From Chitinophagales bacterium (lineage in GTDB: Bacteria > Bacteroidota > Bacteroidia > Chitinophagales > CAIOSU01): a DNA stretch of 64,000 nucleotides. Under the pieces are notes generated by a model that was given only the letters and a program-made list of their open reading frames with translations, was not told the DNA's origin and ran no database searches. Below are positions 1-64,000 of this stretch, piece by piece. The first letter of the stretch is position 1, and each line of letters opens with the position of its first letter. The stretch covers positions 1,200,591 through 1,264,590 of the forward strand of contig BPHB01000001.1 of the NCBI GenBank assembly GCA_026003335.1, in the 5' to 3' direction. Made by a program: the position numbers and the translations under genes.

Positions 1-30
1 CCGCACATTCCGGCAAAAGTGGCCGTATAG
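1..30 (+). CDS. thyA: thymidylate synthase, last codons only (partial)
   Basis: The window opens in frame with nine codons reading PHIPAKVAV followed by TAG. This fits the conserved C-terminus of thymidylate synthase, where a His-Pro segment leads to a terminal P-V-A-V/I-like end (E. coli ends KAPVAI). The C-terminal residue closes over the active site in this family. The dihydrofolate reductase gene starts 18 nt after the stop, and thyA-folA is a common bacterial gene pair because ThyA makes the dihydrofolate that FolA recycles. The call rests on nine residues plus context, so it is likely but not certain. Confidence 0.68.
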   Translation, partial: PHIPAKVAV

Positions 31-48
31 GGCAGAAGCCACTGAACC

Positions 49-540
49 ATGATTGCCCTCATTCTTGCTGTCAGCGAAAACCAGGTTATTGGTAAGGATA
101 ATAAGCTGCCCTGGCATCTGCCGGCTGATATGAAGCACTTTGTGCAGTTAACCAAAGGACATGTTGTAATCATGGGCAGAAAAACCTTTGAATCTCTGCA
201 AAAGCCTTTGCCCGATCGCATCAACCTGGTGGTTACACGGCAGCATGATTTTCATGCACCCGGAACCATTATTTGCCATTCCCTTGAAGAAGCCCTTCAA
301 AAAGCTGCGCATTATGAATCCAAAGATATTTTTATTATTGGCGGCAGTGAAATTTATCGGCAAAGCCTCCCCCTCGCTGACCGCATTTACCTTACCCGCA
401 TACATCACCAGTTCGAAGGAGATACTTTTTTTCCTGACCCTGACCCGCAGCAATGGCAAATTGTCTCCCGTGCCTTCCATCTCCCGGATGAAAAAAATCC
501 ATATCCTTATACTTTTATTACCTACGCAAAAATTAAATGA
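49..540 (+). CDS. folA: dihydrofolate reductase
   Basis: The 163-residue product is a standard-length bacterial dihydrofolate reductase, a cytosolic enzyme that reduces dihydrofolate to tetrahydrofolate with NADPH. The N-terminal part aligns with the E. coli enzyme without gaps: the KLPWHLPAD segment places Trp22, the active-site acid Asp27 and Phe31 at the same numbers, and MGRKTFESL (42-50) is the NADPH-binding region. IFIIGGSEIYRQSL is the second cofactor-binding glycine motif. The ATG lies 18 nt after the presumed thyA stop, so the two genes are probably co-transcribed and work as a cycle. Nothing unusual is seen. Confidence 0.97.
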   Translation: MIALILAVSENQVIGKDNKLPWHLPADMKHFVQLTKGHVVIMGRKTFESLQKPLPDRINLVVTRQHDFHAPGTIICHSLEEALQKAAHYESKDIFIIGGSEIYRQSLPLADRIYLTRIHHQFEGDTFFPDPDPQQWQIVSRAFHLPDEKNPYPYTFITYAKIK

Positions 541-576
541 TAACGAGCCGGCTTATCTTTATTTAAAAATAAATAG

Positions 577-1377
577 ATGAACCCAGATAGATACATTGTC
601 GTCCTCGTGTGTATTCTCGCTGCCTTTTGCAATTCCTGTGAAAAGTATTTTGACAACCGTGAAGTGCTTACGTCTCAGAATCATGCGCTGGCAGAATGCA
701 CTTTTCTGTTTGCTGCCCATAGTGCATTGACTGCGGTGAGCCCGGAAGGTGCATTACTGCACAACAACTGCTTTATGCCGGTGAGCAATGGAAACATGGT
801 GAGCATTGATTTTGGCTACCCGGGTTGCGAGGGGCTAATGCAGATGCCGGCCAGTGGCAAAATAGATGTAGAGTTGCGAGCCGACACCATGATTCTCACG
901 TTCAAGAATTTTCTTCTCAAAGGATATGCCCCGGACGGTACGGTATGGCTGATTAATGAAGGCTTGAACAATCAGGGCAATCCGGTTTACCATATGTTGG
1001 TCAAAGACGGCACCCTGACAGCTACACGCGAACAATCCGGTGAGGAATATCAGCTAAAGTGGAGTTGCGACTATTATCTGGAGCGTGTGGATACCGGGGC
1101 ATCGTCCCTTTCAACCGATGACATGTATAAGATCACAGGGCACGCATCAGGCGTCAATCAGGAAGGGAGAAGCTTTGAAGCTACAATTGAACAGGCACTT
1201 CAGAAATTTGTAAACTGTCGCTGGGTTGGCAGCGGAATCAGCCGCATCCGGCCAGAAGGATTAAGAACGCGCCAGCTCAATTACGGCTCAGCATGCAGTA
1301 CCACCGCTAACTGCTGTGATAATTATGCAAGGGAAGAAGACATGCCCTGGGCTGATCCTACCGTGTTAATGAAATAA
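577..1377 (+). CDS. Bacteroidota lipoprotein of unknown function
   Basis: The 266-residue product starts with a hydrophobic signal segment (about residues 6-18) that ends in F-C-N-S-C-E-K, a plausible lipobox with Cys21 as the lipidated residue. The rest is soluble and probably beta-rich. Near the C-terminus it has a conserved-looking pattern: GRSFEATI, a Cys-Arg-Trp, an SGxxRIxPEGxxxRQLNYG stretch and a Cys-rich end (A-C-S-T-T-A-N-C-C). I have seen the RxxxYG plus Cys pattern in many Bacteroidota lipoproteins without assigned function. It follows folA by 36 nt on the same strand, but no functional link is evident. Confidence 0.8.
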   Translation: MNPDRYIVVLVCILAAFCNSCEKYFDNREVLTSQNHALAECTFLFAAHSALTAVSPEGALLHNNCFMPVSNGNMVSIDFGYPGCEGLMQMPASGKIDVELRADTMILTFKNFLLKGYAPDGTVWLINEGLNNQGNPVYHMLVKDGTLTATREQSGEEYQLKWSCDYYLERVDTGASSLSTDDMYKITGHASGVNQEGRSFEATIEQALQKFVNCRWVGSGISRIRPEGLRTRQLNYGSACSTTANCCDNYAREEDMPWADPTVLMK

Positions 1378-1435
1378 AAACCGCTTAGGCCCCTCTCTAA
1401 CCCGGTCCTTATCCAAATACCTATGCCGGCCGCCA

Positions 1436-1750
1436 CTAAGCCTGAGCCGTTGGGCCGCCAAAATTCATAGGAATACCTACTGAACCGGTGTCTCTGATTT
1501 CGCCATGTACCTGCTCATACTTCTTTATATTATCCGCTAAAGCGCCAAGCAACCTTTTGGCGTGCTGAGGCGTGAGCAATATTCTGGATTTCACTTTTGC
1601 CTTCGGTACACCCGGCATCACCCGGACAAAATCAATCACAAACTCTGCATTGGAATGGGTAATTATTGCGAGATTAGAATACACCCCTTCTGCTACTTCT
1701 TCCGGCAGCTCAATATTGATTTGATTAGGCCTGTTCTTCTGATCATCCAT
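1436..1750 (-). CDS. DUF3467 family protein
   Basis: This 104-residue cytosolic protein matches the DUF3467 pattern: an acidic NQINIELPEEVAEGVYSN start, then SNAEFVIDFVRVMPGVPKAKV, then ILLTPQHAKRLLGALADNI. The family is widespread in Bacteroidota and some archaea. Its function is unknown. It lies downstream of the PorP/SprF gene on the same strand, 60 nt after that stop, and could be read through from the adhesin operon. The family is often found as a single housekeeping-like gene, so this may be chance. Confidence 0.88.
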   Translation of the reverse strand: MDDQKNRPNQINIELPEEVAEGVYSNLAIITHSNAEFVIDFVRVMPGVPKAKVKSRILLTPQHAKRLLGALADNIKKYEQVHGEIRDTGSVGIPMNFGGPTAQA

Positions 1751-1810
1751 GTATTTTAAATTTTTGATGAAAAAATAAATTCACACACCCGAAATAACGG
1801 AAAGTATGCA

Positions 1811-2809
1811 TTACCTGTTAAAGTGATATGAAACGAACACCTCATGGGATCCGCCCAGATACGAGGCAATATCTGAAAAGGAAAGGTCATAAGCATACCC
1901 TATCTTAAATTGCCTTTTTATCATTACGCCTGCGTCAACCACAATGTTAGTCATGGAGCGGTAGCCAGCACCTATCCATAGCGTATTCTTATAGCGGAAA
2001 CGGGTGTACACGTCAAACTGATAAGGTGCACCGGGCACCTGCCTGAACCAAGCCATCGGCTCAATATAAAAACGGTGTACAAATTGTCTCGCACGTAGCC
2101 CGCTACGGGGCTTTTCCAGCTCTTTCTTACCAAATGGTATCTTGCCGCCAACAACCAGAAATAAATGATTCACCTTATGAATCCCTGATGTAGCCGTACC
2201 ATAAGTATATTCCAGTTTCCAGGGAATCACCTGAGGTGCTGAAAATCCAATGTAAAACTTGTCATAGTAATAATAAAATCCAAGTCCGGCATTACCCAGA
2301 ATCCTGGACCGGTCACCAGCAATTACATTGGGGTCGTTGGCACTTTCAGGAATAAATTCAGAAGCATTCAAGCCATATTGTGTCACGGAAGCAGTCAGCC
2401 CGAGTGAGATATGGCTTTTTCTCAGAAAAGCAGCCCAGTGAAACGGATTTATCTTGGCAAAAGAAATATGGTATGCACAGGTCAGGCTGCCATGAAACTG
2501 AAACGTGGGACCTGTTTTATCATGCATTACATAAGCTCCTACGCCAATAAAATTTCCTGCCCGCTGAAACTGATCGCCTTTGCTGTAAATAGGCATTCTT
2601 CCTCCACCGGTGATAGTACGGGGGGCGCCTTCCACATTCGTCCACTGCTGACGATAGGAGGCATTGATAATAGCATGCCCCTCTGATCCGGTAATTGCAG
2701 GATTCAATACATATCCGTTTTCATGATACAAGCTGAAAATAGGAACCTGCTGACCCATAGCCGTCACCATGAAACACAGCAGGAGTATGACCGTTTTAAT
2801 CGCTTTCAT
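1811..2809 (-). CDS. PorP/SprF family type IX secretion partner, outer membrane
   Basis: The 332-residue product has a signal peptide (residues 1-19, ending TAMGQ) and the family opening QVPIFSLYHENGYVLNPAITG followed by alternating beta strands to a C-terminal Tyr-His-Phe-Asn-Arg, as expected for a 14-stranded outer-membrane barrel. PorP/SprF proteins are paired with large T9SS adhesins. SprF is needed for SprB to reach the cell surface in Flavobacterium johnsoniae, and members are proposed to anchor their partner. Here the start codon lies only 2 bp after the stop of the 3398-residue SprB-like gene, so this is almost certainly its dedicated partner, co-transcribed and possibly translationally coupled. 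Confidence 0.92.
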   Translation of the reverse strand: MKAIKTVILLLCFMVTAMGQQVPIFSLYHENGYVLNPAITGSEGHAIINASYRQQWTNVEGAPRTITGGGRMPIYSKGDQFQRAGNFIGVGAYVMHDKTGPTFQFHGSLTCAYHISFAKINPFHWAAFLRKSHISLGLTASVTQYGLNASEFIPESANDPNVIAGDRSRILGNAGLGFYYYYDKFYIGFSAPQVIPWKLEYTYGTATSGIHKVNHLFLVVGGKIPFGKKELEKPRSGLRARQFVHRFYIEPMAWFRQVPGAPYQFDVYTRFRYKNTLWIGAGYRSMTNIVVDAGVMIKRQFKIGYAYDLSFSDIASYLGGSHEVFVSYHFNR

Positions 2810-2811
2810 AA

Positions 2812-5800
2812 TTAATTGGATAATATGGTAACATGGCCTGTTACAGCCTTACCTATGTTATGCAGTTTAATGACATAATAATAGGTTCCATCCGGAAGTT
2901 TTTTGTTTCGGTAAGTTCCGTCCCAGTCATTCTGGTAGCCTTTCTTTCGGAAAACCTCATCGCCCCATCGGTTCACGATGATTACTTCATTATCCGGGAA
3001 AACCTCCTGCAGCTCCGTAATCCGCCACACATCATTGATACCATCCCCGTTGGGCGTAATGACATTCGGGATAAAGATGTTGGTCTCATCTTTTACAATG
3101 ATCGTCATGAAAACCGTATCAGCACATTGCGTGGTTGTGTCTGTAACTATAAGCTGATAAGAAATAGTTTTCACCGGACTTGCTGACGGGGCATTGCAAT
3201 CAGCGCAACTTAGATAATCCGGGGGAGCCCATGTGTATCTTACAGTAGCAATATCTGAGGAGGCCTGCAGATCAATAACCTGACCTTCATAGATTGTTTG
3301 GGGCGATTGCGGCAAAATAACTGCGTTCGGAGAAGCAACATTGATGATGGAGAAATTTATTTGCGTATCGCAGGCATTTGCGTCTCTTACTATCAGGCTG
3401 TAGAGATCGGGTACCAGGCCTGTAATCACAGAATCTGTGGCAAATGATACACCGTTGCCGTTGATCCATTCAAAAGAATAAGCAGGGGTGCCACCCGTAA
3501 TAATGGCCGTGGCTCTTCCGTCATTGTCATCACAATACGAATCCTTAATCTTCACAAAATCCACCGCAGGCCCAGCAATATCGGTAAGCTGTATTGTCAG
3601 AACCGTATCACAGGTGCTTGCATCAGTAATCGTAGCAGTATATAATCCTTCCAGCAGATTAGTGGGATTAAAACCGCTGGCAGGCGAAGGAGAGGATGGG
3701 CTCCACTGAATCTGATTGGGTGGATCTGCTGTGGTATGAAGAATAAGAATTGCCCCGTCCGCACGGTTACAGGTCGGTCGCGTGATTACAATATCGTTTG
3801 GTCCTATCTGTGGACCCGGGCGCTCCCCAATGCTGGTAGTAGCCTGGCTACTACATCCTTTGCTATCGGTGACTACAGCCGTATAGGAGCCCACGCCCAA
3901 CCCCGATACGCTGTAGCTGGTATCAGGAGTATTGGTTAACGGAGGTGCTGCAGTAATTGTGTAGCTATAGTTGGGGGTACCTCCCTGCACATGCACCGTC
4001 AGACCACCATTGGTGCCCCCGTTGCAGTTAGCATTACTGTCTACCCTCACGGTAACTGTTAATAGAGCAGGTTGAAGAATTTCAATACTATCGGCATGCA
4101 CACAGCCATTGGAATCGGTTACCAGCACCGAAACCACTCCTGCCGGCAGGCTGTGCACCGAATCACCGGGTGCTACGGCTGTCCCCGCTGACCAGGAATA
4201 CGTATATCCGGCAGGACCTCCGGCAGCCGGTACCCCGCCTGAAGCAACTACTTTTGCCGTTCCGTCACTACCGCCAAAGCAGGATACATCTGTTTTCGTA
4301 AGCACAGTGCTGATGGCAGTGGCAGGCTGCCGGATAGTATCGCTGATGCTGGCAATACAGCCATTGGCGTCTGTAACAGTTGCGCTCACTGCTCCTGCCG
4401 GAAGTTTAGTAACCGTGGGTGAACCACTCAGAGGCGTACCCGCGCTCCAGGAGTAGCTGTATAGGGGAGTACCTCCTGACGGACTCACCGTAGCCGTACC
4501 GGTAGAGTCTCCGAAACAGGCTACATCCGTATGAGAAATGCTAAGAGTTAATACAGGGGGCTCATAAATGTTTACGCTGTCCTGAAAGGTACATCCGTTG
4601 GAGTCTCTGACTGTAACTATAATTATTCCGGGTGCAAGATCAATGACCGAGCTGCTGTCAGGCAGCTGCGGAGTGCCGCTACTCCAGGTATATGTAAACG
4701 GAGGTGTGCCTCCGCTTACGGTTACCTGTGCCGTACCATTGGAGTCGCCAAAGCAAGTAATATTCGTACTATCCATAGTAAGTGTGATCACCGCGGGCTC
4801 ATTGATTACCACCGTATCCGAAGCCGAACAGTTGAGCGAGTCGGTTACTACAACCCAAACCAGTCCGGGGCCCAGTCCCGTTGTGGAATCCCGATCAAGA
4901 GGAGGAGTGCCCTCACTCCACAAATAAGTATAAGGCACGGCCGTGCCGGGTGTACCTCCGGTAACAACAACGGATGCTTTCCCGTCATGGGCTCCATAGC
5001 AGGAGATATCTGTTTTGGATAGAGTCAGAGCAATAGGCCCGGGGGAATTAATCTCCGCAGAATCTACTGCCATACACTGATGCCAGTCAGTAACTGTAAC
5101 CCTTACAAATCCATTTTGCAGATTGGTAACGGTATCGCCATTTCCTGCCGGAGTGCCGCTGCTCCAGGTGTATGTAAAGGGAGGTGTGCCTCCCACAGCC
5201 GTTACGCGCGCTGTTCCGTTGGAATCTCCAAAGCAGAGGTTATCTGTGGTATTGAGCACAAGACTCAAAGCCGTGGGCTCATAAACAAGGGCAGAATCCA
5301 CAGCCACACAACCTCTTGAATCAGTAACCGTGACATGTACCACTCCGGCAAATAAACCCGTATTCAAACTATCTGTAGAGCTGCTTCCTGCATCCCATGT
5401 ATAGGTATATCCGGGTGTACCACCGGAAGGAGTTACGACAGCTATGCCGCTGCTATCCCCATGACAATCTACCGAATCTGCAATGACAGAGGTCGTCAGT
5501 TGCGAAGGTTCAACTATTTCTACACTGTCTATTACCGAACAGGATTTGGCATCGGTAACCGTCACTATTACGTAACCAGCAGCAAGACTATCCGGTGTAG
5601 GTGTATTGTCTCCATTGCTCCACTGATATGTATAAGGGGGATTTCCTCCGGATGCTGTTGCAGTAGCCTGCCCGTCTGTTTCTCCAAAACAGCTGATGTT
5701 TACTCTGGATAGTGCAACACTTAACACAGGCGGCTCAAGCACTTCAATGCTGTCAGTTACCTGACAGTTGTTTTGATCCGTAACGGTTATGGTTACATAT

Positions 5801-8800
5801 CCGGCTGCAAGGCTATCCGCTGTAGGAGTGTCGTCTCCATTGCTCCACTGATAGCTATAAGATGGAACGCCACCGGTTACACTTACCTGAGCGCGTCCAT
5901 CTGCCAATCCACCACAGCTTACACTGTCAAAAACGAGCGTAGTCTGCAGTGATTCCGGTTCGGACAGGCTAACGGTCAAAGAGGAATTGCATCCCTTAGC
6001 ATCCGTTGTGACAACCGTGTAATCACCTGCAAACAAATTGTCAATATGTTGTGATGCAGAGCTAAAAGAGGGGCCTGTCCACGAGAAGGTGAATGCTCCG
6101 GATCCTCCCGACACCGTCAGGTTAATGGAGCCGTCATTGAAACCCTTGCAGGAAATATCATTTTTATCCGCTATCAGACGGACAGGCATCGGTTCGCTTA
6201 CAGCAAACACCTGAACCGATGTGCATTGTGCGCTATCGGCAACCGTTACTGCATATGTCCCTGCATACAGATTGCTGACGTTCTGCGTGGCAGCTCCGTT
6301 TGACCACAAGAAGGTATGGGCGCCATGCACATTCAGGGTGATGGAGCCGTCATTCCTACCATAACAACTAACAGGAGTTACAGATGCAGTTACTGACGGT
6401 CCATTTTCATTTACTGCAAAAGTGGACTCAGCAGTACATCCGCTGGCATCCGAAACACTGAGTGTGTAGACGCCTGCCGTCAGAGAAGTTATATCTTCGG
6501 TGACAGCACCGTTTGACCATGCAAAAGTGAAAGGCGCTACGCCCTGACTTAAGGTAACATTTATAGTTCCATTAGTTGAGCCGCAAGAGGCATCGCTGAC
6601 GACACCATTTATCACAATCCCCTGACTAACCCCCACCGAGTAACAGGCCACGGAGATACATCCGGTGGTATCATCGGATACCGTAACGCAATATGTTCCC
6701 TGACTGAGGCCGGTAATGCCGGGGGTGTTGAATCCGTTTGACCATTGAACGGTATAGCCGCCTGAGCCATTGGTGATATTCAGTGTTATGCTTCCACGGT
6801 TAGAAGAGCAGGTGGAGTCATCTTCAATGATGGCATTCATCTCCGGTCCTGCGGTATTTTCCACGATGATGCTGTCCAGCGATTGTGAGCATGCCCCATC
6901 GGTGACTGTTACCGAATAGAGACCAGGCGACAAACTGTCAATGTCTTCAGTGTTCTTGCCTCCTGTCCATTGAAAGAGGTAGCCGCTGCCTGAGCCCTGA
7001 AGGACAGTCAAGTCAATCTTGCCATTGGATATGCCGCATGTGGCGTTGATTACATTAGCCGAAAGCTCAATTCGTGTAGCCGTTTCCACATTAAAGCTTC
7101 CGATTTCCCTGCAGCCGGCCTGGTCGGTAACAATCAATGTGTAGAGGCCCTCCTTCAGTGCACTCAGATCTTCCAGATTACTGCCATTAGACCACTGGTA
7201 AGTATAAGGAGCCGTTCCTCCGACTACTGTTACATCCAGTGAACCGTCATTGCCTCCCGGACAGGAAACATGCCCCACCGAAGCCGAGATTGCAATAACC
7301 GGAGGAGCCGATATAGTAATGGTATCAGAGGCCTGGCAACCCAGGTTATCAGTGACAGTAACCGATACAAGCCCGGGCGACAATCCGGAAATGGAATCGG
7401 TATTTTGGGGGCTTACGTTCCATGTATAGGAGTAGGGCGGATTGCCTCCGCTGACAGCTACCCATGCTGAGCCATCCCTGGCATCAGAACAGGATAAATC
7501 ACTTTTACTCAAGGTGAGCACCATGCCGGCCGGCTCGCCTATAGTCACGAAAGCTGTATCAGCACATTGATTGTCATCCCTCACAATCACAGTGACTGGG
7601 CCGGGTGCAAGATTTCTTACCGTATCTTCATTCAGTGGTGTTCCCCGGTTCCATTGGTACGTGTAATCGCCTCCGGCAGCTACCGTTCCTCCGGAAGCGA
7701 TCACCCATGCTACCCCATCTGTATCGCCATAACAGGTAACATCTATCTTATCCATAACGAGGGCTATGGCATTCGGTTCATTGATGTTCACACAGGCTGT
7801 ATCCGCACAGCCGTTATTATCTCTTATAGCCACGCATATTTGTCCGGGAGGAAGATTGGTCAAGCTGTCGCCTCCTACCGGCGTGCCTACACCTGCAGGA
7901 TTCCAGAAATGGATATAGGGAGGTGTGCCACCCGAGGCACTGGCCGCAACAGCACCGTTGTTTTCTCCAAAACAGGTAATGTCATATCCTCTCAGGGAAG
8001 CCTGCAACTGCGGGGGCTCAACGATGTTTACGGAGCCGTTTACCGTGCAGCCATTCCCATCCGTAACCGTTATGGAGGCAGTGCCCGCACAAAGCTGAAT
8101 AATGCTGTCCCCACCGGCAAGAGTTATTCCCCCGTTAGCCGACCATGTGCCAAAACTAAAGGAACCTGAACCTCCGGCAGCATGCACTCCTGCTTTTCCA
8201 TCACATACACCAAAACAACTAATATCTTCTTTATACAAGGTAACCGTAAGAGGGCCAGGCTGGGTAACAGTAGTATTTGCCGAAATGGTGCAGTTGTTGG
8301 CATCTGTAACGGTTACCGAAACCGTTCCCGCGCACAGGTTGAACGTAGAATCTCCCAATGCACTCGGATTACCGGCACTCCATGAATAGGTAAAACCGGG
8401 TGTTCCTCCGGAAACACTTGCCCACGCTTTCGCATCACATAAACTGTTGCAAGACACATCCTGACGATCTACGGTAACGCTGAGTGCTGACGGTTGATTA
8501 ATAGTAGTAGAACCCGCTACCGTGCAGTTGTTGGCATCCGTAACGGTTACCGAAACTGTTCCGGCTGCTAATCCACACAAGGAATCAAGCGTACTGCCCG
8601 TACTCCAGTTAATAGCGTAAGAGGGTGTTCCTCCGGAAATGTCAATCCATGCACAAGCATCCGAGCCGCCATTACAGCTTACATCTTTTTGATTGATGAG
8701 AACTGAAAGCTGATCAGGCTCAATAATCAGCAAAGTGTCGTAAACAGTGCAATTATTTGCATCTGTTACACTAAATATCACCTGACCGGGTCCTAATCCC

Positions 8801-11800
8801 GTTGCACTATCGGTAGTACTTACCACTACACCACCTATCGTCCATACTTTACTATATGGCGGAGTACCTCCATTCAATCCGTTGACAAATGTTTTTCCGT
8901 CATTGGCTCCGAAACAGCTGATGTCGGTTTTTGAGGTGGTAAATACCATGCCGGGAATTTCGGTAATGGTGATGCAAGCGGTATCCTGACAACCGTTTGC
9001 ATCGGTAACTGTTACACATGCTGAACCGGGGCTGAGGTTAAAAGCAGTATCATTTGCAGAGGCGTTGCTCCATAGGTAATTATAATTTGGGGTTCCCCCG
9101 CTTACGGCTACCCATGCCTTGCCGTCAGCAGCTCCTCCGCAGCTTACGTTTTGACTGCCAAGGGTAAGCACCAGTGCCGAAGGTTGATTAATGGTAATAT
9201 TGGCAGAGGCCGTGCAGCTAAATGAATCTCTTACCGTAAGGGTGACAACACCAGCATTGAGATTACTCACTTTGGAGCTATCCAACGGATCGGGGTTACC
9301 TTTTGACCAGCTATAGCTGTAGCCGTTTGCTTTAGGAGTTCCCCCGGTAACGCTTACAGAGGCCGTGCCACTGCTGTCTCCAAAACAAAGGACATCCGTT
9401 TTTGAAAGTATCAGGTTTAGAGGAGGAGGTTCTGAAATGGTAACAGATGCAGTTTTAAAACAGGTGGAGTCGGCAACGTCTTTAATTGTCACGTTCACCG
9501 GGCCAGGGCCTAATCCGCTTACCATACTGGAACCGTAAGACGGGATACCTGCACTCCACACATAAATATAGCCGGACCCGCTGCCTCCGCTTGCCATCAC
9601 CTCAGCAGTTCCGTCTGTGAGCCCGTTACAGGTTATATCTTTTTTTGTTATGATGAGGGCTAGGGAGTCGGGCTGGTTAACGGCAATGGTGGCCGTGGCT
9701 GTGCACGTATTCTGATCTGTGACTGTGACAGCCGTAAATCCCACCTGAAGATTTGTGGCAAAAGAATCCGTGGAGCTGTTTGTCCACTGATAACCATAAG
9801 GAGGCGTTCCACCGGTAACACTTACCCAGGCTGCTCCGTTGCTGCCGCCATAGCAGGTGACATCTGTTTTGTTCAGGTTAAGCACTAAAGGGGTGGGCTG
9901 TGTAATGGATACGTTGGCGGTTACCGTACATCCGGCTGCATCCGTAACTGTTACCGAACATACCCCTGCACAGAGGCCTGTTGCCGTAGCAGAAGTTTGC
10001 CCATTGCACCACTGGTAGGTGTAGGGCGAAGTGCCTCCCGATGGGATAGCGGTGGCAATTCCTGTACACTGTCCATTACAGCTTACGTGTACCACACCGG
10101 TAAAAGAAACCGTAAGAGGAGCGGAGCCTGCAATGTTCACATTGGCAGAAGCTGTGCAGCCGTTGGCATCAGTTACAACAACGGTGGCCGTTCCGGGGCA
10201 CAAGCTGTCAGCATCAGGAGTGGTTTCTCCATTATTCCACAAGTATGTGTAAGGTCCTACACCGCCAGAAGGATTTGCCCGGGCTCTTCCATCACAGGAG
10301 CCGCTGCAAAGCGGGTCTACCACGTTTGAGATGGAAACCGTCAACTGCGCGGGCTGGGTAATATTAATGGTAAGCGTATCTGCACATCCACCCTGGAGCG
10401 TATCTGATACGGTTACAGTATATGTGCCGGCTGCCAGTGCCGTGCGGTTCTTGGTCATAGGCCCGTCACTCCAATGGTATGCGTACACTCCGGTACCCCC
10501 GCTTACATTAAGATGGATGGAGCCGGTGTTTTGTCCAAAACATAGTACATCCGTATCGTTGACCGAAACGATGAACTCGGGATTGACTGTTATATAATTT
10601 TCCAGCGTATCTGTCAAAGAGCCCCCCGGATAAACGGATGTAAGAATGACATCATAGATGCCGGGAGTATTGTAGCAGATATGTGGAGCGGAGTCATTGG
10701 ATGTAGCAGGAGTTCCCCCCGGAAAAACCCAACTATGTGAGCTCGGTTTTACGGTATTGTAATCACGAAATTTTACGCAATTGGTAGCGCATATCAGGGT
10801 ATCCTCTCCACCAAAAATCAGGTCAGGCAGAGTAGGATCTACAAAGCTGAATGCACTGCAAAGAGTTACATTGGATATTGTGCCAACGTTATTGGTAACG
10901 TCAATAGCTGCTGACGGTGGGGGTTGTAGCCAAATCTGACTGCCCGGATCCCATTGATGTGGTCGCATGAGGTTTTCGGTAATGGCATTACTACCGCTGC
11001 CCCACTCAGCATCCAGATAGGTGAACGACAGGCTAACCCGCGGAGAAGTGGAATACCCCCCGCAATCATATACCCAGAAGCGGTCCAGTTCTCTGGGTGC
11101 ATTTTCACTGCCTACAAAATTATTGAGGTTAGTAACCCCCGGAGGGAGAGGACGGTTGTTTACGGGTGGATAAGGATCGGTAGGATAGGTGGCACAGGAA
11201 ACCCATCCGTTACCTGAGGGCACCCCGGCTGTCTGTACGGTAAGAGTAAAAGGAATATAGGTATACGTTGTGGGGAACCATTGTACATGCTTGGCGAATG
11301 GAAATGTATATACCGTCCCCGGGGATGCATTATGGATATACCAGCGCAGGCTGCCGGGCGGAGTGGGAGTTTCGCTGATCAGATAGCCTGTTGGTTGACG
11401 CTGAATGGCAGCGGGTGAAGCATTTTCTATCCAGATATCATTTCCATTCATGAACAGGACATTATTACCAAGAATAAGGTTGTTTTTTACCCTTATATCA
11501 CCGGTAAGCTTGCGGGTTTGTTCCAGCGCGATGGTGTTGAATAACATGGTGGAAGAGGGACCTTCGCCATCAATGTAATACTCTGCGGTTACAGGTGTGT
11601 ATGGCCAGTAGGTAAAATTCACGTATGAGTTGAAGGTAAGCGCATCAACATTGCCCTGTATATAGGTCCAGTTTCGCTCTACCACAATGGTATCGCGCAG
11701 AGTCAAGGTGCCGGAGGGCTTATTTATCACTATATTGGGAAGGAAGCCACGGGTTTTCCAGGTTTGGCCCCAGAGTAGCTGGTTGCCGGTGCCATCAATG

Positions 11801-13008
11801 CTGATGATAGCATTGCCCCCGCAGTAATTGGTAGTGCCATTAGGTGTGGTTACTCTGATATCTCCTTTTGCCGAAATCGTTCCCTGGTACAGATCGGCCA
11901 GGTTGTTCCCCACTATTTCAAGAGTATTCATTACCGTAAGGGTATCTCCCGGGGCGATAGTTCTGGAGTGAAAGGGCACCTCACCCTGAAATTTGACATT
12001 GTACAGGGAAAACGTGCCGCTGATGGAATCCATCGTCAGGCTCCAGAACCATACTGTGGAAGTGCCATAGTTGATTATTCCCTTACGATAATGCAGGTCA
12101 GGTCCAATACGAATGTTCCCGATCAAATTCAGGGTGCCGGAAGGTTTATCAATAATGATATTTTCATACCAGGCGTCCTGAGCAGGGTTGGGATGCCCGA
12201 CAAGCCGTTGATTGCCGGTGCCGTTTATAATAATATTTACCGTACCATACCAGGGTTGCTGAGGAGCACTTACATAAGTCATGGTAATATCTCCTTGGGC
12301 ATATATCGTACCGGGACCGTAAATGCGGTTGTGCAGACCCACGCCTGTTTTAGTTAAGGTGTCCAGCACCGTCAGGATGGTAGAACTGCCGTTAATGTAA
12401 AAATCACGAGTTTGATCAAAGCACCGGAAATCCAACTTGTAAAAGGTAGCTGATCCTGTAATGTTTTTAAAGGTGCGCGGGTCACCTTTAAAGATGACCT
12501 TTCCGTTGTTATGGGCAAAATTTGCAGGGTTGGCCACGCTGAAATCACCGGCTACTATAAGTGCTTTAGCAGTACTGTTAAACAGGCTGGCGCCACTGAG
12601 ACTAAAAAGAGTGGTTAACCCGGGAGGAGATTCTATCACAATGTCGGCCGTTGAACTGCCGTTAAAGGTGCCTCCCGTCATTTTAAAACCCTCGCTACCG
12701 GCAACGAAAGCAGGGCTGGTGGAGCCACTTGGGAAAACAGTCAGGGTGAAACTATTTTGATTGAATACGCCTCCTGACATTTCAAAATGCGATACAGTGA
12801 CGTTGGCATCCAGATTACAGGTGCCGGATGTTATCAATACCTTGTCATTGGCTCCGGGTACTCCGTTGGGAGTCCAGTTGGCGGCTGTACCCCAATTACC
12901 TACGCCCCCATTCCAGGTGTATGCTACCGCACCGGCTTTTAAAAAGCCCAGCAAAAGAAATATGCCAACACATATTGCTTTTGGGGGAAAACTTAATCTT
13001 TGATGCAT
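2812..13008 (-). CDS. giant SprB-repeat surface adhesin, T9SS type B cargo
   Basis: A 3398-residue secreted protein. In order: signal peptide (about 1-28); a beta-helix-like region of short Gly/Asn/Thr-rich strands (about 30-700) with repeated Y-x-N-I-x-I-(D/N)-K-P-S-G-T-L motifs; one PKD-like domain (about 735-820); about 31 tandem SprB-type repeats of 70-100 residues (about 825-3180); a short Ig-like region with a C-A-D-C pair; and a C-terminal T9SS type B domain (NVITPNGDGINDVW, then IIVNRWGDEVF and PDGTYYYVIKL). Each repeat follows the pattern D-(V/I)-x-C-x-G-x-x-(D/N)-G, then G-G-T-P-x-Y-x-Y-x-W-S-x-G, then V-T-V-T-D-x-x-x-C. Repeats 15-19 form a shorter sub-type. SprB in F. johnsoniae is the mobile gliding adhesin. 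Gliding or attachment here is inference from the repeats and the adjacent SprF-like gene. Confidence 0.93.
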   Translation of the reverse strand: MHQRLSFPPKAICVGIFLLLGFLKAGAVAYTWNGGVGNWGTAANWTPNGVPGANDKVLITSGTCNLDANVTVSHFEMSGGVFNQNSFTLTVFPSGSTSPAFVAGSEGFKMTGGTFNGSSTADIVIESPPGLTTLFSLSGASLFNSTAKALIVAGDFSVANPANFAHNNGKVIFKGDPRTFKNITGSATFYKLDFRCFDQTRDFYINGSSTILTVLDTLTKTGVGLHNRIYGPGTIYAQGDITMTYVSAPQQPWYGTVNIIINGTGNQRLVGHPNPAQDAWYENIIIDKPSGTLNLIGNIRIGPDLHYRKGIINYGTSTVWFWSLTMDSISGTFSLYNVKFQGEVPFHSRTIAPGDTLTVMNTLEIVGNNLADLYQGTISAKGDIRVTTPNGTTNYCGGNAIISIDGTGNQLLWGQTWKTRGFLPNIVINKPSGTLTLRDTIVVERNWTYIQGNVDALTFNSYVNFTYWPYTPVTAEYYIDGEGPSSTMLFNTIALEQTRKLTGDIRVKNNLILGNNVLFMNGNDIWIENASPAAIQRQPTGYLISETPTPPGSLRWYIHNASPGTVYTFPFAKHVQWFPTTYTYIPFTLTVQTAGVPSGNGWVSCATYPTDPYPPVNNRPLPPGVTNLNNFVGSENAPRELDRFWVYDCGGYSTSPRVSLSFTYLDAEWGSGSNAITENLMRPHQWDPGSQIWLQPPPSAAIDVTNNVGTISNVTLCSAFSFVDPTLPDLIFGGEDTLICATNCVKFRDYNTVKPSSHSWVFPGGTPATSNDSAPHICYNTPGIYDVILTSVYPGGSLTDTLENYITVNPEFIVSVNDTDVLCFGQNTGSIHLNVSGGTGVYAYHWSDGPMTKNRTALAAGTYTVTVSDTLQGGCADTLTINITQPAQLTVSISNVVDPLCSGSCDGRARANPSGGVGPYTYLWNNGETTPDADSLCPGTATVVVTDANGCTASANVNIAGSAPLTVSFTGVVHVSCNGQCTGIATAIPSGGTSPYTYQWCNGQTSATATGLCAGVCSVTVTDAAGCTVTANVSITQPTPLVLNLNKTDVTCYGGSNGAAWVSVTGGTPPYGYQWTNSSTDSFATNLQVGFTAVTVTDQNTCTATATIAVNQPDSLALIITKKDITCNGLTDGTAEVMASGGSGSGYIYVWSAGIPSYGSSMVSGLGPGPVNVTIKDVADSTCFKTASVTISEPPPLNLILSKTDVLCFGDSSGTASVSVTGGTPKANGYSYSWSKGNPDPLDSSKVSNLNAGVVTLTVRDSFSCTASANITINQPSALVLTLGSQNVSCGGAADGKAWVAVSGGTPNYNYLWSNASANDTAFNLSPGSACVTVTDANGCQDTACITITEIPGMVFTTSKTDISCFGANDGKTFVNGLNGGTPPYSKVWTIGGVVVSTTDSATGLGPGQVIFSVTDANNCTVYDTLLIIEPDQLSVLINQKDVSCNGGSDACAWIDISGGTPSYAINWSTGSTLDSLCGLAAGTVSVTVTDANNCTVAGSTTINQPSALSVTVDRQDVSCNSLCDAKAWASVSGGTPGFTYSWSAGNPSALGDSTFNLCAGTVSVTVTDANNCTISANTTVTQPGPLTVTLYKEDISCFGVCDGKAGVHAAGGSGSFSFGTWSANGGITLAGGDSIIQLCAGTASITVTDGNGCTVNGSVNIVEPPQLQASLRGYDITCFGENNGAVAASASGGTPPYIHFWNPAGVGTPVGGDSLTNLPPGQICVAIRDNNGCADTACVNINEPNAIALVMDKIDVTCYGDTDGVAWVIASGGTVAAGGDYTYQWNRGTPLNEDTVRNLAPGPVTVIVRDDNQCADTAFVTIGEPAGMVLTLSKSDLSCSDARDGSAWVAVSGGNPPYSYTWNVSPQNTDSISGLSPGLVSVTVTDNLGCQASDTITISAPPVIAISASVGHVSCPGGNDGSLDVTVVGGTAPYTYQWSNGSNLEDLSALKEGLYTLIVTDQAGCREIGSFNVETATRIELSANVINATCGISNGKIDLTVLQGSGSGYLFQWTGGKNTEDIDSLSPGLYSVTVTDGACSQSLDSIIVENTAGPEMNAIIEDDSTCSSNRGSITLNITNGSGGYTVQWSNGFNTPGITGLSQGTYCVTVSDDTTGCISVACYSVGVSQGIVINGVVSDASCGSTNGTINVTLSQGVAPFTFAWSNGAVTEDITSLTAGVYTLSVSDASGCTAESTFAVNENGPSVTASVTPVSCYGRNDGSITLNVHGAHTFLWSNGAATQNVSNLYAGTYAVTVADSAQCTSVQVFAVSEPMPVRLIADKNDISCKGFNDGSINLTVSGGSGAFTFSWTGPSFSSASQHIDNLFAGDYTVVTTDAKGCNSSLTVSLSEPESLQTTLVFDSVSCGGLADGRAQVSVTGGVPSYSYQWSNGDDTPTADSLAAGYVTITVTDQNNCQVTDSIEVLEPPVLSVALSRVNISCFGETDGQATATASGGNPPYTYQWSNGDNTPTPDSLAAGYVIVTVTDAKSCSVIDSVEIVEPSQLTTSVIADSVDCHGDSSGIAVVTPSGGTPGYTYTWDAGSSSTDSLNTGLFAGVVHVTVTDSRGCVAVDSALVYEPTALSLVLNTTDNLCFGDSNGTARVTAVGGTPPFTYTWSSGTPAGNGDTVTNLQNGFVRVTVTDWHQCMAVDSAEINSPGPIALTLSKTDISCYGAHDGKASVVVTGGTPGTAVPYTYLWSEGTPPLDRDSTTGLGPGLVWVVVTDSLNCSASDTVVINEPAVITLTMDSTNITCFGDSNGTAQVTVSGGTPPFTYTWSSGTPQLPDSSSVIDLAPGIIIVTVRDSNGCTFQDSVNIYEPPVLTLSISHTDVACFGDSTGTATVSPSGGTPLYSYSWSAGTPLSGSPTVTKLPAGAVSATVTDANGCIASISDTIRQPATAISTVLTKTDVSCFGGSDGTAKVVASGGVPAAGGPAGYTYSWSAGTAVAPGDSVHSLPAGVVSVLVTDSNGCVHADSIEILQPALLTVTVRVDSNANCNGGTNGGLTVHVQGGTPNYSYTITAAPPLTNTPDTSYSVSGLGVGSYTAVVTDSKGCSSQATTSIGERPGPQIGPNDIVITRPTCNRADGAILILHTTADPPNQIQWSPSSPSPASGFNPTNLLEGLYTATITDASTCDTVLTIQLTDIAGPAVDFVKIKDSYCDDNDGRATAIITGGTPAYSFEWINGNGVSFATDSVITGLVPDLYSLIVRDANACDTQINFSIINVASPNAVILPQSPQTIYEGQVIDLQASSDIATVRYTWAPPDYLSCADCNAPSASPVKTISYQLIVTDTTTQCADTVFMTIIVKDETNIFIPNVITPNGDGINDVWRITELQEVFPDNEVIIVNRWGDEVFRKKGYQNDWDGTYRNKKLPDGTYYYVIKLHNIGKAVTGHVTILSN

Positions 13009-13103
13009 GCCAACAGTTTTAGAAACGCGTGTAAAACTCTAAGCAATATAGCGGAGATTGATTTATTAAATTGTTGCGTTCTTCGTGACCGCGCTGATTT
13101 TCC

Positions 13104-13111
13104 CGAAGATA
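13104..13111 (-). promoter_or_regulatory. possible -7 element TATCTTCG upstream of the giant adhesin
   Basis: On the minus strand TATCTTCG lies about 95 nt before the adhesin start. It is one base from the Bacteroidota -7 consensus TAnnTTTG. The same octamer occurs upstream of gldL (31751-31758). No TTG lies at the expected 19-20 nt upstream, so this is weak. Confidence 0.25.
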
Positions 13112-13186
13112 GGCAAAAATTACTTTTTACTGACTGCAATAATACAATTTCCCTTATCAGATTTATATCCTGATTTTTAAAGGCAG

Positions 13187-13867
13187 TTAGAGCGCAAACC
13201 GCAGGTAGCGTATGGTTCGTCCCTGTTGAAGGTGCATCCTCTCATAATATGTTTGAATGCGCAAAACTTCGGGCACCTGTTCTGTTGCATACACATTTTC
13301 CATAACCTGTTCAACGGTGCCCAACCGGCTTGCTACCCGCACCGAAAATTCAAACAAATCCGGATCATCTGTTTTCAGGTGGACTAGAGCGCCTTTCTTG
13401 CAAAAAGCCCGATATTTCTCAATAAAAAACTCGGAGGTAAGGCGCTTATTTGCCTTTGATGCTTTTGGATACGGGTCAGGAAAGGTGATCCATATTTCAG
13501 ATACTTCATTTTCCCCGAAGAAATGCGGAAGCAGCTCAATTCTGGAACGGATGAAGGCAGCATTATGAAGCTGCAATTGCAGAGCTTTTTTAGCACCGCT
13601 CCACAGGCGATTACCTTTAAGGTCAATGCCGATTATATTTTTATTCGGGTAAAGGCGGGCCAGAGCAAGCGTATAATCTCCTTTGCCGCAGGCAAGCTCA
13701 AGAACTATGGGGTGCGGGTTTTGGAAAAACTCTCTGCTCCAGACACCACGGAGGTTACGGGGCTGTTGCCGGTAATCCACAAGGATCGGATTTTTGAAAT
13801 CCGTATTCCGCAGCACATTAGGAAAAGTTTTCAGTTCGGCAAACTTCACCATTTTGGATTTTGACAT
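13187..13867 (-). CDS. trmB: tRNA (guanine-46-N7)-methyltransferase
   Basis: This is a 226-residue class I SAM-dependent methyltransferase that makes m7G46 in the variable loop of tRNAs. The SAM-binding motif LELACGKGDYTL is at residues 56-67, followed by the acidic ribose-binding IIGIDLKGNRLW. The family signature FPDPYPKASKANKRLT and the HLKTDDPDLFEF segment identify TrmB. I chose the ATG that gives MSKSKMVKFAEL because TrmB proteins of this group begin just before KFAELxTFPNV. An upstream in-frame ATG at 13912 would add 15 residues and overlap the preceding gene's stop as TGATG. The gene follows the helical-repeat gene at 13912-15330 and is probably co-transcribed with it. Confidence 0.93.
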   Translation of the reverse strand: MSKSKMVKFAELKTFPNVLRNTDFKNPILVDYRQQPRNLRGVWSREFFQNPHPIVLELACGKGDYTLALARLYPNKNIIGIDLKGNRLWSGAKKALQLQLHNAAFIRSRIELLPHFFGENEVSEIWITFPDPYPKASKANKRLTSEFFIEKYRAFCKKGALVHLKTDDPDLFEFSVRVASRLGTVEQVMENVYATEQVPEVLRIQTYYERMHLQQGRTIRYLRFAL

Positions 13868-13911
13868 AGCGCTAACAGGATTGATGAAGGCACAAGGAAT
13901 CTGTTGCGGCA

Positions 13912-15330
13912 TCAGGAAAGTTCATCTGCCTTTTCCAACAGCCACTGGCGATAAGCTACCTGCCGGGTGTTTTCAATTTTATCTTTGAACTTTCGGACAG
14001 CTTCTTTATCACCCTTTGGGATACGTATGGCTTCACGGGTTAAGGAAATAAGGTTGCTGTACATGGTTTTTTGACTATCGGAGATGAGCTTATTACGCCT
14101 CAGATACACCTGAAAAGCTTCCAGCAATGACCATAGAGGCTCAAATTCCTTCAGCTCGTAATAAATTCTCAGCAGCATGGCTTTCGTATCCAAGCTATAC
14201 ACCACATCGGTAAACTCCACATTTCTGAGCAGCTCCAGCGTTCGGTCATACTTGCCAATATTGAAGTAAAAGTTGGCCAGATTAAAGGCGAATGCATTCT
14301 CCCTCAGATTGGGCTCAAGAAACTGTTTATATTCATGAATAAATTTCTCTACCCAGTCATACTGCCCTATCCGCAAAGCTACACCTACTATGTTTTTGTA
14401 AGTCCACGGAGAGATGTACTTGCCGTCAAAAATAATCTTCCTGTCCAGAGCGGTTTTATAAAGCTGGAACAATTCATCCAGATATTCCTGCTGACCACTG
14501 TTAATACGCCTGATACAATAATTCTGGGCATAGGCATACATATCACGCGCTTCAGTAAGCGAAAAGTGGCTACCGTGTTTTTTAAGCAGTTCTTTGAGTT
14601 TTTTAAAATGGTCTTCATTTTCGCTGTCCGTAAGCGTCATCAGAATTTGGTAATAAATGGCAACAGCAGGAGCATTTTCAAAGTCCTGTTCTTTCACGTA
14701 AAGAAGAATTTCATCCAGGAGACGCAGTTTATAGTCCGCTGCAACAATTTTTTTCCGGTTAAACAGCTCGCAACTGAATTTGAGTTTTTGAGCCAGGTAG
14801 TAAAGGTCCAGATTATCAATGGCATTTTGCAGGCTTTCATCAAAGGCATGTCTGCGCTGCTTGTCAAAGTAGGTATTACTGAGTTCCTCCAGTAAAAAGG
14901 CATTATAGAAAAATGCAGCATCCCGGTATGGAAACTCACGCTGAAATTTCCGGGCATCCCGCATTTTCTTTTTATAGTGCTTGTCCAGCCCCAGGTCAAT
15001 ATAAGTTTGCATAACATAGTAATCCTCCAGAAGCGGCTGATTGCTGAATCTGCAGTATGCAAGATATTTATCCGTAAGCCGCTGTATGTCGCTGATGAGG
15101 TAACTGAATTTTTTCTCATCATAAGTTTGGCGGGGAAAGGCTTTTTTAAACAGTACTCTCCGTTCCAGGTCAGGATGAGAAAACCCCGGAGCATAGCGCT
15201 TGAGCGTACGGAAAAGCTGCAGAACTTCCTGATTGGTGTTGAAAAAAGGTGAAGCAATCAAATCTTCCAGTTTGCGCAGTTGCTTGGGCAACAACGTCCT
15301 CAACACTTCTACTAGCTTACTGTTTTGCAT
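13912..15330 (-). CDS. conserved hypothetical helical-repeat (TPR-like) protein
   Basis: I do not recognise a named family. The 472-residue product has no signal peptide or membrane segment and is rich in Leu, Tyr, Phe, Lys and Glu. It reads as continuous amphipathic helices with TPR-like spacing, for example NLANFYFNIGKYDRTLELLRN near residue 355 and LLRIYYELKEFEPLWSLLEAF near residue 395. This suggests a cytosolic helical-repeat scaffold. The N-terminus (KLVEVLRTLLPKQLRKLEDL, then SPFFNTNQEVLQLF) resembles uncharacterised Bacteroidota proteins of similar length. The stop overlaps a possible upstream start of trmB, but the functional link is unknown. Confidence 0.75.
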   Translation of the reverse strand: MQNSKLVEVLRTLLPKQLRKLEDLIASPFFNTNQEVLQLFRTLKRYAPGFSHPDLERRVLFKKAFPRQTYDEKKFSYLISDIQRLTDKYLAYCRFSNQPLLEDYYVMQTYIDLGLDKHYKKKMRDARKFQREFPYRDAAFFYNAFLLEELSNTYFDKQRRHAFDESLQNAIDNLDLYYLAQKLKFSCELFNRKKIVAADYKLRLLDEILLYVKEQDFENAPAVAIYYQILMTLTDSENEDHFKKLKELLKKHGSHFSLTEARDMYAYAQNYCIRRINSGQQEYLDELFQLYKTALDRKIIFDGKYISPWTYKNIVGVALRIGQYDWVEKFIHEYKQFLEPNLRENAFAFNLANFYFNIGKYDRTLELLRNVEFTDVVYSLDTKAMLLRIYYELKEFEPLWSLLEAFQVYLRRNKLISDSQKTMYSNLISLTREAIRIPKGDKEAVRKFKDKIENTRQVAYRQWLLEKADELS

Positions 15331-15577
15331 AGTATAAGTTGGGGGATGCGGTTTGCGGGTGAATTTACCACGAATGATTTTTTCGGAAAATTATCATTTT
15401 CCTCTTTTCATTCTCAGGAGTAAAAATCATCATAAATGATTGATTATTAAAAGTAAAAAAAGAAATGCGGCTTGATATACACAGGAAAATATCGGATAAT
15501 TTTTCCGGGAAACTGGCTAAATTGTTATTGGCTTACGTCTGCTGTGGAGATAAATTTACTTACCCATACCAAAGTCA

Positions 15578-16906
15578 ATGAAAGGTGTGAAAAAAAGTTT
15601 TCTTGCTTGTCTGTTCCTGCTGAGTCTGCAGGTGCACGGGCAGCCGTGTATTGCAGACTTCAGCTACACTCTAAACGGGATGAGTGTAACTTTTCAAGAC
15701 CGGTCAACAGGCAATGCTGTAATCTTCCAGTGGAATTTCGGTGATGGCACCACGGGCAGTGGAAGAAACGTTACACACACTTATACAGTCCGGAGAAAAT
15801 ACACCGTAAGGCTTTCCATCAGTAATCCTAACAATCCGCAATGTTCCGACTTCCGGGATACTACTATCTGCGTAGGATGTGTTTTCCCCGGTGACGCCAA
15901 TAACGATGGGATTGTAAATAACAAAGACGTGCTGTACGTGGGGCTTGCCTTCGGGGCTATCGGCCCTGTACGTGCAGACACCTCCGGAACCCCAGATTTT
16001 ACGCCATCGCCACCATGGGTTTCGGTGCTGGGTCTTGCAAATCATCCGGGAGGAATTAATTACAACCATTCTGACTGTGATGGCAACGGCATTGTCAATC
16101 GCCATGATGTACGAATCATAGATAAGAACTACGGGTTACAGCCCACCCCCAAGAGTGGCGGCAACGGGTGTCTTAATACACAGGATGTACCTCTGTATTT
16201 TGAGGTTATTGACAGTATTCCTGCCGGTTCTGCCGTAACCATTGCGCTGCGCTTGGGCAATCTACAAGTGCCTGCGCACGATGCTTACGGCATTGCATTT
16301 ACAATTGTATATAACGCAGAGCTGGTGCGTGGCGAATACACGGATATTGACTACAGCGCATCCCTGTTGGGTCCGCCACAGGAAATTATTTATCTGAATA
16401 AAAACTTTCCCCTTAATGGAAGAATTGAAAGCGCAGTGAGCCGTATTGACCATAACGGGCTTACTCTTGCCGGAAAAATTGGCACCCTGAATTTCGTCAT
16501 GGAAGAAAACCTGGCCCAAAAAACCTTAATTACCAAAACCCTGAATCTGGCATTTGACAATGTATTTCTTATTCGCAGTGATGGCAGTGCAATTCCGGTT
16601 TGTGCGCACCAGGATTCAGCAGTGGTTTTCCAGAAACTGCTTACTTCCGGCCAGGCTGCTGAAGCAATCGGGAAAATCTTACTTTATCCGAACCCCGCCC
16701 GTGAATGGCTTACTATAGAATGCCCGCAGCACCGATGTGCATCTCTGCAACTGGTAAATATCTGGGGACAGAAGGTTGCGGAACTGCGGCAGGTATCGGA
16801 AAGCAGGATTTCTCTGCCTCTGGAAGGCATTCCCGAAGGATTGTATTTTATGATAATACAGGATAGCAACGGGGTTCAGATTTTTAAGATTGAAATTGCA
16901 CGTTAG
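15578..16906 (+). CDS. secreted PKD / dockerin-like / cohesin-like protein, T9SS type A
   Basis: A 442-residue exported protein. It has a signal peptide (1-22, ending QVHGQ) and a PKD domain (about 24-100) with the strand WNFGDGTTGSG followed by THTY. Next come two calcium-loop-like segments, GDANNDGIVNNKDVLYVG (about 105-122) and DCDGNGIVNRHDVRIID (about 167-183), arranged like a dockerin pair but with a 45-residue insert. A beta-rich region (about 200-345) resembles a cohesin or other Ig-like fold. The type A T9SS sorting domain (about 365-442) starts ILLYPNPAREWLTIE and ends in a basic strand. It is probably surface-attached or released. The next gene starts 1 nt after its stop, so the two form an operon. 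The cohesin assignment is tentative. Confidence 0.85.
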   Translation: MKGVKKSFLACLFLLSLQVHGQPCIADFSYTLNGMSVTFQDRSTGNAVIFQWNFGDGTTGSGRNVTHTYTVRRKYTVRLSISNPNNPQCSDFRDTTICVGCVFPGDANNDGIVNNKDVLYVGLAFGAIGPVRADTSGTPDFTPSPPWVSVLGLANHPGGINYNHSDCDGNGIVNRHDVRIIDKNYGLQPTPKSGGNGCLNTQDVPLYFEVIDSIPAGSAVTIALRLGNLQVPAHDAYGIAFTIVYNAELVRGEYTDIDYSASLLGPPQEIIYLNKNFPLNGRIESAVSRIDHNGLTLAGKIGTLNFVMEENLAQKTLITKTLNLAFDNVFLIRSDGSAIPVCAHQDSAVVFQKLLTSGQAAEAIGKILLYPNPAREWLTIECPQHRCASLQLVNIWGQKVAELRQVSESRISLPLEGIPEGLYFMIIQDSNGVQIFKIEIAR

Positions 16907-16907
16907 C

Positions 16908-19550
16908 ATGTGGACTAAGACAAAAAGGATATTCCTATTTACCTGTTTCTGGATGACAGGGGCAGTGTATGCCAATGCGCAGTGCGTAAATCCCGCCCTC
17001 ATTGACACTACCCAGACGTGCACGGGCTTTCAGCCTGTGTGTGGCTGCAACAATATCACCTATGTCAATGCCTGTGAGGCAGAATACTACGGAGGATTAA
17101 CCAATTGGTCGGCAGGTCCCTGCCCGACAGCGGCAGGTTGCCAGGCCAATTTTCAGATCAGCATTCAGACGAGCCCCTCGGCAGGATTTATCGTTGCTTT
17201 CCAGAATACTTCTATAGGGGCCTATACGTCATCAGAGTGGAGCTTTGGGGATGGAAGTTTTTCCATCATTACCAGTCCAACCCATACCTATACACAAGCA
17301 GGAAGTTACCTGGTTTGTCTGATTGTATCCGGTACCCCAAACTGCCGCGATACTATTTGCAAGCCCGTTGTGCTCAGTACCATCCATAGCTGTGTGGATA
17401 GCAACCGTATTAACCTTTTGCAACCATGTCCAACGGTTTACAACCCGGTGTGCGGCTGCGATGGGGTTACCTATTTTAATGATTGTGAAGCCAAATACCG
17501 CGGAGGTGTGACCCAGTGGACGCTGGGGTCCTGCCCGGGCAGCTCATTCTGTGAGGCAAGATTTAATTATAGCGTGTATACTGGCCCGATGGGTTATGCT
17601 GTGGTGTTTGATAATCAGTCCACCGGTCATTTCGATTTTTCTCATTGGGATTTTGGAAATGGCCTTACTTCTAACATAAAAAATCCGGTAATACCGCTTC
17701 CGGCCAATCATCTTCCGGCAATTCTTGAAGTTTGCCTGACCATCAGCGACAGCGCCCAAGCCTGCACAGATACTTATTGTCAATATATTAACCTGTCTCC
17801 TCCCGGGTGTTTTGAGCCCCTGGCTTTAGCACCTGGTAGGTCTTGCCCTGCGCTGTTTGATCCGGTCTGCGGATGCGATGGGAATACCTACTCTAATCCT
17901 TGTGAAGCCTTATATTACCATGGCATTACTTCGTGGACAGCAGGCACCTGTAATGCGCCCCATCCATGCCATGCAAGTTTCAGTTTTGTTGTTCAGGGCA
18001 TGCAGGTCAGCTTTACCAATACCTCTGGCGCAGGGGCTCAAATAACAAACTGGAACTTTGGTGATAACACCACCTCTACCTTGCGTAATCCCGTGCATAC
18101 CTATACGGCTGCGGGCAGATATACCGTTTGCCTTTCGGTGACAGATTCGGCAGGACATTGTCAGGATGTTTTCTGCAGCAGTGTTACCATTGCCGGTACG
18201 GGACAGCCCTGTCGCAACAGCAACATGATTAAAAACGTCCCTTGTCCCTCTACAATGAATCCGGTCTGCGGATGCGATGGCATCACATATAGCAATGCCT
18301 GCCGGGCGGAAAATAACGGGGTAACCAACTATACGGCAGGTCCCTGCATACAGCAGAATATTCAATCCTGCAAATCTTTCTTTACATTTCAGATTCAAAC
18401 CGGGTCCATAGGCTACAACGTCCAGTTCAACAACCAGGCAACAGGCAATGCCACTTCCTATAAATGGAGTTTTGGCGATGGAAGTATGCAAACAACAGTT
18501 AGTCCGTCCCACACCTACCTCATTCCAGGCAACTACACCGTATGCCTTACTATTGAAGATACAGTACTTAACTGTGCAGATACCTATTGTGAAAATATCA
18601 CCGTAGATGCCGGTATGTCCTGTTTCAGCCAATCGGTAATTGACTCACATATTGTCTGCCCTACTGTGATTGATCCGGTATGCGGATGTGACGGAAAAAC
18701 ATACGCGAATAGTTGTGAAGCTTACTACCGGCATGGAATCACATACTGGACAAAAGGTGCCTGCAACAATTCCTGTAGGGCTATATTCACTTTTACGGTT
18801 GACTCTACAGGAAAGGGCGTTTCTTTCAGAAATGCTTCTGTTGGCGGTTTATTTCAGTTATACTGGGATTTTGGTGATGGCAGGAGCTCAACAGCCGATA
18901 GTCCGTTTCACTACTATGACATAGAAGCACCTCAGGTATTCAGCGTTTGCCTTACCATATATGACAGTACTACCCATTGTACCGATCAGGTGTGCAGAAC
19001 AATAGCGCTCTCCGGTTTTCCGGTTCCCTGCGTCAACGGATTCATGCATTATGCCGATTCCACGGGTATGACTTTGTTTTTTGAAAGTCAGCTATCCGGC
19101 AATCCGAAAAATATTTTGTGGGATTTTGGTGACGGCACATCCGCCAGTAGCATTGCGCCCTATCACACTTACCTGCAACCGGGACAATATATTATTTGCC
19201 TGACGGTAAATGATTCGGCAGCCGGATGTTTTGACACCTATTGCGATACGGTAACCGTAATGGCTTACACCGCAATAACCGGAACAGAACCGCTCTCTGC
19301 CTTCCACATTTTCCCTAATCCATCAGCCGGAGTTTTATATGTAACATTCAACCTGCCGCGGGCGGCTTCTGTAAAAGCGGAAATGTTTAATGTGCTGGGT
19401 GGGGCTACTCCGCTAATGGGCAACACAGTCTTCTCTCCCGGTCGTACCAGGTTAACGCTGGATGTATCAGAAGTACCCCCTGGTCTTTATCTGATAAAAC
19501 TGGTCATAAACAACCAGCCCTATTATCAGCGTTTATATGTGGTTCGGTGA
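16908..19550 (+). CDS. secreted multi-Kazal / PKD protein, T9SS type A
   Basis: An 880-residue exported protein in which Kazal-like and PKD domains alternate. After the signal peptide (1-25, ending ANAQ) come five Kazal-like domains at about 26-75, 162-212, 298-347, 428-478 and 567-618, each with C-P-x4-P-V-C-G-C-(D/N)-(G/N)-x-T-Y-x-N-x-C. Six PKD domains lie at about 80-160, 213-297, 350-425, 482-565, 620-700 and 703-785, with W-(D/S/N)-F-G-(D/N)-G and a Cys pair each. A type A T9SS sorting domain (about 795-880) begins FHIFPNPSAG. Kazal domains usually inhibit serine proteases by a substrate-like loop, so a protease-inhibitor array is the natural inference; activity is not proven. The ATG at 16908 starts a clean signal peptide 1 nt after the previous stop. 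A TTG at 16890 would add six residues. Confidence 0.88.
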   Translation: MWTKTKRIFLFTCFWMTGAVYANAQCVNPALIDTTQTCTGFQPVCGCNNITYVNACEAEYYGGLTNWSAGPCPTAAGCQANFQISIQTSPSAGFIVAFQNTSIGAYTSSEWSFGDGSFSIITSPTHTYTQAGSYLVCLIVSGTPNCRDTICKPVVLSTIHSCVDSNRINLLQPCPTVYNPVCGCDGVTYFNDCEAKYRGGVTQWTLGSCPGSSFCEARFNYSVYTGPMGYAVVFDNQSTGHFDFSHWDFGNGLTSNIKNPVIPLPANHLPAILEVCLTISDSAQACTDTYCQYINLSPPGCFEPLALAPGRSCPALFDPVCGCDGNTYSNPCEALYYHGITSWTAGTCNAPHPCHASFSFVVQGMQVSFTNTSGAGAQITNWNFGDNTTSTLRNPVHTYTAAGRYTVCLSVTDSAGHCQDVFCSSVTIAGTGQPCRNSNMIKNVPCPSTMNPVCGCDGITYSNACRAENNGVTNYTAGPCIQQNIQSCKSFFTFQIQTGSIGYNVQFNNQATGNATSYKWSFGDGSMQTTVSPSHTYLIPGNYTVCLTIEDTVLNCADTYCENITVDAGMSCFSQSVIDSHIVCPTVIDPVCGCDGKTYANSCEAYYRHGITYWTKGACNNSCRAIFTFTVDSTGKGVSFRNASVGGLFQLYWDFGDGRSSTADSPFHYYDIEAPQVFSVCLTIYDSTTHCTDQVCRTIALSGFPVPCVNGFMHYADSTGMTLFFESQLSGNPKNILWDFGDGTSASSIAPYHTYLQPGQYIICLTVNDSAAGCFDTYCDTVTVMAYTAITGTEPLSAFHIFPNPSAGVLYVTFNLPRAASVKAEMFNVLGGATPLMGNTVFSPGRTRLTLDVSEVPPGLYLIKLVINNQPYYQRLYVVR

Positions 19551-19599
19551 ACCTATTCTGGCTGCATAGCCAATGCTGCTCATTGCGGTAAAATGCGAT

Positions 19600-19612
19600 G
19601 GAGCTGTGCTCC
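19600..19612. terminator. small hairpin between convergent genes
   Basis: GGAGC-TGT-GCTCC forms a 5-bp stem with a 3-nt loop in the 74-nt gap between the Kazal/PKD gene and the convergent gene at 19625. There is no clear T-run on either side, so a bidirectional terminator is only a guess from position. Confidence 0.22.
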
Positions 19613-19624
19613 TGAAGCGAGCCT

Positions 19625-20293
19625 TTATTCTTGCTCAGAGCTGACTTTTGAAGAAGCATAGATATCCATGTCCAGCAGCTTCAGTTTTTCATCCAATGAC
19701 ATGGACAGGAAAGTTCTCAGGCTCATATCGGGGCGAATCAACCCGCGTTCTTTCAGGGCAAAGTAAAAGGTAGCTGCGGTTATAGGTTTTCCTTTCTCAA
19801 GATAAGCAACCAGTTTTTTATCCCCTACCAGCTCACGACCGTCAATATAGCGAAATGAACCATCGGGAAGCATGAAATATTGTTTTTCTGCCGGATTCAC
19901 AAAAATATAATCTGCTTTGCCTTCCAGGGCTTCACGAATGGCTGCAGTTGCTTCCACGCCCTCCAATTCAATATAGCGCGTTTCGCGATCAAGGGTGTGT
20001 GTGATCATACCAATAAGAATAGCCGTATTATCCAGGCCATCCAGCGGAATTACCTGATATTCCTTATATTTTTTGTCAGGCCTTGGTGTGAGTGTGTAGG
20101 TATACTCCTGATAATTAAAAATTGAAATATCTACTCCTGAGGGGATTGTATTTTTTTTCACTGCCGGAGTGTTGCTTGCAAAAACCTGCACCTGGAATTG
20201 ATCCAAAACCTGCCTGGCCGGCTGACCCAAAAGCTGCATACAGCAGCAGCATAAAGAGCATATTACTACCATTCGCCTCATAATCCATCCCAT
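19625..20293 (-). CDS. exported protein of unknown function
   Basis: I do not recognise a family for this 222-residue protein. It begins MGWIMRRMVVICSLCCCC and continues to a likely signal-peptide end at LLGQP; starts at Met5 or Met8 are equally possible. The mature part is soluble: a beta-rich first half, a helical segment IELEGVEATAAIREALEGKA, then FMLPDGSFRYIDGRELV and a C-terminal helical region. There is no lipobox, barrel pattern or T9SS domain, so a periplasmic location is most likely. An inverted repeat (20300-20321) lies just upstream of the start. No neighbour suggests a role. Confidence 0.65.
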   Translation of the reverse strand: MGWIMRRMVVICSLCCCCMQLLGQPARQVLDQFQVQVFASNTPAVKKNTIPSGVDISIFNYQEYTYTLTPRPDKKYKEYQVIPLDGLDNTAILIGMITHTLDRETRYIELEGVEATAAIREALEGKADYIFVNPAEKQYFMLPDGSFRYIDGRELVGDKKLVAYLEKGKPITAATFYFALKERGLIRPDMSLRTFLSMSLDEKLKLLDMDIYASSKVSSEQE

Positions 20294-20299
20294 TTTTAC

Positions 20300-20321
20300 C
20301 GGGCACCATAGATGTTGCCCG
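20300..20321. promoter_or_regulatory. inverted repeat directly upstream of the 19625-20293 gene
   Basis: CGGGCA-N10-TGCCCG lies 7-28 nt upstream of the first ATG on the minus strand, and flanking TTA/TAA bases extend the symmetry with one bulge. In RNA it would be a GC-rich hairpin over the ribosome landing site. A DNA operator is the other reading. No T-run follows, so a terminator is unlikely. Confidence 0.35.
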
Positions 20322-20450
20322 TAATAATTACCAGAAAAACACTATATCCGTTTCACCTATACGGAAATCAAGGCGGCAGGGTTACGCAGAACCTTACATC
20401 ATCCAAGCTGAAAGTCATTGCTGAATAAGAAGCTGCATCTTTCTGCAGGC

Positions 20451-20477
20451 AAAAAATAAAAGCAGCCTCAAACGAGG
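20451..20477 (-). terminator. candidate terminator after the M28 peptidase gene
   Basis: On the minus strand, 32 nt after the stop at 20509, CCTC-GTTT-GAGG is followed by CTGC and then a T-rich tract (TTTTATTTTTT). The stem is only 4 bp, so it is weak, but its position at the end of cysS plus the peptidase gene fits. Confidence 0.38.
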
Positions 20478-20508
20478 AACAAGCAAAAACCGGTAAGACA
20501 ATAAATAC

Positions 20509-21516
20509 CTATGCCGAACCGGCATCTTCCTGATAAACGGTTTGCAAAACCGTTTGCCCGACCGCTCTCAGTACTTCTTTATCAATGATATCCATATTAT
20601 CGCGGTGGGTATGCCAGAAGCTGCCGAAAGCATGCTGCTGACCGTTTTCAAGGTAAATAATGTTAATGGTGGGTATGGATGCCATAGTATTGATGTAATA
20701 ATGATCATCAATGACCGGCTGGGAGCTTTTTGTAAAAGAAAAGTAAGATGAATATCCCAGCAGAGCGGCATTATTCCACACACGTCTGACCAACGATGGA
20801 GCAAACCGCAGGGAGTACTGCTCCATCGGGAAGACACTTCCTTTTGCGCCTACCATGTCCAGCAAAATGCCGAAGCGTGCCCGATAACCTGGCACGTGAG
20901 GATTTTTTGCCCAGTATTGAGAGCCGAGGCAATAAGAATCCGGCATGTACGGATAGTTGGAATTTTCCGGCTGGCCGTAGTCTTCTACGTCAAAAAGAAT
21001 AATATCCACGCCCACCTGAACCGGCTGTTTTTTCAGTTGCCGGGCTATTTCCAGCAAAACGGCAACTCCGCTGGCGCCATCATTAGCGCCATCAATAGGT
21101 TGATTGCGTTTGGACACGTCCGGGTCCTGATCGGCAAAAGGACGGGTGTCCCAGTGGGCAGCCAGTAAAACGCGATGCGGATTTTGGGGATTAAAAGCTG
21201 CGATGATGTTTTTAAAATGCAGCAGAGTGCCATCAAAAGCCTTCACCTGGCCGGTTTGCAGATACACAGTATCAGCAAAGCTACGCAACATACTATCCAG
21301 CCAGTTGCCGCAGGCAATATGTGCTGGAGTGTTGGGCACCCTGGGGCCGAAGGCTACCTGACGGGCAAGGTAAAAGTAGGCTGAATCGGCATTGAAATCC
21401 GGGGTATTCACCAGCACATACTGTGGAGGCTGTTCGGTCTTCACCGGTTGCCGGCATTTATCCATGCAGCCACAGAGCATTACAGTAAAAAAAACAACGA
21501 TGAGCTGAATGCGCAT
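20509..21516 (-). CDS. M28-family / glutaminyl-peptide cyclotransferase lipoprotein
   Basis: A 335-residue lipoprotein: the signal segment ends M-L-C-G-C, giving lipidated Cys17. The zinc-hydrolase fold of family M28 is clear from AHWDTRPFAD (zinc-ligand His region), IDGANDGASGVAVLLE (bridging Asp), FDVEDYG (catalytic and zinc-binding acids), and the late THRDNMD motif carrying the last zinc His. The W-D-T-R-P and S-x-W-H-T-H-R-D arrangement is closer to glutaminyl cyclases, which convert N-terminal Gln to pyroglutamate, than to aminopeptidases. T9SS and periplasmic proteins in Bacteroidota often carry N-terminal pyroglutamate, so a role in maturing exported proteins is reasonable inference. 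The ATG overlaps the cysS stop by one base (TAATG), which indicates translational coupling. Confidence 0.88.
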   Translation of the reverse strand: MRIQLIVVFFTVMLCGCMDKCRQPVKTEQPPQYVLVNTPDFNADSAYFYLARQVAFGPRVPNTPAHIACGNWLDSMLRSFADTVYLQTGQVKAFDGTLLHFKNIIAAFNPQNPHRVLLAAHWDTRPFADQDPDVSKRNQPIDGANDGASGVAVLLEIARQLKKQPVQVGVDIILFDVEDYGQPENSNYPYMPDSYCLGSQYWAKNPHVPGYRARFGILLDMVGAKGSVFPMEQYSLRFAPSLVRRVWNNAALLGYSSYFSFTKSSQPVIDDHYYINTMASIPTINIIYLENGQQHAFGSFWHTHRDNMDIIDKEVLRAVGQTVLQTVYQEDAGSA

Positions 21517-23015
21517 TAGTCGTTTTTAATTATCCATGAAGTTCCTTCCCTGCTGTCAAGCAACTGTATGTGCAGCCGGGCCAGCTCATCGCGGATATGG
21601 TCTGCAGTGCTGAAATCCTTTTTATCTCTGGCCTGCTTGCGAAGTTTAATGATTAATTCCATCAATCCATGCAGCAGCTTTTCCATATCAGGTGGCTCAT
21701 CCTTCAATCCAAGTACATCCAGAATATAGGTTTGATAGGTTTGAGCAAGTCTTTCAAAGGTTTCTTTGGAGATACTGTTCAGCGGCAGCTTCCGGTCAAA
21801 GAATGCATTTATCCTGGAAGCCATTTCAAAAAGGTTGGCCAGAGTCATGGCGGTATTAAAGTCATCATCCATGTATTGCTTGCAGCGGTCGCAAAGCTGG
21901 TTGATTTCGGCATCCAGCTGCGGATGCTTATTTTCTTGACTTTCCGGATACTGTAACTTTTTCAGGTTGGAAAGGGTGAACATCAGCTTGCGAAAGCCTT
22001 TTTCTGCCGCCTGCAGGGCTTCATTGGAAAAGTCAAGGGTGCTGCGGTAATGCGTTTGCATCATAAAAAATCTCACCGTCATTGGTGAGTAGCCCCGGTC
22101 CAGCAAGGGATGATTACCGGTAAAAAGCTCCATGGGCAGGAAACCGTTGCCCGCACTTTTTGACATGCGCACCCCATTTACTGTAAGCATATTGGTATGA
22201 ATCCAATATTTCACCGGCTCGGAATGATAGCAAGCCCGTGACTGGGCAATTTCATTGGTATGGTGGGTAGGTATGAGATCCATGCCGCCCCCGTGAATGT
22301 CAAAGGTATTACCCAGATATTTGGTACTCATAGCTGAGCATTCAATATGCCAACCCGGGAAACCCCACCCCCAGGGCGAGGGCCAGCGCATGAGATGCTC
22401 GGGTTTAGCTTTTATCCAGAGGGCAAAATCCAGACGCCCTCTTTTTTCATCCTGTCCACCAAGCTCACGGGTGCCTTCCAGGAGTTGTTCCGGTTTCCTG
22501 TTTGACAATTCTCCGTAATTATAATGCTTACTGTATTTCTCCACATCAAAATAAACCGTTCCGTTTACCTCATAGGCATAGCCGGCATCCAGTATTTTTT
22601 TAGTCATTTCAATCTGTTCACAAATATGGCCGGTAGCGGTAGGTTCAATACTTGGCGGGAGTGTATTAAAAAGACTCATCACATGATGAAAGCTGAGCGT
22701 ATACTTCTGCACCACCTCCATAGGCTCCAGTTGCTCCAGTTTGGCTTTTTTGCTGAATTTATCCTCGCCCTCATCTCTGTCACCTTCCAGATGTCCGGCA
22801 TCGGTGATATTGCGCACATAACGCACCTTATATCCCAAATGCATCAGATAACGATATATCATATCAAAAGAAATAAAGGTGCGGCAATTTCCCAGATGCA
22901 CATCGTTATAAACGGTAGGCCCGCATACATACATACCCACATAAGGAGGATTCAACGGCTGAAATTTATCCTTCCTGCGGGTAAGGGTATTGTATATATG
23001 TAACTCGCTTGGCAT
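21516..23015 (-). CDS. cysS: cysteine--tRNA ligase
   Basis: A 499-residue class I aminoacyl-tRNA synthetase that charges tRNA-Cys. Zinc ligand Cys31 lies in [10 protein letters not shown], and the HIGH motif appears as HLGN (40-43), a usual variant for this enzyme. [10 protein letters not shown] and [18 protein letters not shown] supply the remaining zinc ligands and active site, and RMSKSAGN is the KMSKS loop. The C-terminal helical anticodon-binding region is complete. Its stop overlaps the start of the glutaminyl-cyclase-like gene. A -7-like element lies 16 nt upstream of the start. Confidence 0.97.
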
Positions 23016-23031
23016 GGGGCGTAAAGATAAT

Positions 23032-23039
23032 GTAAAAGC
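23032..23039 (-). promoter_or_regulatory. candidate -7 promoter element of cysS
   Basis: TATCTTTA on the minus strand, 16 nt before the cysS ATG, is one base from the Bacteroidota consensus TAnnTTTG and would give a leader of about 10 nt. No TTG is seen at the usual upstream spacing. Confidence 0.35.
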
Positions 23040-23397
23040 ACTAAGGAAAAACCATGCAGGAAGGCCTGTACGGAGAACTTGAGAAGGCTCCGTCTTTCGG
23101 TAATACGTAATTCATGTTTCAGCACAGACCTTAGCCGCATTGTAAGCAATAATACATTCCGTTATCCGCACCTATCTCAGAAATGCTCTAATTGCATTAT
23201 GATGCAGCCATCCATTTTGCTGAAACCAGCAGAATCAGCGGGAAATTTCATCCGCAGATGACGCAGATATACACAGATTTTTATTTTTGAGATAGCGGCT
23301 CAAGCACTACAGGCAGGTGTGGTGTTATATTTTGTATGATAGGCCTCTGGTCCTGAATTCTGGCAGGAAAATAAACTTTTGCCAGCCCTGAGGCATG
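23040..23397. other. intergenic region between cysS and the outer-membrane protein operon
   Basis: This stretch has no ORF with coding character; short open frames on the plus strand show no recognisable protein. It contains the CGCAGAT tandem motif described separately (23253-23278) and an imperfect inverted pair CTGGCA/TGCCAG at about 23370-23395. It is the longest gene-free stretch in the first half of the window apart from overlapping regulatory sequence. Confidence 0.6.
23253..23278 (+). repeat. short tandem CGCAGAT-type intergenic repeat
   Basis: Three copies of a 7-nt unit start at 23253 (CGCAGAT), 23262 (CGCAGAT) and 23272 (CACAGAT), with a 9-10 nt period, followed by a T-rich tract. 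The preceding ATCAGCGGGAAATTTCATC contains a degenerate inverted version. I recall similar CGCAGATTA-type strings as dispersed intergenic elements in Bacteroidota and cyanobacteria, but cannot verify copy number here. Confidence 0.55.
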
Positions 23398-26300
23398 CTA
23401 TTCTTGGGGACAGCCGTAGTTGGATGCTGGTCCCGGGATATTGGGACAATCATCCAACCGGTCTTCAATGCCATCGCCATCGGTATCGGGGCAGCCCTTG
23501 AATTGTGGCAGGCCAGCTTTGTAAGGACATTCATCCAGGCTGTTTATGATGCCATCGCCATCGCTGTCAATTCTATCATCGGTTTTATCCCTGGGATTGG
23601 TTTTATCCCGGTTCACTTCGTCACCATCATTTACACCACCGCCATCGGTGTCGGCATTCAGGGGGTCTGTTTTGGTGATGTTTATTTCCATACCATCATC
23701 TAAACCGTCATCATCGGAATCTTTTTTATTGGGATTTGTGGAATATGTATTGACTTCCACGTAGTCGCTGAGTTGATCTCCATCAGTGTCAGGATTGAGG
23801 GGATCGGTTCCAAGCCCGACTTCTTCTCCGTCAATAAGGCCATCCCCATCCGTATCGGGATTCCGCGGGTTGGTTTTTCTTGCCTTCTCATCTGCGTCAC
23901 TCAATCCGTCTTTGTCATTATCTTTGATTTTGATTTCCCGCACTTTATATTTTTTCTCTTTCTTGGCAATGACTTTGGTTATTTTGATACCCAGGAAAGC
24001 ATAATGGTCAAGCTTGTTGGGAGAATTTGTTTTCCTGCCATCGGGAAATGTAAAGGCGTCATTATATCCTGAATTGGGATTCGGACTATTGGGGTTGTTA
24101 TCTATAACACCCTGATCTACATTTACCAATGAGGGATTGGCCAGTAGTGCAGCAGTGTTGTAGGTGGTAGTGATTCCCGTATTGGGGTCGGTGAAGGTAA
24201 TGGTATTATCCAGGCGCACTTTCTCTCTTCCGGCTTTGCCCCAGATTTCAGGGTTTGCATCTACTATGGATTGGTGTGCTCCCAAGGGAATGCCTGTTAC
24301 CGGATCAATGAGCATATCCCCGTTGCTATTGTATCTGGCACGATCCCAGTAATAGCCTCCTACATCATCCAGATATTTGGTGGTAGAAATTCTCACTCCC
24401 AGTTCAATGCCCAAAGTCCACTTATTGTAGATGATATAATCAAGGGAAATACCAATAGGAAAGGAAACCTGAAAGCGGCTGTATTGTTTGGGTGCAAAAT
24501 GATCCTTATATAATTCGTAATTGGGGGAATTGTTGAGGGGATCGGCTTCAGGGTCTCTCCCACCTACGGTTTGACCTTCCGTACCTATGGGGCGCAGGGG
24601 CACCCACACATCTTTTCCTGAACCATCCGTCTGAAAGCTACCATCCCGGTAGGTGAGGTACACTGGATCGCTCTGATCATCTTTATACAGGTAGATACGA
24701 GCCTTGGGGTTGTTATTATGCAGTGCTATTCCGGCAAAAATGGTTGGAGTAAACTTCTCTCCGCGGCTGGTGCCGTATTTCAGCAGGTGCCAGTGGAAGG
24801 TAATACTGCCTTCAACCAGGTCATTGCGGAAGTTCAGTGCTCTGGCAGCACGGTCAGGGTCTTTGCTGCTGATTTCATTTCCTGAAATCCGGCCATACCA
24901 AAACATGGCCCTCAAAGAAATCCACTTATTGAGATTATACTGCCCGAAAAAGCCTGCAGAAAAATGAAATGCTGATGGCTCAATCAACTTGTAAGGCAGG
25001 GTCCCCATGTAGTTGGAAACCCCTAGCAAAAGACCTACTTCCCAGGTTTTGGTAAGTGAGCGATACGGACCTAATTGATTTATGCCTCCGATATTGGTGA
25101 GTGTTTCAATTGTTTTTACAGACTTCTCATCCGGCAGGAATGCTCCGCCCTCCACTTCCACGTTGATGGTACCGGCTTTTCTGCTGATAATATCTACAGT
25201 TCTGAGGCTGGGACCAGCCGTTCTTTTCAGGTTGTTAATGGCCTGCCGCCTGCCCAGCGTGAATTCCGGTACTATAAAGCCCTCTTCATCTTTAAAATTT
25301 TTCAGGATAGCATAGGCATAAGGATTTTTGACAAAAGCGGCATTGCTGGCAACAAAGGTGTAAGTCTTCCTGTCAGGCGACCATCTGGGCTGAGACAGGG
25401 CTACGGGAGCTTTTTGCAGAGTGCGCGAAATGGTATCATAAAAAACAGCCTCCAGTTGTACTTTATCAAAAGCTACCACAGGCTTATTGAAATGTAATTC
25501 AAACTGCACATTCCGGGGCTCCACATCCGGAATGGAGTCGTAGTTTTTTACTTCTACTCCGTTGATCAATACCTTCCAGATATGGGGCGGGGTTTCTTCT
25601 TTGGGTGCGGGCAACAGCGGCTCAGGTTTCAAAAGCGGCAGCCGGCTGTTTTGATAAAAGTGGTCGAAGGTGGACGACACATAATCCGGGTTTTTTGAGC
25701 GGAAAAAGTTATTGGGGATTTCAAAAAATTCACCATCACCCTGAATGCCGATACTTATTTCACGAATAATGGTATCCGTAGATGAATTGACCTGATAATT
25801 GCCGAAGATGGAGTTGTTTTCCATTTTCATCTTGTATTCAGCTCCGATGGCATCATAAAGACCAAACACGGGCGTATTGGAAGGTATGCCAATGTCTATA
25901 CCATAAACCACATTGTTGGTAATCAGGTTATTGTTGAATGTGAGTTTCAGAACGTTATCCTCAAAATTTTCAATAAAGATGGATCCCCAGTTATCATAAA
26001 ACGCATTGTAGGAAAACGAAAAGTTACAAACACTTTCTCCGGTAGCATCGTAAGGCATTACCGGACTGGTGATGAGGACATTGGATTCACCCGTAAAGAG
26101 TTCGGTGAAAACGTTTTTTTCAATAGTTACATTTTTACGATACCACTCTGACTCAAAGCGCAAGGGAATGTTCAGATTTTTAAACCAGGCATAACGGATG
26201 GTAATATCCCCTCCTTCGGTTCCCCGGACTACTATGCCATTGCCCGGGGTATTAGGGTTACGGCTGGTCAGTTCCACAAAATTGTTAGGTGCACCTGTAA

Positions 26301-26586
26301 TGGTGAGTCCCCCTTCCAATACAATGGATGTAGCGGGATCAAAGACAATGTGGGTGCCGGGATTAACCGTCAGACGTGCAGCCTTTCCGACCTTCACATT
26401 GAACTTTACCAGATACACTTTGTCCGCAGTCAGCGTTTTGTTCTCGTTGATAAATCCTTCCAGCGTAATGGTGTCCTTACCTGCTGGGCTGCGCTGGGCA
26501 TAGGAAGAAGATACGCACAAGCCCAAGGCTAAAGTCAGGGTTAACAGCGCACTTCTAAACCCGGTGATGATATTATTTCTACGCAT
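23398..26586 (-). CDS. large outer-membrane protein: beta-helix, barrel, thrombospondin type-3 repeats (paralogue 2)
   Basis: A 1062-residue exported protein. After the signal peptide (about 1-31, ending SSSYAQ) comes a right-handed beta-helix-like region (about 40-320: VYLVKFNVKVGKAARLTVNP, VEGGxTxxG-type turns, repeated N-N-x-(I/F) strands), then an Ig-like segment (about 345-450). A beta-barrel-like region (about 500-890) reads like the DUF6089 outer-membrane barrel (WEVGLLLGVSNYMGTL, RPIGTEGQT, KYLDDVGGYYWDRA). The C-terminus (about 900-1062) has seven Asp-rich thrombospondin type-3 calcium loops such as DTDGDGLIDGEE. There is no OmpA peptidoglycan-binding domain and no T9SS domain. It is a full-length paralogue of the preceding gene, 11 nt away, and the last gene of the gldL-gldM operon. 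The ATG at 26586 is preferred over a GTG at 26610 that overlaps the upstream gene. Confidence 0.85.
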   Translation of the reverse strand: MRRNNIITGFRSALLTLTLALGLCVSSSYAQRSPAGKDTITLEGFINENKTLTADKVYLVKFNVKVGKAARLTVNPGTHIVFDPATSIVLEGGLTITGAPNNFVELTSRNPNTPGNGIVVRGTEGGDITIRYAWFKNLNIPLRFESEWYRKNVTIEKNVFTELFTGESNVLITSPVMPYDATGESVCNFSFSYNAFYDNWGSIFIENFEDNVLKLTFNNNLITNNVVYGIDIGIPSNTPVFGLYDAIGAEYKMKMENNSIFGNYQVNSSTDTIIREISIGIQGDGEFFEIPNNFFRSKNPDYVSSTFDHFYQNSRLPLLKPEPLLPAPKEETPPHIWKVLINGVEVKNYDSIPDVEPRNVQFELHFNKPVVAFDKVQLEAVFYDTISRTLQKAPVALSQPRWSPDRKTYTFVASNAAFVKNPYAYAILKNFKDEEGFIVPEFTLGRRQAINNLKRTAGPSLRTVDIISRKAGTINVEVEGGAFLPDEKSVKTIETLTNIGGINQLGPYRSLTKTWEVGLLLGVSNYMGTLPYKLIEPSAFHFSAGFFGQYNLNKWISLRAMFWYGRISGNEISSKDPDRAARALNFRNDLVEGSITFHWHLLKYGTSRGEKFTPTIFAGIALHNNNPKARIYLYKDDQSDPVYLTYRDGSFQTDGSGKDVWVPLRPIGTEGQTVGGRDPEADPLNNSPNYELYKDHFAPKQYSRFQVSFPIGISLDYIIYNKWTLGIELGVRISTTKYLDDVGGYYWDRARYNSNGDMLIDPVTGIPLGAHQSIVDANPEIWGKAGREKVRLDNTITFTDPNTGITTTYNTAALLANPSLVNVDQGVIDNNPNSPNPNSGYNDAFTFPDGRKTNSPNKLDHYAFLGIKITKVIAKKEKKYKVREIKIKDNDKDGLSDADEKARKTNPRNPDTDGDGLIDGEEVGLGTDPLNPDTDGDQLSDYVEVNTYSTNPNKKDSDDDGLDDGMEINITKTDPLNADTDGGGVNDGDEVNRDKTNPRDKTDDRIDSDGDGIINSLDECPYKAGLPQFKGCPDTDGDGIEDRLDDCPNIPGPASNYGCPQE

Positions 26587-26597
26587 TTCAGTTGTGC

Positions 26598-29459
26598 TTA
26601 TTCGGGGCACCCTTGATTACTTTTAACTCCGGCAATGGTTGGGCATCTGTCTTTACCATCCACAATTCCATCGCGGTCTGTATCCTTTACCTTAGGATTT
26701 GTACCCAGTTCAATTTCCCTTTTATCCGGCAAGCCGTCCTCCTCTGTATCGGCTTTTTGAGGATTGGTTCCCATTTGTTTTTCTTCATTGTCTGGGATGC
26801 CATCATTGTCCGTATCGCGGGTGTAGGCATCTGGGCCAATGGTTTTATCTGGTGATTTGGCTTTGCTTTCGCGATCTTTTTTTCTTTTGAAGATATAACT
26901 GACTTTGACTCCACCGAAGAAATAGAGATCATAGTTATCCAGATTTTTATCTGATCTGCTACCTTCCGGATTGGGGAGGTCGCCCCGATGATATGCATAA
27001 TTACCATAGGTGTCGTAAGGGCTCAGCGGACTGTCAGGGGATTCCAGCTCGTTTACCCTTACCAGACTGGGATTAGCTGCCAGGGCAGCAATATGGTACG
27101 TTTCTATAAGATTATGATCGTCTTCAAAGGTTACCCAAAGGTCATCGCCCTGAATGGTAACCTTTTTATTTCCTGCCTTGGCTTTAACTGAAGGATTCGC
27201 ATCAATAATTGCCTGATGCCCGTTTGCGCGGTCATAATAGTATCCGCCAAGATCATCCAGATATCTGGAAGTGGTGAGGGTTACGCCAAAATGTGCTCCT
27301 ATGTTCCATTGTTGTCTGATAATCCAGTTGATTTCCATGCCCACAGGAAATCCAATCTGCACTTTGCTGTATTTTTTCGGGGGTTTGCGGTCGGGAAATT
27401 CAGCATCGGGGGTTTTAGCAGTCTGTCCCTCGGTACCAATATCGCGCAGACGCACCCACAGATCTTTACCCTGATCATACCCGTCAGTGTTATTGCGCCA
27501 GTCGGTTACTATCTGACCGTCTTTCCATCGGAGATAGCGCGGATAACCCTTTTCATCCAGAGTCATAAAAATTCTTGCTTCCGGGTTGTTGCGATAAAGG
27601 GCTATGCCGCCAAAGATGGTAGGCACAAATCTCTCCCCGCGGCTGGTGCCATATTTAAGCAGATGCCAGTGAAGCGTAAGACTGCCTTCCACGATGAGGT
27701 TTCTAAAGTTAGCCAGGCGTGCACGATCAGCCAGGCTGGAACTTTTAATATCATTACCTGATATCTGTCCGATCCAGAGCATGGCACGTAGCGAAGCCCA
27801 TTTATGAAAATTGTATTGACCGTAAATGCCTCCTGCAATATGCCAATGGTCGCGGCTGGCAAAGCGATCGGTCAGAGATCCTGTGTAGGCAGAGGCACCC
27901 AGCTGAATACCCAGCTCCCAGCTTTTCACCAGTGACTCAAAGGGACCCAGGTAGGATAGATCGCCCAGGTCCGTTAAGGCCCGCAGGGTTTTTACTGATT
28001 CCAGGCTCTTAAGAAACGCACCCCTTTCAATATCTACATCTAAGCCTTCCTGACCAGGCCGGCTGATAAGCTCAGCAGATTTTATTCCCCCACTTGCCGC
28101 TCTTTTGTAATTGTTTAAGGCTCTCACTTGTCCAAGGGTAAATGGGGGCACCTCCTGTCCGCTACGGTCACGGAAGTTGGATATCACCATGTAGCCCAGT
28201 GTATTTCCCAGGAAACTGGCATTGCTGACTGTGAAGGTAAATTTTTTCCTATCCGGTGACCATTGTCCATCAGATATAGCAACGGGAGTAACCAGCAGTT
28301 CGTTATTGGCTGTATCATACACAATGGATTCCACCTGATATTCTCCAAAAGGCTCTACCGGTTTGTTGAAAGAAACTTCAAAAGTCACATCCCGCTGTCC
28401 GACCTCGGGGATATTTCCGTAGTTGGCAATGTCCCGATTATTTATACGCACTTTCCAGATATGCGGAGGAAGGTTTTCAGAGGGTGCAGGTGCCACCGGT
28501 TCTACCTGTAGTAACGGCAGACTACTGTTTTGATAGAAATGATCAAAAGTGGAGGAAATATATCTCGGATCGGTGGAGCGGAAGAAGTTATTCGGTATAT
28601 TAAATACCTCTCCGGAACCCTGAATGCCTAATCCGATTTCGCGGATGATGGTGTCGGCAACGGAATTAATCTGATAGTTTCCGAAAATGGCATTGCCGGA
28701 GAAAGTGACCACATATTTGCTTTTTAGGTCATCGTATATTCCGTAAATGAGGGCGTTGGAGGGGTCGCCTTGTTTGACTGCATAAACCACATTGTTGGTG
28801 AACAGGTTGTCCGTGATTTTTAAATTCAGGACATCACTTTGCAGATTTTCAATAACCAGTGAGCCCCAATTACCGGTATAGGTGTTTTGTGAGAAATTAA
28901 ACTGAATGGTACGCCCTTTTACTACATCGGGTGAAGAAGCCGGGTTTGCGATATAGATGACCGGTTCTCCGGTAAGGATATTGGTAAAAATGCAATTTTG
29001 AATATTCACCGATGGTCTGAACCATCCGGCTTCAAAAGTCAGGGGCGTATTAACTCCGTTGAAGCGGGTGTATTGCAGAACAACTTCCTTGCCTTCGGTG
29101 CCGGTGATAATAAGTCCGTTACCGGGGCTTTTGGGGTTGCGGCTGGTAACTTCAATCCATGACCCCGGGGATCCGTTGAAGCGGACACCTCCCTCTGCCA
29201 CAATGGAGGTATTGAACTCCAGCAGGAAAGTGGTGTTGCCCGGAACTGTTAATACAGCATTCTTAGCGATTTTAACATTATGCTTCACCAGATAGACCTT
29301 TCCGGATGATAGTGTGCGATCGGCATTGATGAAGCCTTCCAGAACTACAGTGTCTCTAACGGGGCGTGTGTTGTCAGGGCTCTGTGCAAACAGAAATACC
29401 GGACATAGGATTAGAAGCGCATGCATGCATCTCCCTGCCGTGCCTGAACATTTTTTCAT
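26598..29459 (-). CDS. large outer-membrane protein: beta-helix, barrel, thrombospondin type-3 repeats (paralogue 1)
   Basis: A 953-residue paralogue of the next gene with the same domain order: signal peptide (about 1-25, ending FLFAQ), beta-helix-like region (about 35-320), Ig-like segment, DUF6089-like barrel (about 490-870) and only three thrombospondin type-3 loops (DTDNDGIPDNEE, DTEEDGLPDKRE, DTDRDGIVDGKDRC) at the end. Shared landmarks include TVVLEGFIN, EVTSRNPxxPGNG, NNFFRSxxPxYxSSTFDHFY and LRxIGTEGQT. The start is 19 nt after the gldM stop. I chose the ATG at 29459; a TTG two codons upstream is also open. Co-transcription with gldL/gldM suggests that its function depends on that motor, for example as an outer-membrane part that it drives, but this is inference. 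Confidence 0.85.
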   Translation of the reverse strand: MKKCSGTAGRCMHALLILCPVFLFAQSPDNTRPVRDTVVLEGFINADRTLSSGKVYLVKHNVKIAKNAVLTVPGNTTFLLEFNTSIVAEGGVRFNGSPGSWIEVTSRNPKSPGNGLIITGTEGKEVVLQYTRFNGVNTPLTFEAGWFRPSVNIQNCIFTNILTGEPVIYIANPASSPDVVKGRTIQFNFSQNTYTGNWGSLVIENLQSDVLNLKITDNLFTNNVVYAVKQGDPSNALIYGIYDDLKSKYVVTFSGNAIFGNYQINSVADTIIREIGLGIQGSGEVFNIPNNFFRSTDPRYISSTFDHFYQNSSLPLLQVEPVAPAPSENLPPHIWKVRINNRDIANYGNIPEVGQRDVTFEVSFNKPVEPFGEYQVESIVYDTANNELLVTPVAISDGQWSPDRKKFTFTVSNASFLGNTLGYMVISNFRDRSGQEVPPFTLGQVRALNNYKRAASGGIKSAELISRPGQEGLDVDIERGAFLKSLESVKTLRALTDLGDLSYLGPFESLVKSWELGIQLGASAYTGSLTDRFASRDHWHIAGGIYGQYNFHKWASLRAMLWIGQISGNDIKSSSLADRARLANFRNLIVEGSLTLHWHLLKYGTSRGERFVPTIFGGIALYRNNPEARIFMTLDEKGYPRYLRWKDGQIVTDWRNNTDGYDQGKDLWVRLRDIGTEGQTAKTPDAEFPDRKPPKKYSKVQIGFPVGMEINWIIRQQWNIGAHFGVTLTTSRYLDDLGGYYYDRANGHQAIIDANPSVKAKAGNKKVTIQGDDLWVTFEDDHNLIETYHIAALAANPSLVRVNELESPDSPLSPYDTYGNYAYHRGDLPNPEGSRSDKNLDNYDLYFFGGVKVSYIFKRKKDRESKAKSPDKTIGPDAYTRDTDNDGIPDNEEKQMGTNPQKADTEEDGLPDKREIELGTNPKVKDTDRDGIVDGKDRCPTIAGVKSNQGCPE

Positions 29460-29478
29460 ATACAAAATTGGCGTAGCT

Positions 29479-31128
29479 TCAGATAATGGTAAAGACCAGC
29501 GGCTCCACGTCTATATTTCTGCCGTCAGGCCCTTTTATCTTTATATTTTCAAAAATGTAAATATCCCCCGGTTCAGCTAAGTTAATTAATTCCAGGGATT
29601 TATCTGTAAAGTAGGACCCTTTCACATGTTCGCGGAAAATACCCAGCCCGGCTTTGTTTACATACACAACATTAAACTCAATCACCCGGAACTTGGCATC
29701 TACTTTTAATCCCTGGATATCTGCATGCAGTTCTCGCTGTTTTTTGAATATACTTGCCGGCATTTGCCCGCCATAGGAATTATATAGTTTGGCTCTGGGT
29801 TGGGGCAGCTCTTCAGCCTTGAACTCCTGGACGGCAACCTTCTTAAAACCTCCTCCCTGGTCGGGCACCGAAAGGGTAACAGTTACCAACCCCGGCCTGT
29901 AAACGCGGGCATAAAAATTACGGCCGTCATAGCTGATTTTTCCCTGCGTGATAGAGACGTTGTAGTTTTCCGGGGAATAATCGGGATGATAAACGCGCAG
30001 GGGGTTGTTTACTCCGATATAGAGTACCTCATAATCCAGGCTGGAGATGAGTGGCTTGGCCGGATTAACTACCGAATAGTTTAGTTCAAAGGTGCTTTCG
30101 CCTTCTTTTTCCTTCGCATCAGCCTTCTCTTGATCTTCTCCCTGATCGCCTTCACCAATACCTTCATCTGGGTAGCGGTACTTCACTACGCCTTTGATTT
30201 TAAATTCGCCTATTTCATCGGTCCTCAGGCTGATTTCTCCCACTCCTTCTTTGAAGAGAAAGCTGTCAATGATTTTATTGTTCTGGTCATAGGTATAAAT
30301 CACAGCGGATTTGACCACTTCGTCAGGGGCATCGGGCATAGTTACTTTGTAAACGGCCTCCTCGCCTACTTCAAACACATTACCGCCACGGTCTTCCCGT
30401 TCAAGCATGATGGTATCAAAGTCAAAAATATCTTCGGAGGCAGCTCTTTTGGCCAGAACAAAGCTGATGCCGTTTTCAGCAAGTTCATAGTGTTTATTGA
30501 TAACCAAAGCCTCGGCCAGTCGGACATCATTCTGGAATTTTGTGAGCAGCGCCACCACCGCGCCAAGCGGCACGTTGTCAAAGTAGTATTTCTCCCATTC
30601 ATATATTCTTCCGTCCGCCTTGGTTATGGTTTCTGTGGTCACAAGTACTGAATCCAGCATGGTTTGCTCTTCAGGCCCCAGGAGCTTAAGCAACTCCGCT
30701 TTGGTTTTGAAAAGTACATCTTTGGTTTGCCGGGCAACCCCGTCATAAATCATTCTTCGGGTTGGGATAGTGGCGTCAATGGCATTAATCAGGTGATGGC
30801 TTTCCGGGTCGTAGCCCTTGCCTCTTAAAATCAAATCCTGTTTGATGCTTTCCAGGAAGTTAATGGCCGAATCACTGGCTGCCTTGGCCGTAACAATATT
30901 GGCATAGACTCTGGCAAAGCGGGCTGAATCTAATCTAGAAAATTCACTCACCTGCTTCATGGCTTTCCTGTTGCGCTGATCCAACCGGTAATTAGCCCGC
31001 TCCAGGGTACGGTTCAGATCGGTAAATGCTTCTATAAATTCCACCGGCAGATTAAGCACAATCATCCCGATCAAAACCAGGTAAAGGAGGTTAATCAGTT
31101 TTTGTCTGAGCGGATTGGTGCTTCTCAT
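29479..31128 (-). CDS. gldM: GldM/PorM-like type IX secretion motor component
   Basis: A 549-residue protein with the GldM layout. A short basic N-terminus (RSTNPLRQKLINLLYL) with the conserved Arg before the transmembrane helix (about residues 8-29) is followed by a helical periplasmic region (about 30-220) and then a series of Ig-like beta domains to the end. GldM dimers are held by GldL in the inner membrane and transmit proton-motive-force-driven rotation across the periplasm to the outer membrane for T9SS and gliding. Characterised GldM is a little over 500 residues, so the length fits. An unusual charged linker (GEGDQGEDQEKADAKEKEGE, about 328-347) interrupts the domains. gldL lies 40 nt upstream. 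The usual downstream gldN is replaced by two large outer-membrane genes. Confidence 0.88.
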   Translation of the reverse strand: MRSTNPLRQKLINLLYLVLIGMIVLNLPVEFIEAFTDLNRTLERANYRLDQRNRKAMKQVSEFSRLDSARFARVYANIVTAKAASDSAINFLESIKQDLILRGKGYDPESHHLINAIDATIPTRRMIYDGVARQTKDVLFKTKAELLKLLGPEEQTMLDSVLVTTETITKADGRIYEWEKYYFDNVPLGAVVALLTKFQNDVRLAEALVINKHYELAENGISFVLAKRAASEDIFDFDTIMLEREDRGGNVFEVGEEAVYKVTMPDAPDEVVKSAVIYTYDQNNKIIDSFLFKEGVGEISLRTDEIGEFKIKGVVKYRYPDEGIGEGDQGEDQEKADAKEKEGESTFELNYSVVNPAKPLISSLDYEVLYIGVNNPLRVYHPDYSPENYNVSITQGKISYDGRNFYARVYRPGLVTVTLSVPDQGGGFKKVAVQEFKAEELPQPRAKLYNSYGGQMPASIFKKQRELHADIQGLKVDAKFRVIEFNVVYVNKAGLGIFREHVKGSYFTDKSLELINLAEPGDIYIFENIKIKGPDGRNIDVEPLVFTII

Positions 31129-31168
31129 AAGCCGTTTCTACGGGGCCGTGGTTAATGAAGGTTATGGT

Positions 31169-31702
31169 TTATTTTTTACTATTATGGCCAAATACCTCAA
31201 GCATTTTCTCATAATAGGCATTCATTTCAGCGATACTCTTGTTTAGCCGGATGACTTCGTCTTCAAAGGTTTCTGAGGCCTGTTTCATTCTTTCAATATG
31301 TTCGGCAAACTGTGCCATGTTGGACACTTCAGTCATCTTGGTAATATTCTGCTCCAGGAGCTCAATGCTATGGGTGAGCTTTTCAATCACTACAGGATCC
31401 AGGTTTGCCTGCTCTACAAGCTGCTCCAGCCGCTCAATGGGAGATTCTTCTTCTTTCACCAGCTGGGGAAAAAGTTTTTCCCACTTATAGTCTTTCTCCA
31501 CCTTGCGGGGCTCAAAAGCGGATATGAAGAAAACAAGGGCTTCGGTTGCCAGCCCGATAAACAAAAATTCGTTGGCATAGCGCCAGTGCAAAAACTTCGC
31601 AAGCAGCCCAAATATTACCACTGCGGCCCCTATTCCGTAAGCCATATTCAGCGGATCAAGCTTGTATCCGGACGCTTTCCTTTTATCTTGTTTTACAGCC
31701 AT
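31169..31702 (-). CDS. gldL: GldL/PorL-like proton-driven motor subunit
   Basis: A 177-residue inner-membrane protein with two transmembrane helices (about 20-38 and 45-63) and a helical cytoplasmic tail. All residues reported as essential in F. johnsoniae GldL have counterparts: Tyr22 (in MAYGIGAAVV), Lys36 and His39 (AKFLHW), Glu54 (TEALVFF) and Glu64 (AFEP). The loop between His39 and Glu54 is about four residues shorter than in the F. johnsoniae protein as I remember it. GldL pentamers surround a GldM dimer and convert proton flow to rotation. The cytoplasmic tail is a likely coiled coil (about 90-170). It heads a four-gene operon with gldM and two outer-membrane proteins, 118 bp from clpX. 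Confidence 0.9.
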   Translation of the reverse strand: MAVKQDKRKASGYKLDPLNMAYGIGAAVVIFGLLAKFLHWRYANEFLFIGLATEALVFFISAFEPRKVEKDYKWEKLFPQLVKEEESPIERLEQLVEQANLDPVVIEKLTHSIELLEQNITKMTEVSNMAQFAEHIERMKQASETFEDEVIRLNKSIAEMNAYYEKMLEVFGHNSKK

Positions 31703-31723
31703 GTGAAGAGTTTACGTGTCAGC

Positions 31724-31735
31724 TTACCCGGGTAA
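31724..31735. promoter_or_regulatory. 12-bp perfect palindrome upstream of gldL
   Basis: TTACCCGGGTAA is a perfect palindrome 22 nt before the gldL start. It would lie just downstream of a transcription start set by the TATCTTCG element at 31751-31758, a typical place for a repressor operator. The half-site GGGTAA/TTACCC recurs nearby at 31767-31773 and 31792-31797. No regulator gene is adjacent. Confidence 0.35.
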
Positions 31736-31767
31736 AATTTCCCATTTTTGCGAAGATATAAAAATTG

Positions 31768-31787
31768 GGTAAAGATTTGACTTTACC
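31768..31787 (-). terminator. hairpin after clpX, candidate terminator (or operator)
   Basis: GGTAAAG-N6-CTTTACC is a perfect 7-bp inverted repeat. Read on the minus strand it starts 34 nt after the clpX stop and is followed by CAATTTTTATAT, giving a T-tract. That fits an intrinsic terminator for clpX. Because its arms repeat the GGGTAA half-site seen upstream of gldL, an operator function is an alternative. Confidence 0.45.
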
Positions 31788-31820
31788 TTTAGGGTAATGA
31801 TTCTTACAACAACATCTGCA

Positions 31821-33050
31821 TCAAGCGACCTTGAGCCGATTAATTTTTTCCCTGCTCATTTTTTCCAGACAGAACTCAACGGTAACCACAAACTTGCTGG
31901 CCTCCTTGCGGGAAGGCAGTTCAAACATGGCATCTGTCATAATGGTTTCACAAATGGCACGCAATCCCCGCGCCCCCAGCTTAAATTCGAAAGCCATGTC
32001 CACAATATAATCCAGAGCCTCCTCCTCAAATACCAGTTCAATGCCCTCTAATTGCATAAGTTTCTGATATTGCTTAATCAAAGCATTCCTGGGCTCTGTA
32101 AGGATGGCGCGCAAAGCTTTTTTATCCAACGGGTTCAGATAAGCAAGCACCGGTAACCTCCCAATCAACTCCGGAATAAGGCCGTAAGACTTCAGGTCTC
32201 TGGGACTTATGTACTGCAGCAGATTTTCCTGTTCCAGTTTCTCTTTCTGATCTGTTTTAAACCCGATGGCCCGCGTTTGCAGGCGATGCTGAATAATGCG
32301 ATCTATTCCATCAAAAGCGCCACCGCAGATAAATAAAATGTTGCGGGTATTTACTTTGATCATTTTCTGCTCGGGGTGTTTACGTCCTCCCTGGGGCGGA
32401 ACGAATACCTCAGACCCCTCCAGCAGTTTCAGTAAAGCCTGCTGCACTCCCTCACCCGACACATCACGTGTGATGGAAGGATTATCTCCCTTGCGGGCAA
32501 TCTTGTCTATCTCATCAATGTATACTATGCCTTTTTCTGCCAGCCTTGCATCATAGTTGCAGATCTGGAGCAACCGGGTAAGAATACTTTCCACGTCTTC
32601 TCCCACATAGCCGGCTTCGGTAAAGACCGTTGCGTCTACGATTGCAAAAGGCACGTTCAGAAAACGGGCTATGGTTCGCGCCAGAAGAGTTTTACCTGTA
32701 CCGGTTTCTCCCACCAGGATGATATTGGATTTTTCTATCTCCACATCATCTTCGCTCCGTTGATTTAGTCGCTTATAATGATTATACACAGCCACAGATA
32801 AAACTTTTTTGGCCTCATCCTGGCCGATAACGTAATCGCTCAGAAACTTAAAAATGTCTTTGGGTTTAACGGTTTTCGGCAGGTTAAAGAAAAATCTTTT
32901 GTTTTGCTGGTACAGCTCTTCGTCCATGATCTGCTGTGCTTGAGCGATACAGTTTTCGCAGATATGGCCTTCTATTCCCGCTATCAGAATACTTGTTTCT
33001 TCCTTACTACGTCCGCAAAACGAACATTTAAAACCTCTTTCTCTGCTCAT
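31821..33050 (-). CDS. clpX: ATP-dependent Clp protease ATP-binding subunit ClpX
   Basis: A 409-residue AAA+ unfoldase that recognises substrates and feeds them to ClpP. The N-terminal zinc-binding domain has Cys9, Cys12, Cys31 and Cys34. The AAA+ module has Walker A GETGTGKT (114-121), the pore loop GYVGEDV, Walker B VYIDEID, and a sensor/arginine-finger region. RAIGF supplies the ClpP-docking IGF loop. The C-terminal small domain is complete, so length and motifs match the family. It stands alone: no clpP or tig is next to it in the window. A promoter candidate lies upstream (33080-33110) and a hairpin downstream. Confidence 0.97.
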
Positions 33051-33079
33051 TTTAAGGGGATTAACTTAATTTTCTTTCG

Positions 33080-33110
33080 TAAAGTTATCTAAAGTTACCA
33101 TTCTGCTCAA
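33080..33110 (-). promoter_or_regulatory. candidate clpX promoter
   Basis: On the minus strand, TTG (33110-33108) is followed after 20 nt by TAACTTTA (33087-33080), close to the Bacteroidota TTG-N19-TAnnTTTG pattern. A second TAACTTTA at 33097-33090 lies 2 nt upstream of the first. The leader to the clpX ATG would be about 25 nt. Confidence 0.5.
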
Positions 33111-33166
33111 GCAATAATCATCTTTCTATTCTCCGGGACTGAATAAACTGCACGAAAAGAATTATT

Positions 33167-34951
33167 TCACTCGTTATTGCGGCTTAGTTTATTCCATAGA
33201 AAGAACAAGCTGATTGTTCCAGCAGTAGCCACCAGAGAGGTAACGGCTCCGCACAACACATTTCCGTAAATCCAGAATCCTGTGGAAAACAGAGCGGAGT
33301 AAACTGTAAGGCATCCGACAAACATCCCCAGTATTTCCAGGGGTAGCCGGCCTTTATTTTCTGAAACTTCAGTGCCGCCCGATGTTCTGAAAATCGGTTG
33401 CCAGCCAACACTTGCCGGACGGACGAGCTTGTAGAATTTCCGAAGCGTTTCCATGCGTTCCGGTGGGGTGAGAAAAGTAACGAGCAGCCAGCCAACGGTG
33501 GTGATGCCTACTCCCATCACTAATTGCCAATGCCCGGCCAGTGGTTCAAAGCCAAGATGCGCATGAACAAACTGAAAATACACGGCAACAGCAAAGGATA
33601 TGGCCATCCCGCTGATCTCTGTCCACGCATTGACGCGCCACCAGAACCAGCGCAAAATAAAAATGAGTCCGGTGCCGGCCCCAATTTGCAGCATGATATT
33701 AAAAGCCTGCAAGGCGTTTTCCAGCAGCAAGGCAAATATTCCGGCAAAGATCATAAGCGCCACAGTCGTTATTCTGCCAACATTCACCAGTTCTTTCTCC
33801 GATGCCTGCGGTTTCACAAATCTTTTGTAAAAATCATTCACCACATATGAAGAGCCCCAGTTCAGATGTGTAGAAATCGTGGACATATAGGCGGCAATCA
33901 AAGAGGCGATAACCAGACCCACTAAGCCAGCCGGAAGAAAGGTAAGCATTGCAGGATAGGCCAGGTCATCATTGATGATGTTTGGCGGGATTTTAGGAAA
34001 CGCCTGCCGGATAGAATCCAAAGTGGGAAAAACGACAACCGAGCACAGGGCAACGATAATCCAGGGCCAGGGGCGCAGGGCGTAATGAGCGATATTGAAC
34101 AACAGGGTTGCCCCCATGGCATGATTTTCATTTTTCGCTGAAAGCATCCGCTGGGCTATATATCCCCCTCCGCCCGGCTCTGCTCCCGGATACCATACGC
34201 TCCACCATTGTACGGCCAACGGAATGATGAGCAGCGGGATTAACGTTCCGGTGTCGCTGAAGTCGGGCAGCAGGCCAAGAAGCCTGCTTACTTCGGTATG
34301 GGTGAACAAATTCTCAAGGCCATTTATTTCCGGCAGTCCCACCGCCACCTTTGCTGCCCATACCGAGCCAACCATGGCGATAACGAATTGGAAAAAGTCG
34401 GTGATCAGTACACCGGTAAGCCCGCCAAGGGAACTGTAAATCACCGTTACGATACCTGCCAGGAGGATGGTTTGCAACGGAGAAAGACCAAGCATCACAC
34501 CGCCAATTTTGATCGCGGCAAGCGAAACGGACGCCATGATCATGATGTTAAAGAACACTCCTAAGTACAGGGCGCGGAAACCACGCAGGAAAGCTGCGCT
34601 CCTGCCTCCATATCTTAATTCATAAAACTCAATGTCGGTGAGCACACCTGACCTTCGCCACAAACGTGCATAAACGAATACGGTTAACATGCCGGTCAAT
34701 AAAAACGCCCACCATACCCAGTTGCCCGCCACTCCGTTTTTCCGAACAATGTCAGTTACCAGGTTAGGCGTATCAGCCGAAAAGGTGGTGGCCACCATGG
34801 ATACGCCCAGCAGCCACCATGGCATATTTCTTCCGGCAAGAAAAAAGTTGCTCGAGCTTTTTCCGGCTTTCCCTGCGGCCAGTAAACCAATAGCGAGCGA
34901 TAGCGCAAAGAAAGTGGCAATGATTCCCCAGTCGAATGAAGAGAGTTGCAT
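33167..34951 (-). CDS. sodium:solute symporter family transporter
   Basis: A 594-residue inner-membrane protein with about 13-14 hydrophobic segments and the sodium:solute symporter (SSS) pattern: an early SLAIGLLAAGKAGKSSSNFFLAG, PWWLLGVSMVATTFSADTPN, and YSSLGGLTGVLITDFFQF, the family's central motif. The Na+ gradient probably drives uptake. The substrate cannot be told from sequence; sugars, carboxylates and other small solutes are all known for the family. I chose the ATG at 34951 (MQLSSFDWGI) over a GTG at 34996, since it starts just before the first membrane segment. It is divergent from the nucleotidyltransferase gene 52 bp away. Confidence 0.9.
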   Translation of the reverse strand: MQLSSFDWGIIATFFALSLAIGLLAAGKAGKSSSNFFLAGRNMPWWLLGVSMVATTFSADTPNLVTDIVRKNGVAGNWVWWAFLLTGMLTVFVYARLWRRSGVLTDIEFYELRYGGRSAAFLRGFRALYLGVFFNIMIMASVSLAAIKIGGVMLGLSPLQTILLAGIVTVIYSSLGGLTGVLITDFFQFVIAMVGSVWAAKVAVGLPEINGLENLFTHTEVSRLLGLLPDFSDTGTLIPLLIIPLAVQWWSVWYPGAEPGGGGYIAQRMLSAKNENHAMGATLLFNIAHYALRPWPWIIVALCSVVVFPTLDSIRQAFPKIPPNIINDDLAYPAMLTFLPAGLVGLVIASLIAAYMSTISTHLNWGSSYVVNDFYKRFVKPQASEKELVNVGRITTVALMIFAGIFALLLENALQAFNIMLQIGAGTGLIFILRWFWWRVNAWTEISGMAISFAVAVYFQFVHAHLGFEPLAGHWQLVMGVGITTVGWLLVTFLTPPERMETLRKFYKLVRPASVGWQPIFRTSGGTEVSENKGRLPLEILGMFVGCLTVYSALFSTGFWIYGNVLCGAVTSLVATAGTISLFFLWNKLSRNNE

Positions 34952-35003
34952 GATTTTAAAACCGTGAAATACCGCAATTCTCAATAAATTCGGCACCTGA
35001 GTT

Positions 35004-35888
35004 ATGAAGCCCTCTTTGTTGATACTTGCAGCCGGCTCCGGCAGCCGCTATGACGGGCTGAAACAATTAGACTCCCTGGGGCCCCATGGAGAGACTATCC
35101 TGGATTACTCCATAAGCGATGCCCTGCAGGCAGGATTTGGTAAGGTTGTTCTGGTAATCCGGAAAGATTTTCAAAAAGATTTTGAAGAAAAAATCGTCTC
35201 CCGCTGGAAAGGGAAAGCCGAAATTGTATTTGCTTATCAGGAAGTGAATCCGGTATTTCAAGGCTTGCAGGTTGCAAAAAGAGAAAAACCCTGGGGGGTC
35301 GTTCACGCTGTTCTTTCGGCTAAAGGTAAAATTCACGAACCTTTCGCAGTCGTCAATGCGGATGATTTCTATGGAAAAAACGCCTTTAAGCAAATGGCAG
35401 ATTTCCTTCTGTCAAAATGTGCAGCAAACTTCTATGGACTGGTTGTTTATCCTTTAGGCCGTACCTTATCCGATTATGGCGCTGTTTCCCGCGGAGTTTG
35501 TGAAACTTCTGCCGCACACACGCTCACTGCCATCTGCGAGTTTAAAAATGTAAAGAAAACCCACGGAGGTATCACCGGAGTTTTCAACGGGCAAACTAAA
35601 CCTCTCGCACCGGAAGCCTGTGTCTCCATGAATTTCTGGGGACTACATCCGTCATTCTTTGACCATGCACAAAAAATCTTTCTGGAGTTCGTCAAGCAAA
35701 ACGCCAGCAATCCTCAGGCCGAGATGACGCTTCCTGATGTAATAGGCATCTTAATCGGCCAGGGAGTAGTGCGTGTTTCCGTGCTTCCCTGTTCAGAAGA
35801 ATGGTTTGGCGTTACCTATCCCGAAGACAGGCCGGACGTCATCGGTAAACTGCAGCAGATAAATAAATCACCGAATAACGAATTTTGA
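35004..35888 (+). CDS. nucleotidyltransferase-like protein
   Basis: A 294-residue cytosolic protein with the sugar-nucleotide nucleotidyltransferase fold. LILAAGSGSRYDGLKQLDSL (about 5-24) is the NTP-binding signature (L-A-A-G-x-G-S-R), and VVNADDFYGKNAF (about 114-126) contains the metal-binding Asp-Asp. Such enzymes make NDP-sugars from NTP and a sugar phosphate, but this member is shorter than classical UDP-glucose pyrophosphorylases and its substrate is unknown. The stop overlaps the start of the next gene as TGATG, so the two are coupled. That partner resembles the small subunit of GMC-type dehydrogenases, which hints at a sugar or alcohol pathway, but the pairing may be incidental. Confidence 0.82.
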   Translation: MKPSLLILAAGSGSRYDGLKQLDSLGPHGETILDYSISDALQAGFGKVVLVIRKDFQKDFEEKIVSRWKGKAEIVFAYQEVNPVFQGLQVAKREKPWGVVHAVLSAKGKIHEPFAVVNADDFYGKNAFKQMADFLLSKCAANFYGLVVYPLGRTLSDYGAVSRGVCETSAAHTLTAICEFKNVKKTHGGITGVFNGQTKPLAPEACVSMNFWGLHPSFFDHAQKIFLEFVKQNASNPQAEMTLPDVIGILIGQGVVRVSVLPCSEEWFGVTYPEDRPDVIGKLQQINKSPNNEF

Positions 35889-36367
35889 TGCCGATGGCCA
35901 CTGTTTACAAACTCCGGCACCTCACCGGCAACAGGCTCAAAACCTTCTTAGCCGTTGCCGACCGCATCATCCCGGCTGATGATGATGCCCCGGGTGGCGG
36001 CACTATGCTCACTGCCGGCATCGTGGACTGGGCATTGGATAAGATGCCTGCGCCACTGCGCAAAAAGTTTCTGCTTTTCATCACAGTGATCGGACTGTCA
36101 GGCTATCTTTTTTCCGGAAAGCCATTTTCAAAATGCTCTCCTGAAACACAAGACCGCATATTGAAATGGCTTGAGAACAATCCGCTTCGTCTTTTCCGCA
36201 TGGGTTTCTTCGGTGTGAAGACCTATGTGTGTATGGGCTACTACACAAGAGAAGACATCTGGAAGACCTTTGAATACGATGGCCCGGTGGTGAGTGAGCG
36301 GCCTTATGTAGATTCCGCAATCAGAGAGATGTGCAAGGGGAAGGTTGAAGTGATTGCCCCAGTTTGA
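35888..36367 (+). CDS. gluconate 2-dehydrogenase subunit 3-like protein
   Basis: A 159-residue protein whose layout resembles the gluconate 2-dehydrogenase subunit 3 family: an early helix with FLAVADRIIPADDDAPGGGT, a central hydrophobic helix (about 60-75), and a late YTREDIWKTFEYDGP. These small subunits accompany membrane GMC oxidoreductases. In typical subunits a Tat signal may be present, but none is seen here. The expected partner, a GMC oxidoreductase, lies at 38508-40001 on the same strand, separated by a minus-strand gene. The start is the ATG at 35888, overlapping the upstream stop by one base; a TTG at 35885 is one codon upstream. Confidence 0.7.
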   Translation: MPMATVYKLRHLTGNRLKTFLAVADRIIPADDDAPGGGTMLTAGIVDWALDKMPAPLRKKFLLFITVIGLSGYLFSGKPFSKCSPETQDRILKWLENNPLRLFRMGFFGVKTYVCMGYYTREDIWKTFEYDGPVVSERPYVDSAIREMCKGKVEVIAPV

Positions 36368-36383
36368 CAGACATACAATGCAC

Positions 36384-38102
36384 TTAATTAATTTTTAGCA
36401 GTCTAACTTGCCATACATCTGTTTTCAGCGTATAGCAACCATCAGGTAAAAAAGGAAGTTGCAATAAAGTGGTTGTTCCACTCATTTTGCCGGAGGCAAC
36501 AACTTGCCCATGAATATCCATTACTTCAAATAATCTATTTTCATCAGCGCTGCTGTTTATTATACTGAACATGCCCGTTGTGGATGGATTGGGGAATACG
36601 CGTATGAAATTTGCTGCATGTTGTTCAACAGCATTGATCGTAAAAGCGCCATACTTGGCAACATAGATGCTTGCCTGGCTGCCTGCTGTGAGTGGAGCGT
36701 ACCCTGAACCGGGATCAAAATCCACAGTACCCAAAAATGTACCGGTAACATATTGATTCCCGTTTTCATCAATCACAATTGCGGTGCCTTCGTCATTGTT
36801 TGTACCTCCGATTGTTTCTGAGAAGATATACTGACCCGAAGAAGAATAACTGGCCATGAAAATATCCGCCAATCCGGTGGAAGTCAATGTGGCGGTTGCT
36901 TGACCGCGGTCAAAATCAACCGTGCCAGAGAATTTACCGGTCAGGAACAGGTTGCCTGACTGGTCAAAAATCAAATCATTTATCATACTGGCTATTGGGT
37001 AGTCAAATGATTTAGTCCAAATATGGTTGCCGGAAGAGTCAAAACATGTTACAAACCAGGCGTTGCTACCGGATGCAATATGTATCTCTTCTCCGGTGTC
37101 CGGATCAAAATCCACTGTATCGCGAAAAATGCCATAGCAGCAAATCCGGTTTTCTTTTATAGCAATACCGTAGCCCGAATCTCCTGATGTTCCACCGATA
37201 TGAACAGCCCAAAGATAGTCTCCGGATGATGAGTATTTCGCAAGAAAAAAATCATCATTACCATTGGAAGTAAGACTTGCCGTTCCTGCTCCGGGGTCAA
37301 AATCGGCTGTGAGGTTGAACCACCCGGTAACATATACGTTACCGTCTTCATCAGTCGCAATGCCGCGCCCGGTGTCCCAGTCTGTACTGCCGATTCGGTG
37401 CGCCCACCGGAAATTGCCGTTTACATCGTAAGAAGCGACAAAGGCATCCCTCCATTGCGGTGCTAAATTGTATGCAATGCCCGATGGGTCAAAATCAACC
37501 GTGGCGCTGAATTCCCCTGTAATGTATATGTTGTTGTTTAAGTCGGTAGCTAAAGAAGCGGCTCCCTCGCCCTGAGTGCCTCCAAGAGATTTAGCCATCA
37601 GCAATGCGCCATTAGCGTCATATTTAGCGAAAAAAACATCGTCTCCTCCCTTGCTTATTAGCAGCGATTCACCCGGGCCCGGATCAAAATCCACGGTATC
37701 ACCGAAAGAGCCTGCTATCAGGATGTTGCCATCGGCATCAATGGTTATGGCATTGCTGACATCATAATTTTTTCCACCTAACGCCAACGACCACACGTAA
37801 ATACCATTAGAATCGTATTTGGCCAGAAAAATATCATTAAGTCCATTGGAAACCATGGACGAAGTTCCCGTTCCGGTATTAAAATACAGTGTATCACTAA
37901 AGTAACCGGTAACATACAGGTTGCCTCCGTTGTCATTAACCAGATCAAAACTCTTGGCAAATCCTCCGCCACCGGCCGAAGTCGCCCATTTATAACCCTG
38001 CGCATAACAGGCGTACGACAAGCACAGCAGTATGAAAGAGATAATTTTTTTGACAATAAACTTTTCTCTTAAGATGGGTGATGACTGTTCAGGCAGATGC
38101 AT
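36384..38102 (-). CDS. SBBP beta-propeller repeat protein, T9SS type A
   Basis: A 572-residue exported protein with an N-terminal extension and signal segment (ending CYAQ near residue 35). About eight tandem repeats of 50-60 residues follow, each with (N/D)-G-N-x-Y-V-T-G-x-F, then D-(T/F)-V-D-F-D-P-G, then D-x-F-(L/F)-A-K-Y-(D/S)-x-x-G, the SBBP-type beta-propeller pattern. The type A T9SS sorting domain at the C-terminus starts IRVFPNPSTTGMFSI. It is a secreted or surface-attached propeller; ligand unknown. It runs convergent to the GMC small-subunit-like gene with 16 bp between stops, and lies between that gene and its presumed partner, so it may have been inserted there. Confidence 0.87.
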   Translation of the reverse strand: MHLPEQSSPILREKFIVKKIISFILLCLSYACYAQGYKWATSAGGGGFAKSFDLVNDNGGNLYVTGYFSDTLYFNTGTGTSSMVSNGLNDIFLAKYDSNGIYVWSLALGGKNYDVSNAITIDADGNILIAGSFGDTVDFDPGPGESLLISKGGDDVFFAKYDANGALLMAKSLGGTQGEGAASLATDLNNNIYITGEFSATVDFDPSGIAYNLAPQWRDAFVASYDVNGNFRWAHRIGSTDWDTGRGIATDEDGNVYVTGWFNLTADFDPGAGTASLTSNGNDDFFLAKYSSSGDYLWAVHIGGTSGDSGYGIAIKENRICCYGIFRDTVDFDPDTGEEIHIASGSNAWFVTCFDSSGNHIWTKSFDYPIASMINDLIFDQSGNLFLTGKFSGTVDFDRGQATATLTSTGLADIFMASYSSSGQYIFSETIGGTNNDEGTAIVIDENGNQYVTGTFLGTVDFDPGSGYAPLTAGSQASIYVAKYGAFTINAVEQHAANFIRVFPNPSTTGMFSIINSSADENRLFEVMDIHGQVVASGKMSGTTTLLQLPFLPDGCYTLKTDVWQVRLLKIN

Positions 38103-38507
38103 GTTCCTAATAAGATTTTTCTTTAAATAAGAAAAGATGAAACTACCGATAAAAATAACCCACTATAGTCACATGATTAGAGCTTCTTCTTTTTTTATTA
38201 AAAAAGTTGAGAGCGAACCGGAAGTGAAAAACAACGGCTTGAGCAGCAGGAAACATCCGCTCAATTTGTACATTTACTTTAAACAAGCAACTACGCTGAG
38301 AGAAAGAAACGATCTGAATAAAATGGAAATTACCGTATCATCCTCTGTGAATACCTTTGCACTTCAGCAGTTTTTTAATTACGTGAAATATCCTGAAGCG
38401 ACTCAAAAAAGATGACGAAACAAACGGGTGTAAAATAAGTTGCTGAAGACTGCTACTATATTTGATTGCAGACAGAGACTCGAAAAAATGAAAAAAAATA
38501 AGTATTG
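38103..38507. other. intergenic region upstream of the GMC oxidoreductase gene
   Basis: About 400 bp, AT-rich compared with the very GC-rich gene that follows. It contains one open frame on the plus strand (38137-38415) whose first two thirds have no coding character. Only its last 30 codons look protein-like and are listed as a possible gene relic. No promoter matching TTG-N19-TAnnTTTG is clear. Confidence 0.5.
38323..38415 (+). pseudogene. possible remnant of a small antitoxin-like gene
   Basis: An ATG-started 30-codon frame reads as MEITVSSSVN followed by ALQQFFNYVKYPEATQK and a stop. The L-Q-x-(F/I)-x-x-Y-x-(K/R)-Y-x-E-A-T-x-K pattern resembles the N-terminus of short Bacteroidota antitoxins that normally continue for about 40 more residues. 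A run of A's just before the stop (CTCAAAAAAG) is a likely frameshift site. No toxin gene is seen. The assignment is from memory of the pattern and is weak. Confidence 0.25.
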
Positions 38508-40001
38508 ATGCCGTCCCTTTCATACGACATCCTCATCATCGGCTCAGGCGCAGGGGGCGGCACCATCGCCCAGCGCCTCATCCCGCTTGCGCAGGCTGGC
38601 GCACGCATCGCCATCCTGGAATCCGGACCGCACTTTGACAAAAGCTATTTCACCCAGCGTGAGATAGAGATGCTTGACCTCTTTAAAGACCGTGGCGCCT
38701 GGCCCACCACCGATGGGGCTATCACCGTCAGCACCGGCCATGCCGTGGGGGGCAGCACGCTCATGTACACCGGGGTTACCTTCCGGCTGCCGGAGGAGGT
38801 CTGCCGGGAATGGAAGGTGGATGGCATCACTCCCGAAGACCTGAATCCCCGCTTTGACCGCCTCCTGGATGAGGTGCACGCCATTGAACCGGATGAATCC
38901 GTTTTTGAAAATGATAACAACCGCCTCTTCCGCGAAGGATGCCAAAAACTCGGCTGGCGCGTTGATAAATTCCACGTCAACGTGAAAGACTGCGAGGGCA
39001 TGGGCTTCTGCAACCTCGGCTGCGCCAGGGGGCACAAGCAGGGCACCATTGAAGTGCAGATACCACAGGCGACAAAAGGCGGCATTGAGCTCATCCCCAA
39101 CTGCACCGTAGAAAAAATCGCAAAGCAAAAAGTCTTCGCCACCATCAGTCCCGCACCCAAAGGCACCATCCCCGGCAAGCTCAGCGCAGGCGCCTACGAG
39201 TTTACCGCCAAAAAAATCATCCTTGCGGGCGGCACGGCCGGCACGCCCGCCATCCTGCTGCGCTCCGGATTTCAGAAAGAGGTGCCCGCCATCGGCCGGT
39301 ACATCACGCTGCACCCCGCGCTGGTGGTGTGCGGCATCTACCCGCAGAAAATAAAAAACTACAAGGGCTTCCCGAAGATGTACTTCACGCAGGAATTCTC
39401 AAGCACCCACCAATACTACCTCGAAACCGCCTTCTACTACCCGTTCATCCAGACCAAGCACACCGGGCTTTGGGGCGCTGAACTCAAATATGTGATGAAG
39501 CGCTACAACCACATGATGGACATCCTTATCCTCACCCATGACGAGGCGCTTCCGGAAAATTGCATCCTACTGGATAAACAGGGCCAACCACAACTGCACT
39601 ATAAGCTTACAGAACAAAACATACGTTCGCTGGTGCATGCGCAGGCACAGTGTGCACGTATCTTTTTTTCTGCAGGCTGCGAAGAAGTAATCGCACCCTC
39701 TGCGCGCAAGCCCCTTTTCAAAAAGAATGACGCCAGTGATGCGCAGTTGGAGGAGTTCATCTCCGCAAAATATTTTGTGCCTAACAAAACGCCCGTGGCT
39801 TCTGCGCATTTGCAAGGCGGCTGCCGCATGGGCAGCGATCCGCAAACCTCAGTGACCGATGCATGGGGGCGCGTGCATGGGCATGACTGGTTGTATGTGG
39901 CCGATGGCAGTCTGTTTCCGAAGAGCTCTCATGTCAATCCCTACCTCACCATCATGGCTCTGGCTGACCGCGTTGCCGAATGTGTGCTGAAGGAAGTGTA
40001 G
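38508..40001 (+). CDS. GMC-family FAD oxidoreductase
   Basis: A 497-residue flavoprotein of the glucose-methanol-choline family. The FAD-binding GSGAGGGTIAQRL lies at about residues 10-22, GHAVGGSTLMYTGV is the second GMC motif, and the C-terminal block AHLQGGCRMGSDP then RVHGHDWLYVADGSLFP and HVNPYLTIMALADR carries the FAD contacts and the active-site His/Asn region. A four-Cys stretch (C-E-G-M-G-F-C-N-L-G-C, about 161-171) is typical of the sub-group that works with a gluconate-dehydrogenase-subunit-3-like protein. Substrates are probably sugars or alcohols. The first two thirds are very GC-rich (40 of 60 bases G or C at 38521-38580), unlike the neighbours, which suggests transfer or strong codon bias. 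The ATG at 38508 follows a TTG one codon upstream. Confidence 0.9.
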   Translation: MPSLSYDILIIGSGAGGGTIAQRLIPLAQAGARIAILESGPHFDKSYFTQREIEMLDLFKDRGAWPTTDGAITVSTGHAVGGSTLMYTGVTFRLPEEVCREWKVDGITPEDLNPRFDRLLDEVHAIEPDESVFENDNNRLFREGCQKLGWRVDKFHVNVKDCEGMGFCNLGCARGHKQGTIEVQIPQATKGGIELIPNCTVEKIAKQKVFATISPAPKGTIPGKLSAGAYEFTAKKIILAGGTAGTPAILLRSGFQKEVPAIGRYITLHPALVVCGIYPQKIKNYKGFPKMYFTQEFSSTHQYYLETAFYYPFIQTKHTGLWGAELKYVMKRYNHMMDILILTHDEALPENCILLDKQGQPQLHYKLTEQNIRSLVHAQAQCARIFFSAGCEEVIAPSARKPLFKKNDASDAQLEEFISAKYFVPNKTPVASAHLQGGCRMGSDPQTSVTDAWGRVHGHDWLYVADGSLFPKSSHVNPYLTIMALADRVAECVLKEV

Positions 40002-40039
40002 CTGCTGATGAATTATGGATTATTACTTGTCAAACAATT

Positions 40040-41584
40040 TCAACGTAATGCTTTCACCCAGTCAACGCGTGCACGCACAATGTCCGCTATACGGGAGATA
40101 TCTACGCGCTCCTGTTGCATAGTGTCCCGTTCACGTATGGTGACTGTATTGTCCTGCAGTGTCTGGTGGTCTATGGTAATGCAATAAGGAGTGCCAATAG
40201 CATCCTGTCTGCGGTATCGCCTGCCGATAGTGTCTTTTTCTTCATAAAAACACTGAAACTCATATTTGAGCTGATCCATAATTGCACGGGCTTTTTCCGG
40301 CAGGCCATCTTTTTTCACCAGCGGGAAAATGGCCACTTTCACCGGGGCAAGAAAAGGAGCTATGCGCAACACTACCCGTGATGAACCGTCAGGCAATTGC
40401 TCGTGGGTATAACCGTTGGCAATGACCGCAAAGAGAGTACGATTCAGACCGGCAGATGTCTCTACCACATAAGGAATATAACTCTGGTTCAACTCAGGAT
40501 CAAAATATTGCATTTTTTTTCCTGATAGTTCCTGGTGATTTTTCAGGTCAAAATCTGTGCGGGAATGAATGCCCTCCAGTTCACGAAAACCGAACGGAAA
40601 TTCATATTGAATGTCCACAGCAGCATTGGCATAATGCGCTGTTTTAAGATGATCCAGAAAGCGCAGTTTTGCCGCTGGCAATCCCAGAGCCCGGTGCCAC
40701 CGCATGCGCTCCTGTTTCCAGTATTCGTACCATTTCATCTCCTCTCCCGGCCGTACAAAAAACTGCATCTCCATCTGCTCAAACTCGCGGGTGCGAAAGA
40801 TAAACTGACGGGCTACTATTTCATTTCTAAAGGCCTTCCCTACCTGCGCTATTCCGAAAGGAATTTTTTGACGGGCTGTATTGAGCACGTTAAGAAAATT
40901 CACGAAGATACCCTGAGCTGTTTCCGGACGCAGATAGATGGTGCTGGCTTCTTCGGCCAACGAGCCCAGCTGGGTAGCAAACATCAGGTTAAACTGCCGC
41001 ACTTCAGTCCAGTTTTTTGATCCGGACACTTCACAGGCAATATCCAGATCAACAATAATCTGTCTTAAAGCTGACAGATCGTTCTCATCCAGGGCTTTTT
41101 TCAACCGGCTTTGAGTTTCTGCTATCTTGCGACTGAGGCGCTGCACATTGGGATTGGTGGCGAGAAATTTTTCCCTGTCAAAAGCTTCGCCAAATTTCTT
41201 TTGCGCCTTTTCTGCTTCCCTTTCAATTTTTGCCTGCAGTTTTTCTATGGCCTGTTCAATGAGTACATCTGCCCGGTATCGTTTCTTTGAGTCTTTGTTG
41301 TCAATCAGCGGATCGTTGAATGCATCTATGTGCCCGGAGGCTTTCCATGTTTTAGGATGCATGAAAATAGCCGCATCAATGCCTACGATGTTTTCATTGA
41401 GCTGCACCATGCTACGCCACCAGAAATCCTGAATATTTTTTTTCAGCTCACATCCGTAGGGGCCATAGTCATATACCGCCCCCAATCCGTCATAAATTTC
41501 ACTGGATGGAAATATGAAGCCGTATTCTTTGCAATGTGCAATAATTTCTTTAAAAACTTCTTCGCTTGTCATAGTGGAACTCAT
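40040..41584 (-). CDS. glyS: glycine--tRNA ligase, single-chain dimeric type
   Basis: A 514-residue class II aminoacyl-tRNA synthetase that charges tRNA-Gly. It is the eukaryote/archaea-like alpha2 type (often called glyQS or glyS), not the alpha2-beta2 type. The opening YGFIFPSSEIYDGLGAVYDY is the family start. RPETAQGIFVNFLNVL, KIPFGIAQVGKAFRNEI and FEQMEMQFFVRP are class II motif regions, and the C-terminal anticodon-binding domain begins near APVKVAIFPL. A lysine-rich helical insertion (about 105-165) is normal for this type. It is divergent from the O-methyltransferase gene. Confidence 0.96.
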   Translation of the reverse strand: MSSTMTSEEVFKEIIAHCKEYGFIFPSSEIYDGLGAVYDYGPYGCELKKNIQDFWWRSMVQLNENIVGIDAAIFMHPKTWKASGHIDAFNDPLIDNKDSKKRYRADVLIEQAIEKLQAKIEREAEKAQKKFGEAFDREKFLATNPNVQRLSRKIAETQSRLKKALDENDLSALRQIIVDLDIACEVSGSKNWTEVRQFNLMFATQLGSLAEEASTIYLRPETAQGIFVNFLNVLNTARQKIPFGIAQVGKAFRNEIVARQFIFRTREFEQMEMQFFVRPGEEMKWYEYWKQERMRWHRALGLPAAKLRFLDHLKTAHYANAAVDIQYEFPFGFRELEGIHSRTDFDLKNHQELSGKKMQYFDPELNQSYIPYVVETSAGLNRTLFAVIANGYTHEQLPDGSSRVVLRIAPFLAPVKVAIFPLVKKDGLPEKARAIMDQLKYEFQCFYEEKDTIGRRYRRQDAIGTPYCITIDHQTLQDNTVTIRERDTMQQERVDISRIADIVRARVDWVKALR

Positions 41585-41725
41585 GGCGGCAAAGATGGCA
41601 GGATAATTTGAAAAATCACATCACGGGTACACATCAAAACTGCGGGGTGTCCATATCCGCTTACAGTAAAAAGGCACAATGGTGTAAAAAATCTCCTCTT
41701 GCGCTTATCGTCTCCTTAACTTTAC

Positions 41726-42379
41726 ATGCATACAGAGCTCATGGTATTGATAGAAGAACGCATCCTGCAGTATTGCGAATCGTGCACCAAGCCCGCATCT
41801 GCCCTGCTGCGCGAACTGGAAAGGGAAACGCATCTTAAAACTTTGTATCCGCAAATGCTTTCCGGACCTATCCAGGGAAAGTTTCTCAGCCTCCTCAGCA
41901 GCATGCTCCGTCCAAACGCCATACTGGAACTGGGCACTTTTACCGGATATTCGGCTATCTGTCTTGCCGAGGGACTTTCTATTGGTGGAGTACTGCACAC
42001 CATTGAGTCCAATGAAGAACTGGAACCGCTTATCAGAAAATATATCACGCAGGCTGGCCTAACAGACAAGGTCATTCTCCATATCGGAACGGCAGAAGAA
42101 GTGGTGCCTTCACTGGATTTGGTCTTTGATCTGGTCTTTATTGATGCCGACAAGCCTGCCTATCCGGCTTACTACGACCTGGTTTTTGACAAGGTACGCA
42201 CAGGAGGCTTTATTCTTGCCGACAATGCGCTGTGGAGCGGTAAAGTACTGGATGCAAACCAGGACCGGGAAACCAGCGGCATACATGCCTTTAATCTAAA
42301 GGTTAAAAACGACCCCCGCGTAGATAATGTGCTTCTGCCCGTAAGAGACGGGCTCATGTTAATAAGAAAGTGTGTTTAG
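41726..42379 (+). CDS. class I SAM-dependent O-methyltransferase
   Basis: A 217-residue cytosolic protein of the catechol-O-methyltransferase-like family. LELGTFTGYSAICLAEGL (about 71-88) is the SAM-binding motif, THE HTIESNEE region binds the ribose, and VFIDADKPAYPAYYDLVF plus ILADNALWSGKV give the metal-binding Asp and Asp-Asn. The substrate is not predictable; the family acts on catechols and hydroxylated aromatics. A TAACTTTA element (41717-41724) lies only 1 nt before the first ATG, so translation may really begin at Met6 (41741). Confidence 0.92.
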   Translation: MHTELMVLIEERILQYCESCTKPASALLRELERETHLKTLYPQMLSGPIQGKFLSLLSSMLRPNAILELGTFTGYSAICLAEGLSIGGVLHTIESNEELEPLIRKYITQAGLTDKVILHIGTAEEVVPSLDLVFDLVFIDADKPAYPAYYDLVFDKVRTGGFILADNALWSGKVLDANQDRETSGIHAFNLKVKNDPRVDNVLLPVRDGLMLIRKCV

Positions 42380-42433
42380 CTGGCGTTGCTATTGAATAAA
42401 CATTTTTAAAATGATAAAGTGATAATTTCGGAA

Positions 42434-44344
42434 ATGATGAAACCATGCATTTACCTGATACTCTGGCTCTGGTTGCCTGCCTTGGCATTTGCCCAACGCA
42501 CTGAGGAAAAACAAATGACCATTGCCGAGTACATTACCAAATACAAGGACATTGCCATCACGGAGATGCGAAAACACGGCATACCCGCCAGTATTACACT
42601 GGCTCAGGGGATTCTGGAGTCCAATTTCGGCAACAGCCGGCTGGCAAGACAGGCAAACAATCACTTCGGTATAAAATGCGGAAACAACTGGCAGGGCCCC
42701 ACCTTCATTCAGGATGATGATACCGAAAAAGAGTGTTTCAGAAAATATCAGTCACCCTATCATTCGTTTGACGACCATTCGCTTTTTCTGAAAGGGAAAG
42801 AGCGCTATCAGTTTCTTTTTGCATTGGACCCGAAAGATTACAAGGCATGGGCGCATGGACTGCAAAAAGCCGGCTATGCCACCAACCCCAATTATGCCAA
42901 CCTCCTCATTCGCCTTATTGAAGAGCGCAATCTGGACCGCTTCGACCATGAATCCCAATCCACCCAACTGTCAAAAGAAGAACTGGAGTACCTGAAATCA
43001 CTTGACAATAAAGTTTTTGTCTTTAACGGCATCAAAACGGTCATTTCACAACCCAATGAAGTGCCCGCTGATATTGCCGCCAAGTATGACATCAGCCTCC
43101 GGCAGTTACTGAAATATAATGACCTCAACGAACATGACTATCTGGAACCCGGCAGTCGCATCTACCTGGAACCCAAACGCACCAAAGGTTACGAAGATTA
43201 TCATAAAGTGACCCGCAATGAAACCATGCATGCCATATCGCAAAAGCAGGGAATACGATTGAAAACTCTCTACAAAAAGAATCACATGCAGTTTGGGCAG
43301 GAACCAGCCGAAGGAGAAATACTCTGCCTGAAAAGAAAATGCGCTGGCCCACCAAAACTCAAAACAGACGAGGAGATAAAGGAACAAATCAAAGAACAGA
43401 TTCAAAAACGCGTGGATAGCCAGATACAGCAGAAAACAAACAAAAATGAATATCCTGCTGCAGCCTCAGCACCTGCTACCACTACTCCTGTAGCCTCAGC
43501 AACCTCTTCATCGGCAAAGGCAGAGGAAGTATCTTCGTCAGAACAGCCAAAAGATACTACCATCCTCTCTGCTACTCGGGTAAACACTCCGTCTGCCGTA
43601 TCCTCCAACGATTATATTGAGTGGAACAACGAAACACCTCCCCCCACAACGGAGAGCCCAACAAAACTCACTTCCACATCCCAGCCTAATGCAGCCGAAG
43701 CAACAGCGCTGTACCATACCGTTGCACCTAAAGAAACTCTTTACAGGATTGCCCTTAATTATAAAGTATCCGTGGATGACATAAAAAAGTGGAACCGGCT
43801 TCAGTCTAATGATCTCAGTATCGGACAGCGGCTCATTGTGGGCTACACACAGCCCCCTCCGTCTGCTGATGTAACTGCTTCTCCAGCCACAACCTCTCCT
43901 GTTCAGACAAAAGCCGTTTCTTCCGGTCAGCAATCCGCAAGCCGGGACGGTACACCTGATGCCTCCGGCAACCCGCGCTATCACATTGTAGCGCCCAAGG
44001 AAACCTTATACAGGATTGCAGTAAATAATAATATCTCTGTAGATGACCTCAAGCGCTGGAACGGATTGACCTCAAACGATCTCTTCATCGGGCAGAGACT
44101 GATTGTGGGCTTTGAAAATCTTAACACATCAAACGATATAGTTGTCATTGAAGAGCAGGAACAGGAGGAGTCTGAACCCGTTTCAGAAAAATTGCCTGAG
44201 CGGCCTACTTATCATAAAGTGCAGCAAGGTGAAACTCTTTATGCCATCTCCCAGCGTTACGGCATTGCGGTGGAAACTCTGCGACAGCTCAACAATTTGC
44301 CGGGAAACAATATTACACCCGGACAGGTACTTAAGCTGCAATAG
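42434..44344 (+). CDS. secreted glucosaminidase with LysM repeats
   Basis: A 636-residue exported cell-wall hydrolase. After the signal peptide (1-21, ending ALAFAQ) comes a mannosyl-glycoprotein-endo-beta-N-acetylglucosaminidase (GH73-like) domain (about 28-180), with catalytic Glu62 in QGILESNFGNSRLA and NHFGIKC. Then an atypical LysM-like segment, a clear LysM near 256, a long Ser/Thr/Ala/Pro-rich linker, and three more LysM repeats ((Y-H-x-V-x-x-x-E-T-L-Y-x-I) at about 430, 515 and 592). LysM domains bind peptidoglycan and the enzyme cuts between N-acetylglucosamine and N-acetylmuramic acid, so a role in division or wall remodelling is likely. Starts at 42434 and 42437 are equally good; a GTG at 42419 is less likely. 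Confidence 0.92.
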   Translation: MMKPCIYLILWLWLPALAFAQRTEEKQMTIAEYITKYKDIAITEMRKHGIPASITLAQGILESNFGNSRLARQANNHFGIKCGNNWQGPTFIQDDDTEKECFRKYQSPYHSFDDHSLFLKGKERYQFLFALDPKDYKAWAHGLQKAGYATNPNYANLLIRLIEERNLDRFDHESQSTQLSKEELEYLKSLDNKVFVFNGIKTVISQPNEVPADIAAKYDISLRQLLKYNDLNEHDYLEPGSRIYLEPKRTKGYEDYHKVTRNETMHAISQKQGIRLKTLYKKNHMQFGQEPAEGEILCLKRKCAGPPKLKTDEEIKEQIKEQIQKRVDSQIQQKTNKNEYPAAASAPATTTPVASATSSSAKAEEVSSSEQPKDTTILSATRVNTPSAVSSNDYIEWNNETPPPTTESPTKLTSTSQPNAAEATALYHTVAPKETLYRIALNYKVSVDDIKKWNRLQSNDLSIGQRLIVGYTQPPPSADVTASPATTSPVQTKAVSSGQQSASRDGTPDASGNPRYHIVAPKETLYRIAVNNNISVDDLKRWNGLTSNDLFIGQRLIVGFENLNTSNDIVVIEEQEQEESEPVSEKLPERPTYHKVQQGETLYAISQRYGIAVETLRQLNNLPGNNITPGQVLKLQ

Positions 44345-44346
44345 TC

Positions 44347-44877
44347 TTGATTATTATAGATAATAAACCCTTCACCCTTCTGATCAGCGAAGATCAGCTC
44401 CAGAAAAGAGTCGCTGAGATTGCCCGCCAGATTACCCTGGATTACAAAGGCCGCACACCCTTGTTTATTGTCATTCTGAATGGCGCTTTTCTTTTTGCTG
44501 CCGACCTGTTCAGGAAAATTGACCTGGAGTGTGAAATCTCTTTTATCCGTCTGGCTTCCTATATAGGCACCAGCTCTACCGGCAAAGTTGCACTGCTGAT
44601 GAATCTGAGCGACAACATACGCGACAGACACGTCATCATCGTAGAAGATATTGTTGATACCGGTAAAACCCTTGCCTCCTTTTTGCCGCATTTGCAACTG
44701 GAGAAACCTGCAAGCATTCGCATTGCCTCACTGCTTTCAAAACCCTCAGCCTTGCGTGAACAGGTCGCTATAGACTATCTCGGTTTTGCTATTGAAAACA
44801 AATTTGTCATAGGATACGGACTGGACTATAATGGTGCCTATCGCAATCTCCCCGGCATCTATCAACTCTCTGTATAG
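44347..44877 (+). CDS. hpt: hypoxanthine phosphoribosyltransferase
   Basis: A 176-residue cytosolic purine-salvage enzyme that joins hypoxanthine or guanine to PRPP. FIVILNGAFLFAADLFR is the flexible-loop/purine region, and VIIVEDIVDTGKTLASF (about 98-114) is the PRPP-binding signature with Glu-Asp and the D-T-G-K-T loop. The C-terminal FVIGYGLDYNGAYRNLP is characteristic of HPRT. The frame has an upstream stop at 44332 and no ATG before conserved sequence, so TTG at 44347, 2 nt after the glucosaminidase stop, is the probable start. It is the first of a conserved hpt-adk-obg series. Confidence 0.95.
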   Translation: MIIIDNKPFTLLISEDQLQKRVAEIARQITLDYKGRTPLFIVILNGAFLFAADLFRKIDLECEISFIRLASYIGTSSTGKVALLMNLSDNIRDRHVIIVEDIVDTGKTLASFLPHLQLEKPASIRIASLLSKPSALREQVAIDYLGFAIENKFVIGYGLDYNGAYRNLPGIYQLSV

Positions 44878-44929
44878 CGGGCTTAGCTTTTAGATGCCTC
44901 GTATGTTTTATTTGCCAAAGGAAACAGGT

Positions 44930-44937
44930 TAACTTTG
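44930..44937 (+). promoter_or_regulatory. candidate adk promoter -7 element
   Basis: TAACTTTG matches the Bacteroidota TAnnTTTG consensus exactly and lies 27 nt upstream of the adk ATG. A TTTG at 44911-44914 is 15 nt upstream, shorter than the usual 19. Confidence 0.42.
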
Positions 44938-44964
44938 ACGCTCATTATTTTAACAGTCCTAACC

Positions 44965-45540
44965 ATGACTAATCTGATTCTATTCGGACCTCCCGGCAGC
45001 GGCAAAGGCACACAGGCTGAAAAACTGATAGATAAATATCAACTAATACATATCTCTACGGGCGACTTACTGCGTGCCGAAATAGCTGCCAACTCTCCTC
45101 TGGGAATAGAGGCAAAATCCTTTATTGATAACGGCAAGCTCGTTCCCGATGAGGTAGTTATCGGAATGATCAGCGCCAAGCTGGATGCGCACCCCAAAGC
45201 AAACGGATTTATTTTTGATGGCTTTCCCCGCACCCTCGCACAGGCCGAAGCCCTGGATAAACTCCTGCAGGCGAAAAACCTTGCCATTACCCGTGTGCTG
45301 ATGCTGCAGGTCAGTGAGCCCGAACTTATCAAAAGACTTCTCAACCGCGGTAAAACATCCGCACGCACCGATGATCAGGACGAAAGCATTATCAGAAAGA
45401 GAATTGAAGAGTACCGGGAGAAAACTTTTCCGGTTGCTGATTACTACCGTAGGCAGGGAAAGCTTGCTGAGGTAAAGGGAGAAGGGTCTATTGAAGAAAT
45501 ATTCAACGCGCTGACTGCCGAAATAGATAAACACCGCTGA
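44965..45540 (+). CDS. adk: adenylate kinase
   Basis: A 191-residue cytosolic enzyme that interconverts ATP + AMP and 2 ADP. The P-loop GPPGSGKGTQ lies at about residues 8-17, LIHISTGDLLRAEI is the AMP-binding region, and FIFDGFPRTLAQAEAL (about 79-94) is the family signature. The LID region (LLNRGKTSARTDDQDE) is short, as in the roughly 190-residue forms common in Bacteroidota. I chose the ATG at 44965, just before the P-loop strand; a TTG at 44935 would add ten residues and overlap the promoter candidate. The obg start abuts its stop directly. Confidence 0.97.
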   Translation: MTNLILFGPPGSGKGTQAEKLIDKYQLIHISTGDLLRAEIAANSPLGIEAKSFIDNGKLVPDEVVIGMISAKLDAHPKANGFIFDGFPRTLAQAEALDKLLQAKNLAITRVLMLQVSEPELIKRLLNRGKTSARTDDQDESIIRKRIEEYREKTFPVADYYRRQGKLAEVKGEGSIEEIFNALTAEIDKHR

Positions 45541-46536
45541 TTGGATAAAGCCAGTTTTGTTGACTACGTAAAGATTCACTGTAAGTCCGGGGCCGGGGGA
45601 CCGGGCAGCGTACACTTTCACCGCGAGAAATACGTCCCCAAAGGCGGTCCCGATGGCGGAGATGGTGGCAAAGGTGGCGACATTATACTCAGGGGCAATA
45701 GCCAGTTGTGGACTCTACTACACCTCAAATACCGCAAACACATTCGTACCGAAAACGGCAAACCGGGGGCAGGTAATAATCGCACCGGTGCCGATGCTGA
45801 AGATGAAATCATTGATGTGCCTCTGGGCACGGTGGCCAAAAATGCCGAAACCGGTGAAGTGCTCTTTGAGATTACGGAAGACGGCCAACAAAAAGTTCTG
45901 CTGAGAGGCGGGAGAGGCGGAAAAGGAAACGCTTTTTTCAAAACTGCTACCAACCAAACTCCGGACTATGCCCAGCCGGGCGAACCTGGAGCAGAAGGAT
46001 GGTTTATTCTGGAACTTAAAGTGCTGGCTGATGTGGGCCTCGTTGGATTCCCTAACGCGGGCAAATCCACGTTGCTGTCGGTGCTCACAGCAGCCAAACC
46101 TAAAATAGCTGATTACCCGTTTACAACACTTGTCCCCCAACTGGGCATTGTACCCTATCGCGACAACCGCTCATTTGTGATGGCCGACATTCCCGGAATT
46201 ATTGAAGGAGCTCACAAAGGTAAAGGCCTCGGGCATCGCTTCCTGCGCCACATTGAGCGAAATGCAGTATTACTGTTTATGGTGCCTGTGGAAAGCAAAA
46301 GTATTTATGCCGAGTATCATATTCTGCTTAATGAGCTGGAACAATTTAACCCTGCCCTGCTTCAAAAGAAAAGAATACTGGCCGTCACCAAAAGCGACCT
46401 GATTGATAGTGAACTGGAGAAATTGCTGATGAAGGAGCTCCCTGAAGTGCCTTTCGTTTTCATTTCCTCCCTTACCGGTAGGGGACTTGAAAAGCTCAAG
46501 GATATGCTTTGGAATGCGCTGAATGCACCCGACTAA
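45541..46536 (+). CDS. obgE: Obg family GTPase (ribosome assembly)
   Basis: A 331-residue GTPase that acts in large ribosomal subunit assembly and stress control. The N-terminal Obg domain is glycine-rich ([20 protein letters not shown], then [11 protein letters not shown]). The G domain has G1 [11 protein letters not shown] (about 172-182), G3 DIPG, and the T-K-S-D G4 motif. The short C-terminal end is normal for Bacteroidota forms. Translation apparently starts at TTG 45541, immediately after the adk TGA, because no ATG lies before the conserved [12 protein letters not shown]. Zero spacing with adk indicates coupling. Confidence 0.96.
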
Positions 46537-46553
46537 ACGCGCCAGGAGTTTCT

Positions 46554-47441
46554 ATGCATAGTGACAACCAACAGCCGGCACTCTCCAGCTGGTTTATTCT
46601 GATACTGCTTGCTCTGGTATGGGGCACTTCATATATCCTGATAAAATATGCCCTCAAAACCTTTGACCCTTTGCAGTTGGCCAGCCTGCGTGTGTGCATA
46701 GCTTTTCTAACCCTGGTTCCGTTGCTGTTTATCGGACAACTGAAAAACTTCAGCGGAAGGCAATGGCTGCCGGTTGCACTCACCGGCCTGCTGGGAAGCG
46801 CTATTCCGGCCTTATTGTTTGCCATTGCCCAAACCCGCATTTCCAGCTCCCTGGCCGCCATCCTGAACGCGCTGGTCCCTCTTTCCACACTGGTAACCGG
46901 AGCTTTATTTTTCAGTCAAAGGATGAACAGATTCAAGATTGCCGGTGTATTGCTGGGTATTACAGGAACAGCAGGTATCATTCTGACCCGTACAAACGGC
47001 ACGCTCGCAACGGACAATACCTTTTATTCGCTGCTGGTTATACTGGCAGGCCTCTGCTATGCCCTGCAAACCAATATCCTGAAACGCTACCTCGGACAGG
47101 CTTCTCCCCTGGGCATCACCGCATGGGGATTTGCCTTTTCCGGGCCTATGGCCGCTTTAATTGCTGTCAGCTCCGGTGTGCCCGAAGTGATATATTCGCG
47201 CCCTGACGCATGGAAAGGCGTGGTGTATGTAAGCATTCTTGGAGCTTTCGGCACGGCAGCAGCTATAGCGCTTTTCAGCCGCCTGGTCCAAAACACCACT
47301 CCGCTGTTTGCCTCCACGGTAACCTATCTGATTCCGCTGGTGGCTCTTCTCTGGGGGACACTGGATGGCGAGATCATCACCCTGCCGGATATCGCAGGCC
47401 TTATAGCAATACTTGCCGGCATCTATCTCACAAGCCGTTAA
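46554..47441 (+). CDS. EamA/DMT family transporter
   Basis: A 295-residue inner-membrane protein with ten hydrophobic segments in two EamA halves. The first opens with LLALVWGTSYILIKYALKTF and contains TRISSSLAAILNALVPLST, a family landmark. The second half begins near LLVILAGLCYALQTNILKRY. Members export metabolites or amino acids; the substrate is unknown. I chose the ATG at 46554, which has CCAGGAG upstream, a rare Shine-Dalgarno-like site in this window. A TTG at 46509 would overlap obgE by 28 bp. Confidence 0.9.
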   Translation: MHSDNQQPALSSWFILILLALVWGTSYILIKYALKTFDPLQLASLRVCIAFLTLVPLLFIGQLKNFSGRQWLPVALTGLLGSAIPALLFAIAQTRISSSLAAILNALVPLSTLVTGALFFSQRMNRFKIAGVLLGITGTAGIILTRTNGTLATDNTFYSLLVILAGLCYALQTNILKRYLGQASPLGITAWGFAFSGPMAALIAVSSGVPEVIYSRPDAWKGVVYVSILGAFGTAAAIALFSRLVQNTTPLFASTVTYLIPLVALLWGTLDGEIITLPDIAGLIAILAGIYLTSR

Positions 47442-47557
47442 GCATACCGGGCTGTAGCTACATACCTTCGGGCATAACAATGGTTCGCTTCATGTGGGAT
47501 GAATATTGCACACATCTGCCTGCCCCCTAGCTCTCCACACTATCTCCATAAATTTGC

Positions 47558-47587
47558 TTGTCATAAGGGATTATATTTTTAACTTTA
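47558..47587 (+). promoter_or_regulatory. candidate promoter of the PorP/SprF gene at 47623
   Basis: TTG (47558-47560), then exactly 19 nt, then TAACTTTA (47580-47587) gives the Bacteroidota -33/-7 arrangement with one mismatch. It lies 35 nt upstream of the chosen ATG and supports that start over in-frame codons further upstream. Confidence 0.6.
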
Positions 47588-47622
47588 GCAACCTGAATAC
47601 TGAGGAAAAATCCTTCAATGTC

Positions 47623-48651
47623 ATGAACTACAGGAAAGCTCTGGGCAGTTTGCTTTTTTTGGCTTGCCTTTCGGCAAGCGGGCAGGATATCCATTTCTCC
47701 CAATACTTTGCTTCTCCACTTACATTAAATCCGGCTCTCGTGGGAGGCTTCAACGGTAAATTCAGAGTTGCGGCCAACTACCGCAATCAATGGTTTACCG
47801 TCATGGGAGCCAACTCTTACGTCACCTACTCAGGGTCTTTTGACATGCCGATTCTGAGAAGAAAACTTGGGTATGATCAACTCGGTGTGGGTGTGATGGC
47901 CTTTCATGACAAGGCGGGTGACGGAGCGCTATCTACCCTCAATGTAATGGGTGGAGCGGCATACCACAAAAATCTGGATGAACAAAGGCGCTACGTTATA
48001 TCTCTGGGCGTATTGGCAGGGTTTACTCAAAAGCGCATTGATTTCAGCCGCCTCACTTTTGCGGCTCAGTTTGACCAAAACCTCGGTTTTGATCCCCTGG
48101 CATTTAACGGTGAGCGCATTGAATCCAATTCCACCATGTATTTTGACTTTACCGTAGGTCTGCTTTTTCGTGCCCGCTTCAGCAAAATGGTGCGCGGATA
48201 TGTTGGAGGCTCCATGTTCCATCTGCACAAGCCGAAAGAATATTTTTTGGTGCAGAACGGACAGCCTAATCGTCTGAATCCGCGCTTTCTGGTACATGGC
48301 GGAGTAGATATCAGCGTAAACAAATATTTCACCTTGACTCCGGGTATTTATTATGCTACCCAAAACACTGCCTCCGAAATCACTGTGGGCATGGCTGCCG
48401 GATATATGTTTAATGAAAACAACATTCTCTACCTGGGAGCATGGGTACGCGCGTTTGATCAGGATGCTGTAATACCAATGATAGCTTATGAAGTTTATGG
48501 CCTGCGCATTGGTTTAAGCTACGACATCAACCTCTCTGACCTGAAGGTAGCCAGCAACAGTCATGGTGCTGTGGAAGCTTCTCTGATTTACATTTTCGGG
48601 AAAGAACCGGAACCGGAATTTTCGCCTTCACGCTATTGTCCGAAGTTTTGA
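47623..48651 (+). CDS. PorP/SprF family type IX secretion membrane protein
   Basis: A 342-residue outer-membrane protein with a signal peptide (1-21, ending SASGQ) and the family start QDIHFSQYFASPLTLNPALVGG, followed by alternating strands typical of the PorP/SprF barrel. It ends in a short tail (EPEPEFSPSRYCPKF). PorP members are paired with particular T9SS cargo proteins. Here no large adhesin gene is next to it: the neighbours are an EamA transporter and a DNA glycosylase. Its partner may be encoded elsewhere, possibly one of the type B cargo genes at 50216 or 56070. The ATG at 47623 was chosen because it begins the signal peptide just after the promoter candidate. Confidence 0.92.
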   Translation: MNYRKALGSLLFLACLSASGQDIHFSQYFASPLTLNPALVGGFNGKFRVAANYRNQWFTVMGANSYVTYSGSFDMPILRRKLGYDQLGVGVMAFHDKAGDGALSTLNVMGGAAYHKNLDEQRRYVISLGVLAGFTQKRIDFSRLTFAAQFDQNLGFDPLAFNGERIESNSTMYFDFTVGLLFRARFSKMVRGYVGGSMFHLHKPKEYFLVQNGQPNRLNPRFLVHGGVDISVNKYFTLTPGIYYATQNTASEITVGMAAGYMFNENNILYLGAWVRAFDQDAVIPMIAYEVYGLRIGLSYDINLSDLKVASNSHGAVEASLIYIFGKEPEPEFSPSRYCPKF

Positions 48652-48673
48652 TTTTTCGGATAGATTTTCCAAA

Positions 48674-49282
48674 CTAACCCCTCTGACTCACCCACCGGCT
48701 ATCCTTTACGAAAAAACGCCAGGGGTATCGGGCATGTTCTCCGGCATACTCCACACCTACCCTTGGCGTTGCCACAATAGCATCAGCACCATATCGGACT
48801 CCTCTGTCTTCAAGCCATATTATAGAGCCCAACAGATCCACACCATAATGTTGCGTGGTAATCCCCAGTGCCCGGCTCACACTGCCGGGCCCGGAAGTTA
48901 GTCTATAATTGAACGCAGCCATACCTCTGCGCTGCAACATCACTTCCACACCATGGGTGGGTTCAATGGCACGCACAAGAACGGCATCGGCCTGGCCTGC
49001 CCGGTTTACTACAATGTTGAACAAATGATGTATGCCATAACAGAGATACACATAGGCATATCCACCGGGACCGTGCATAACGGCATTTCGTTTGGTAAAA
49101 CGATTGTTATAGGCATGGCAAGCCCTGTCGTCCGTTCCGCGGTAGGCTTCGGTTTCCACAATAATACCACCGGTGAGTTTACCATCCACCCGGGTAAACA
49201 AAAACTTGCCCAATAACTCACGGCTTATCGTTACCACATCATCCCGCATATAAAATGCACGGGGAAGTTTTCGTCTGCTCAT
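48674..49282 (-). CDS. DNA-3-methyladenine glycosylase (AAG/MPG type)
   Basis: A 202-residue DNA repair enzyme of the alkyladenine glycosylase family. IIVETEAYRGTDDRACHAY (about 40-58) holds the catalytic Glu, GPGGYAYVYLCYGIHHLFNIV is the DNA-binding core, and LTSGPGSVSRALGI is the conserved C-terminal motif. It removes alkylated and deaminated purines such as 3-methyladenine and hypoxanthine. Length is typical. It is divergent from the methyltransferase gene at 49387 and convergent with the PorP gene, 22 bp away. Confidence 0.95.
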   Translation of the reverse strand: MSRRKLPRAFYMRDDVVTISRELLGKFLFTRVDGKLTGGIIVETEAYRGTDDRACHAYNNRFTKRNAVMHGPGGYAYVYLCYGIHHLFNIVVNRAGQADAVLVRAIEPTHGVEVMLQRRGMAAFNYRLTSGPGSVSRALGITTQHYGVDLLGSIIWLEDRGVRYGADAIVATPRVGVEYAGEHARYPWRFFVKDSRWVSQRG

Positions 49283-49386
49283 CTGCGTACAGTTGATTTT
49301 AAATGCATATAATCCATTATGCCTTTTGCAATGCGAAAACAGCTTGAAAACTTACAACTTTTTGCTACTTTGCGCGCCAAAAACAA

Positions 49387-50103
49387 ATGAAGCGCAAGCA
49401 GGAAGGTAAGCTCTATATCATTCCGGCTCCTATCGGAAACAACGAGGGAGAATTTCTCGCAGAATCGGTAAAACGGATTGTCTACAGCCTGCGTCATTTT
49501 GTGGTGGAGAAAGAAAAAACAGCCAGACGCATCCTCAGACATATCGGCTATACCCAGGCGTTTGATGACACTTACTTTACGGAAATCAACAAAAATACCC
49601 GACCCGAAAAGCTCCTGCCTATTATAGATATTATCAGGCAGGGCATTTCAGTCGGGTTAATGGCTGAAGCTGGAATGCCCTGTCTTGCTGATCCCGGTGA
49701 AACATTGGTAGAGCTGGCGCATCAGCACAACATCACCGTAGTGCCCCTTGCTGGACCGTCTGCCATCATGCTGGCTCTGGTAGCATCCGGTTTGGGAGCC
49801 AACGGGTTTGCCTTCTGGGGCTATCTGCCGGTTAAACCTCTGGAGCGCAGAAAACAACTTCTGGAACTGGAACGGCTTTCCCGCAAATACGATGAAGCGC
49901 AGATTTTTATTGAAACACCCTACCGAAACATGCAACTGTTTGAAGAGATTCTCAAAGCCTGCCTGGATAATACGCTTGTATGCATTGCCCGCGAAATCAA
50001 CCAGCCCGGCCAGTTTATCCGCACCCTGCCAGTAAAACAGTGGCGAAAAACCAAGGTGAGTTTACACAAACGTCCCACTGTATTTATTCTTTCAGCCAGA
50101 TAA
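49387..50103 (+). CDS. tetrapyrrole-methylase-type SAM methyltransferase (RsmI-like)
   Basis: A 238-residue protein with the tetrapyrrole-methylase fold: LYIIPAPIGNNEGEFL opens it (RsmI-type P-x-P-I-G-N), GISVGLMAEAGMPCLADPGETLV (split here into the A-E-A-G-x-P and D-P-G elements) is the SAM site, and VPLAGPSAIMLALVASGLGANGFAF is the family's conserved core. RsmI 2'-O-methylates C1402 of 16S rRNA. This protein is about 40 residues shorter than E. coli RsmI and has a changed start, so it may be the second RsmI-like paralogue common in Bacteroidota. The target is uncertain. Confidence 0.85.
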   Translation: MKRKQEGKLYIIPAPIGNNEGEFLAESVKRIVYSLRHFVVEKEKTARRILRHIGYTQAFDDTYFTEINKNTRPEKLLPIIDIIRQGISVGLMAEAGMPCLADPGETLVELAHQHNITVVPLAGPSAIMLALVASGLGANGFAFWGYLPVKPLERRKQLLELERLSRKYDEAQIFIETPYRNMQLFEEILKACLDNTLVCIAREINQPGQFIRTLPVKQWRKTKVSLHKRPTVFILSAR

Positions 50104-50200
50104 GCTGAACCTGCATATCTGTTGTATCCACTGTAGCGTTTAGTTTTCAGATGAATAGAATAAGTCAGGTATGACACATAGCTTTAATAGAGCAATTTCC

Positions 50201-50208
50201 TATTTTTG
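50201..50208 (+). promoter_or_regulatory. candidate -7 promoter element of the 50216 gene
   Basis: TATTTTTG matches TAnnTTTG exactly and ends 7 nt before the ATG, which implies a leaderless or nearly leaderless mRNA. No clear TTG is at the expected spacing. Confidence 0.4.
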
Positions 50209-50215
50209 AAACTCT

Positions 50216-52384
50216 ATGCTCCGATTTGTTTCCCTTCTCTGGTTTTTAGCCCTGCCAGCTTTGCTTTTTGACTGGCAAGGTCTGCATGCCCAGGTTACCG
50301 GCCCTGAACAAGATTGCAATAATGCACTACCTGTGTGCCAGCTCACTTTTATTCAAACCCAATCTTATCAAGGCGTAGGATTAATAGAGGATTTGCCTGA
50401 CGGCTCTTCCTGTCTGCAGAATGAAGAAAACAATTCGGTGTGGTATATCTTCACGATTACCGATGTAAGCGGGGGCAATATCCTGCGGTTTCAGATTATC
50501 CCCGCAGCCAATGATGATTACGATTTTGCCTTATATGATATTACCGGCCGCTCCTGTGAAGATATTGCTTCAGGCGGATTGGAAGTACGCTGTAATTATG
50601 CCTTTACCAGCGGCCCCACAGGTTGCGATTCTATGGGAACTTCTACGGTGGAAGGGCCCGGGGGAAAGGCTTTTTGCTCTGAAATAGTTGTTTCTCTGGG
50701 ACAAACCTATGCACTGCTTGTGGACAATTTCAGTTCCACACAGTTTGGCTACACCCTTGACTTTACCCGAAGCACAGCAAGCATTCTGGACCTAACACTG
50801 CCCGAGATTTCGGGGTTTGAGCCTCTTACCTGTGATAATACCGATTCGCTGATCATTTACTTTTCAGAGCCGGTGTTGTGTTCTTCACTTGCCGCTGACG
50901 GTTCCGACTTTTCTATTACCGGTCCGACACCGGTGACCATCATATCCACTACCAGCAGTGATTGTGCCGGAGGCGCTTTTACCCAACAAGCTGTTATTCA
51001 TTTTTCGTCTCCCATTTCACAGGGCGGCAACTACACACTTCAGCTGAAAGCCGGCAGTGATGGCAACACTATTGAAGACAATTGCAATAAACAGGCGCTG
51101 CCGGCCTCCTACCCACTGTTGGTGCCTGGTAAAGTATCGGCCGCATATACCGCTACTCCGGCTAGCGCATGCAATGAAGTTACGGTTACTTTTGATGCCT
51201 CCGGCTCAAGCGGCAACGTTGTCAACTATAACTGGTCTATTGACGGCAATGCCTACAGCGGCTCTACTCAGGTGGTTACCTTCCCCCTGTCAAACGGACA
51301 AGGCATAACTATCCCTGTTTCCCTGATAGTTTCTTCGGCCGATTGCGCGGACACGCTTGCGAATAACAGTTTTTCCATCTCCAATACATTCGCTCCGGAC
51401 TTCAGTTATCAGCCTGCTGAACCCTGTGCAACTCAGCCAGTCAGCTTTACAGACATTACCAACGTCAGCGCTACGGATTATCTGTGGGAGTTCGGAGATG
51501 GTCAAATTTCAGGCAGCCATAATCCAACACATATTTTCAACACTGAAGGCACTTATACGGTAACCTTCACAGTCATTGATAATGCGCAGGGCTGTCAGGA
51601 ATCGGTCAGCAAAACAGTGGTAGTGAGGCAGTTTATTCAGGCCGACTTCGTCATGAGCAACAACAATGTCGCCTGTGCCGGCATGCCCATGCAATTCACG
51701 GATGCATCCCGGGGTACTCCGGTCAACTGGACATGGACCTTTCCCAATCAAAATTCGCTTACTGGCTCCAGCGTGCAATATACATTCCCCTCTACGGGAA
51801 ACTACACAATAACACTGGAGGTGGATGACCAGTATTGCGGCTCTGATGACACCACCGCAAATATTTCTGTGCTGGCGCGACCTGTTTTTAATTTAGGTAA
51901 TGATACCTTCATCTGCCTGTCTGAAAAAATTCCTCTTACAGTAGGAGTAAGTGGTATTGATTCGGTGCGCTGGTCAACCGGAGAAACTTCCTTCAGCATT
52001 GAGTTTGGCAACGTTCCGGCTGAAGTAATCGCAATCGCATATAGCAACGGCTGCCCGTTTTCCGACACCATATTTATAGACCGGCAGCAGTTGGATTGTT
52101 CCTTTGCCATCGTGCCGTCAGCCTTTTCACCCAACAATGACGGGCAAAATGACCTTTTAAAAGTTTTGACCAAGCGGGTATTATCTTATGAAATCATTAT
52201 TTACAACCGCTGGGGACAGGAAGTTTATCGGGGCACTGGCACCGAAACCACCCGTGACGGTGGATGGGATGGCACTTACAAAGGCGAGCCTCAGGATATC
52301 GGTGTGTACACCTATATGTTAACCTGGCGTGACTATGATCAGAAAAAATATATTGAAAAGGGCAACATTACACTCATTCGGTAG
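50216..52384 (+). CDS. secreted multi-PKD protein, T9SS type B cargo
   Basis: A 722-residue exported protein. In order: signal peptide (about 1-25, ending GLHAQ); an N-terminal domain with many Cys (about 30-185) that opens with DCNNALPVCQ; a beta domain with a Cys pair (about 190-300); and three PKD-like domains at about 305-385, 395-470 and 475-550, the second with LWEFGDGQISGSHNPTHIF. A short hinge is followed by the type B T9SS sorting domain (about 635-722), with PSAFSPNNDGQNDLLKV, IIIYNRWGQEVYRG and DGGWDGTYKG. It is likely surface-exposed with a structural or adhesive role; no catalytic motif was seen. tRNA-Pro follows 45 bp after the stop. Confidence 0.88.
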   Translation: MLRFVSLLWFLALPALLFDWQGLHAQVTGPEQDCNNALPVCQLTFIQTQSYQGVGLIEDLPDGSSCLQNEENNSVWYIFTITDVSGGNILRFQIIPAANDDYDFALYDITGRSCEDIASGGLEVRCNYAFTSGPTGCDSMGTSTVEGPGGKAFCSEIVVSLGQTYALLVDNFSSTQFGYTLDFTRSTASILDLTLPEISGFEPLTCDNTDSLIIYFSEPVLCSSLAADGSDFSITGPTPVTIISTTSSDCAGGAFTQQAVIHFSSPISQGGNYTLQLKAGSDGNTIEDNCNKQALPASYPLLVPGKVSAAYTATPASACNEVTVTFDASGSSGNVVNYNWSIDGNAYSGSTQVVTFPLSNGQGITIPVSLIVSSADCADTLANNSFSISNTFAPDFSYQPAEPCATQPVSFTDITNVSATDYLWEFGDGQISGSHNPTHIFNTEGTYTVTFTVIDNAQGCQESVSKTVVVRQFIQADFVMSNNNVACAGMPMQFTDASRGTPVNWTWTFPNQNSLTGSSVQYTFPSTGNYTITLEVDDQYCGSDDTTANISVLARPVFNLGNDTFICLSEKIPLTVGVSGIDSVRWSTGETSFSIEFGNVPAEVIAIAYSNGCPFSDTIFIDRQQLDCSFAIVPSAFSPNNDGQNDLLKVLTKRVLSYEIIIYNRWGQEVYRGTGTETTRDGGWDGTYKGEPQDIGVYTYMLTWRDYDQKKYIEKGNITLIR

Positions 52385-52429
52385 TGCATCAAACCAAATC
52401 TCCTGTCTATCTTTGCCTGCAGAATCATT

Positions 52430-52503
52430 CGGGGTGTGGCGCAGCTGGCTAGCGTACCAGTATGGGGTGCTGGTGGTCGCGGGTTCGAATCCCGCCACCC
52501 CGA
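52430..52503 (+). tRNA. tRNA-Pro (GGG)
   Basis: The full cloverleaf is present: acceptor CGGGGTG pairs with CACCCCG, the D-stem is GCGC/GCGT, the anticodon stem is CCAGT/GCTGG around the loop ATGGGGT, and the T-arm is GCGGG-TTCGAAT-CCCGC. The anticodon GGG is at 52464-52466, and the discriminator is A. The genome does not encode CCA here. Confidence 0.95.
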
Positions 52504-52532
52504 CAATAACATAAAGCTTCCGCATCAAATAT

Positions 52533-53369
52533 TCAGAAGCGGTAAATCTTCCCGAGATTGAGGAGTAGCTCCATATCATGTTCGTTCTTCAGGAGCGCTC
52601 CGGCATGGGGAGGCAGATAGGTGCGCAGGTCGGCATTCTCCAGCTCCTTTTCATCGGTGTTGTCCAGCAGAAGCAGCTTAATCCAATCCAGCAGTTCGCT
52701 GGTGGAAGGCTTTTTGCGGATGCCTCTTATTTCACGCAGCTCGTAAAATATTTTCATGGCATTTTGCACAAGCTTTTTTCTCAGTCCTGGGTAATGCACC
52801 TCCACAATTTGTTGCATGGTTTCTTTATCCGGGAACCGGATATAGTGAAAAATGCACCTGCGCAAAAAAGGGTCGGGCAGCTCTTTTTCATTATTGGAGG
52901 TGATAAACACAATCGGGCGGTTTTTGGCACGAATAGTCTGCTGCAATTCGTAGCAGTAAAATTCCATCTTATCCAGTTCCAGCAACAAATCATTGGGAAA
53001 TTCAATGTCTGCCTTATCAATCTCATCAATCAGCAACACCACGGGTTCTTCAGCCTCAAATGCTTGCCATAACTTGCCCTTTTTAATGTAATTGGCAATA
53101 TTTTCCACTCCCGCTCTGCCCAATTGCGAATCACGTAGCCGCGACACGGCATCATACTCATACAACCCCTGATGCGCGGTAGTGGTGGATTTGATATGCC
53201 AGGTGATAATTGGTTTATTTAAGGCTTTTGCAACTTCGTGCGCCAGCAGAGTTTTGCCTGTGCCGGGCTCACCCTTTATCAGCAGTGGCTTCTGCAAATG
53301 AATTGCAGCATTTACGGCTATCTGAAGCTCCCTGGTGGCGATGTAAGTATCTGTTCCTTGAAATAACAT
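52533..53369 (-). CDS. MoxR-family AAA+ ATPase
   Basis: A 278-residue AAA+ protein. Walker A is GEPGTGKT (33-40), Walker B VVLLIDEIDKAD (about 109-120), FITSNNEKELPDPFLRRC gives sensor 1 and the arginine finger. MoxR ATPases act as chaperones that insert cofactors or activate complexes, usually with a von Willebrand factor A protein encoded next door. No such partner is beside this gene: its upstream neighbour is divergent and its downstream neighbour is a tRNA gene. The target is therefore unknown. The C-terminus has the family's helical region. Confidence 0.9.
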   Translation of the reverse strand: MLFQGTDTYIATRELQIAVNAAIHLQKPLLIKGEPGTGKTLLAHEVAKALNKPIITWHIKSTTTAHQGLYEYDAVSRLRDSQLGRAGVENIANYIKKGKLWQAFEAEEPVVLLIDEIDKADIEFPNDLLLELDKMEFYCYELQQTIRAKNRPIVFITSNNEKELPDPFLRRCIFHYIRFPDKETMQQIVEVHYPGLRKKLVQNAMKIFYELREIRGIRKKPSTSELLDWIKLLLLDNTDEKELENADLRTYLPPHAGALLKNEHDMELLLNLGKIYRF

Positions 53370-53495
53370 GCCTTACTATATTTTGAAAACAAACCCGAAG
53401 TTAAGCATAGCTTTTTCGGAAAAGTAAAAATATCCGTATCAGGACACAGCACATCATCAGTTGACCTTTATCAGACTATGGAATAGAATGATTTT

Positions 53496-53503
53496 TAACT
53501 TTG
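53496..53503 (+). promoter_or_regulatory. candidate -7 promoter element of the TonB-dependent receptor gene
   Basis: TAACTTTG is an exact TAnnTTTG match and lies 22 nt before the ATG, giving a leader of about 15 nt. The -33 TTG is not obvious. Confidence 0.48.
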
Positions 53504-53525
53504 CCGGCAACTCAAATTGTGACGC

Positions 53526-55952
53526 ATGCTATCCCTATCCCTCAGAATCCTGTTGCTGACCCTTGTTAGCCTATCAGCAGCAGCACAAACCGGTGTGGTA
53601 AAAGGAAAAGTTTTGGATGCCAAATCAGGCGAAGCCCTTGTGGGAGTTAATGTGGTAATTGATACAAATACCGGCACTACTACCGACATTGACGGGCACT
53701 TTACCCTGCAGATGCCCCCGGGCAACTATACAGTACGATTTTCCTACCTGGGTTACTCGGAAATTTCTGTAAAAGCCATAGTAAAAGAAAATGCCACTAC
53801 CGACCTGGGAACAATCACTCTGACCGAGGCCCTCAAGGAGCTCAATATTGTAACGGTCACCGGCAGTAAGTTTGAGAGACAAATAGCCAGGGAAGTATCT
53901 ACCATTGAAGTGCTGAAAAGTGATTTTATACAAAGCACCAACTCCGTTACGCTGGCTGAAGCAGTAAACAAGGTGCCCGGAGTAACGCTCATTGACAATC
54001 AGCCGGCCATCCGGGGGGGCAGTGGTTATGCCTATGGGGTAGGTAGCCGGGTGCTGGTGCTGCTGGATGATATCCCCATGATTACAGCCGACCGGGGTGA
54101 TGTCAGATGGAACTATTTGCCCATAGAGCTGATAGAGCAGGTGGAGATTCTGAAAGCGTCTTCCTCGGCACTCTACGGAGCCTCGGCCCTTAACGGAGTG
54201 ATAAACACGCGTACAAAATTCCCCCGTGCCTACCCTGAAACCTCTGCATCCATCTATTACCATATCTACGGAGATCCCAGGAATGATTCCATGAAATGGT
54301 GGGGCAAACCCACTGCAGTCAACATAGCAGAACCTGATGACCCCAAACTGCCCCGCCCGCAGCGGTATGGCGGATTCTTTTCGCATTCACACCGAATCAA
54401 GCAATTTGATGTCATCATAGGAGCTGCTGTAGAAAAAGAAAGGGGCTATATCCGCTTGCTTGATCAGCAGTTCATTCGTGCCAGCGGGAAATTTCGTCAC
54501 CGCCCGATGCGGATTGAGCGACTCACTTACGGTCTGAATTTCTACTGTATGGATAGCCGAGAAACGGATTTCTTTTTCTGGAAAAACAGCGTACAGGGAG
54601 CTTATGTGCCCGCTGGAAGTAATGACTATGACGAGGACGGTACTCTTGTGTCAGCCACACGCCAGAATGTAACCCTTGATCCGTACGTCTCTTATATGGA
54701 CCGCTCCGATGGCCGCCACCTGCTGCGGTTGCGCTATAACCGTCTTGCTGTACAATTTTCTGTCAACTACCCTGTAGCCCATATTCTTCAAAGCGAATAT
54801 CAATATCAGAAAAGTTTTAAACGCATTGCCAGCATAACAGCCGGCATTAATGATCAGTTTTATATCATGCAGGACAGGGACCTTCAAAACCACAACCTGC
54901 ATATCGGTGCAGTATATGGTCAGGTTGATCTGGAATTTAAAAAGCTTACCATATCCGCCGGGGGGCGTGCAGAAATATTCAAACTGGATGAAAGGGGCGA
55001 CACGTCTGCTTTCACCTTTAAAATAGGACTGAATTACCAACCGGCCCGCTATACTTATCTGCGTCTTTCAGCCGGCACCGGCTATCGCTATCCTGCTATT
55101 GCCGAGTTTTTTGCGGTAGGATCACTGGGTGAAGTAAATGGCATAAAGGTTAGGGTAATAGGTAATCCCGACCTTGTACCCGAATATGGCGGATCCGGAG
55201 AGCTGGGAATAAAACAGGGCTTCCGGATAAAACAATGGCTCGGATATTTTGATTTCGCTTTCTTCTGGCAAGAATATAAAGAGATGATTGAATTTGTTTT
55301 CGGCATCCATAAGTTTCCGGATGGCACCCAGGGTCTGGGCTTCCGCTCAGAGAATATCAGCCGCGCAAGGGTTGCGGGCTTTGAAGCTTCTATCCTTGGA
55401 GAAGGCAAATTCGGGCAGGTGCCTTTCCGGATGTTGGGAGGTTATACGTATGTTTATCCGGTTGAGCTGATGCCTGAAGGTGGCGACTCCTCCCTGAACA
55501 ATGTGGGCAACTACCTGCGCAACTTCTTCAGAGCCATGGGTAATGTGAACGAAGAAATCCTGGACGGGCTGCTGCGTTACCGCTATCGGCATACGTTTAA
55601 AGCCGACATGGAGGTTGACCTGCGCCATTTTATTCTCGGCTCCGAACTCCACTATTATAGCTTTATGGATAAGATTGACCCCTTTATTGAATTTATCGCC
55701 ACCGGCCTTTCTGACTTCAGGCAAAGGGCCCAGGAGCGCACTATTACCGGAGACTTTTTATGGAACCTCCGTGCCGGCTACGATTTTCAGCGCTACGGCA
55801 AGCTGATGTTTATCGTAAACAATGTCTTAAACAGGGTATCGGCTATTCGTCCGGCAAAAATGGACCCCCCGGTAAACTTTGTCATTCAATATAGTATCAA
55901 CATCAAAGGCCAGCAACAGCAGCCAGAGGCATCACTTCCCCGACCGGAATGA
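53526..55952 (+). CDS. TonB-dependent outer-membrane receptor
   Basis: An 808-residue outer-membrane receptor. After the signal peptide (1-20, ending SAAAQ) comes a carboxypeptidase-regulatory-like domain (about 22-100; VVKGKVLDAKSGEALVGVNV), then the plug domain (about 110-230) with LAEAVNKVPGVTLIDNQPAI, RVLVLLDDIPM and ASSALYGASALNGVINTRT, then a barrel of about 22 strands to the end. There is no SusD partner gene next to it, so it is not a SusC-type glycan importer. It may import a siderophore, cobalamin or another small ligand; the substrate is unknown. It stands alone on the plus strand with its own promoter candidate. Confidence 0.93.
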   Translation: MLSLSLRILLLTLVSLSAAAQTGVVKGKVLDAKSGEALVGVNVVIDTNTGTTTDIDGHFTLQMPPGNYTVRFSYLGYSEISVKAIVKENATTDLGTITLTEALKELNIVTVTGSKFERQIAREVSTIEVLKSDFIQSTNSVTLAEAVNKVPGVTLIDNQPAIRGGSGYAYGVGSRVLVLLDDIPMITADRGDVRWNYLPIELIEQVEILKASSSALYGASALNGVINTRTKFPRAYPETSASIYYHIYGDPRNDSMKWWGKPTAVNIAEPDDPKLPRPQRYGGFFSHSHRIKQFDVIIGAAVEKERGYIRLLDQQFIRASGKFRHRPMRIERLTYGLNFYCMDSRETDFFFWKNSVQGAYVPAGSNDYDEDGTLVSATRQNVTLDPYVSYMDRSDGRHLLRLRYNRLAVQFSVNYPVAHILQSEYQYQKSFKRIASITAGINDQFYIMQDRDLQNHNLHIGAVYGQVDLEFKKLTISAGGRAEIFKLDERGDTSAFTFKIGLNYQPARYTYLRLSAGTGYRYPAIAEFFAVGSLGEVNGIKVRVIGNPDLVPEYGGSGELGIKQGFRIKQWLGYFDFAFFWQEYKEMIEFVFGIHKFPDGTQGLGFRSENISRARVAGFEASILGEGKFGQVPFRMLGGYTYVYPVELMPEGGDSSLNNVGNYLRNFFRAMGNVNEEILDGLLRYRYRHTFKADMEVDLRHFILGSELHYYSFMDKIDPFIEFIATGLSDFRQRAQERTITGDFLWNLRAGYDFQRYGKLMFIVNNVLNRVSAIRPAKMDPPVNFVIQYSINIKGQQQQPEASLPRPE

Positions 55953-56069
55953 GCCAGCATGTACAATTAGCTTATTCATCGGCTGTTATTCTTCTGGTAT
56001 GTGCTTTGAGGTTTGAATAAAAATTGTAAATTTTACGTCCCTTTTTTTTCACAATCACATTCACCGGTA

Positions 56070-58880
56070 ATGAAAAAGATTTTTACCACAGGAGCGGTTT
56101 TAATGGCTGTGCTGTATCTATCAAAAACGGCAGAGGCTCAAACATATAATGACGGTCCCATGGAGTTGCAGATAAGAGTTACAGAAGTGCGTGTGGACTA
56201 TCATCCGGATGATAATGTTTCCAACGACTTTAACCTTAGCGGCAGCATTGGCTCTGTAATCGGTAATTTCATTAATGTGCCCTCACTGGAAACAGATGAA
56301 ATCCGCTGTAAAGTGTGGGCGCGGGATAATGTCACTCCCACATGGGCAACCATCGGAGGGCAATGCCTCAAAAGCAACCTCCCCATGAGTTCGGGTGGTC
56401 CCGAAACATTTATCGTGAACCCTCCTGCCCTTATTTTCAATACTTCTTATCCAGGGGCTTCTGTTCCTGCTTTTTTTGATTTGCGTGTAGAAGCCTGGGA
56501 AGACGATAAGCCGGCTGATTTTGACCAGTTGCCCTCGGGAGTACCGTTCGTTTTAAGCAATGACTGCCAGACAGCTGACGGATGGAGTGAATGCACCTAT
56601 GACGGTGCGAGCACCAACTGTGTTACTCTCTTTGGAGCGGGAGTGCTCCCAATGGAAGATGACATCTATTGCAATGCCAATCCTTTTCAAACAAATATTG
56701 ACTACCGGGCGGCAGGACCGCCCTGCCGCTGGAATAATCATGGATTTATTGCTGGCAACTGCCCCTCTAACAACTACTACCAAATACGTGTAGAATCCTA
56801 CTACCGCTTTACTGCAGGAAGCGCATGTAGCAACCCTATAAACCTTGGCACTTTCACCCCGGGACAAACCATCTCTCACTTCAACAGCAATGAATGCTAC
56901 TCCAATAACTACGCAGGAAGCCCGGGAAATGACGTCTTTTATAAGTTTTCTATCACCAATCCTGTTGGCGTTGACATATCTGTCTGCGGCACCGGAACAA
57001 CCTACAACACGGTACTCTACCTGCTGGATAACAACTGCAACCCCTATGCCTCCAATGATGATGGCTGCGGTACCCAATCTATTATCTCCACCTCATTATG
57101 CCGCACAGGAGACTATTACATTGTAGTAGACGCGAAAAACGCCAGCGATATAGGGCAATTTACCCTGCAGATAAAAGAAAATGCCAGCTTTACTTTTGCG
57201 GCTTCTATCGTAAAAACCGACCCATCCTGCAACGGGGCTGCAGATGGTAGCGCTAAGGTAAACATCACCGGTGGATTGCCCCCTATCAGCATTCTGTGGA
57301 GCAACAACTACACCGATACCCTCAATACCGGTTTGCAGGCCGGCACTTATACAGTCACCGTCACCGACTCAGCTCAATGTAGCGTCACGGCCACTACTAC
57401 CCTGATTGACCCGGCTCCTGTAGTTGTGAATGTCTCTACTACAGATCTCACCTGCAGCGGAGCCAATGACGGAACAGCCACCGCCAATGTCAGCGGAGGC
57501 ACTTCCCCTTATTTCTATGCCTGGTCAAACGGGCAGGGAGGCCAAACAGCTATTAATCTTGGGGCCGGAACATACAACGTCACGGTGACAGATTTTAAAG
57601 GGTGCACTGCTACCCCTTCATCTCCCGCTGTAGTCAATGCCAACAATCCTATTGTGATTGATACAGCCAACTTTCAGCATGTGAGCTGCAACGGCTTTAA
57701 TGACGGAACCATAACTGTCAGCGTCAGTGGCGGTGTACCACCCTATTCCTATCAATGGTCTAATGGCGCCAGTGGTCCTACCGTCAGCAACCTGCCTCCC
57801 GGCCCGATCAGCCTTACGGTATTTGACAATACCAGCGGTGGAGGACAATGTTTTGAAACGGCTTCCTTTATTATCACTGAACCAGCTCCACTGGTTTCGG
57901 TAATCAATGCCACTCGCAATGTAACATGCAACGGAAGCAGTGATGGCGCTGTTGATCTGGGAGTAACAGGAGGTACTCCCCCTTATACCTATGCATGGTC
58001 TGATAATTCCACCGGTGAAGACCGTATTAATGCCACTGCAGGACCCTTTTCGGTAACTGTTACCGATAACAATGGCTGCTCTACGGTTAACTCCGGAACA
58101 CTTACCGAACCTGCTGCAATAACGTCTACCGTTCAAACCACAGATGCCGGATGCAAGGGAGATAATACCGGCTCCGCAGACTTGCAGGTCAGCGGAGGCG
58201 CTCCACCCTACACCTATCAATGGTCTAATCTCGCCAACACTGAAGATCTGACTAACGTTGCCGGAGGCACCTATCTGGTGGTAGTAACAGATGCTAATGG
58301 CTGTACCCATGTAAGCACAGTAGTAATCAATGAATACCCCGAGCTGGCTGTACAAGCTATCGTGTCTCCTTCCTGCAATGACCGTGTAAACGGTAAAATC
58401 ATTCTCAACCCCAACGGCACACCACCTTATGTATTCGCCTGGTCTGATGGTGCTACCACACAAGAGCGCACCGATATAGCGGCAGGCAATTATGACGTAA
58501 CCATCACGGATGCCAATGGCTGCACGGAAACCCTGAGTCTCTCTGTGGGTGTCAATACCGACTGCGGTACCGGAACTTTTGATGTGGTGATCCCCAATGC
58601 CTTCTCTCCAAACGGAGATGGCGTTAATGATAATTTTGAAATTATCCGCTCAGATGATGTCTTATCTGTACATGTGAAAATCTACGACCGCTGGGGTTCT
58701 AAAATATATGAAAACCCCAACCAACTTTCTGGTCCGGGATACGGATGGGACGGTACTATTCAAGGCAAAAAGGCTCTGCCCGGAGTGTACGTGTATGTAA
58801 TGGACGTAGTGTATGAAGATCCGACATCCAATCCTGACCGGCCCACTCAGTTTACCGGCACTGTAGCTGTTGTACGTTAA
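56070..58880 (+). CDS. SprB-repeat secreted protein, T9SS type B cargo
   Basis: A 936-residue exported protein with signal peptide (1-24, ending AEAQ). It has an N-terminal beta domain (about 30-250) with several Cys and no recognised family, and a pre-peptidase C-terminal-like domain (about 255-375; NDVFYKFSITNPVGVDISVC, then TGDYYIVVDAKN). Six SprB-type repeats (about 380-850) follow the D-x-x-C-(N/S)-G-x-x-D-G, G-G-x-P-P-Y-x-Y-x-W-S-(N/D) pattern. The type B T9SS sorting domain (about 850-936) has PNAFSPNGDGVNDNFEI, KIYDRWGSKIYE and YGWDGTIQGK. It is a small relative of the giant adhesin. The ATG at 56070 begins the signal peptide; a TTG at 56013 would add 19 residues. Confidence 0.9.
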   Translation: MKKIFTTGAVLMAVLYLSKTAEAQTYNDGPMELQIRVTEVRVDYHPDDNVSNDFNLSGSIGSVIGNFINVPSLETDEIRCKVWARDNVTPTWATIGGQCLKSNLPMSSGGPETFIVNPPALIFNTSYPGASVPAFFDLRVEAWEDDKPADFDQLPSGVPFVLSNDCQTADGWSECTYDGASTNCVTLFGAGVLPMEDDIYCNANPFQTNIDYRAAGPPCRWNNHGFIAGNCPSNNYYQIRVESYYRFTAGSACSNPINLGTFTPGQTISHFNSNECYSNNYAGSPGNDVFYKFSITNPVGVDISVCGTGTTYNTVLYLLDNNCNPYASNDDGCGTQSIISTSLCRTGDYYIVVDAKNASDIGQFTLQIKENASFTFAASIVKTDPSCNGAADGSAKVNITGGLPPISILWSNNYTDTLNTGLQAGTYTVTVTDSAQCSVTATTTLIDPAPVVVNVSTTDLTCSGANDGTATANVSGGTSPYFYAWSNGQGGQTAINLGAGTYNVTVTDFKGCTATPSSPAVVNANNPIVIDTANFQHVSCNGFNDGTITVSVSGGVPPYSYQWSNGASGPTVSNLPPGPISLTVFDNTSGGGQCFETASFIITEPAPLVSVINATRNVTCNGSSDGAVDLGVTGGTPPYTYAWSDNSTGEDRINATAGPFSVTVTDNNGCSTVNSGTLTEPAAITSTVQTTDAGCKGDNTGSADLQVSGGAPPYTYQWSNLANTEDLTNVAGGTYLVVVTDANGCTHVSTVVINEYPELAVQAIVSPSCNDRVNGKIILNPNGTPPYVFAWSDGATTQERTDIAAGNYDVTITDANGCTETLSLSVGVNTDCGTGTFDVVIPNAFSPNGDGVNDNFEIIRSDDVLSVHVKIYDRWGSKIYENPNQLSGPGYGWDGTIQGKKALPGVYVYVMDVVYEDPTSNPDRPTQFTGTVAVVR

Positions 58881-58883
58881 GAT

Positions 58884-58912
58884 GCCTGTAATCAGTTAAA
58901 GCACAGGCTTTA
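58884..58912 (+). terminator. candidate terminator after the SprB-repeat gene
   Basis: GCCTGT and ACAGGC form a 6-bp stem separated by 13 nt and followed by TTTAT, starting 4 nt after the stop of the 56070-58880 gene. The long loop and short T-run make it weak. Confidence 0.35.
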
Positions 58913-58949
58913 TACAACTGCTCCTGGACAAAGAAAAAGCGGCCTAGTC

Positions 58950-59315
58950 TTGAAAAAGAAAACTTTGGTAATCGGGGCATCGCCTCATCCCAGTCGTTAC
59001 GCATACCTTGCCGTAAGTCGCCTGGCAGCCTCCGGTCACGCAGTGATTGCCTTGGGTAACAAGCCTGGCTTCATTGGTAATATCCCGATAGAAACAGAAA
59101 GAAAACCTTTTACTGATGTGCACACCGTAACACTATATATCCATCCATCTATTCAGAAAACTTACTATAACTACATTCTAGAAGTTATTCGTCCCAAGCG
59201 CATCATCTTCAATCCGGGAACAGAAAATCAGGAATTAAAAGAAATGGCTTCCAAACGAAACATAGAAGTGCTGGAAGCATGTACGCTTGTTCTCCTTTCT
59301 ACTGCGCAATACTAA
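58950..59315 (+). CDS. CoA-binding domain protein
   Basis: A 121-residue cytosolic protein of the small CoA-binding (Rossmann-fold) family. VIGASPHPSRYAYLAVSRL (about 7-25) is the nucleotide-binding loop and VIALGNKPG the second strand. HPSIQKTYYNYIL and IIFNPGTENQEL complete the fold, the last corresponding to the P-G-x-x-N motif. The function of these stand-alone proteins is unclear; the domain is shared with succinyl-CoA synthetase. Translation apparently starts at TTG 58950, since no in-frame ATG precedes the conserved strand. The SDR gene follows in the same direction after 50 nt, and both handle CoA-type cofactors or substrates, so a link in acyl-CoA metabolism is possible. Confidence 0.87.
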   Translation: MKKKTLVIGASPHPSRYAYLAVSRLAASGHAVIALGNKPGFIGNIPIETERKPFTDVHTVTLYIHPSIQKTYYNYILEVIRPKRIIFNPGTENQELKEMASKRNIEVLEACTLVLLSTAQY

Positions 59316-59365
59316 AAGTTGCCAGCATATTTCTTTATTTTTAACCGTCAAAAAAAAAAGAAAAT

Positions 59366-60238
59366 ATGCAGTACAATGAACCTATGCTCCGGGAGAATGC
59401 ACTAAAAGGGAAAACCATCCTTGTCACCGGAGGTGGATCAGGCCTGGGCAAGTCTATGGGAAAATATTTCCTTCAGCTGGGAGCAAACCTCATCATCACC
59501 AGTCGTAAAATGGAAAAGCTGCAACAGGCGGCCGATGAACTGCAGAAAGAAACCGGAGGTAAGGTACTTGCACTACAGTCAGATGTAAGGAAATACGAAG
59601 AAGTAGAGCAGGTACTGCACAAATCCATTGAAACCTTCGGTAAAGTGGATGTGCTGGTAAACAATGCTGCGGGAAACTTCATCAGTCCAACAGAAAGGCT
59701 TTCACACCGGGCATTTGAATCTGTCATCGGCATTGTATTACAGGGCACCATCAACTATACGCTTGCCTTCGGCAAACACTGGATTAAAGAAAAGCAACCT
59801 GCCACGGTGTTGAATATCGTAACCACCTATGCATGGACGGGCTCGGCCTACGTGGTACCCAGTGCATGCGCCAAAGCAGGTGTGTTGGCGCTTACGCGTT
59901 CGCTGGCCGTGGAATGGGCTAAATACAAAATACGCTTTAATGCTGTCGCTCCCGGCCCCTTCCCCACAAAAGGAGCATGGGAACGCCTCGTGCCCGGAGA
60001 TTTACAAAAGCTTTTTGACCCCACCAAAAGAGTACCGGTGGGGCGCGTGGGCGAACATCAGGAGCTGGCAAACCTGTGCGCTTTCCTGGTTTCGGATTTT
60101 TCTTCTTACATAAACGGAGAGTGTATTACCATTGACGGAGGTGAATGGCTCAAAGGAGCCGGGCAGTTTAACGCCATGGAAGCCGTACCTGCCGAAATGT
60201 GGGACATGATAGAGCAAATGACACGCTCAGCGAAATAA
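59366..60238 (+). CDS. SDR family oxidoreductase, 2,4-dienoyl-CoA reductase-like
   Basis: A 290-residue short-chain dehydrogenase/reductase. The NAD(P)-binding VTGGGSGLGKSMGKYF lies at about 21-36 and NNAAGNF is the N-A-A-G motif. The active-site region reads S-A-C-A-K-A-G-V, so the Lys is kept but the usual Tyr of Y-x-x-x-K is absent, as in 2,4-dienoyl-CoA reductases. The arginine in TSRKMEKLQQ suggests NADPH. It would reduce 2,4-dienoyl-CoA intermediates in unsaturated fatty acid oxidation. N-A-V-A-P-G-P-F-P-T-K supports this subgroup. It follows the CoA-binding gene. Confidence 0.88.
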   Translation: MQYNEPMLRENALKGKTILVTGGGSGLGKSMGKYFLQLGANLIITSRKMEKLQQAADELQKETGGKVLALQSDVRKYEEVEQVLHKSIETFGKVDVLVNNAAGNFISPTERLSHRAFESVIGIVLQGTINYTLAFGKHWIKEKQPATVLNIVTTYAWTGSAYVVPSACAKAGVLALTRSLAVEWAKYKIRFNAVAPGPFPTKGAWERLVPGDLQKLFDPTKRVPVGRVGEHQELANLCAFLVSDFSSYINGECITIDGGEWLKGAGQFNAMEAVPAEMWDMIEQMTRSAK

Positions 60239-60275
60239 TTAAAACCGAAAATAATTAAACCTATGAGTGTCTGTT

Positions 60276-60500
60276 TCAGGGGCAAGGCCCTCCAACCCAC
60301 GACACCAGACCCTCCCGCTCCGCATAGCAGGCATTTGTATACGTCACATCATCGCAACCACATACAGGGTCATAATTAGGAGGGCACATCCGACCTAAAT
60401 CTCTTCGGCCGGCATCTACGCAATTTACGGTTTTGCCACACCCCCCAATAAAGCATGGCAGCAAAAGCACAATTACTTTAAAATACACCTGTTTAACCAT
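60276..60500 (-). CDS. Kazal-domain lipoprotein
   Basis: A 74-residue lipoprotein that is a single Kazal-like domain on an anchor. The signal segment (about 4-20) ends F-I-G-G-C, a clear lipobox with Cys21. The mature part has the same pattern as the modules of the 16908-19550 protein: C-P-P-N-Y-D-P-V-C-G-C-D-D-V-T-Y-T-N-A-C and ends G-G-P-C-P. Kazal domains inhibit serine proteases, so a surface or periplasmic inhibitor is the best guess. The ATG at 60500 gives a good signal peptide; a further upstream start at 60545 adds a hydrophilic extension that does not fit. It lies 48 nt downstream of the glycosyltransferase gene on the same strand. Confidence 0.83.
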   Translation of the reverse strand: MVKQVYFKVIVLLLPCFIGGCGKTVNCVDAGRRDLGRMCPPNYDPVCGCDDVTYTNACYAEREGLVSWVGGPCP

Positions 60501-60548
60501 GCTCAAATTTAGCCGCCCTCGGGAAGTGTTGTAGCTTTTGAACATAAC

Positions 60549-62186
60549 TTATTGATTTCTATTTTCGGCCCCCTGACAACACTCGGCCAGATATAATGTT
60601 TTTACTACCTCATTACGTGTCTTTGGATTAAGAAAGGGGATCCGAAGTCTGGTTACCGGGTAGCTGACAAATGAATCCCGGATGGTGTAGCAGTATGCTT
60701 TGCTCAGCTCCTGAAGGTGGTCTTCCCTGATAAGCAGCCAACAAGGGGATGCAAGTTGGGATAAATCGCTTTCGGAATTCAAAACTGGAGTCCACGTTCC
60801 ACGGTAAAAATTCAAAGCATGCGAACTGATTCTATAGGTAAACAACCGGGCAGGATGGATATTATGCTTTTCTAAATACACTGCTATTCTTCCAGCCGGC
60901 TGATACTGCAACAGGGTGGGATAAAAATGCAGATTCAGCAACAGTCCGCAGGCTATGATCATACACACCGAAGATAAGTGTAGCTCTTTATGGCGGTAGA
61001 AAAAACAGACTCCCGACATAACTGCAAAGCCAATAACCAAACAGGCAATCATCCACGAGTGGAGGGGAAATATCCACACCACAATGACCGTGGCTATCAG
61101 GGCCAGTGAAGCCAGCAAGATGCCCTGCACCACCCCTATCCAGGTTACGGCAGGGTTTTTTATGGTTTCAGCAATAAAGTCGGCAGTAAGTAGTGCCGCA
61201 AAAGGAATAACCACAAAGATGTAGTGCGGCAGCTTATAATGAGAAAACGACAAAGCCACCAATGTAATGGTAAAAGCCGAAAAAGAGATGTACTCCGAAG
61301 AAGCATTCCCATAATCAGAACCGCGAAAATAACTTACAACCTTTCGCACCCAGGCCACCAAAAATAAAAATGACCATGGCAGGAAAGCCCATAAAAAGGA
61401 ATGAAATAAAAAAAAATATCCTGCATCATTGTGCCACGGATTTTCTCCGGTAATTCTTCCAAAACTTTGAGTCCAGAAATAAAATTTCAGGCCATCCCAG
61501 CCATATTGCTGATACAGTCCCACAGCCATAGGCACCAGCAGGATGGCGGCAATCAGCAGCATAGGTATCCATCCCAAACGTAAAAATGCCCAGTATCTGT
61601 GACTCAAAAAAGCATGACCGGTAAAAGCCACCAGGGGAATCATCAGGCCAATGGGTCCTTTTGACAACATGGCCAACCCAATGCCGGCCCCTGCACCAAG
61701 CAGGTAACCTGCACGCCTGTTTTCCAGATATGCAGCAATCTGCCAGCAGGCAAAAACCACAAACCCTGTGAGCAAAGTATCCGTTCTTACATCATTATTC
61801 ATAACAAACATCGCAAGTGAGGAAGCTGTCAGCAATGCTGCCAGCCTTGCCGTCTGATGGTTGTAGTAAATGAGAGCCAGCCGGTAAACCGAATAAATGC
61901 CTAACATGGAAACCAGCAGTGAGGGTAACTTATAAACTGGCGTGGCAACGCCCAGCACCCGGAAAAAAGCTGCAGCCAGCCAGAACAACAAAGGAGGTTT
62001 GTCCAGATAATCGCGCCCCCAATGCTTAACCTGCAGATAACTTTGGTTGTGCAGCATTTCCTGAGCTATGGAGGCATACTGCGCTGCATCCACATCCATC
62101 ACATCAACAAACAGGCCCCTCAAATACACGATCGCCAGTCCAACTAAAATGCTAGCCCATAAGTATTTATTGACATGTGTACGCAT
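60549..62186 (-). CDS. ArnT-like glycosyltransferase family 39/83 membrane protein
   Basis: A 545-residue integral membrane protein with about 11-12 hydrophobic segments. The first periplasmic loop carries DVMDVDAAQYASIAQEML, with the catalytic Asp-Glu/Asp region of GT39/GT83 (GT-C fold) enzymes, and GRDYLDKPPLLFWL, another family landmark. The enzyme uses a polyprenyl-phosphate-linked sugar and transfers it to lipid A or a protein on the outer face of the inner membrane. ArnT adds aminoarabinose to lipid A, but the acceptor and sugar here are unknown. The C-terminal region (about 430-545) is soluble and periplasmic. It precedes the Kazal lipoprotein gene on the same strand. Confidence 0.88.
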   Translation of the reverse strand: MRTHVNKYLWASILVGLAIVYLRGLFVDVMDVDAAQYASIAQEMLHNQSYLQVKHWGRDYLDKPPLLFWLAAAFFRVLGVATPVYKLPSLLVSMLGIYSVYRLALIYYNHQTARLAALLTASSLAMFVMNNDVRTDTLLTGFVVFACWQIAAYLENRRAGYLLGAGAGIGLAMLSKGPIGLMIPLVAFTGHAFLSHRYWAFLRLGWIPMLLIAAILLVPMAVGLYQQYGWDGLKFYFWTQSFGRITGENPWHNDAGYFFLFHSFLWAFLPWSFLFLVAWVRKVVSYFRGSDYGNASSEYISFSAFTITLVALSFSHYKLPHYIFVVIPFAALLTADFIAETIKNPAVTWIGVVQGILLASLALIATVIVVWIFPLHSWMIACLVIGFAVMSGVCFFYRHKELHLSSVCMIIACGLLLNLHFYPTLLQYQPAGRIAVYLEKHNIHPARLFTYRISSHALNFYRGTWTPVLNSESDLSQLASPCWLLIREDHLQELSKAYCYTIRDSFVSYPVTRLRIPFLNPKTRNEVVKTLYLAECCQGAENRNQ

Positions 62187-62361
62187 AGTAGAATTGTCTT
62201 ACTACCCGGCAATTCCTGGAGTGGTAAAAGTACAATTCCCTCCATAAAGATTTGATCTGTAAATATCCCTGTAGGAGCGTACACCAGGCCGTCTGAGAAA
62301 ATTGGAAGACATCTTCACGATAAGAAAATTATCCGCTCTTTGTTAATTTTGCTGCAACAAC

Positions 62362-62437
62362 TGGCCGATGGTGTAACTGGCAACACGTCAGATTCTGGCT
62401 CTGAAGACTCTAGGTTCGACCCCTAGTCGGCCAGCCA
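62362..62437 (+). tRNA. tRNA-Gln (CTG)
   Basis: The cloverleaf is complete: acceptor TGGCCGA/TCGGCCA, D-stem GTGT/ACAC, anticodon stem TCAGA/TCTGA around loop TTCTGGC with anticodon CTG at 62395-62397, and the T-arm CTAGG-TTCGACC-CCTAG. The discriminator G is followed by an encoded CCA (62435-62437), unlike the tRNA-Pro of this window. Confidence 0.95.
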
Positions 62438-62530
62438 GGAAAAGTTCCGCAAGTTTTACCGTGATTAGAGTTTCTTCCGGAAAAGCGTTACACGTCTTCT
62501 TGCAAAATCAACTGCCGTTTCTTTTCTCCT

Positions 62531-63253
62531 TCAGGCAAACCGGATAATCCTCAGCCAGCTCATCACGACCAGCGCGTAATAGGTCGGGTCAAATTCAAAC
62601 CAACGTTTAGCAAATCGGGGGCTTTGTGGAAACTTATGGTGATTATTCTGGAAGAGCTCGCCCAGCATGACGATGCCCCAGGGTGTGGTGTTTTTAGAGC
62701 GATCACCGTTATCAAAATTTGCATACCCGTATTTGTGACCTAACCAGTTAACCATTGCCCCCTGAATCGGCCCCATCATATAATGCACCGGCAACAGCAA
62801 AAACATCCACCACTGCGTGGCAAAGAAAATGTAAAAAAGCGTATAAGCAGCCCCCATTCCGATGCGCCAAATCCAGGAATCACCGATGCGGTCAATTGCA
62901 TCCCACTCCGGATAGTTTCCTTCAAAACGATGCTCCGGCCTCACCCGCTTGTAAACATAATCCGCGTATATCTTTTTGGTATTCCACATCATCTGAAACA
63001 CATCGCGGAAGAAATGCGGGGAATGAGGATCTTTCGCGGTATCACTATAGGCATGGTGCGAGCGATGCAGAACAGCATAAGCACGGGGTACCAGATAGGA
63101 TGACCCCAGAGTTATCAAAGTGAGCAGATAATGCACCCTCTCCCAAAACTTATTCATCACAAACATGCGATGCGAAGCGTATCTGTGTAGAAAAACAGTG
63201 TGAAAAAACAGTGATAAAAACCAGTGGGCAAGAAAGAAAATTAAAATAACCAT
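62531..63253 (-). CDS. fatty acid desaturase (acyl-CoA desaturase type)
   Basis: A 240-residue membrane protein with the three histidine boxes of diiron desaturases: H-R-Y-A-S-H (23-28), H-R-S-H-H (63-67) and N-N-H-H (about 208-211). Hydrophobic segments flank the boxes. It introduces a double bond, probably at delta-9, into an acyl chain bound to CoA or a lipid, using oxygen and an electron donor. The length is short compared with the 300-plus residues of animal enzymes but normal for bacterial forms. Downstream on the same strand of the DUF3943 gene with 56 nt between them; no regulator is adjacent. Confidence 0.92.
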   Translation of the reverse strand: MVILIFFLAHWFLSLFFHTVFLHRYASHRMFVMNKFWERVHYLLTLITLGSSYLVPRAYAVLHRSHHAYSDTAKDPHSPHFFRDVFQMMWNTKKIYADYVYKRVRPEHRFEGNYPEWDAIDRIGDSWIWRIGMGAAYTLFYIFFATQWWMFLLLPVHYMMGPIQGAMVNWLGHKYGYANFDNGDRSKNTTPWGIVMLGELFQNNHHKFPQSPRFAKRWFEFDPTYYALVVMSWLRIIRFA

Positions 63254-63309
63254 ACCCTTGTTTTACAATACCAGTGAATTTTGATGATTCGCCTTAAAGT
63301 TGAGAAAGT

Positions 63310-63972
63310 TTAGTGATAGTTTTTCCACCAGATGTGTTTTTCTGATGTTTTTTTATAACCATTGTTGATGACGTAAGCAGGATTAATCAGCGTGACCAAA
63401 ATTTTTTCAAACACTGTAAACCTGTTACGCTTCAGGGCTATTGTACTTACGTGCATGCATTCACCCACCACTGAACCAATAGTAGATGTAAACAGCAGAT
63501 CCTGTATGCTTGGACGCTCCTGAGATGCTTCCCAAAGATATTCCCAGATGACAGACTGAGCCGTAGAATACAGAAATGCGTAAAAGGCGGGCACATCCTG
63601 ACTGCGTAAAATATTGTAATGTATGGAGCCGGTAATCGGATGGCCCAGGTAGTTATATTGCCATACATCATTGTCCCAAACGGGAGGGCGGGTAAATGCA
63701 CGTTTATAATTCTCTCGCACCGGACGGACGTGCCAGTGTGTACTCTCGGGCGGCATCAAAGCAAGCGCCAGATAACCGCCTGCCTGCAGTGTAAATGAAA
63801 TAATTTCAGCCCGAAGTAGTTTTTTCCCCCAGTGCGCTTGCTGGTTGCAGTAGGGCCAGCTCCTTTTGCGAACAATTATAGAGTCAGCTTGGGCATAACC
63901 AGTCTCATATAAACTACCCAATGAATACCCAATAAAAACAAAAATCACAAATTTCTGAACTGGAAAAGGCAC
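63310..63972 (-). CDS. DUF3943 family protein
   Basis: A 220-residue exported protein. The N-terminus is hydrophobic (about 7-22) and ends TGYAQADS, a likely signal peptide. The body matches the DUF3943 pattern: DNDVWQYNYLGHPITGSIHY, LRSQDVPAFYAFLYSTAQSV, WEYLWEASQERPSIQDLLFT, then STIGSVVGE. These proteins are thought to be membrane associated; the function is unknown. Translation starts at GTG 63972; the reading frame has a stop a few codons upstream and no ATG, so GTG is the likely start. It precedes the desaturase gene in the same direction. Confidence 0.82.
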   Translation of the reverse strand: MPFPVQKFVIFVFIGYSLGSLYETGYAQADSIIVRKRSWPYCNQQAHWGKKLLRAEIISFTLQAGGYLALALMPPESTHWHVRPVRENYKRAFTRPPVWDNDVWQYNYLGHPITGSIHYNILRSQDVPAFYAFLYSTAQSVIWEYLWEASQERPSIQDLLFTSTIGSVVGECMHVSTIALKRNRFTVFEKILVTLINPAYVINNGYKKTSEKHIWWKNYH

Positions 63973-64000
63973 CCCTTGTCAATACTTAGTTTCGTTTAGT

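Follow-up and report, generated by a model that had tools for sequence, protein, structure and literature searches.

The 64,000-nucleotide stretch of Chitinophagales DNA analysed here (the window) encodes a 3,398-residue SprB-like adhesin together with a PorP/SprF-type carrier, and the question raised by this pair is where on the cell such an adhesin ends up. A sequence-only reading of the window had taken the protein for the main mobile adhesin of the organism, provided that it glides. According to two 2025 papers, a type B adhesin is destined for the gliding track or else for a fixed site, and SprF rides the track via a C-tail disulfide (PMC12618676, PMC12635249). In F. johnsoniae, the Cys-X-Cys of the SprF C-tail bonds to Cys343 of GldK; adhesins need it in order to move, whereas their export does not depend on it (PMC12635249), the type B CTD and the cognate shuttle set secretion and destination (PMC12618676), and a PorE neighbour was earlier tied to static adhesins (PMC12618676, PMC9143113). 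Our answer, held with somewhat more confidence than doubt, is that the window protein is a surface adhesin neither driven by the GldK track via the known disulfide nor fixed to the wall by way of PorE, and that its repeat array grew within a compact adhesin. The pair would then represent a long SprB-type filament whose carrier has neither known attachment device, and a large SprB-repeat protein should not be taken for a gliding adhesin by default.

The adhesin, its carrier and their predicted roles

The adhesin is encoded at window 2812..13008 on the minus strand by an intact, uninterrupted frame with an ATG start and no N or ambiguous base. Pfam SprB (PF13573) matched it in 27 stretches (E = 1.9e-245; 792.6 bits, cut-off 28), and its C-terminus matched CHU_C (E = 3.7e-27) and TIGR04131 (69.2 bits, cut-off 35), identifying a T9SS type B substrate. 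It is a genuine SprB-family T9SS type B filament with its own SprF-type carrier. From the N-terminus, and all on the minus strand, the layout comprises a probable Sec signal peptide read from residues 1-27 (MHQRLSFPPKAICVGIFLLLGFLKAGA; 12928..13008), a beta-rich head (residues 28-735; 10804..12927), a PKD-like domain (residues 736-803; 10600..10803), an array of 31 SprB repeats assigned as Ig-like beta-sandwiches from alignment, AlphaFold2 and PDB matches (residues 804-3221; 3346..10599), a penultimate domain (residues 3222-3310; 3079..3345) which is kept along with the sorting domain in relatives from the order, and the type B sorting domain itself (CHU_C, residues 3312-3395; 2824..3075).

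The carrier gene begins 2 nt downstream of the adhesin stop and occupies 1811..2809 on the minus strand, encoding 332 residues (TIGR03519, 223.3 bits, cut-off 90.55; PF11751, E = 4.6e-60). Its product ends in ...HEVFVSYHFNR, so that only NR follows the last strand before the stop (1811..1819, minus strand), with no C-tail Cys and no PRFF. Shortening by a frameshift was rejected, since no PRFF or CPRF was found in the other frames past the stop. There is no PorE-like gene beside the carrier; downstream lies a 114-aa ORF unrelated to PorE and then a gene on the opposite strand. A search for a solved structure of the carrier found none.

The open frame, the repeats with their even Cys counts, the domains, the gene pair, the carrier tail and the distribution of relatives are shown directly by the sequences; from them we infer a scheme of export, display, disulfide pairing and stalk formation, with no coupling to the track, in which the two genes would act as a secretion-and-display unit. 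Sec would export the adhesin, and the T9SS would carry it over the outer membrane via its type B sorting domain; a PorP/SprF-type barrel of its own would then receive it and keep it at the surface. The 31 repeats would form a chain of Ig-like beads, each with one and sometimes two or three disulfides, and the resulting long stiff stalk would present the N-terminal head. The array would have expanded as repeats were inserted into a compact adhesin linked to a carrier, of a kind widespread in the order. Since the carrier has no C-tail Cys and no PorE neighbour, the adhesin is most likely neither track-driven nor wall-bolted by known routes and, judged from its sequence, resembles an adhesin that stays put or drifts freely rather than the main crawling leg of the cell.

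Carrier tails, gliding genes and PorE neighbours

The alternative that survives best, which we consider unlikely but not negligible, is that the protein is a genuine gliding adhesin, moved like SprB in F. johnsoniae, with a carrier that engages the GldJKN track either without a covalent bond or by another periplasmic part. The window pair resembles SprB/SprF of F. johnsoniae in having SprB repeats, a type B sorting domain, a carrier immediately downstream and no PorE beside it, and mobile F. johnsoniae pairs likewise lack a PorE neighbour (PMC12618676), as did, in our survey, most carriers whose partners have the longest SprB arrays. The source genome (3.9 Mb in 24 contigs) was found to encode the gliding/T9SS markers GldB, GldD, GldJ, GldK, GldL and PorG, and gliding is therefore possible; on this point the sequence-only reading, for which a lack of gliding genes would have been fatal, holds. 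The track side is intact in this genome, as the carrier-reactive Cys of GldK is retained and aligns with PorK Cys356 (RGCF motif), and a Cys is also present in the C-tail of PorG. The requirement for Cys-X-Cys was shown in F. johnsoniae only, and SprF without its Cys still contacts the track there sporadically (PMC12635249). Other gliders may couple their carriers differently, for example by periplasmic loops, and the window adhesin may work at the surface in the same physical way as SprB.

Against gliding stands the carrier itself, which lacks not only a C-tail Cys but practically any C-tail, and which falls on a separate branch from the CXC carriers (L140, L141 and L157), outside the CXC SprF clade, in a tree whose deep forks are weakly supported. 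Among the 19 carriers of the source genome, a C-tail Cys is present in 11, one of them beside gldJ, and is absent from the window carrier; the tree of these carriers separates, with strong support, a group of the 11 Cys-tailed members from a group of Cys-less ones in which the window carrier is found along with its orthologues. On the only defining feature of the carrier that sequence could test, the pair does not belong to the SprB-SprF gliding unit. Size also argues against it, the window adhesin having 31 repeats and 3,398 residues compared with 669 kDa for SprB (PMC9143113). A main SprB would be matched better in size by the largest SprB protein of the source genome (C1:812114-831046, L036/L037), which has 72 repeats in 6,311 residues, a C-terminus resembling type B and no adjoining carrier. 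About 30 SprB-repeat reading frames were found in this genome, some of them fragments cut at region ends, and over 20 SprB-repeat proteins exist besides these two. The window adhesin has the second longest array found, after the 72-repeat protein, and its array length therefore gives no reason to pick it as the main adhesin; together with the carrier's tail and placement, this leaves the claim of a main mobile adhesin unsupported.

Slightly less probable, in our estimate, is an ordinary static T9SS adhesin anchored to the wall via a PorE-like protein whose gene lies elsewhere in the genome. The source genome has at least four genes of the PD40-OmpA (PorE-like) kind, and examples of static type B adhesins have been described (PMC12618676). 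The window pair shares a type B substrate and a cognate PorP-like carrier with both Fjoh_3952/Fjoh_3951/Fjoh_3950 of F. johnsoniae (static adhesin, carrier and PorE-like anchor) and PG1035-PorP-PorE of P. gingivalis, but it differs from them in having neither a PorE-like neighbour nor a PRF[FYL] tail. In a survey of 61 genomes of the phylum that covered most carrier loci, 95 carriers were compared, those of the source genome and its relatives included. A PorE-like PD40-OmpA gene lay immediately downstream of 31 of 36 PRF[FYL]-tailed carriers versus 3 of 59 others (p = 1.8e-16; after collapsing, 2e-5 at the 40% and 0.0027 at the 35% identity level). The PorE linkage thus accompanies a tail that the window carrier lacks along with the neighbour. 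A statement of this association was not found in the literature examined, which is no proof of newness.

CXC tails occurred in 9 of the 95 carriers, all in one family (f6), and none of the nine, including those beside 15-25 SprB repeats, had a PorE-like gene downstream. Carriers directly upstream of gldJ, found in four families, all had a C-tail Cys, whereas the five directly upstream of gldK did not. The gldJ-linked carrier of the source genome is SprF-like and lies at C1:1677015-1677929, with counterparts at L127, L138 and L152; such Cys-tailed carriers are candidates for the track carrier outside Flavobacterium-like genomes. The single-Cys CPxF tail was rejected as a simple marker of gliding, as several carriers bearing it adjoin PorE-like genes. 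A tail-less carrier with a 38-repeat partner was also found in another family of the class (L116). Four PD40-OmpA proteins of the source genome encoded beside Cys-tailed carriers (L047, L048, L049 and L054) all contain a conserved vicinal Cys pair, TCCDDI, a possible partner for the single carrier tail Cys.

Carrier tail and PorE neighbour together appear to make up a sequence rule bearing on adhesin destination across the phylum. Going further, we tentatively suggest, while rating it a minority prospect, that the last residues of the carrier are a destination code, in which C-X-C would direct the adhesin to the GldK track, PRF[FYL] to a PorE wall anchor, and a single tail Cys on a carrier encoded next to gldJ would mark the non-flavobacterial track carrier; carriers with no tail would form an untethered third class which includes the window pair and has been extended to filaments of 24-38 repeats in some lineages.

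The repeat array and the head

A unit HMM built for the array found 31 repeats at E < 1e-3, matching the earlier count of about 31. The repeats span 71-85 residues each, with boundaries set by hand, and follow one another at intervals of ~72-85 residues; AlphaFold2 modelled r10-r12 as three consecutive Ig-like domains (mean pLDDT 95). As had been noted, they are all different, with a mean amino-acid identity of 35% and a maximum of 58% between repeats. One Leu column and one Asp column are invariant, and a Trp is found in 30 of the 31. The two fixed Cys positions described earlier were recovered in 31/31 and 30/31 repeats, the second Cys of r16 having moved by two residues.

The adhesin contains 93 Cys in total. 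Counted by repeat, there are two in 23, four in seven and six in one, an even number in all 31. The extra Cys occur invariably as pairs, in r2 and r3 (four and six Cys; 9913..10353, minus strand), in r9, r10, r11 and r12 (one extra pair each; 7792..8733, minus strand), and in r7 and r17, and when these 18 additional Cys were placed at random 2 million times, an all-even outcome never arose. The even count in every repeat supports intra-repeat disulfides, a pairing that we infer from this parity. The earlier proposal of one disulfide per repeat thus stands as regards pairing, with one being the minimum, as eight repeats carry extra pairs. Two Cys were also found in 68 of the 72 repeats of the 6,311-residue protein and in 22 of 23 units of L141, the SprB partner of a CXC-tailed SprF, as they were per repeat in the SprB repeats beside the surveyed CXC carriers generally. 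Two Cys per repeat are therefore general for SprB repeats and do not single out the window protein. Scaling from SprB, a far longer protein with a length of about 200 nm (quoted in PMC12635249), the stalk may be roughly 100 nm long.

The repeat alignment bore out that the array is built of blocks. Repeats r15-r19 are indeed shorter than the rest (72-76 aa; Mann-Whitney p = 0.006), as the sequence-only reading had it, but the sequence sub-type takes in r20, the mean mutual identity within r15-r20 being about 0.35 versus 0.31 to other repeats, and the block is therefore r15-r20 (5974..7320, minus strand). Most of its repeats are at least equally close to repeats of the 6,311-residue paralogue. 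Compared with the orthologous arrays of G003 and G002, the window array matches in order only at its membrane-proximal repeats 29-31 (3346..4083, minus strand), which correspond to the last three there, and loses colinearity in the interior; the G003 and G002 arrays are offset from each other by four repeats.

The N-terminal 700 residues had been described as a beta-helix, which could not be confirmed. AlphaFold2 modelled residues 27-815 as beta-rich but poorly (pLDDT 62), and the best beta-helix match of the head in this model was an autotransporter at E 0.19 and probability 0.2. Before the array, only the PKD-like domain had a significant PDB match (Foldseek E 5e-4 to 4e-3); Pfam PKD_4 scored E 0.0014 on it, under the cut-off. 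The head's sequence profile found no relative in the PDB. Its assignment as a domain comes from its relatives and from AlphaFold2: it is 34-38% identical to the heads of same-family orthologues and 31% identical to L215 over 677 aa, and residues ~400-698 are distantly homologous to the head that compact type B adhesins carry (probability 89 and E 2.4e-6 in hhalign). Named relatives in genome contigs gave weak local matches only (Portibacter lacus, 33% over 84 aa).

The Ig-like repeats raise the further alternative of a filament for catching prey or particles, snaring cells rather than moving, like the grappling hook GhpA of Aureispira sp. CCB-QB1 (PDB 9flp, 9flw and 9fly), also a giant surface protein with a chain of Ig-like domains. 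GhpA was the best sequence-profile match in the PDB (E 3.9e-12, over the Ig-like stretch) and among the best-scoring fold matches, with the highest query-normalised TM-score among the matches listed (0.54). The likeness is confined to the Ig-like repeats, neither the whole adhesin nor its head matching GhpA by sequence, and we regard this explanation as very improbable. The N-terminal 500 residues of the 6,311-residue protein were likewise considered as a GhpA relative and gave no match.

DNA identity between repeats reached 60% at most, and Tandem Repeats Finder reported none in the array DNA. At this level of divergence the array is old, with no recent duplication of the kind that the earlier reading had suggested looking for, and an assembly join inside it, the other possibility raised there, is implausible and left no sign. 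An assembly artefact or decaying pseudogene is scarcely credible, even though arrays often break assemblies and those of relatives G004, G005 and G006 run off contig ends, as the window array is a single 3,398-codon frame free of N inside a 2.08 Mb contig, with no tandem repeats detected and with orthologues that have comparable arrays. A separate SprB protein of the source genome (L038, C2:1003511-1006318; 2,870 aa) has 26 repeats, many of identical score in register, which suggests that its array, unlike that of the window, was recently duplicated.

Relatives of the pair and origin of the array

Our preferred reading, that of an adhesin untethered by the known routes, also holds that the array grew within a compact adhesin, and the relatives of the pair bear on this part. 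Genomes of the same family contain orthologous adhesin-carrier pairs whose arrays count 32 and 36 repeats and whose neighbouring genes differ; no conserved synteny was found around the pair, and adhesin and carrier alone travel together. Within the order, 46 of 150 genomes have a match to the window-type carrier at E <= 1e-30. The tail Cys is missing from all of the 30 closest window-type carriers, as it is from the orthologues. In the 20 regions read, the upstream partner was a type B protein in 19 of the 19 that could be resolved, and PorE was never directly downstream of the carrier.

In most families these partners are compact, with ~480-780 residues and 0-4 SprB repeats; partners with 24-36 repeats were found in the window's family and one other family only. 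Compact type B adhesins such as L219, L223, L224, L226 and L230 thus differ from the window adhesin in having 0-4 repeats rather than 31, but share with it a homologous carrier and a homologous C-terminal stretch of 110-260 residues, the heads being distantly homologous. As the partners of the closest relatives are mostly compact, the window array is a lineage-specific expansion, and the simplest reading of these sequences is that it grew by insertion of repeats between the head and the sorting domain of a compact adhesin. The closest sibling carrier (C1:1575155) is preceded by a gene for a protein of 824 aa, which was considered as a compact paralogue and rejected, since its C-terminus reads as type A and it has no match to the adhesin.

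Several other features of the window concern the same systems. An apparent second GldLM-type motor operon lies at 23398-31702 on the minus strand, separate from the main gldK-gldL at C1:1.42 Mb, and comprises a GldL-like protein (177 aa; 31169-31702), a GldM-like protein (549 aa; 29479-31128) and two fusions of a PorG-like/DUF6089 barrel with TSP3 repeats (26598-29465 and 23398-26610), all on the minus strand; no GldK or GldN was seen beside it. A PorP/SprF-type carrier ending in RYCPKF, and thus with a tail Cys, is encoded at 47506-48651 (plus strand) with no type B substrate directly upstream, and a PKD type B protein lies downstream of it at 50216-52384. The window also encodes a T9SS type A protein in which Kazal-type inhibitor domains alternate with PKD repeats (16890-19550, plus strand) and a second SprB-repeat type B protein, with 6 repeats and no adjoining carrier (56013-58880, plus strand).

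Follow-up and report, generated by a model that had tools for sequence, protein, structure and literature searches.

The only role known for GldLM is to power type IX secretion (T9SS) and gliding by way of a GldKN ring or track. What does a gldLM pair do that adjoins genes for two large outer-membrane proteins (OMPs), with gldK and gldN on neither flank? We addressed this question for a locus in a 64,000-nucleotide stretch of a Chitinophagales genome, referred to here as the window. A preliminary description of its DNA had read four minus-strand genes as GldL, GldM and two paralogous OMPs, a reading that open reading frames and domain matches confirmed: gldL2, gldM2, OMPa and OMPb run from 31702 to 23398, and the intervals between them, measured from ATG starts (available for both OMPs), are 40, 19 and 11 nt. 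The reported absence of gldK and gldN from both flanks, which are occupied by clpX upstream and cysS downstream, also held. In a promoter and terminator scan, sites were no more numerous than in shuffled sequence.

Table 1. Genes and protein regions of the second gldLM locus (window positions)
Feature	Position	Strand	Description
gldL2	31169..31702	-	divergent GldL, 177 aa; two TM helices and a short cytosolic tail
gldM2	29479..31128	-	divergent GldM, 549 aa; N-terminal TM helix and periplasmic domains D1-D4
OMPa	26598..29459	-	953 aa; signal peptide, beta-helix, Ig-like domain, predicted 8-stranded PorG-like barrel, short TSP3 tail
OMPb	23398..26586	-	1062 aa; architecture as OMPa, with a longer TSP3 tail
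OMPb beta-helix and Ig-like module	25177..26499	-	system-identifying region (profile A10)
OMPb predicted 8-stranded barrel region	23968..25047	-	residues about 514-873
OMPb C-terminal linker and TSP3 repeats	23398..23934	-	none in relatives

The same contig carries a full canonical porP-gldK-gldL-gldM-gldN cluster about 0.19 Mb from this locus, and besides the second gldLM the genome has one GldK and one full sprA. The pair is thus a second gldLM, as had been proposed, and the alternative then offered, that it is the sole copy in a genome with scattered gldKN, was rejected on the strength of the complete canonical cluster.

Several other genes of the window and its genome were noted. A SprB-like adhesin of 3398 aa (1811-13008, minus strand) contains 27 SprB repeats plus a T9SS sorting domain of type B. 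A PorP/SprF-family gene follows it, as is classical for gliding adhesins, and the pair lies about 10 kb away from the second motor operon. A second SprB-repeat protein (56013-58880, plus strand), with a CHU_C/type B sorting domain, adjoins a TonB-dependent receptor gene. A secreted protein of 886 aa (16890-19550, plus strand), recognized by eye in the translation, has Kazal-like units (CGCDGxTYxNxCEA) alternating with PKD-like units and a T9SS-like tail. Elsewhere in the genome (L143, 9368-11216), two adjacent genes for PorG-like barrels lie beside uppS-like and bamA-like genes; one of the two products has a C-tail cysteine and the other has none.

GldL2 matched Pfam GldL_N (E=1.9e-25) and TIGR03513 (103 bits, above the equivalog cut-off of 68.3), and its closest relatives of solved structure are PorL/GldL. 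Its cytosolic part is much shorter than that of the canonical GldL of the same genome, which has 269 aa. Five residues of GldL2, Tyr22, Lys36, His39, Glu54 and Glu64, had been put forward as kept counterparts of those needed for proton flow, a claim that survived in part. Lys36 in TM1 and Glu54 in TM2 are present in every second and canonical GldL aligned, and Glu54 corresponds to F. johnsoniae E49, the essential proton-relay glutamate (PMC8986121). Tyr22 is kept in all second copies, whereas His39 is replaced by Asn in most of them. Glu64 is equivalent to F. johnsoniae E59, which is required only for movement of the adhesin SprB (PMC8986121). It occurs in the second copies of families f1 and f69 but is lost in those of two distant genomes, G576 and G636; conversely, it is missing from the canonical GldL of the genomes whose close second copies keep it, and present in some canonical GldL of other families. 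This distribution led us to reject Glu64 as proof that the motor serves gliding; its retention in close second copies is only a hint in that direction. The GldL-like protein of G636 (L138, 5701-7254) is, at 517 aa, about three times as long as GldL2, and only its N-terminal GldL region is recognizable.

GldM2 contains the Pfam GldM_1st, GldM_3rd and GldM_4th domains, all three above cut-off, and scored 161 bits with TIGR03517, just below the equivalog cut-off of 180. Its closest relatives of solved structure are PorM/GldM, and the alignment spans their domains D1-D4, with D3 and D4 retained. In the full-length model, confidence past D1 is too low to judge the surfaces of D2-D4.

We searched with a profile of the OMP pair, within the window's family and then across the order (399 genomes). 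Full-length relatives were found in all seven genomes searched of the family, representing three genera. Their loci have gldL2, gldM2 and a single OMP gene on one strand, one short contig starting inside the operon. Across the order, four more genomes emerged: G414 and G416, each from a different additional family, and the very divergent G576 and G636, both from a fourth; these loci likewise encode a GldL-like protein, a GldM-like protein and an OMP, the contig of G416 ending within gldM2. This brings the genomes with full-length OMP genes to 11, in four families (f1, f69, f71 and f2). In all 11, gldM2 or its end lies directly upstream of the OMP gene, and gldL2 precedes gldM2 in each of the nine whose contig extends far enough. 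The gene order is therefore kept in related genomes wherever the contig shows it, which answers a question that the preliminary description had raised. In G815, a 5'-truncated OMP copy that ends at its contig edge is a possible further member, which would be the twelfth. The neighbors of the operon vary between lineages; in the relatives, no gldK or gldN lies in its flanks, and the operon has no conserved gene for a transporter, binding protein or enzyme. Nine of the 11 other carriers each yielded a single canonical GldK, and the two in which none was found are genomes of 90% and 57% completeness. The unit is thus a set of three genes, thinly spread over one order.

Among 396 genomes across the phylum, 95 had the GldM first domain, and two matches were found only in G000, G045, G084 and G317; the second matches of the last three are partial, and very divergent copies would escape the model. 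Beta-helix matches in distant classes (G124, G260, G334 and G188) were rejected, since these proteins have T9SS-tail-like ends and no adjoining GldLM. Many genomes of the order have additional GldM genes, which were likewise rejected as members, because most are canonical or are orphan GldM or GldM-GldN duplicates nested in canonical GldM. In a sister genus, orphan GldM paralogs without GldL (L101, 9481-11109; L188, 9322-10950; L187, 9191-10819) sit on a long branch next to their family's canonical GldM. In family f64, a doubled gldM-gldN directly follows gldKLMN, or a separate gldM-gldN pair lies elsewhere (L093, 7595-14984; L090, 8955-11438).

Phylogenetic trees separated the second copies from the canonical ones. 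The larger GldM tree comprised 48 sequences, among them nine second copies; besides the order, it sampled six other families of the class. All nine second copies fell on one side of a branch with support of 100/98, and the orphan duplicates grouped with the canonical copies. The GldL tree had the same split (98/96). An earlier GldM tree, confined to the order and including G636, its longest row, gave the second copies support of 95/77; G636 was excluded from the two larger trees. The deepest members, G636 and G576, have very long branches, and that of G576 calls for caution. The expectation that OMP-linked GldLM copies form a clade was thus borne out, and the outcome that would have spoken against it, a grouping with canonical sequences, was not observed. 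Judged from the sequences, the second GldM and GldL make up a lineage of their own, apart from all canonical copies sampled. Between genomes, GldL2 is as conserved as canonical GldL (56-58% identity each), and GldM2 reaches 42-51% compared with 50-58% for canonical GldM. Conservation near the canonical level indicates that the motor is maintained.

OMPa and OMPb share 48-49% identity, and both have a DUF6089/PorG-like barrel and TSP3 repeats. In the OMP tree they are sisters (support 100/100), OMPa being the more diverged duplicate. Two giant TSP3-bearing OMPs had been described beside the motor genes; this is true here but not of the system at large, since the relatives have a single OMP without a TSP3 tail. 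Doubling of the OMP and the TSP3 tails are private to this genome and are not defining parts of the system. Neither OMP matched TIGR04183, TIGR04131 or CHU_C, and the possibility that they are T9SS cargo was rejected, because neither has a C-terminal sorting domain of type A or B.

The N-terminal half of both OMPs is covered by no Pfam family, and a profile of the beta-helix gave nothing significant against solved structures; in most genome pairs, this beta-helix is the best conserved structured part. The structure models had low mean confidence (pLDDT 54 and 52), although in the OMP model, whose mean is 54, values rose to about 80-90 over the initial part of the beta-helix and to 60-90 across the Ig-like domain. 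In the OMPb model, the beta-helix starts at residue 39, the Ig-like domain spans residues 336-432, and eight barrel strands are predicted (514-526, 541-551, 556-568, 586-600, 612-630, 705-719, 723-734 and 861-873). Foldseek returned OmpA and OmpW as top matches, and the assignment as an 8-stranded outer-membrane barrel carries moderate confidence. The modeled connections are short after strands 2, 4 and 6 and longer after strands 1, 3, 5 and 7, those after strands 5 and 7 having about 75 and 127 residues. Under the rule generally applied to barrels of this kind, this alternation of short turns and long loops would put both barrel ends in the periplasm. Going by strand count and turn lengths in the model, the beta-helix/Ig module before the barrel and the TSP3 tail after it are probably periplasmic.

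The barrel matched the PorG model NF052316 (E=2e-27, 6e-29 and 7e-21), with scores of 59-101 bits, below the equivalog cut-off of 130 in all members tested. In the canonical chain, GldLM drives the GldKN(J) track, and PorG and SprF are joined to GldK Cys343 by disulfides of their C-tail cysteines (PMC12635249). A PorG-type cysteine is absent from the OMPs: the mature proteins of five relatives have no cysteine at all, and in OMPa and OMPb one cysteine lies in the beta-helix and the remainder in the TSP3 tail.

On these grounds we favor, with somewhat more than even confidence, the view that the locus encodes a dedicated, proton-driven machine spanning the envelope, with GldM2 working on the OMP without GldKN as an intermediary. 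GldL2 and GldM2 would form the inner-membrane motor, a 5:2 motor from an old GldLM lineage distinct from the canonical one. The long periplasmic shaft of GldM2 would act directly on the periplasmic beta-helix/Ig module of the OMP, a contact suggested by the co-occurrence of the two genes. Within one polypeptide, the fused module would replace both the GldK/GldN track and the disulfide-linked PorG. A PorG-like barrel fits a place at the outer-membrane end of the GldLM energy chain. Given also the lack of PorG-type cysteines, the lack of gldK and gldN in the operon and a module on the side expected to face GldM, it is simplest to suppose that the module stands in for track and disulfide. The output, presumably rotation or force, would set in motion, put under tension or switch the barrel, its long surface loops or a partner bound to it. 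It is most likely mechanical rather than protein export through the barrel, because a barrel of OmpA size has no protein-conducting pore.

The most serious competitor, which we nevertheless consider unlikely, is that GldL2M2 is an auxiliary stator that docks via D4 on the canonical GldKN track, with the OMP as an alternative PorG on this track, adding or controlling force. PorM D4 contacts PorN in the canonical system (PMC12421860), so retention of D3 and D4 in GldM2 makes such docking possible; the single GldK of this genome, the canonical GldK of nine of the 11 other carriers and the PorG-like barrel are also in keeping with it. The separation of the second clade from canonical GldM and GldL argues against it, as does the lack of the PorG C-tail cysteine, and the large N-terminal module of the OMP would be superfluous for riding a track.

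Less probable still is a TonB- or Tol-like role, in which GldL2M2 would energize the OMP for uptake, sensing or outer-membrane integrity, with the beta-helix binding glycan or cell wall and no motion being produced. Such a role suits a three-gene set made up of a pmf motor and an outer-membrane barrel. Beta-helices commonly bind polysaccharides, and the TSP3-bearing tails of this genome also point that way. However, a barrel of eight strands leaves too little room for a transport channel, the operon keeps no gene for transport, substrate binding or catalysis, and the module has no sequence match to any solved protein. Finally, GldM2 falls below the NCBIfam equivalog cut-off and GldL2 has a much shortened cytosolic part, as a recent gldLM duplicate decaying without a function of its own might, but intact frames, identity across genera similar to that of canonical copies, separate deep clades and an operon kept in four families make such decay highly improbable.

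On the most far-reaching reading, the locus would represent a distinct class of proton-powered trans-envelope machine of Bacteroidota outside known secretion and gliding, in which a GldLM-type rotary shaft drives an outer-membrane barrel directly via a fused beta-helix without track, ring or disulfide; we consider the chances of this evenly balanced. A GldLM lineage of its own that works with a single outer-membrane protein and no ring would mean that the motor can be reused as a module. The minimal three-gene system would let one ask how GldM motion becomes outer-membrane work. For annotation, a gldL or gldM match alone does not prove a type IX system. The open-access literature searched, outside which most subscription papers lie, contained no description of second copies, paralogs, ringless GldLM or beta-helix/PorG fusions.

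Compared with the GldLM (PorLM) of T9SS and gliding, the second system has the same GldL_N and GldM domains, the L-M gene order, the D1-D4 shaft, the E49-equivalent glutamate and Lys36. It differs in its separate clade, the absence of gldK and gldN from the operon, the short GldL tail and an OMP of its own, and it coexists with the canonical set. Similarly, the OMP shares with PorG, the 8-stranded outer-membrane component of T9SS, matches to NF052316 and DUF6089 and eight predicted strands; by contrast, it scores below the equivalog cut-off, carries a fused beta-helix/Ig module of about 450 residues, lacks the C-tail cysteine for GldK linkage and adjoins its own gldLM. The orphan GldM and GldM-GldN duplicates of the same order are likewise extra GldM genes in Bacteroidota genomes, but in trees they are nested in canonical GldM, close to the copies from their own family, and they come without GldL and OMP. 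With ExbBD-TonB and TolQR-Pal, which are also 5:2 pmf motors, the system has in common an inner-membrane proton motor, a periplasmic arm and an outer-membrane partner without a dedicated ring; here, however, the motor proteins are of the GldLM family, the arm is the Ig-domain shaft of GldM, and a barrel with a probably periplasmic module of its own serves as partner. The motor belongs to a known family; an arrangement of this kind did not appear in the literature searched.
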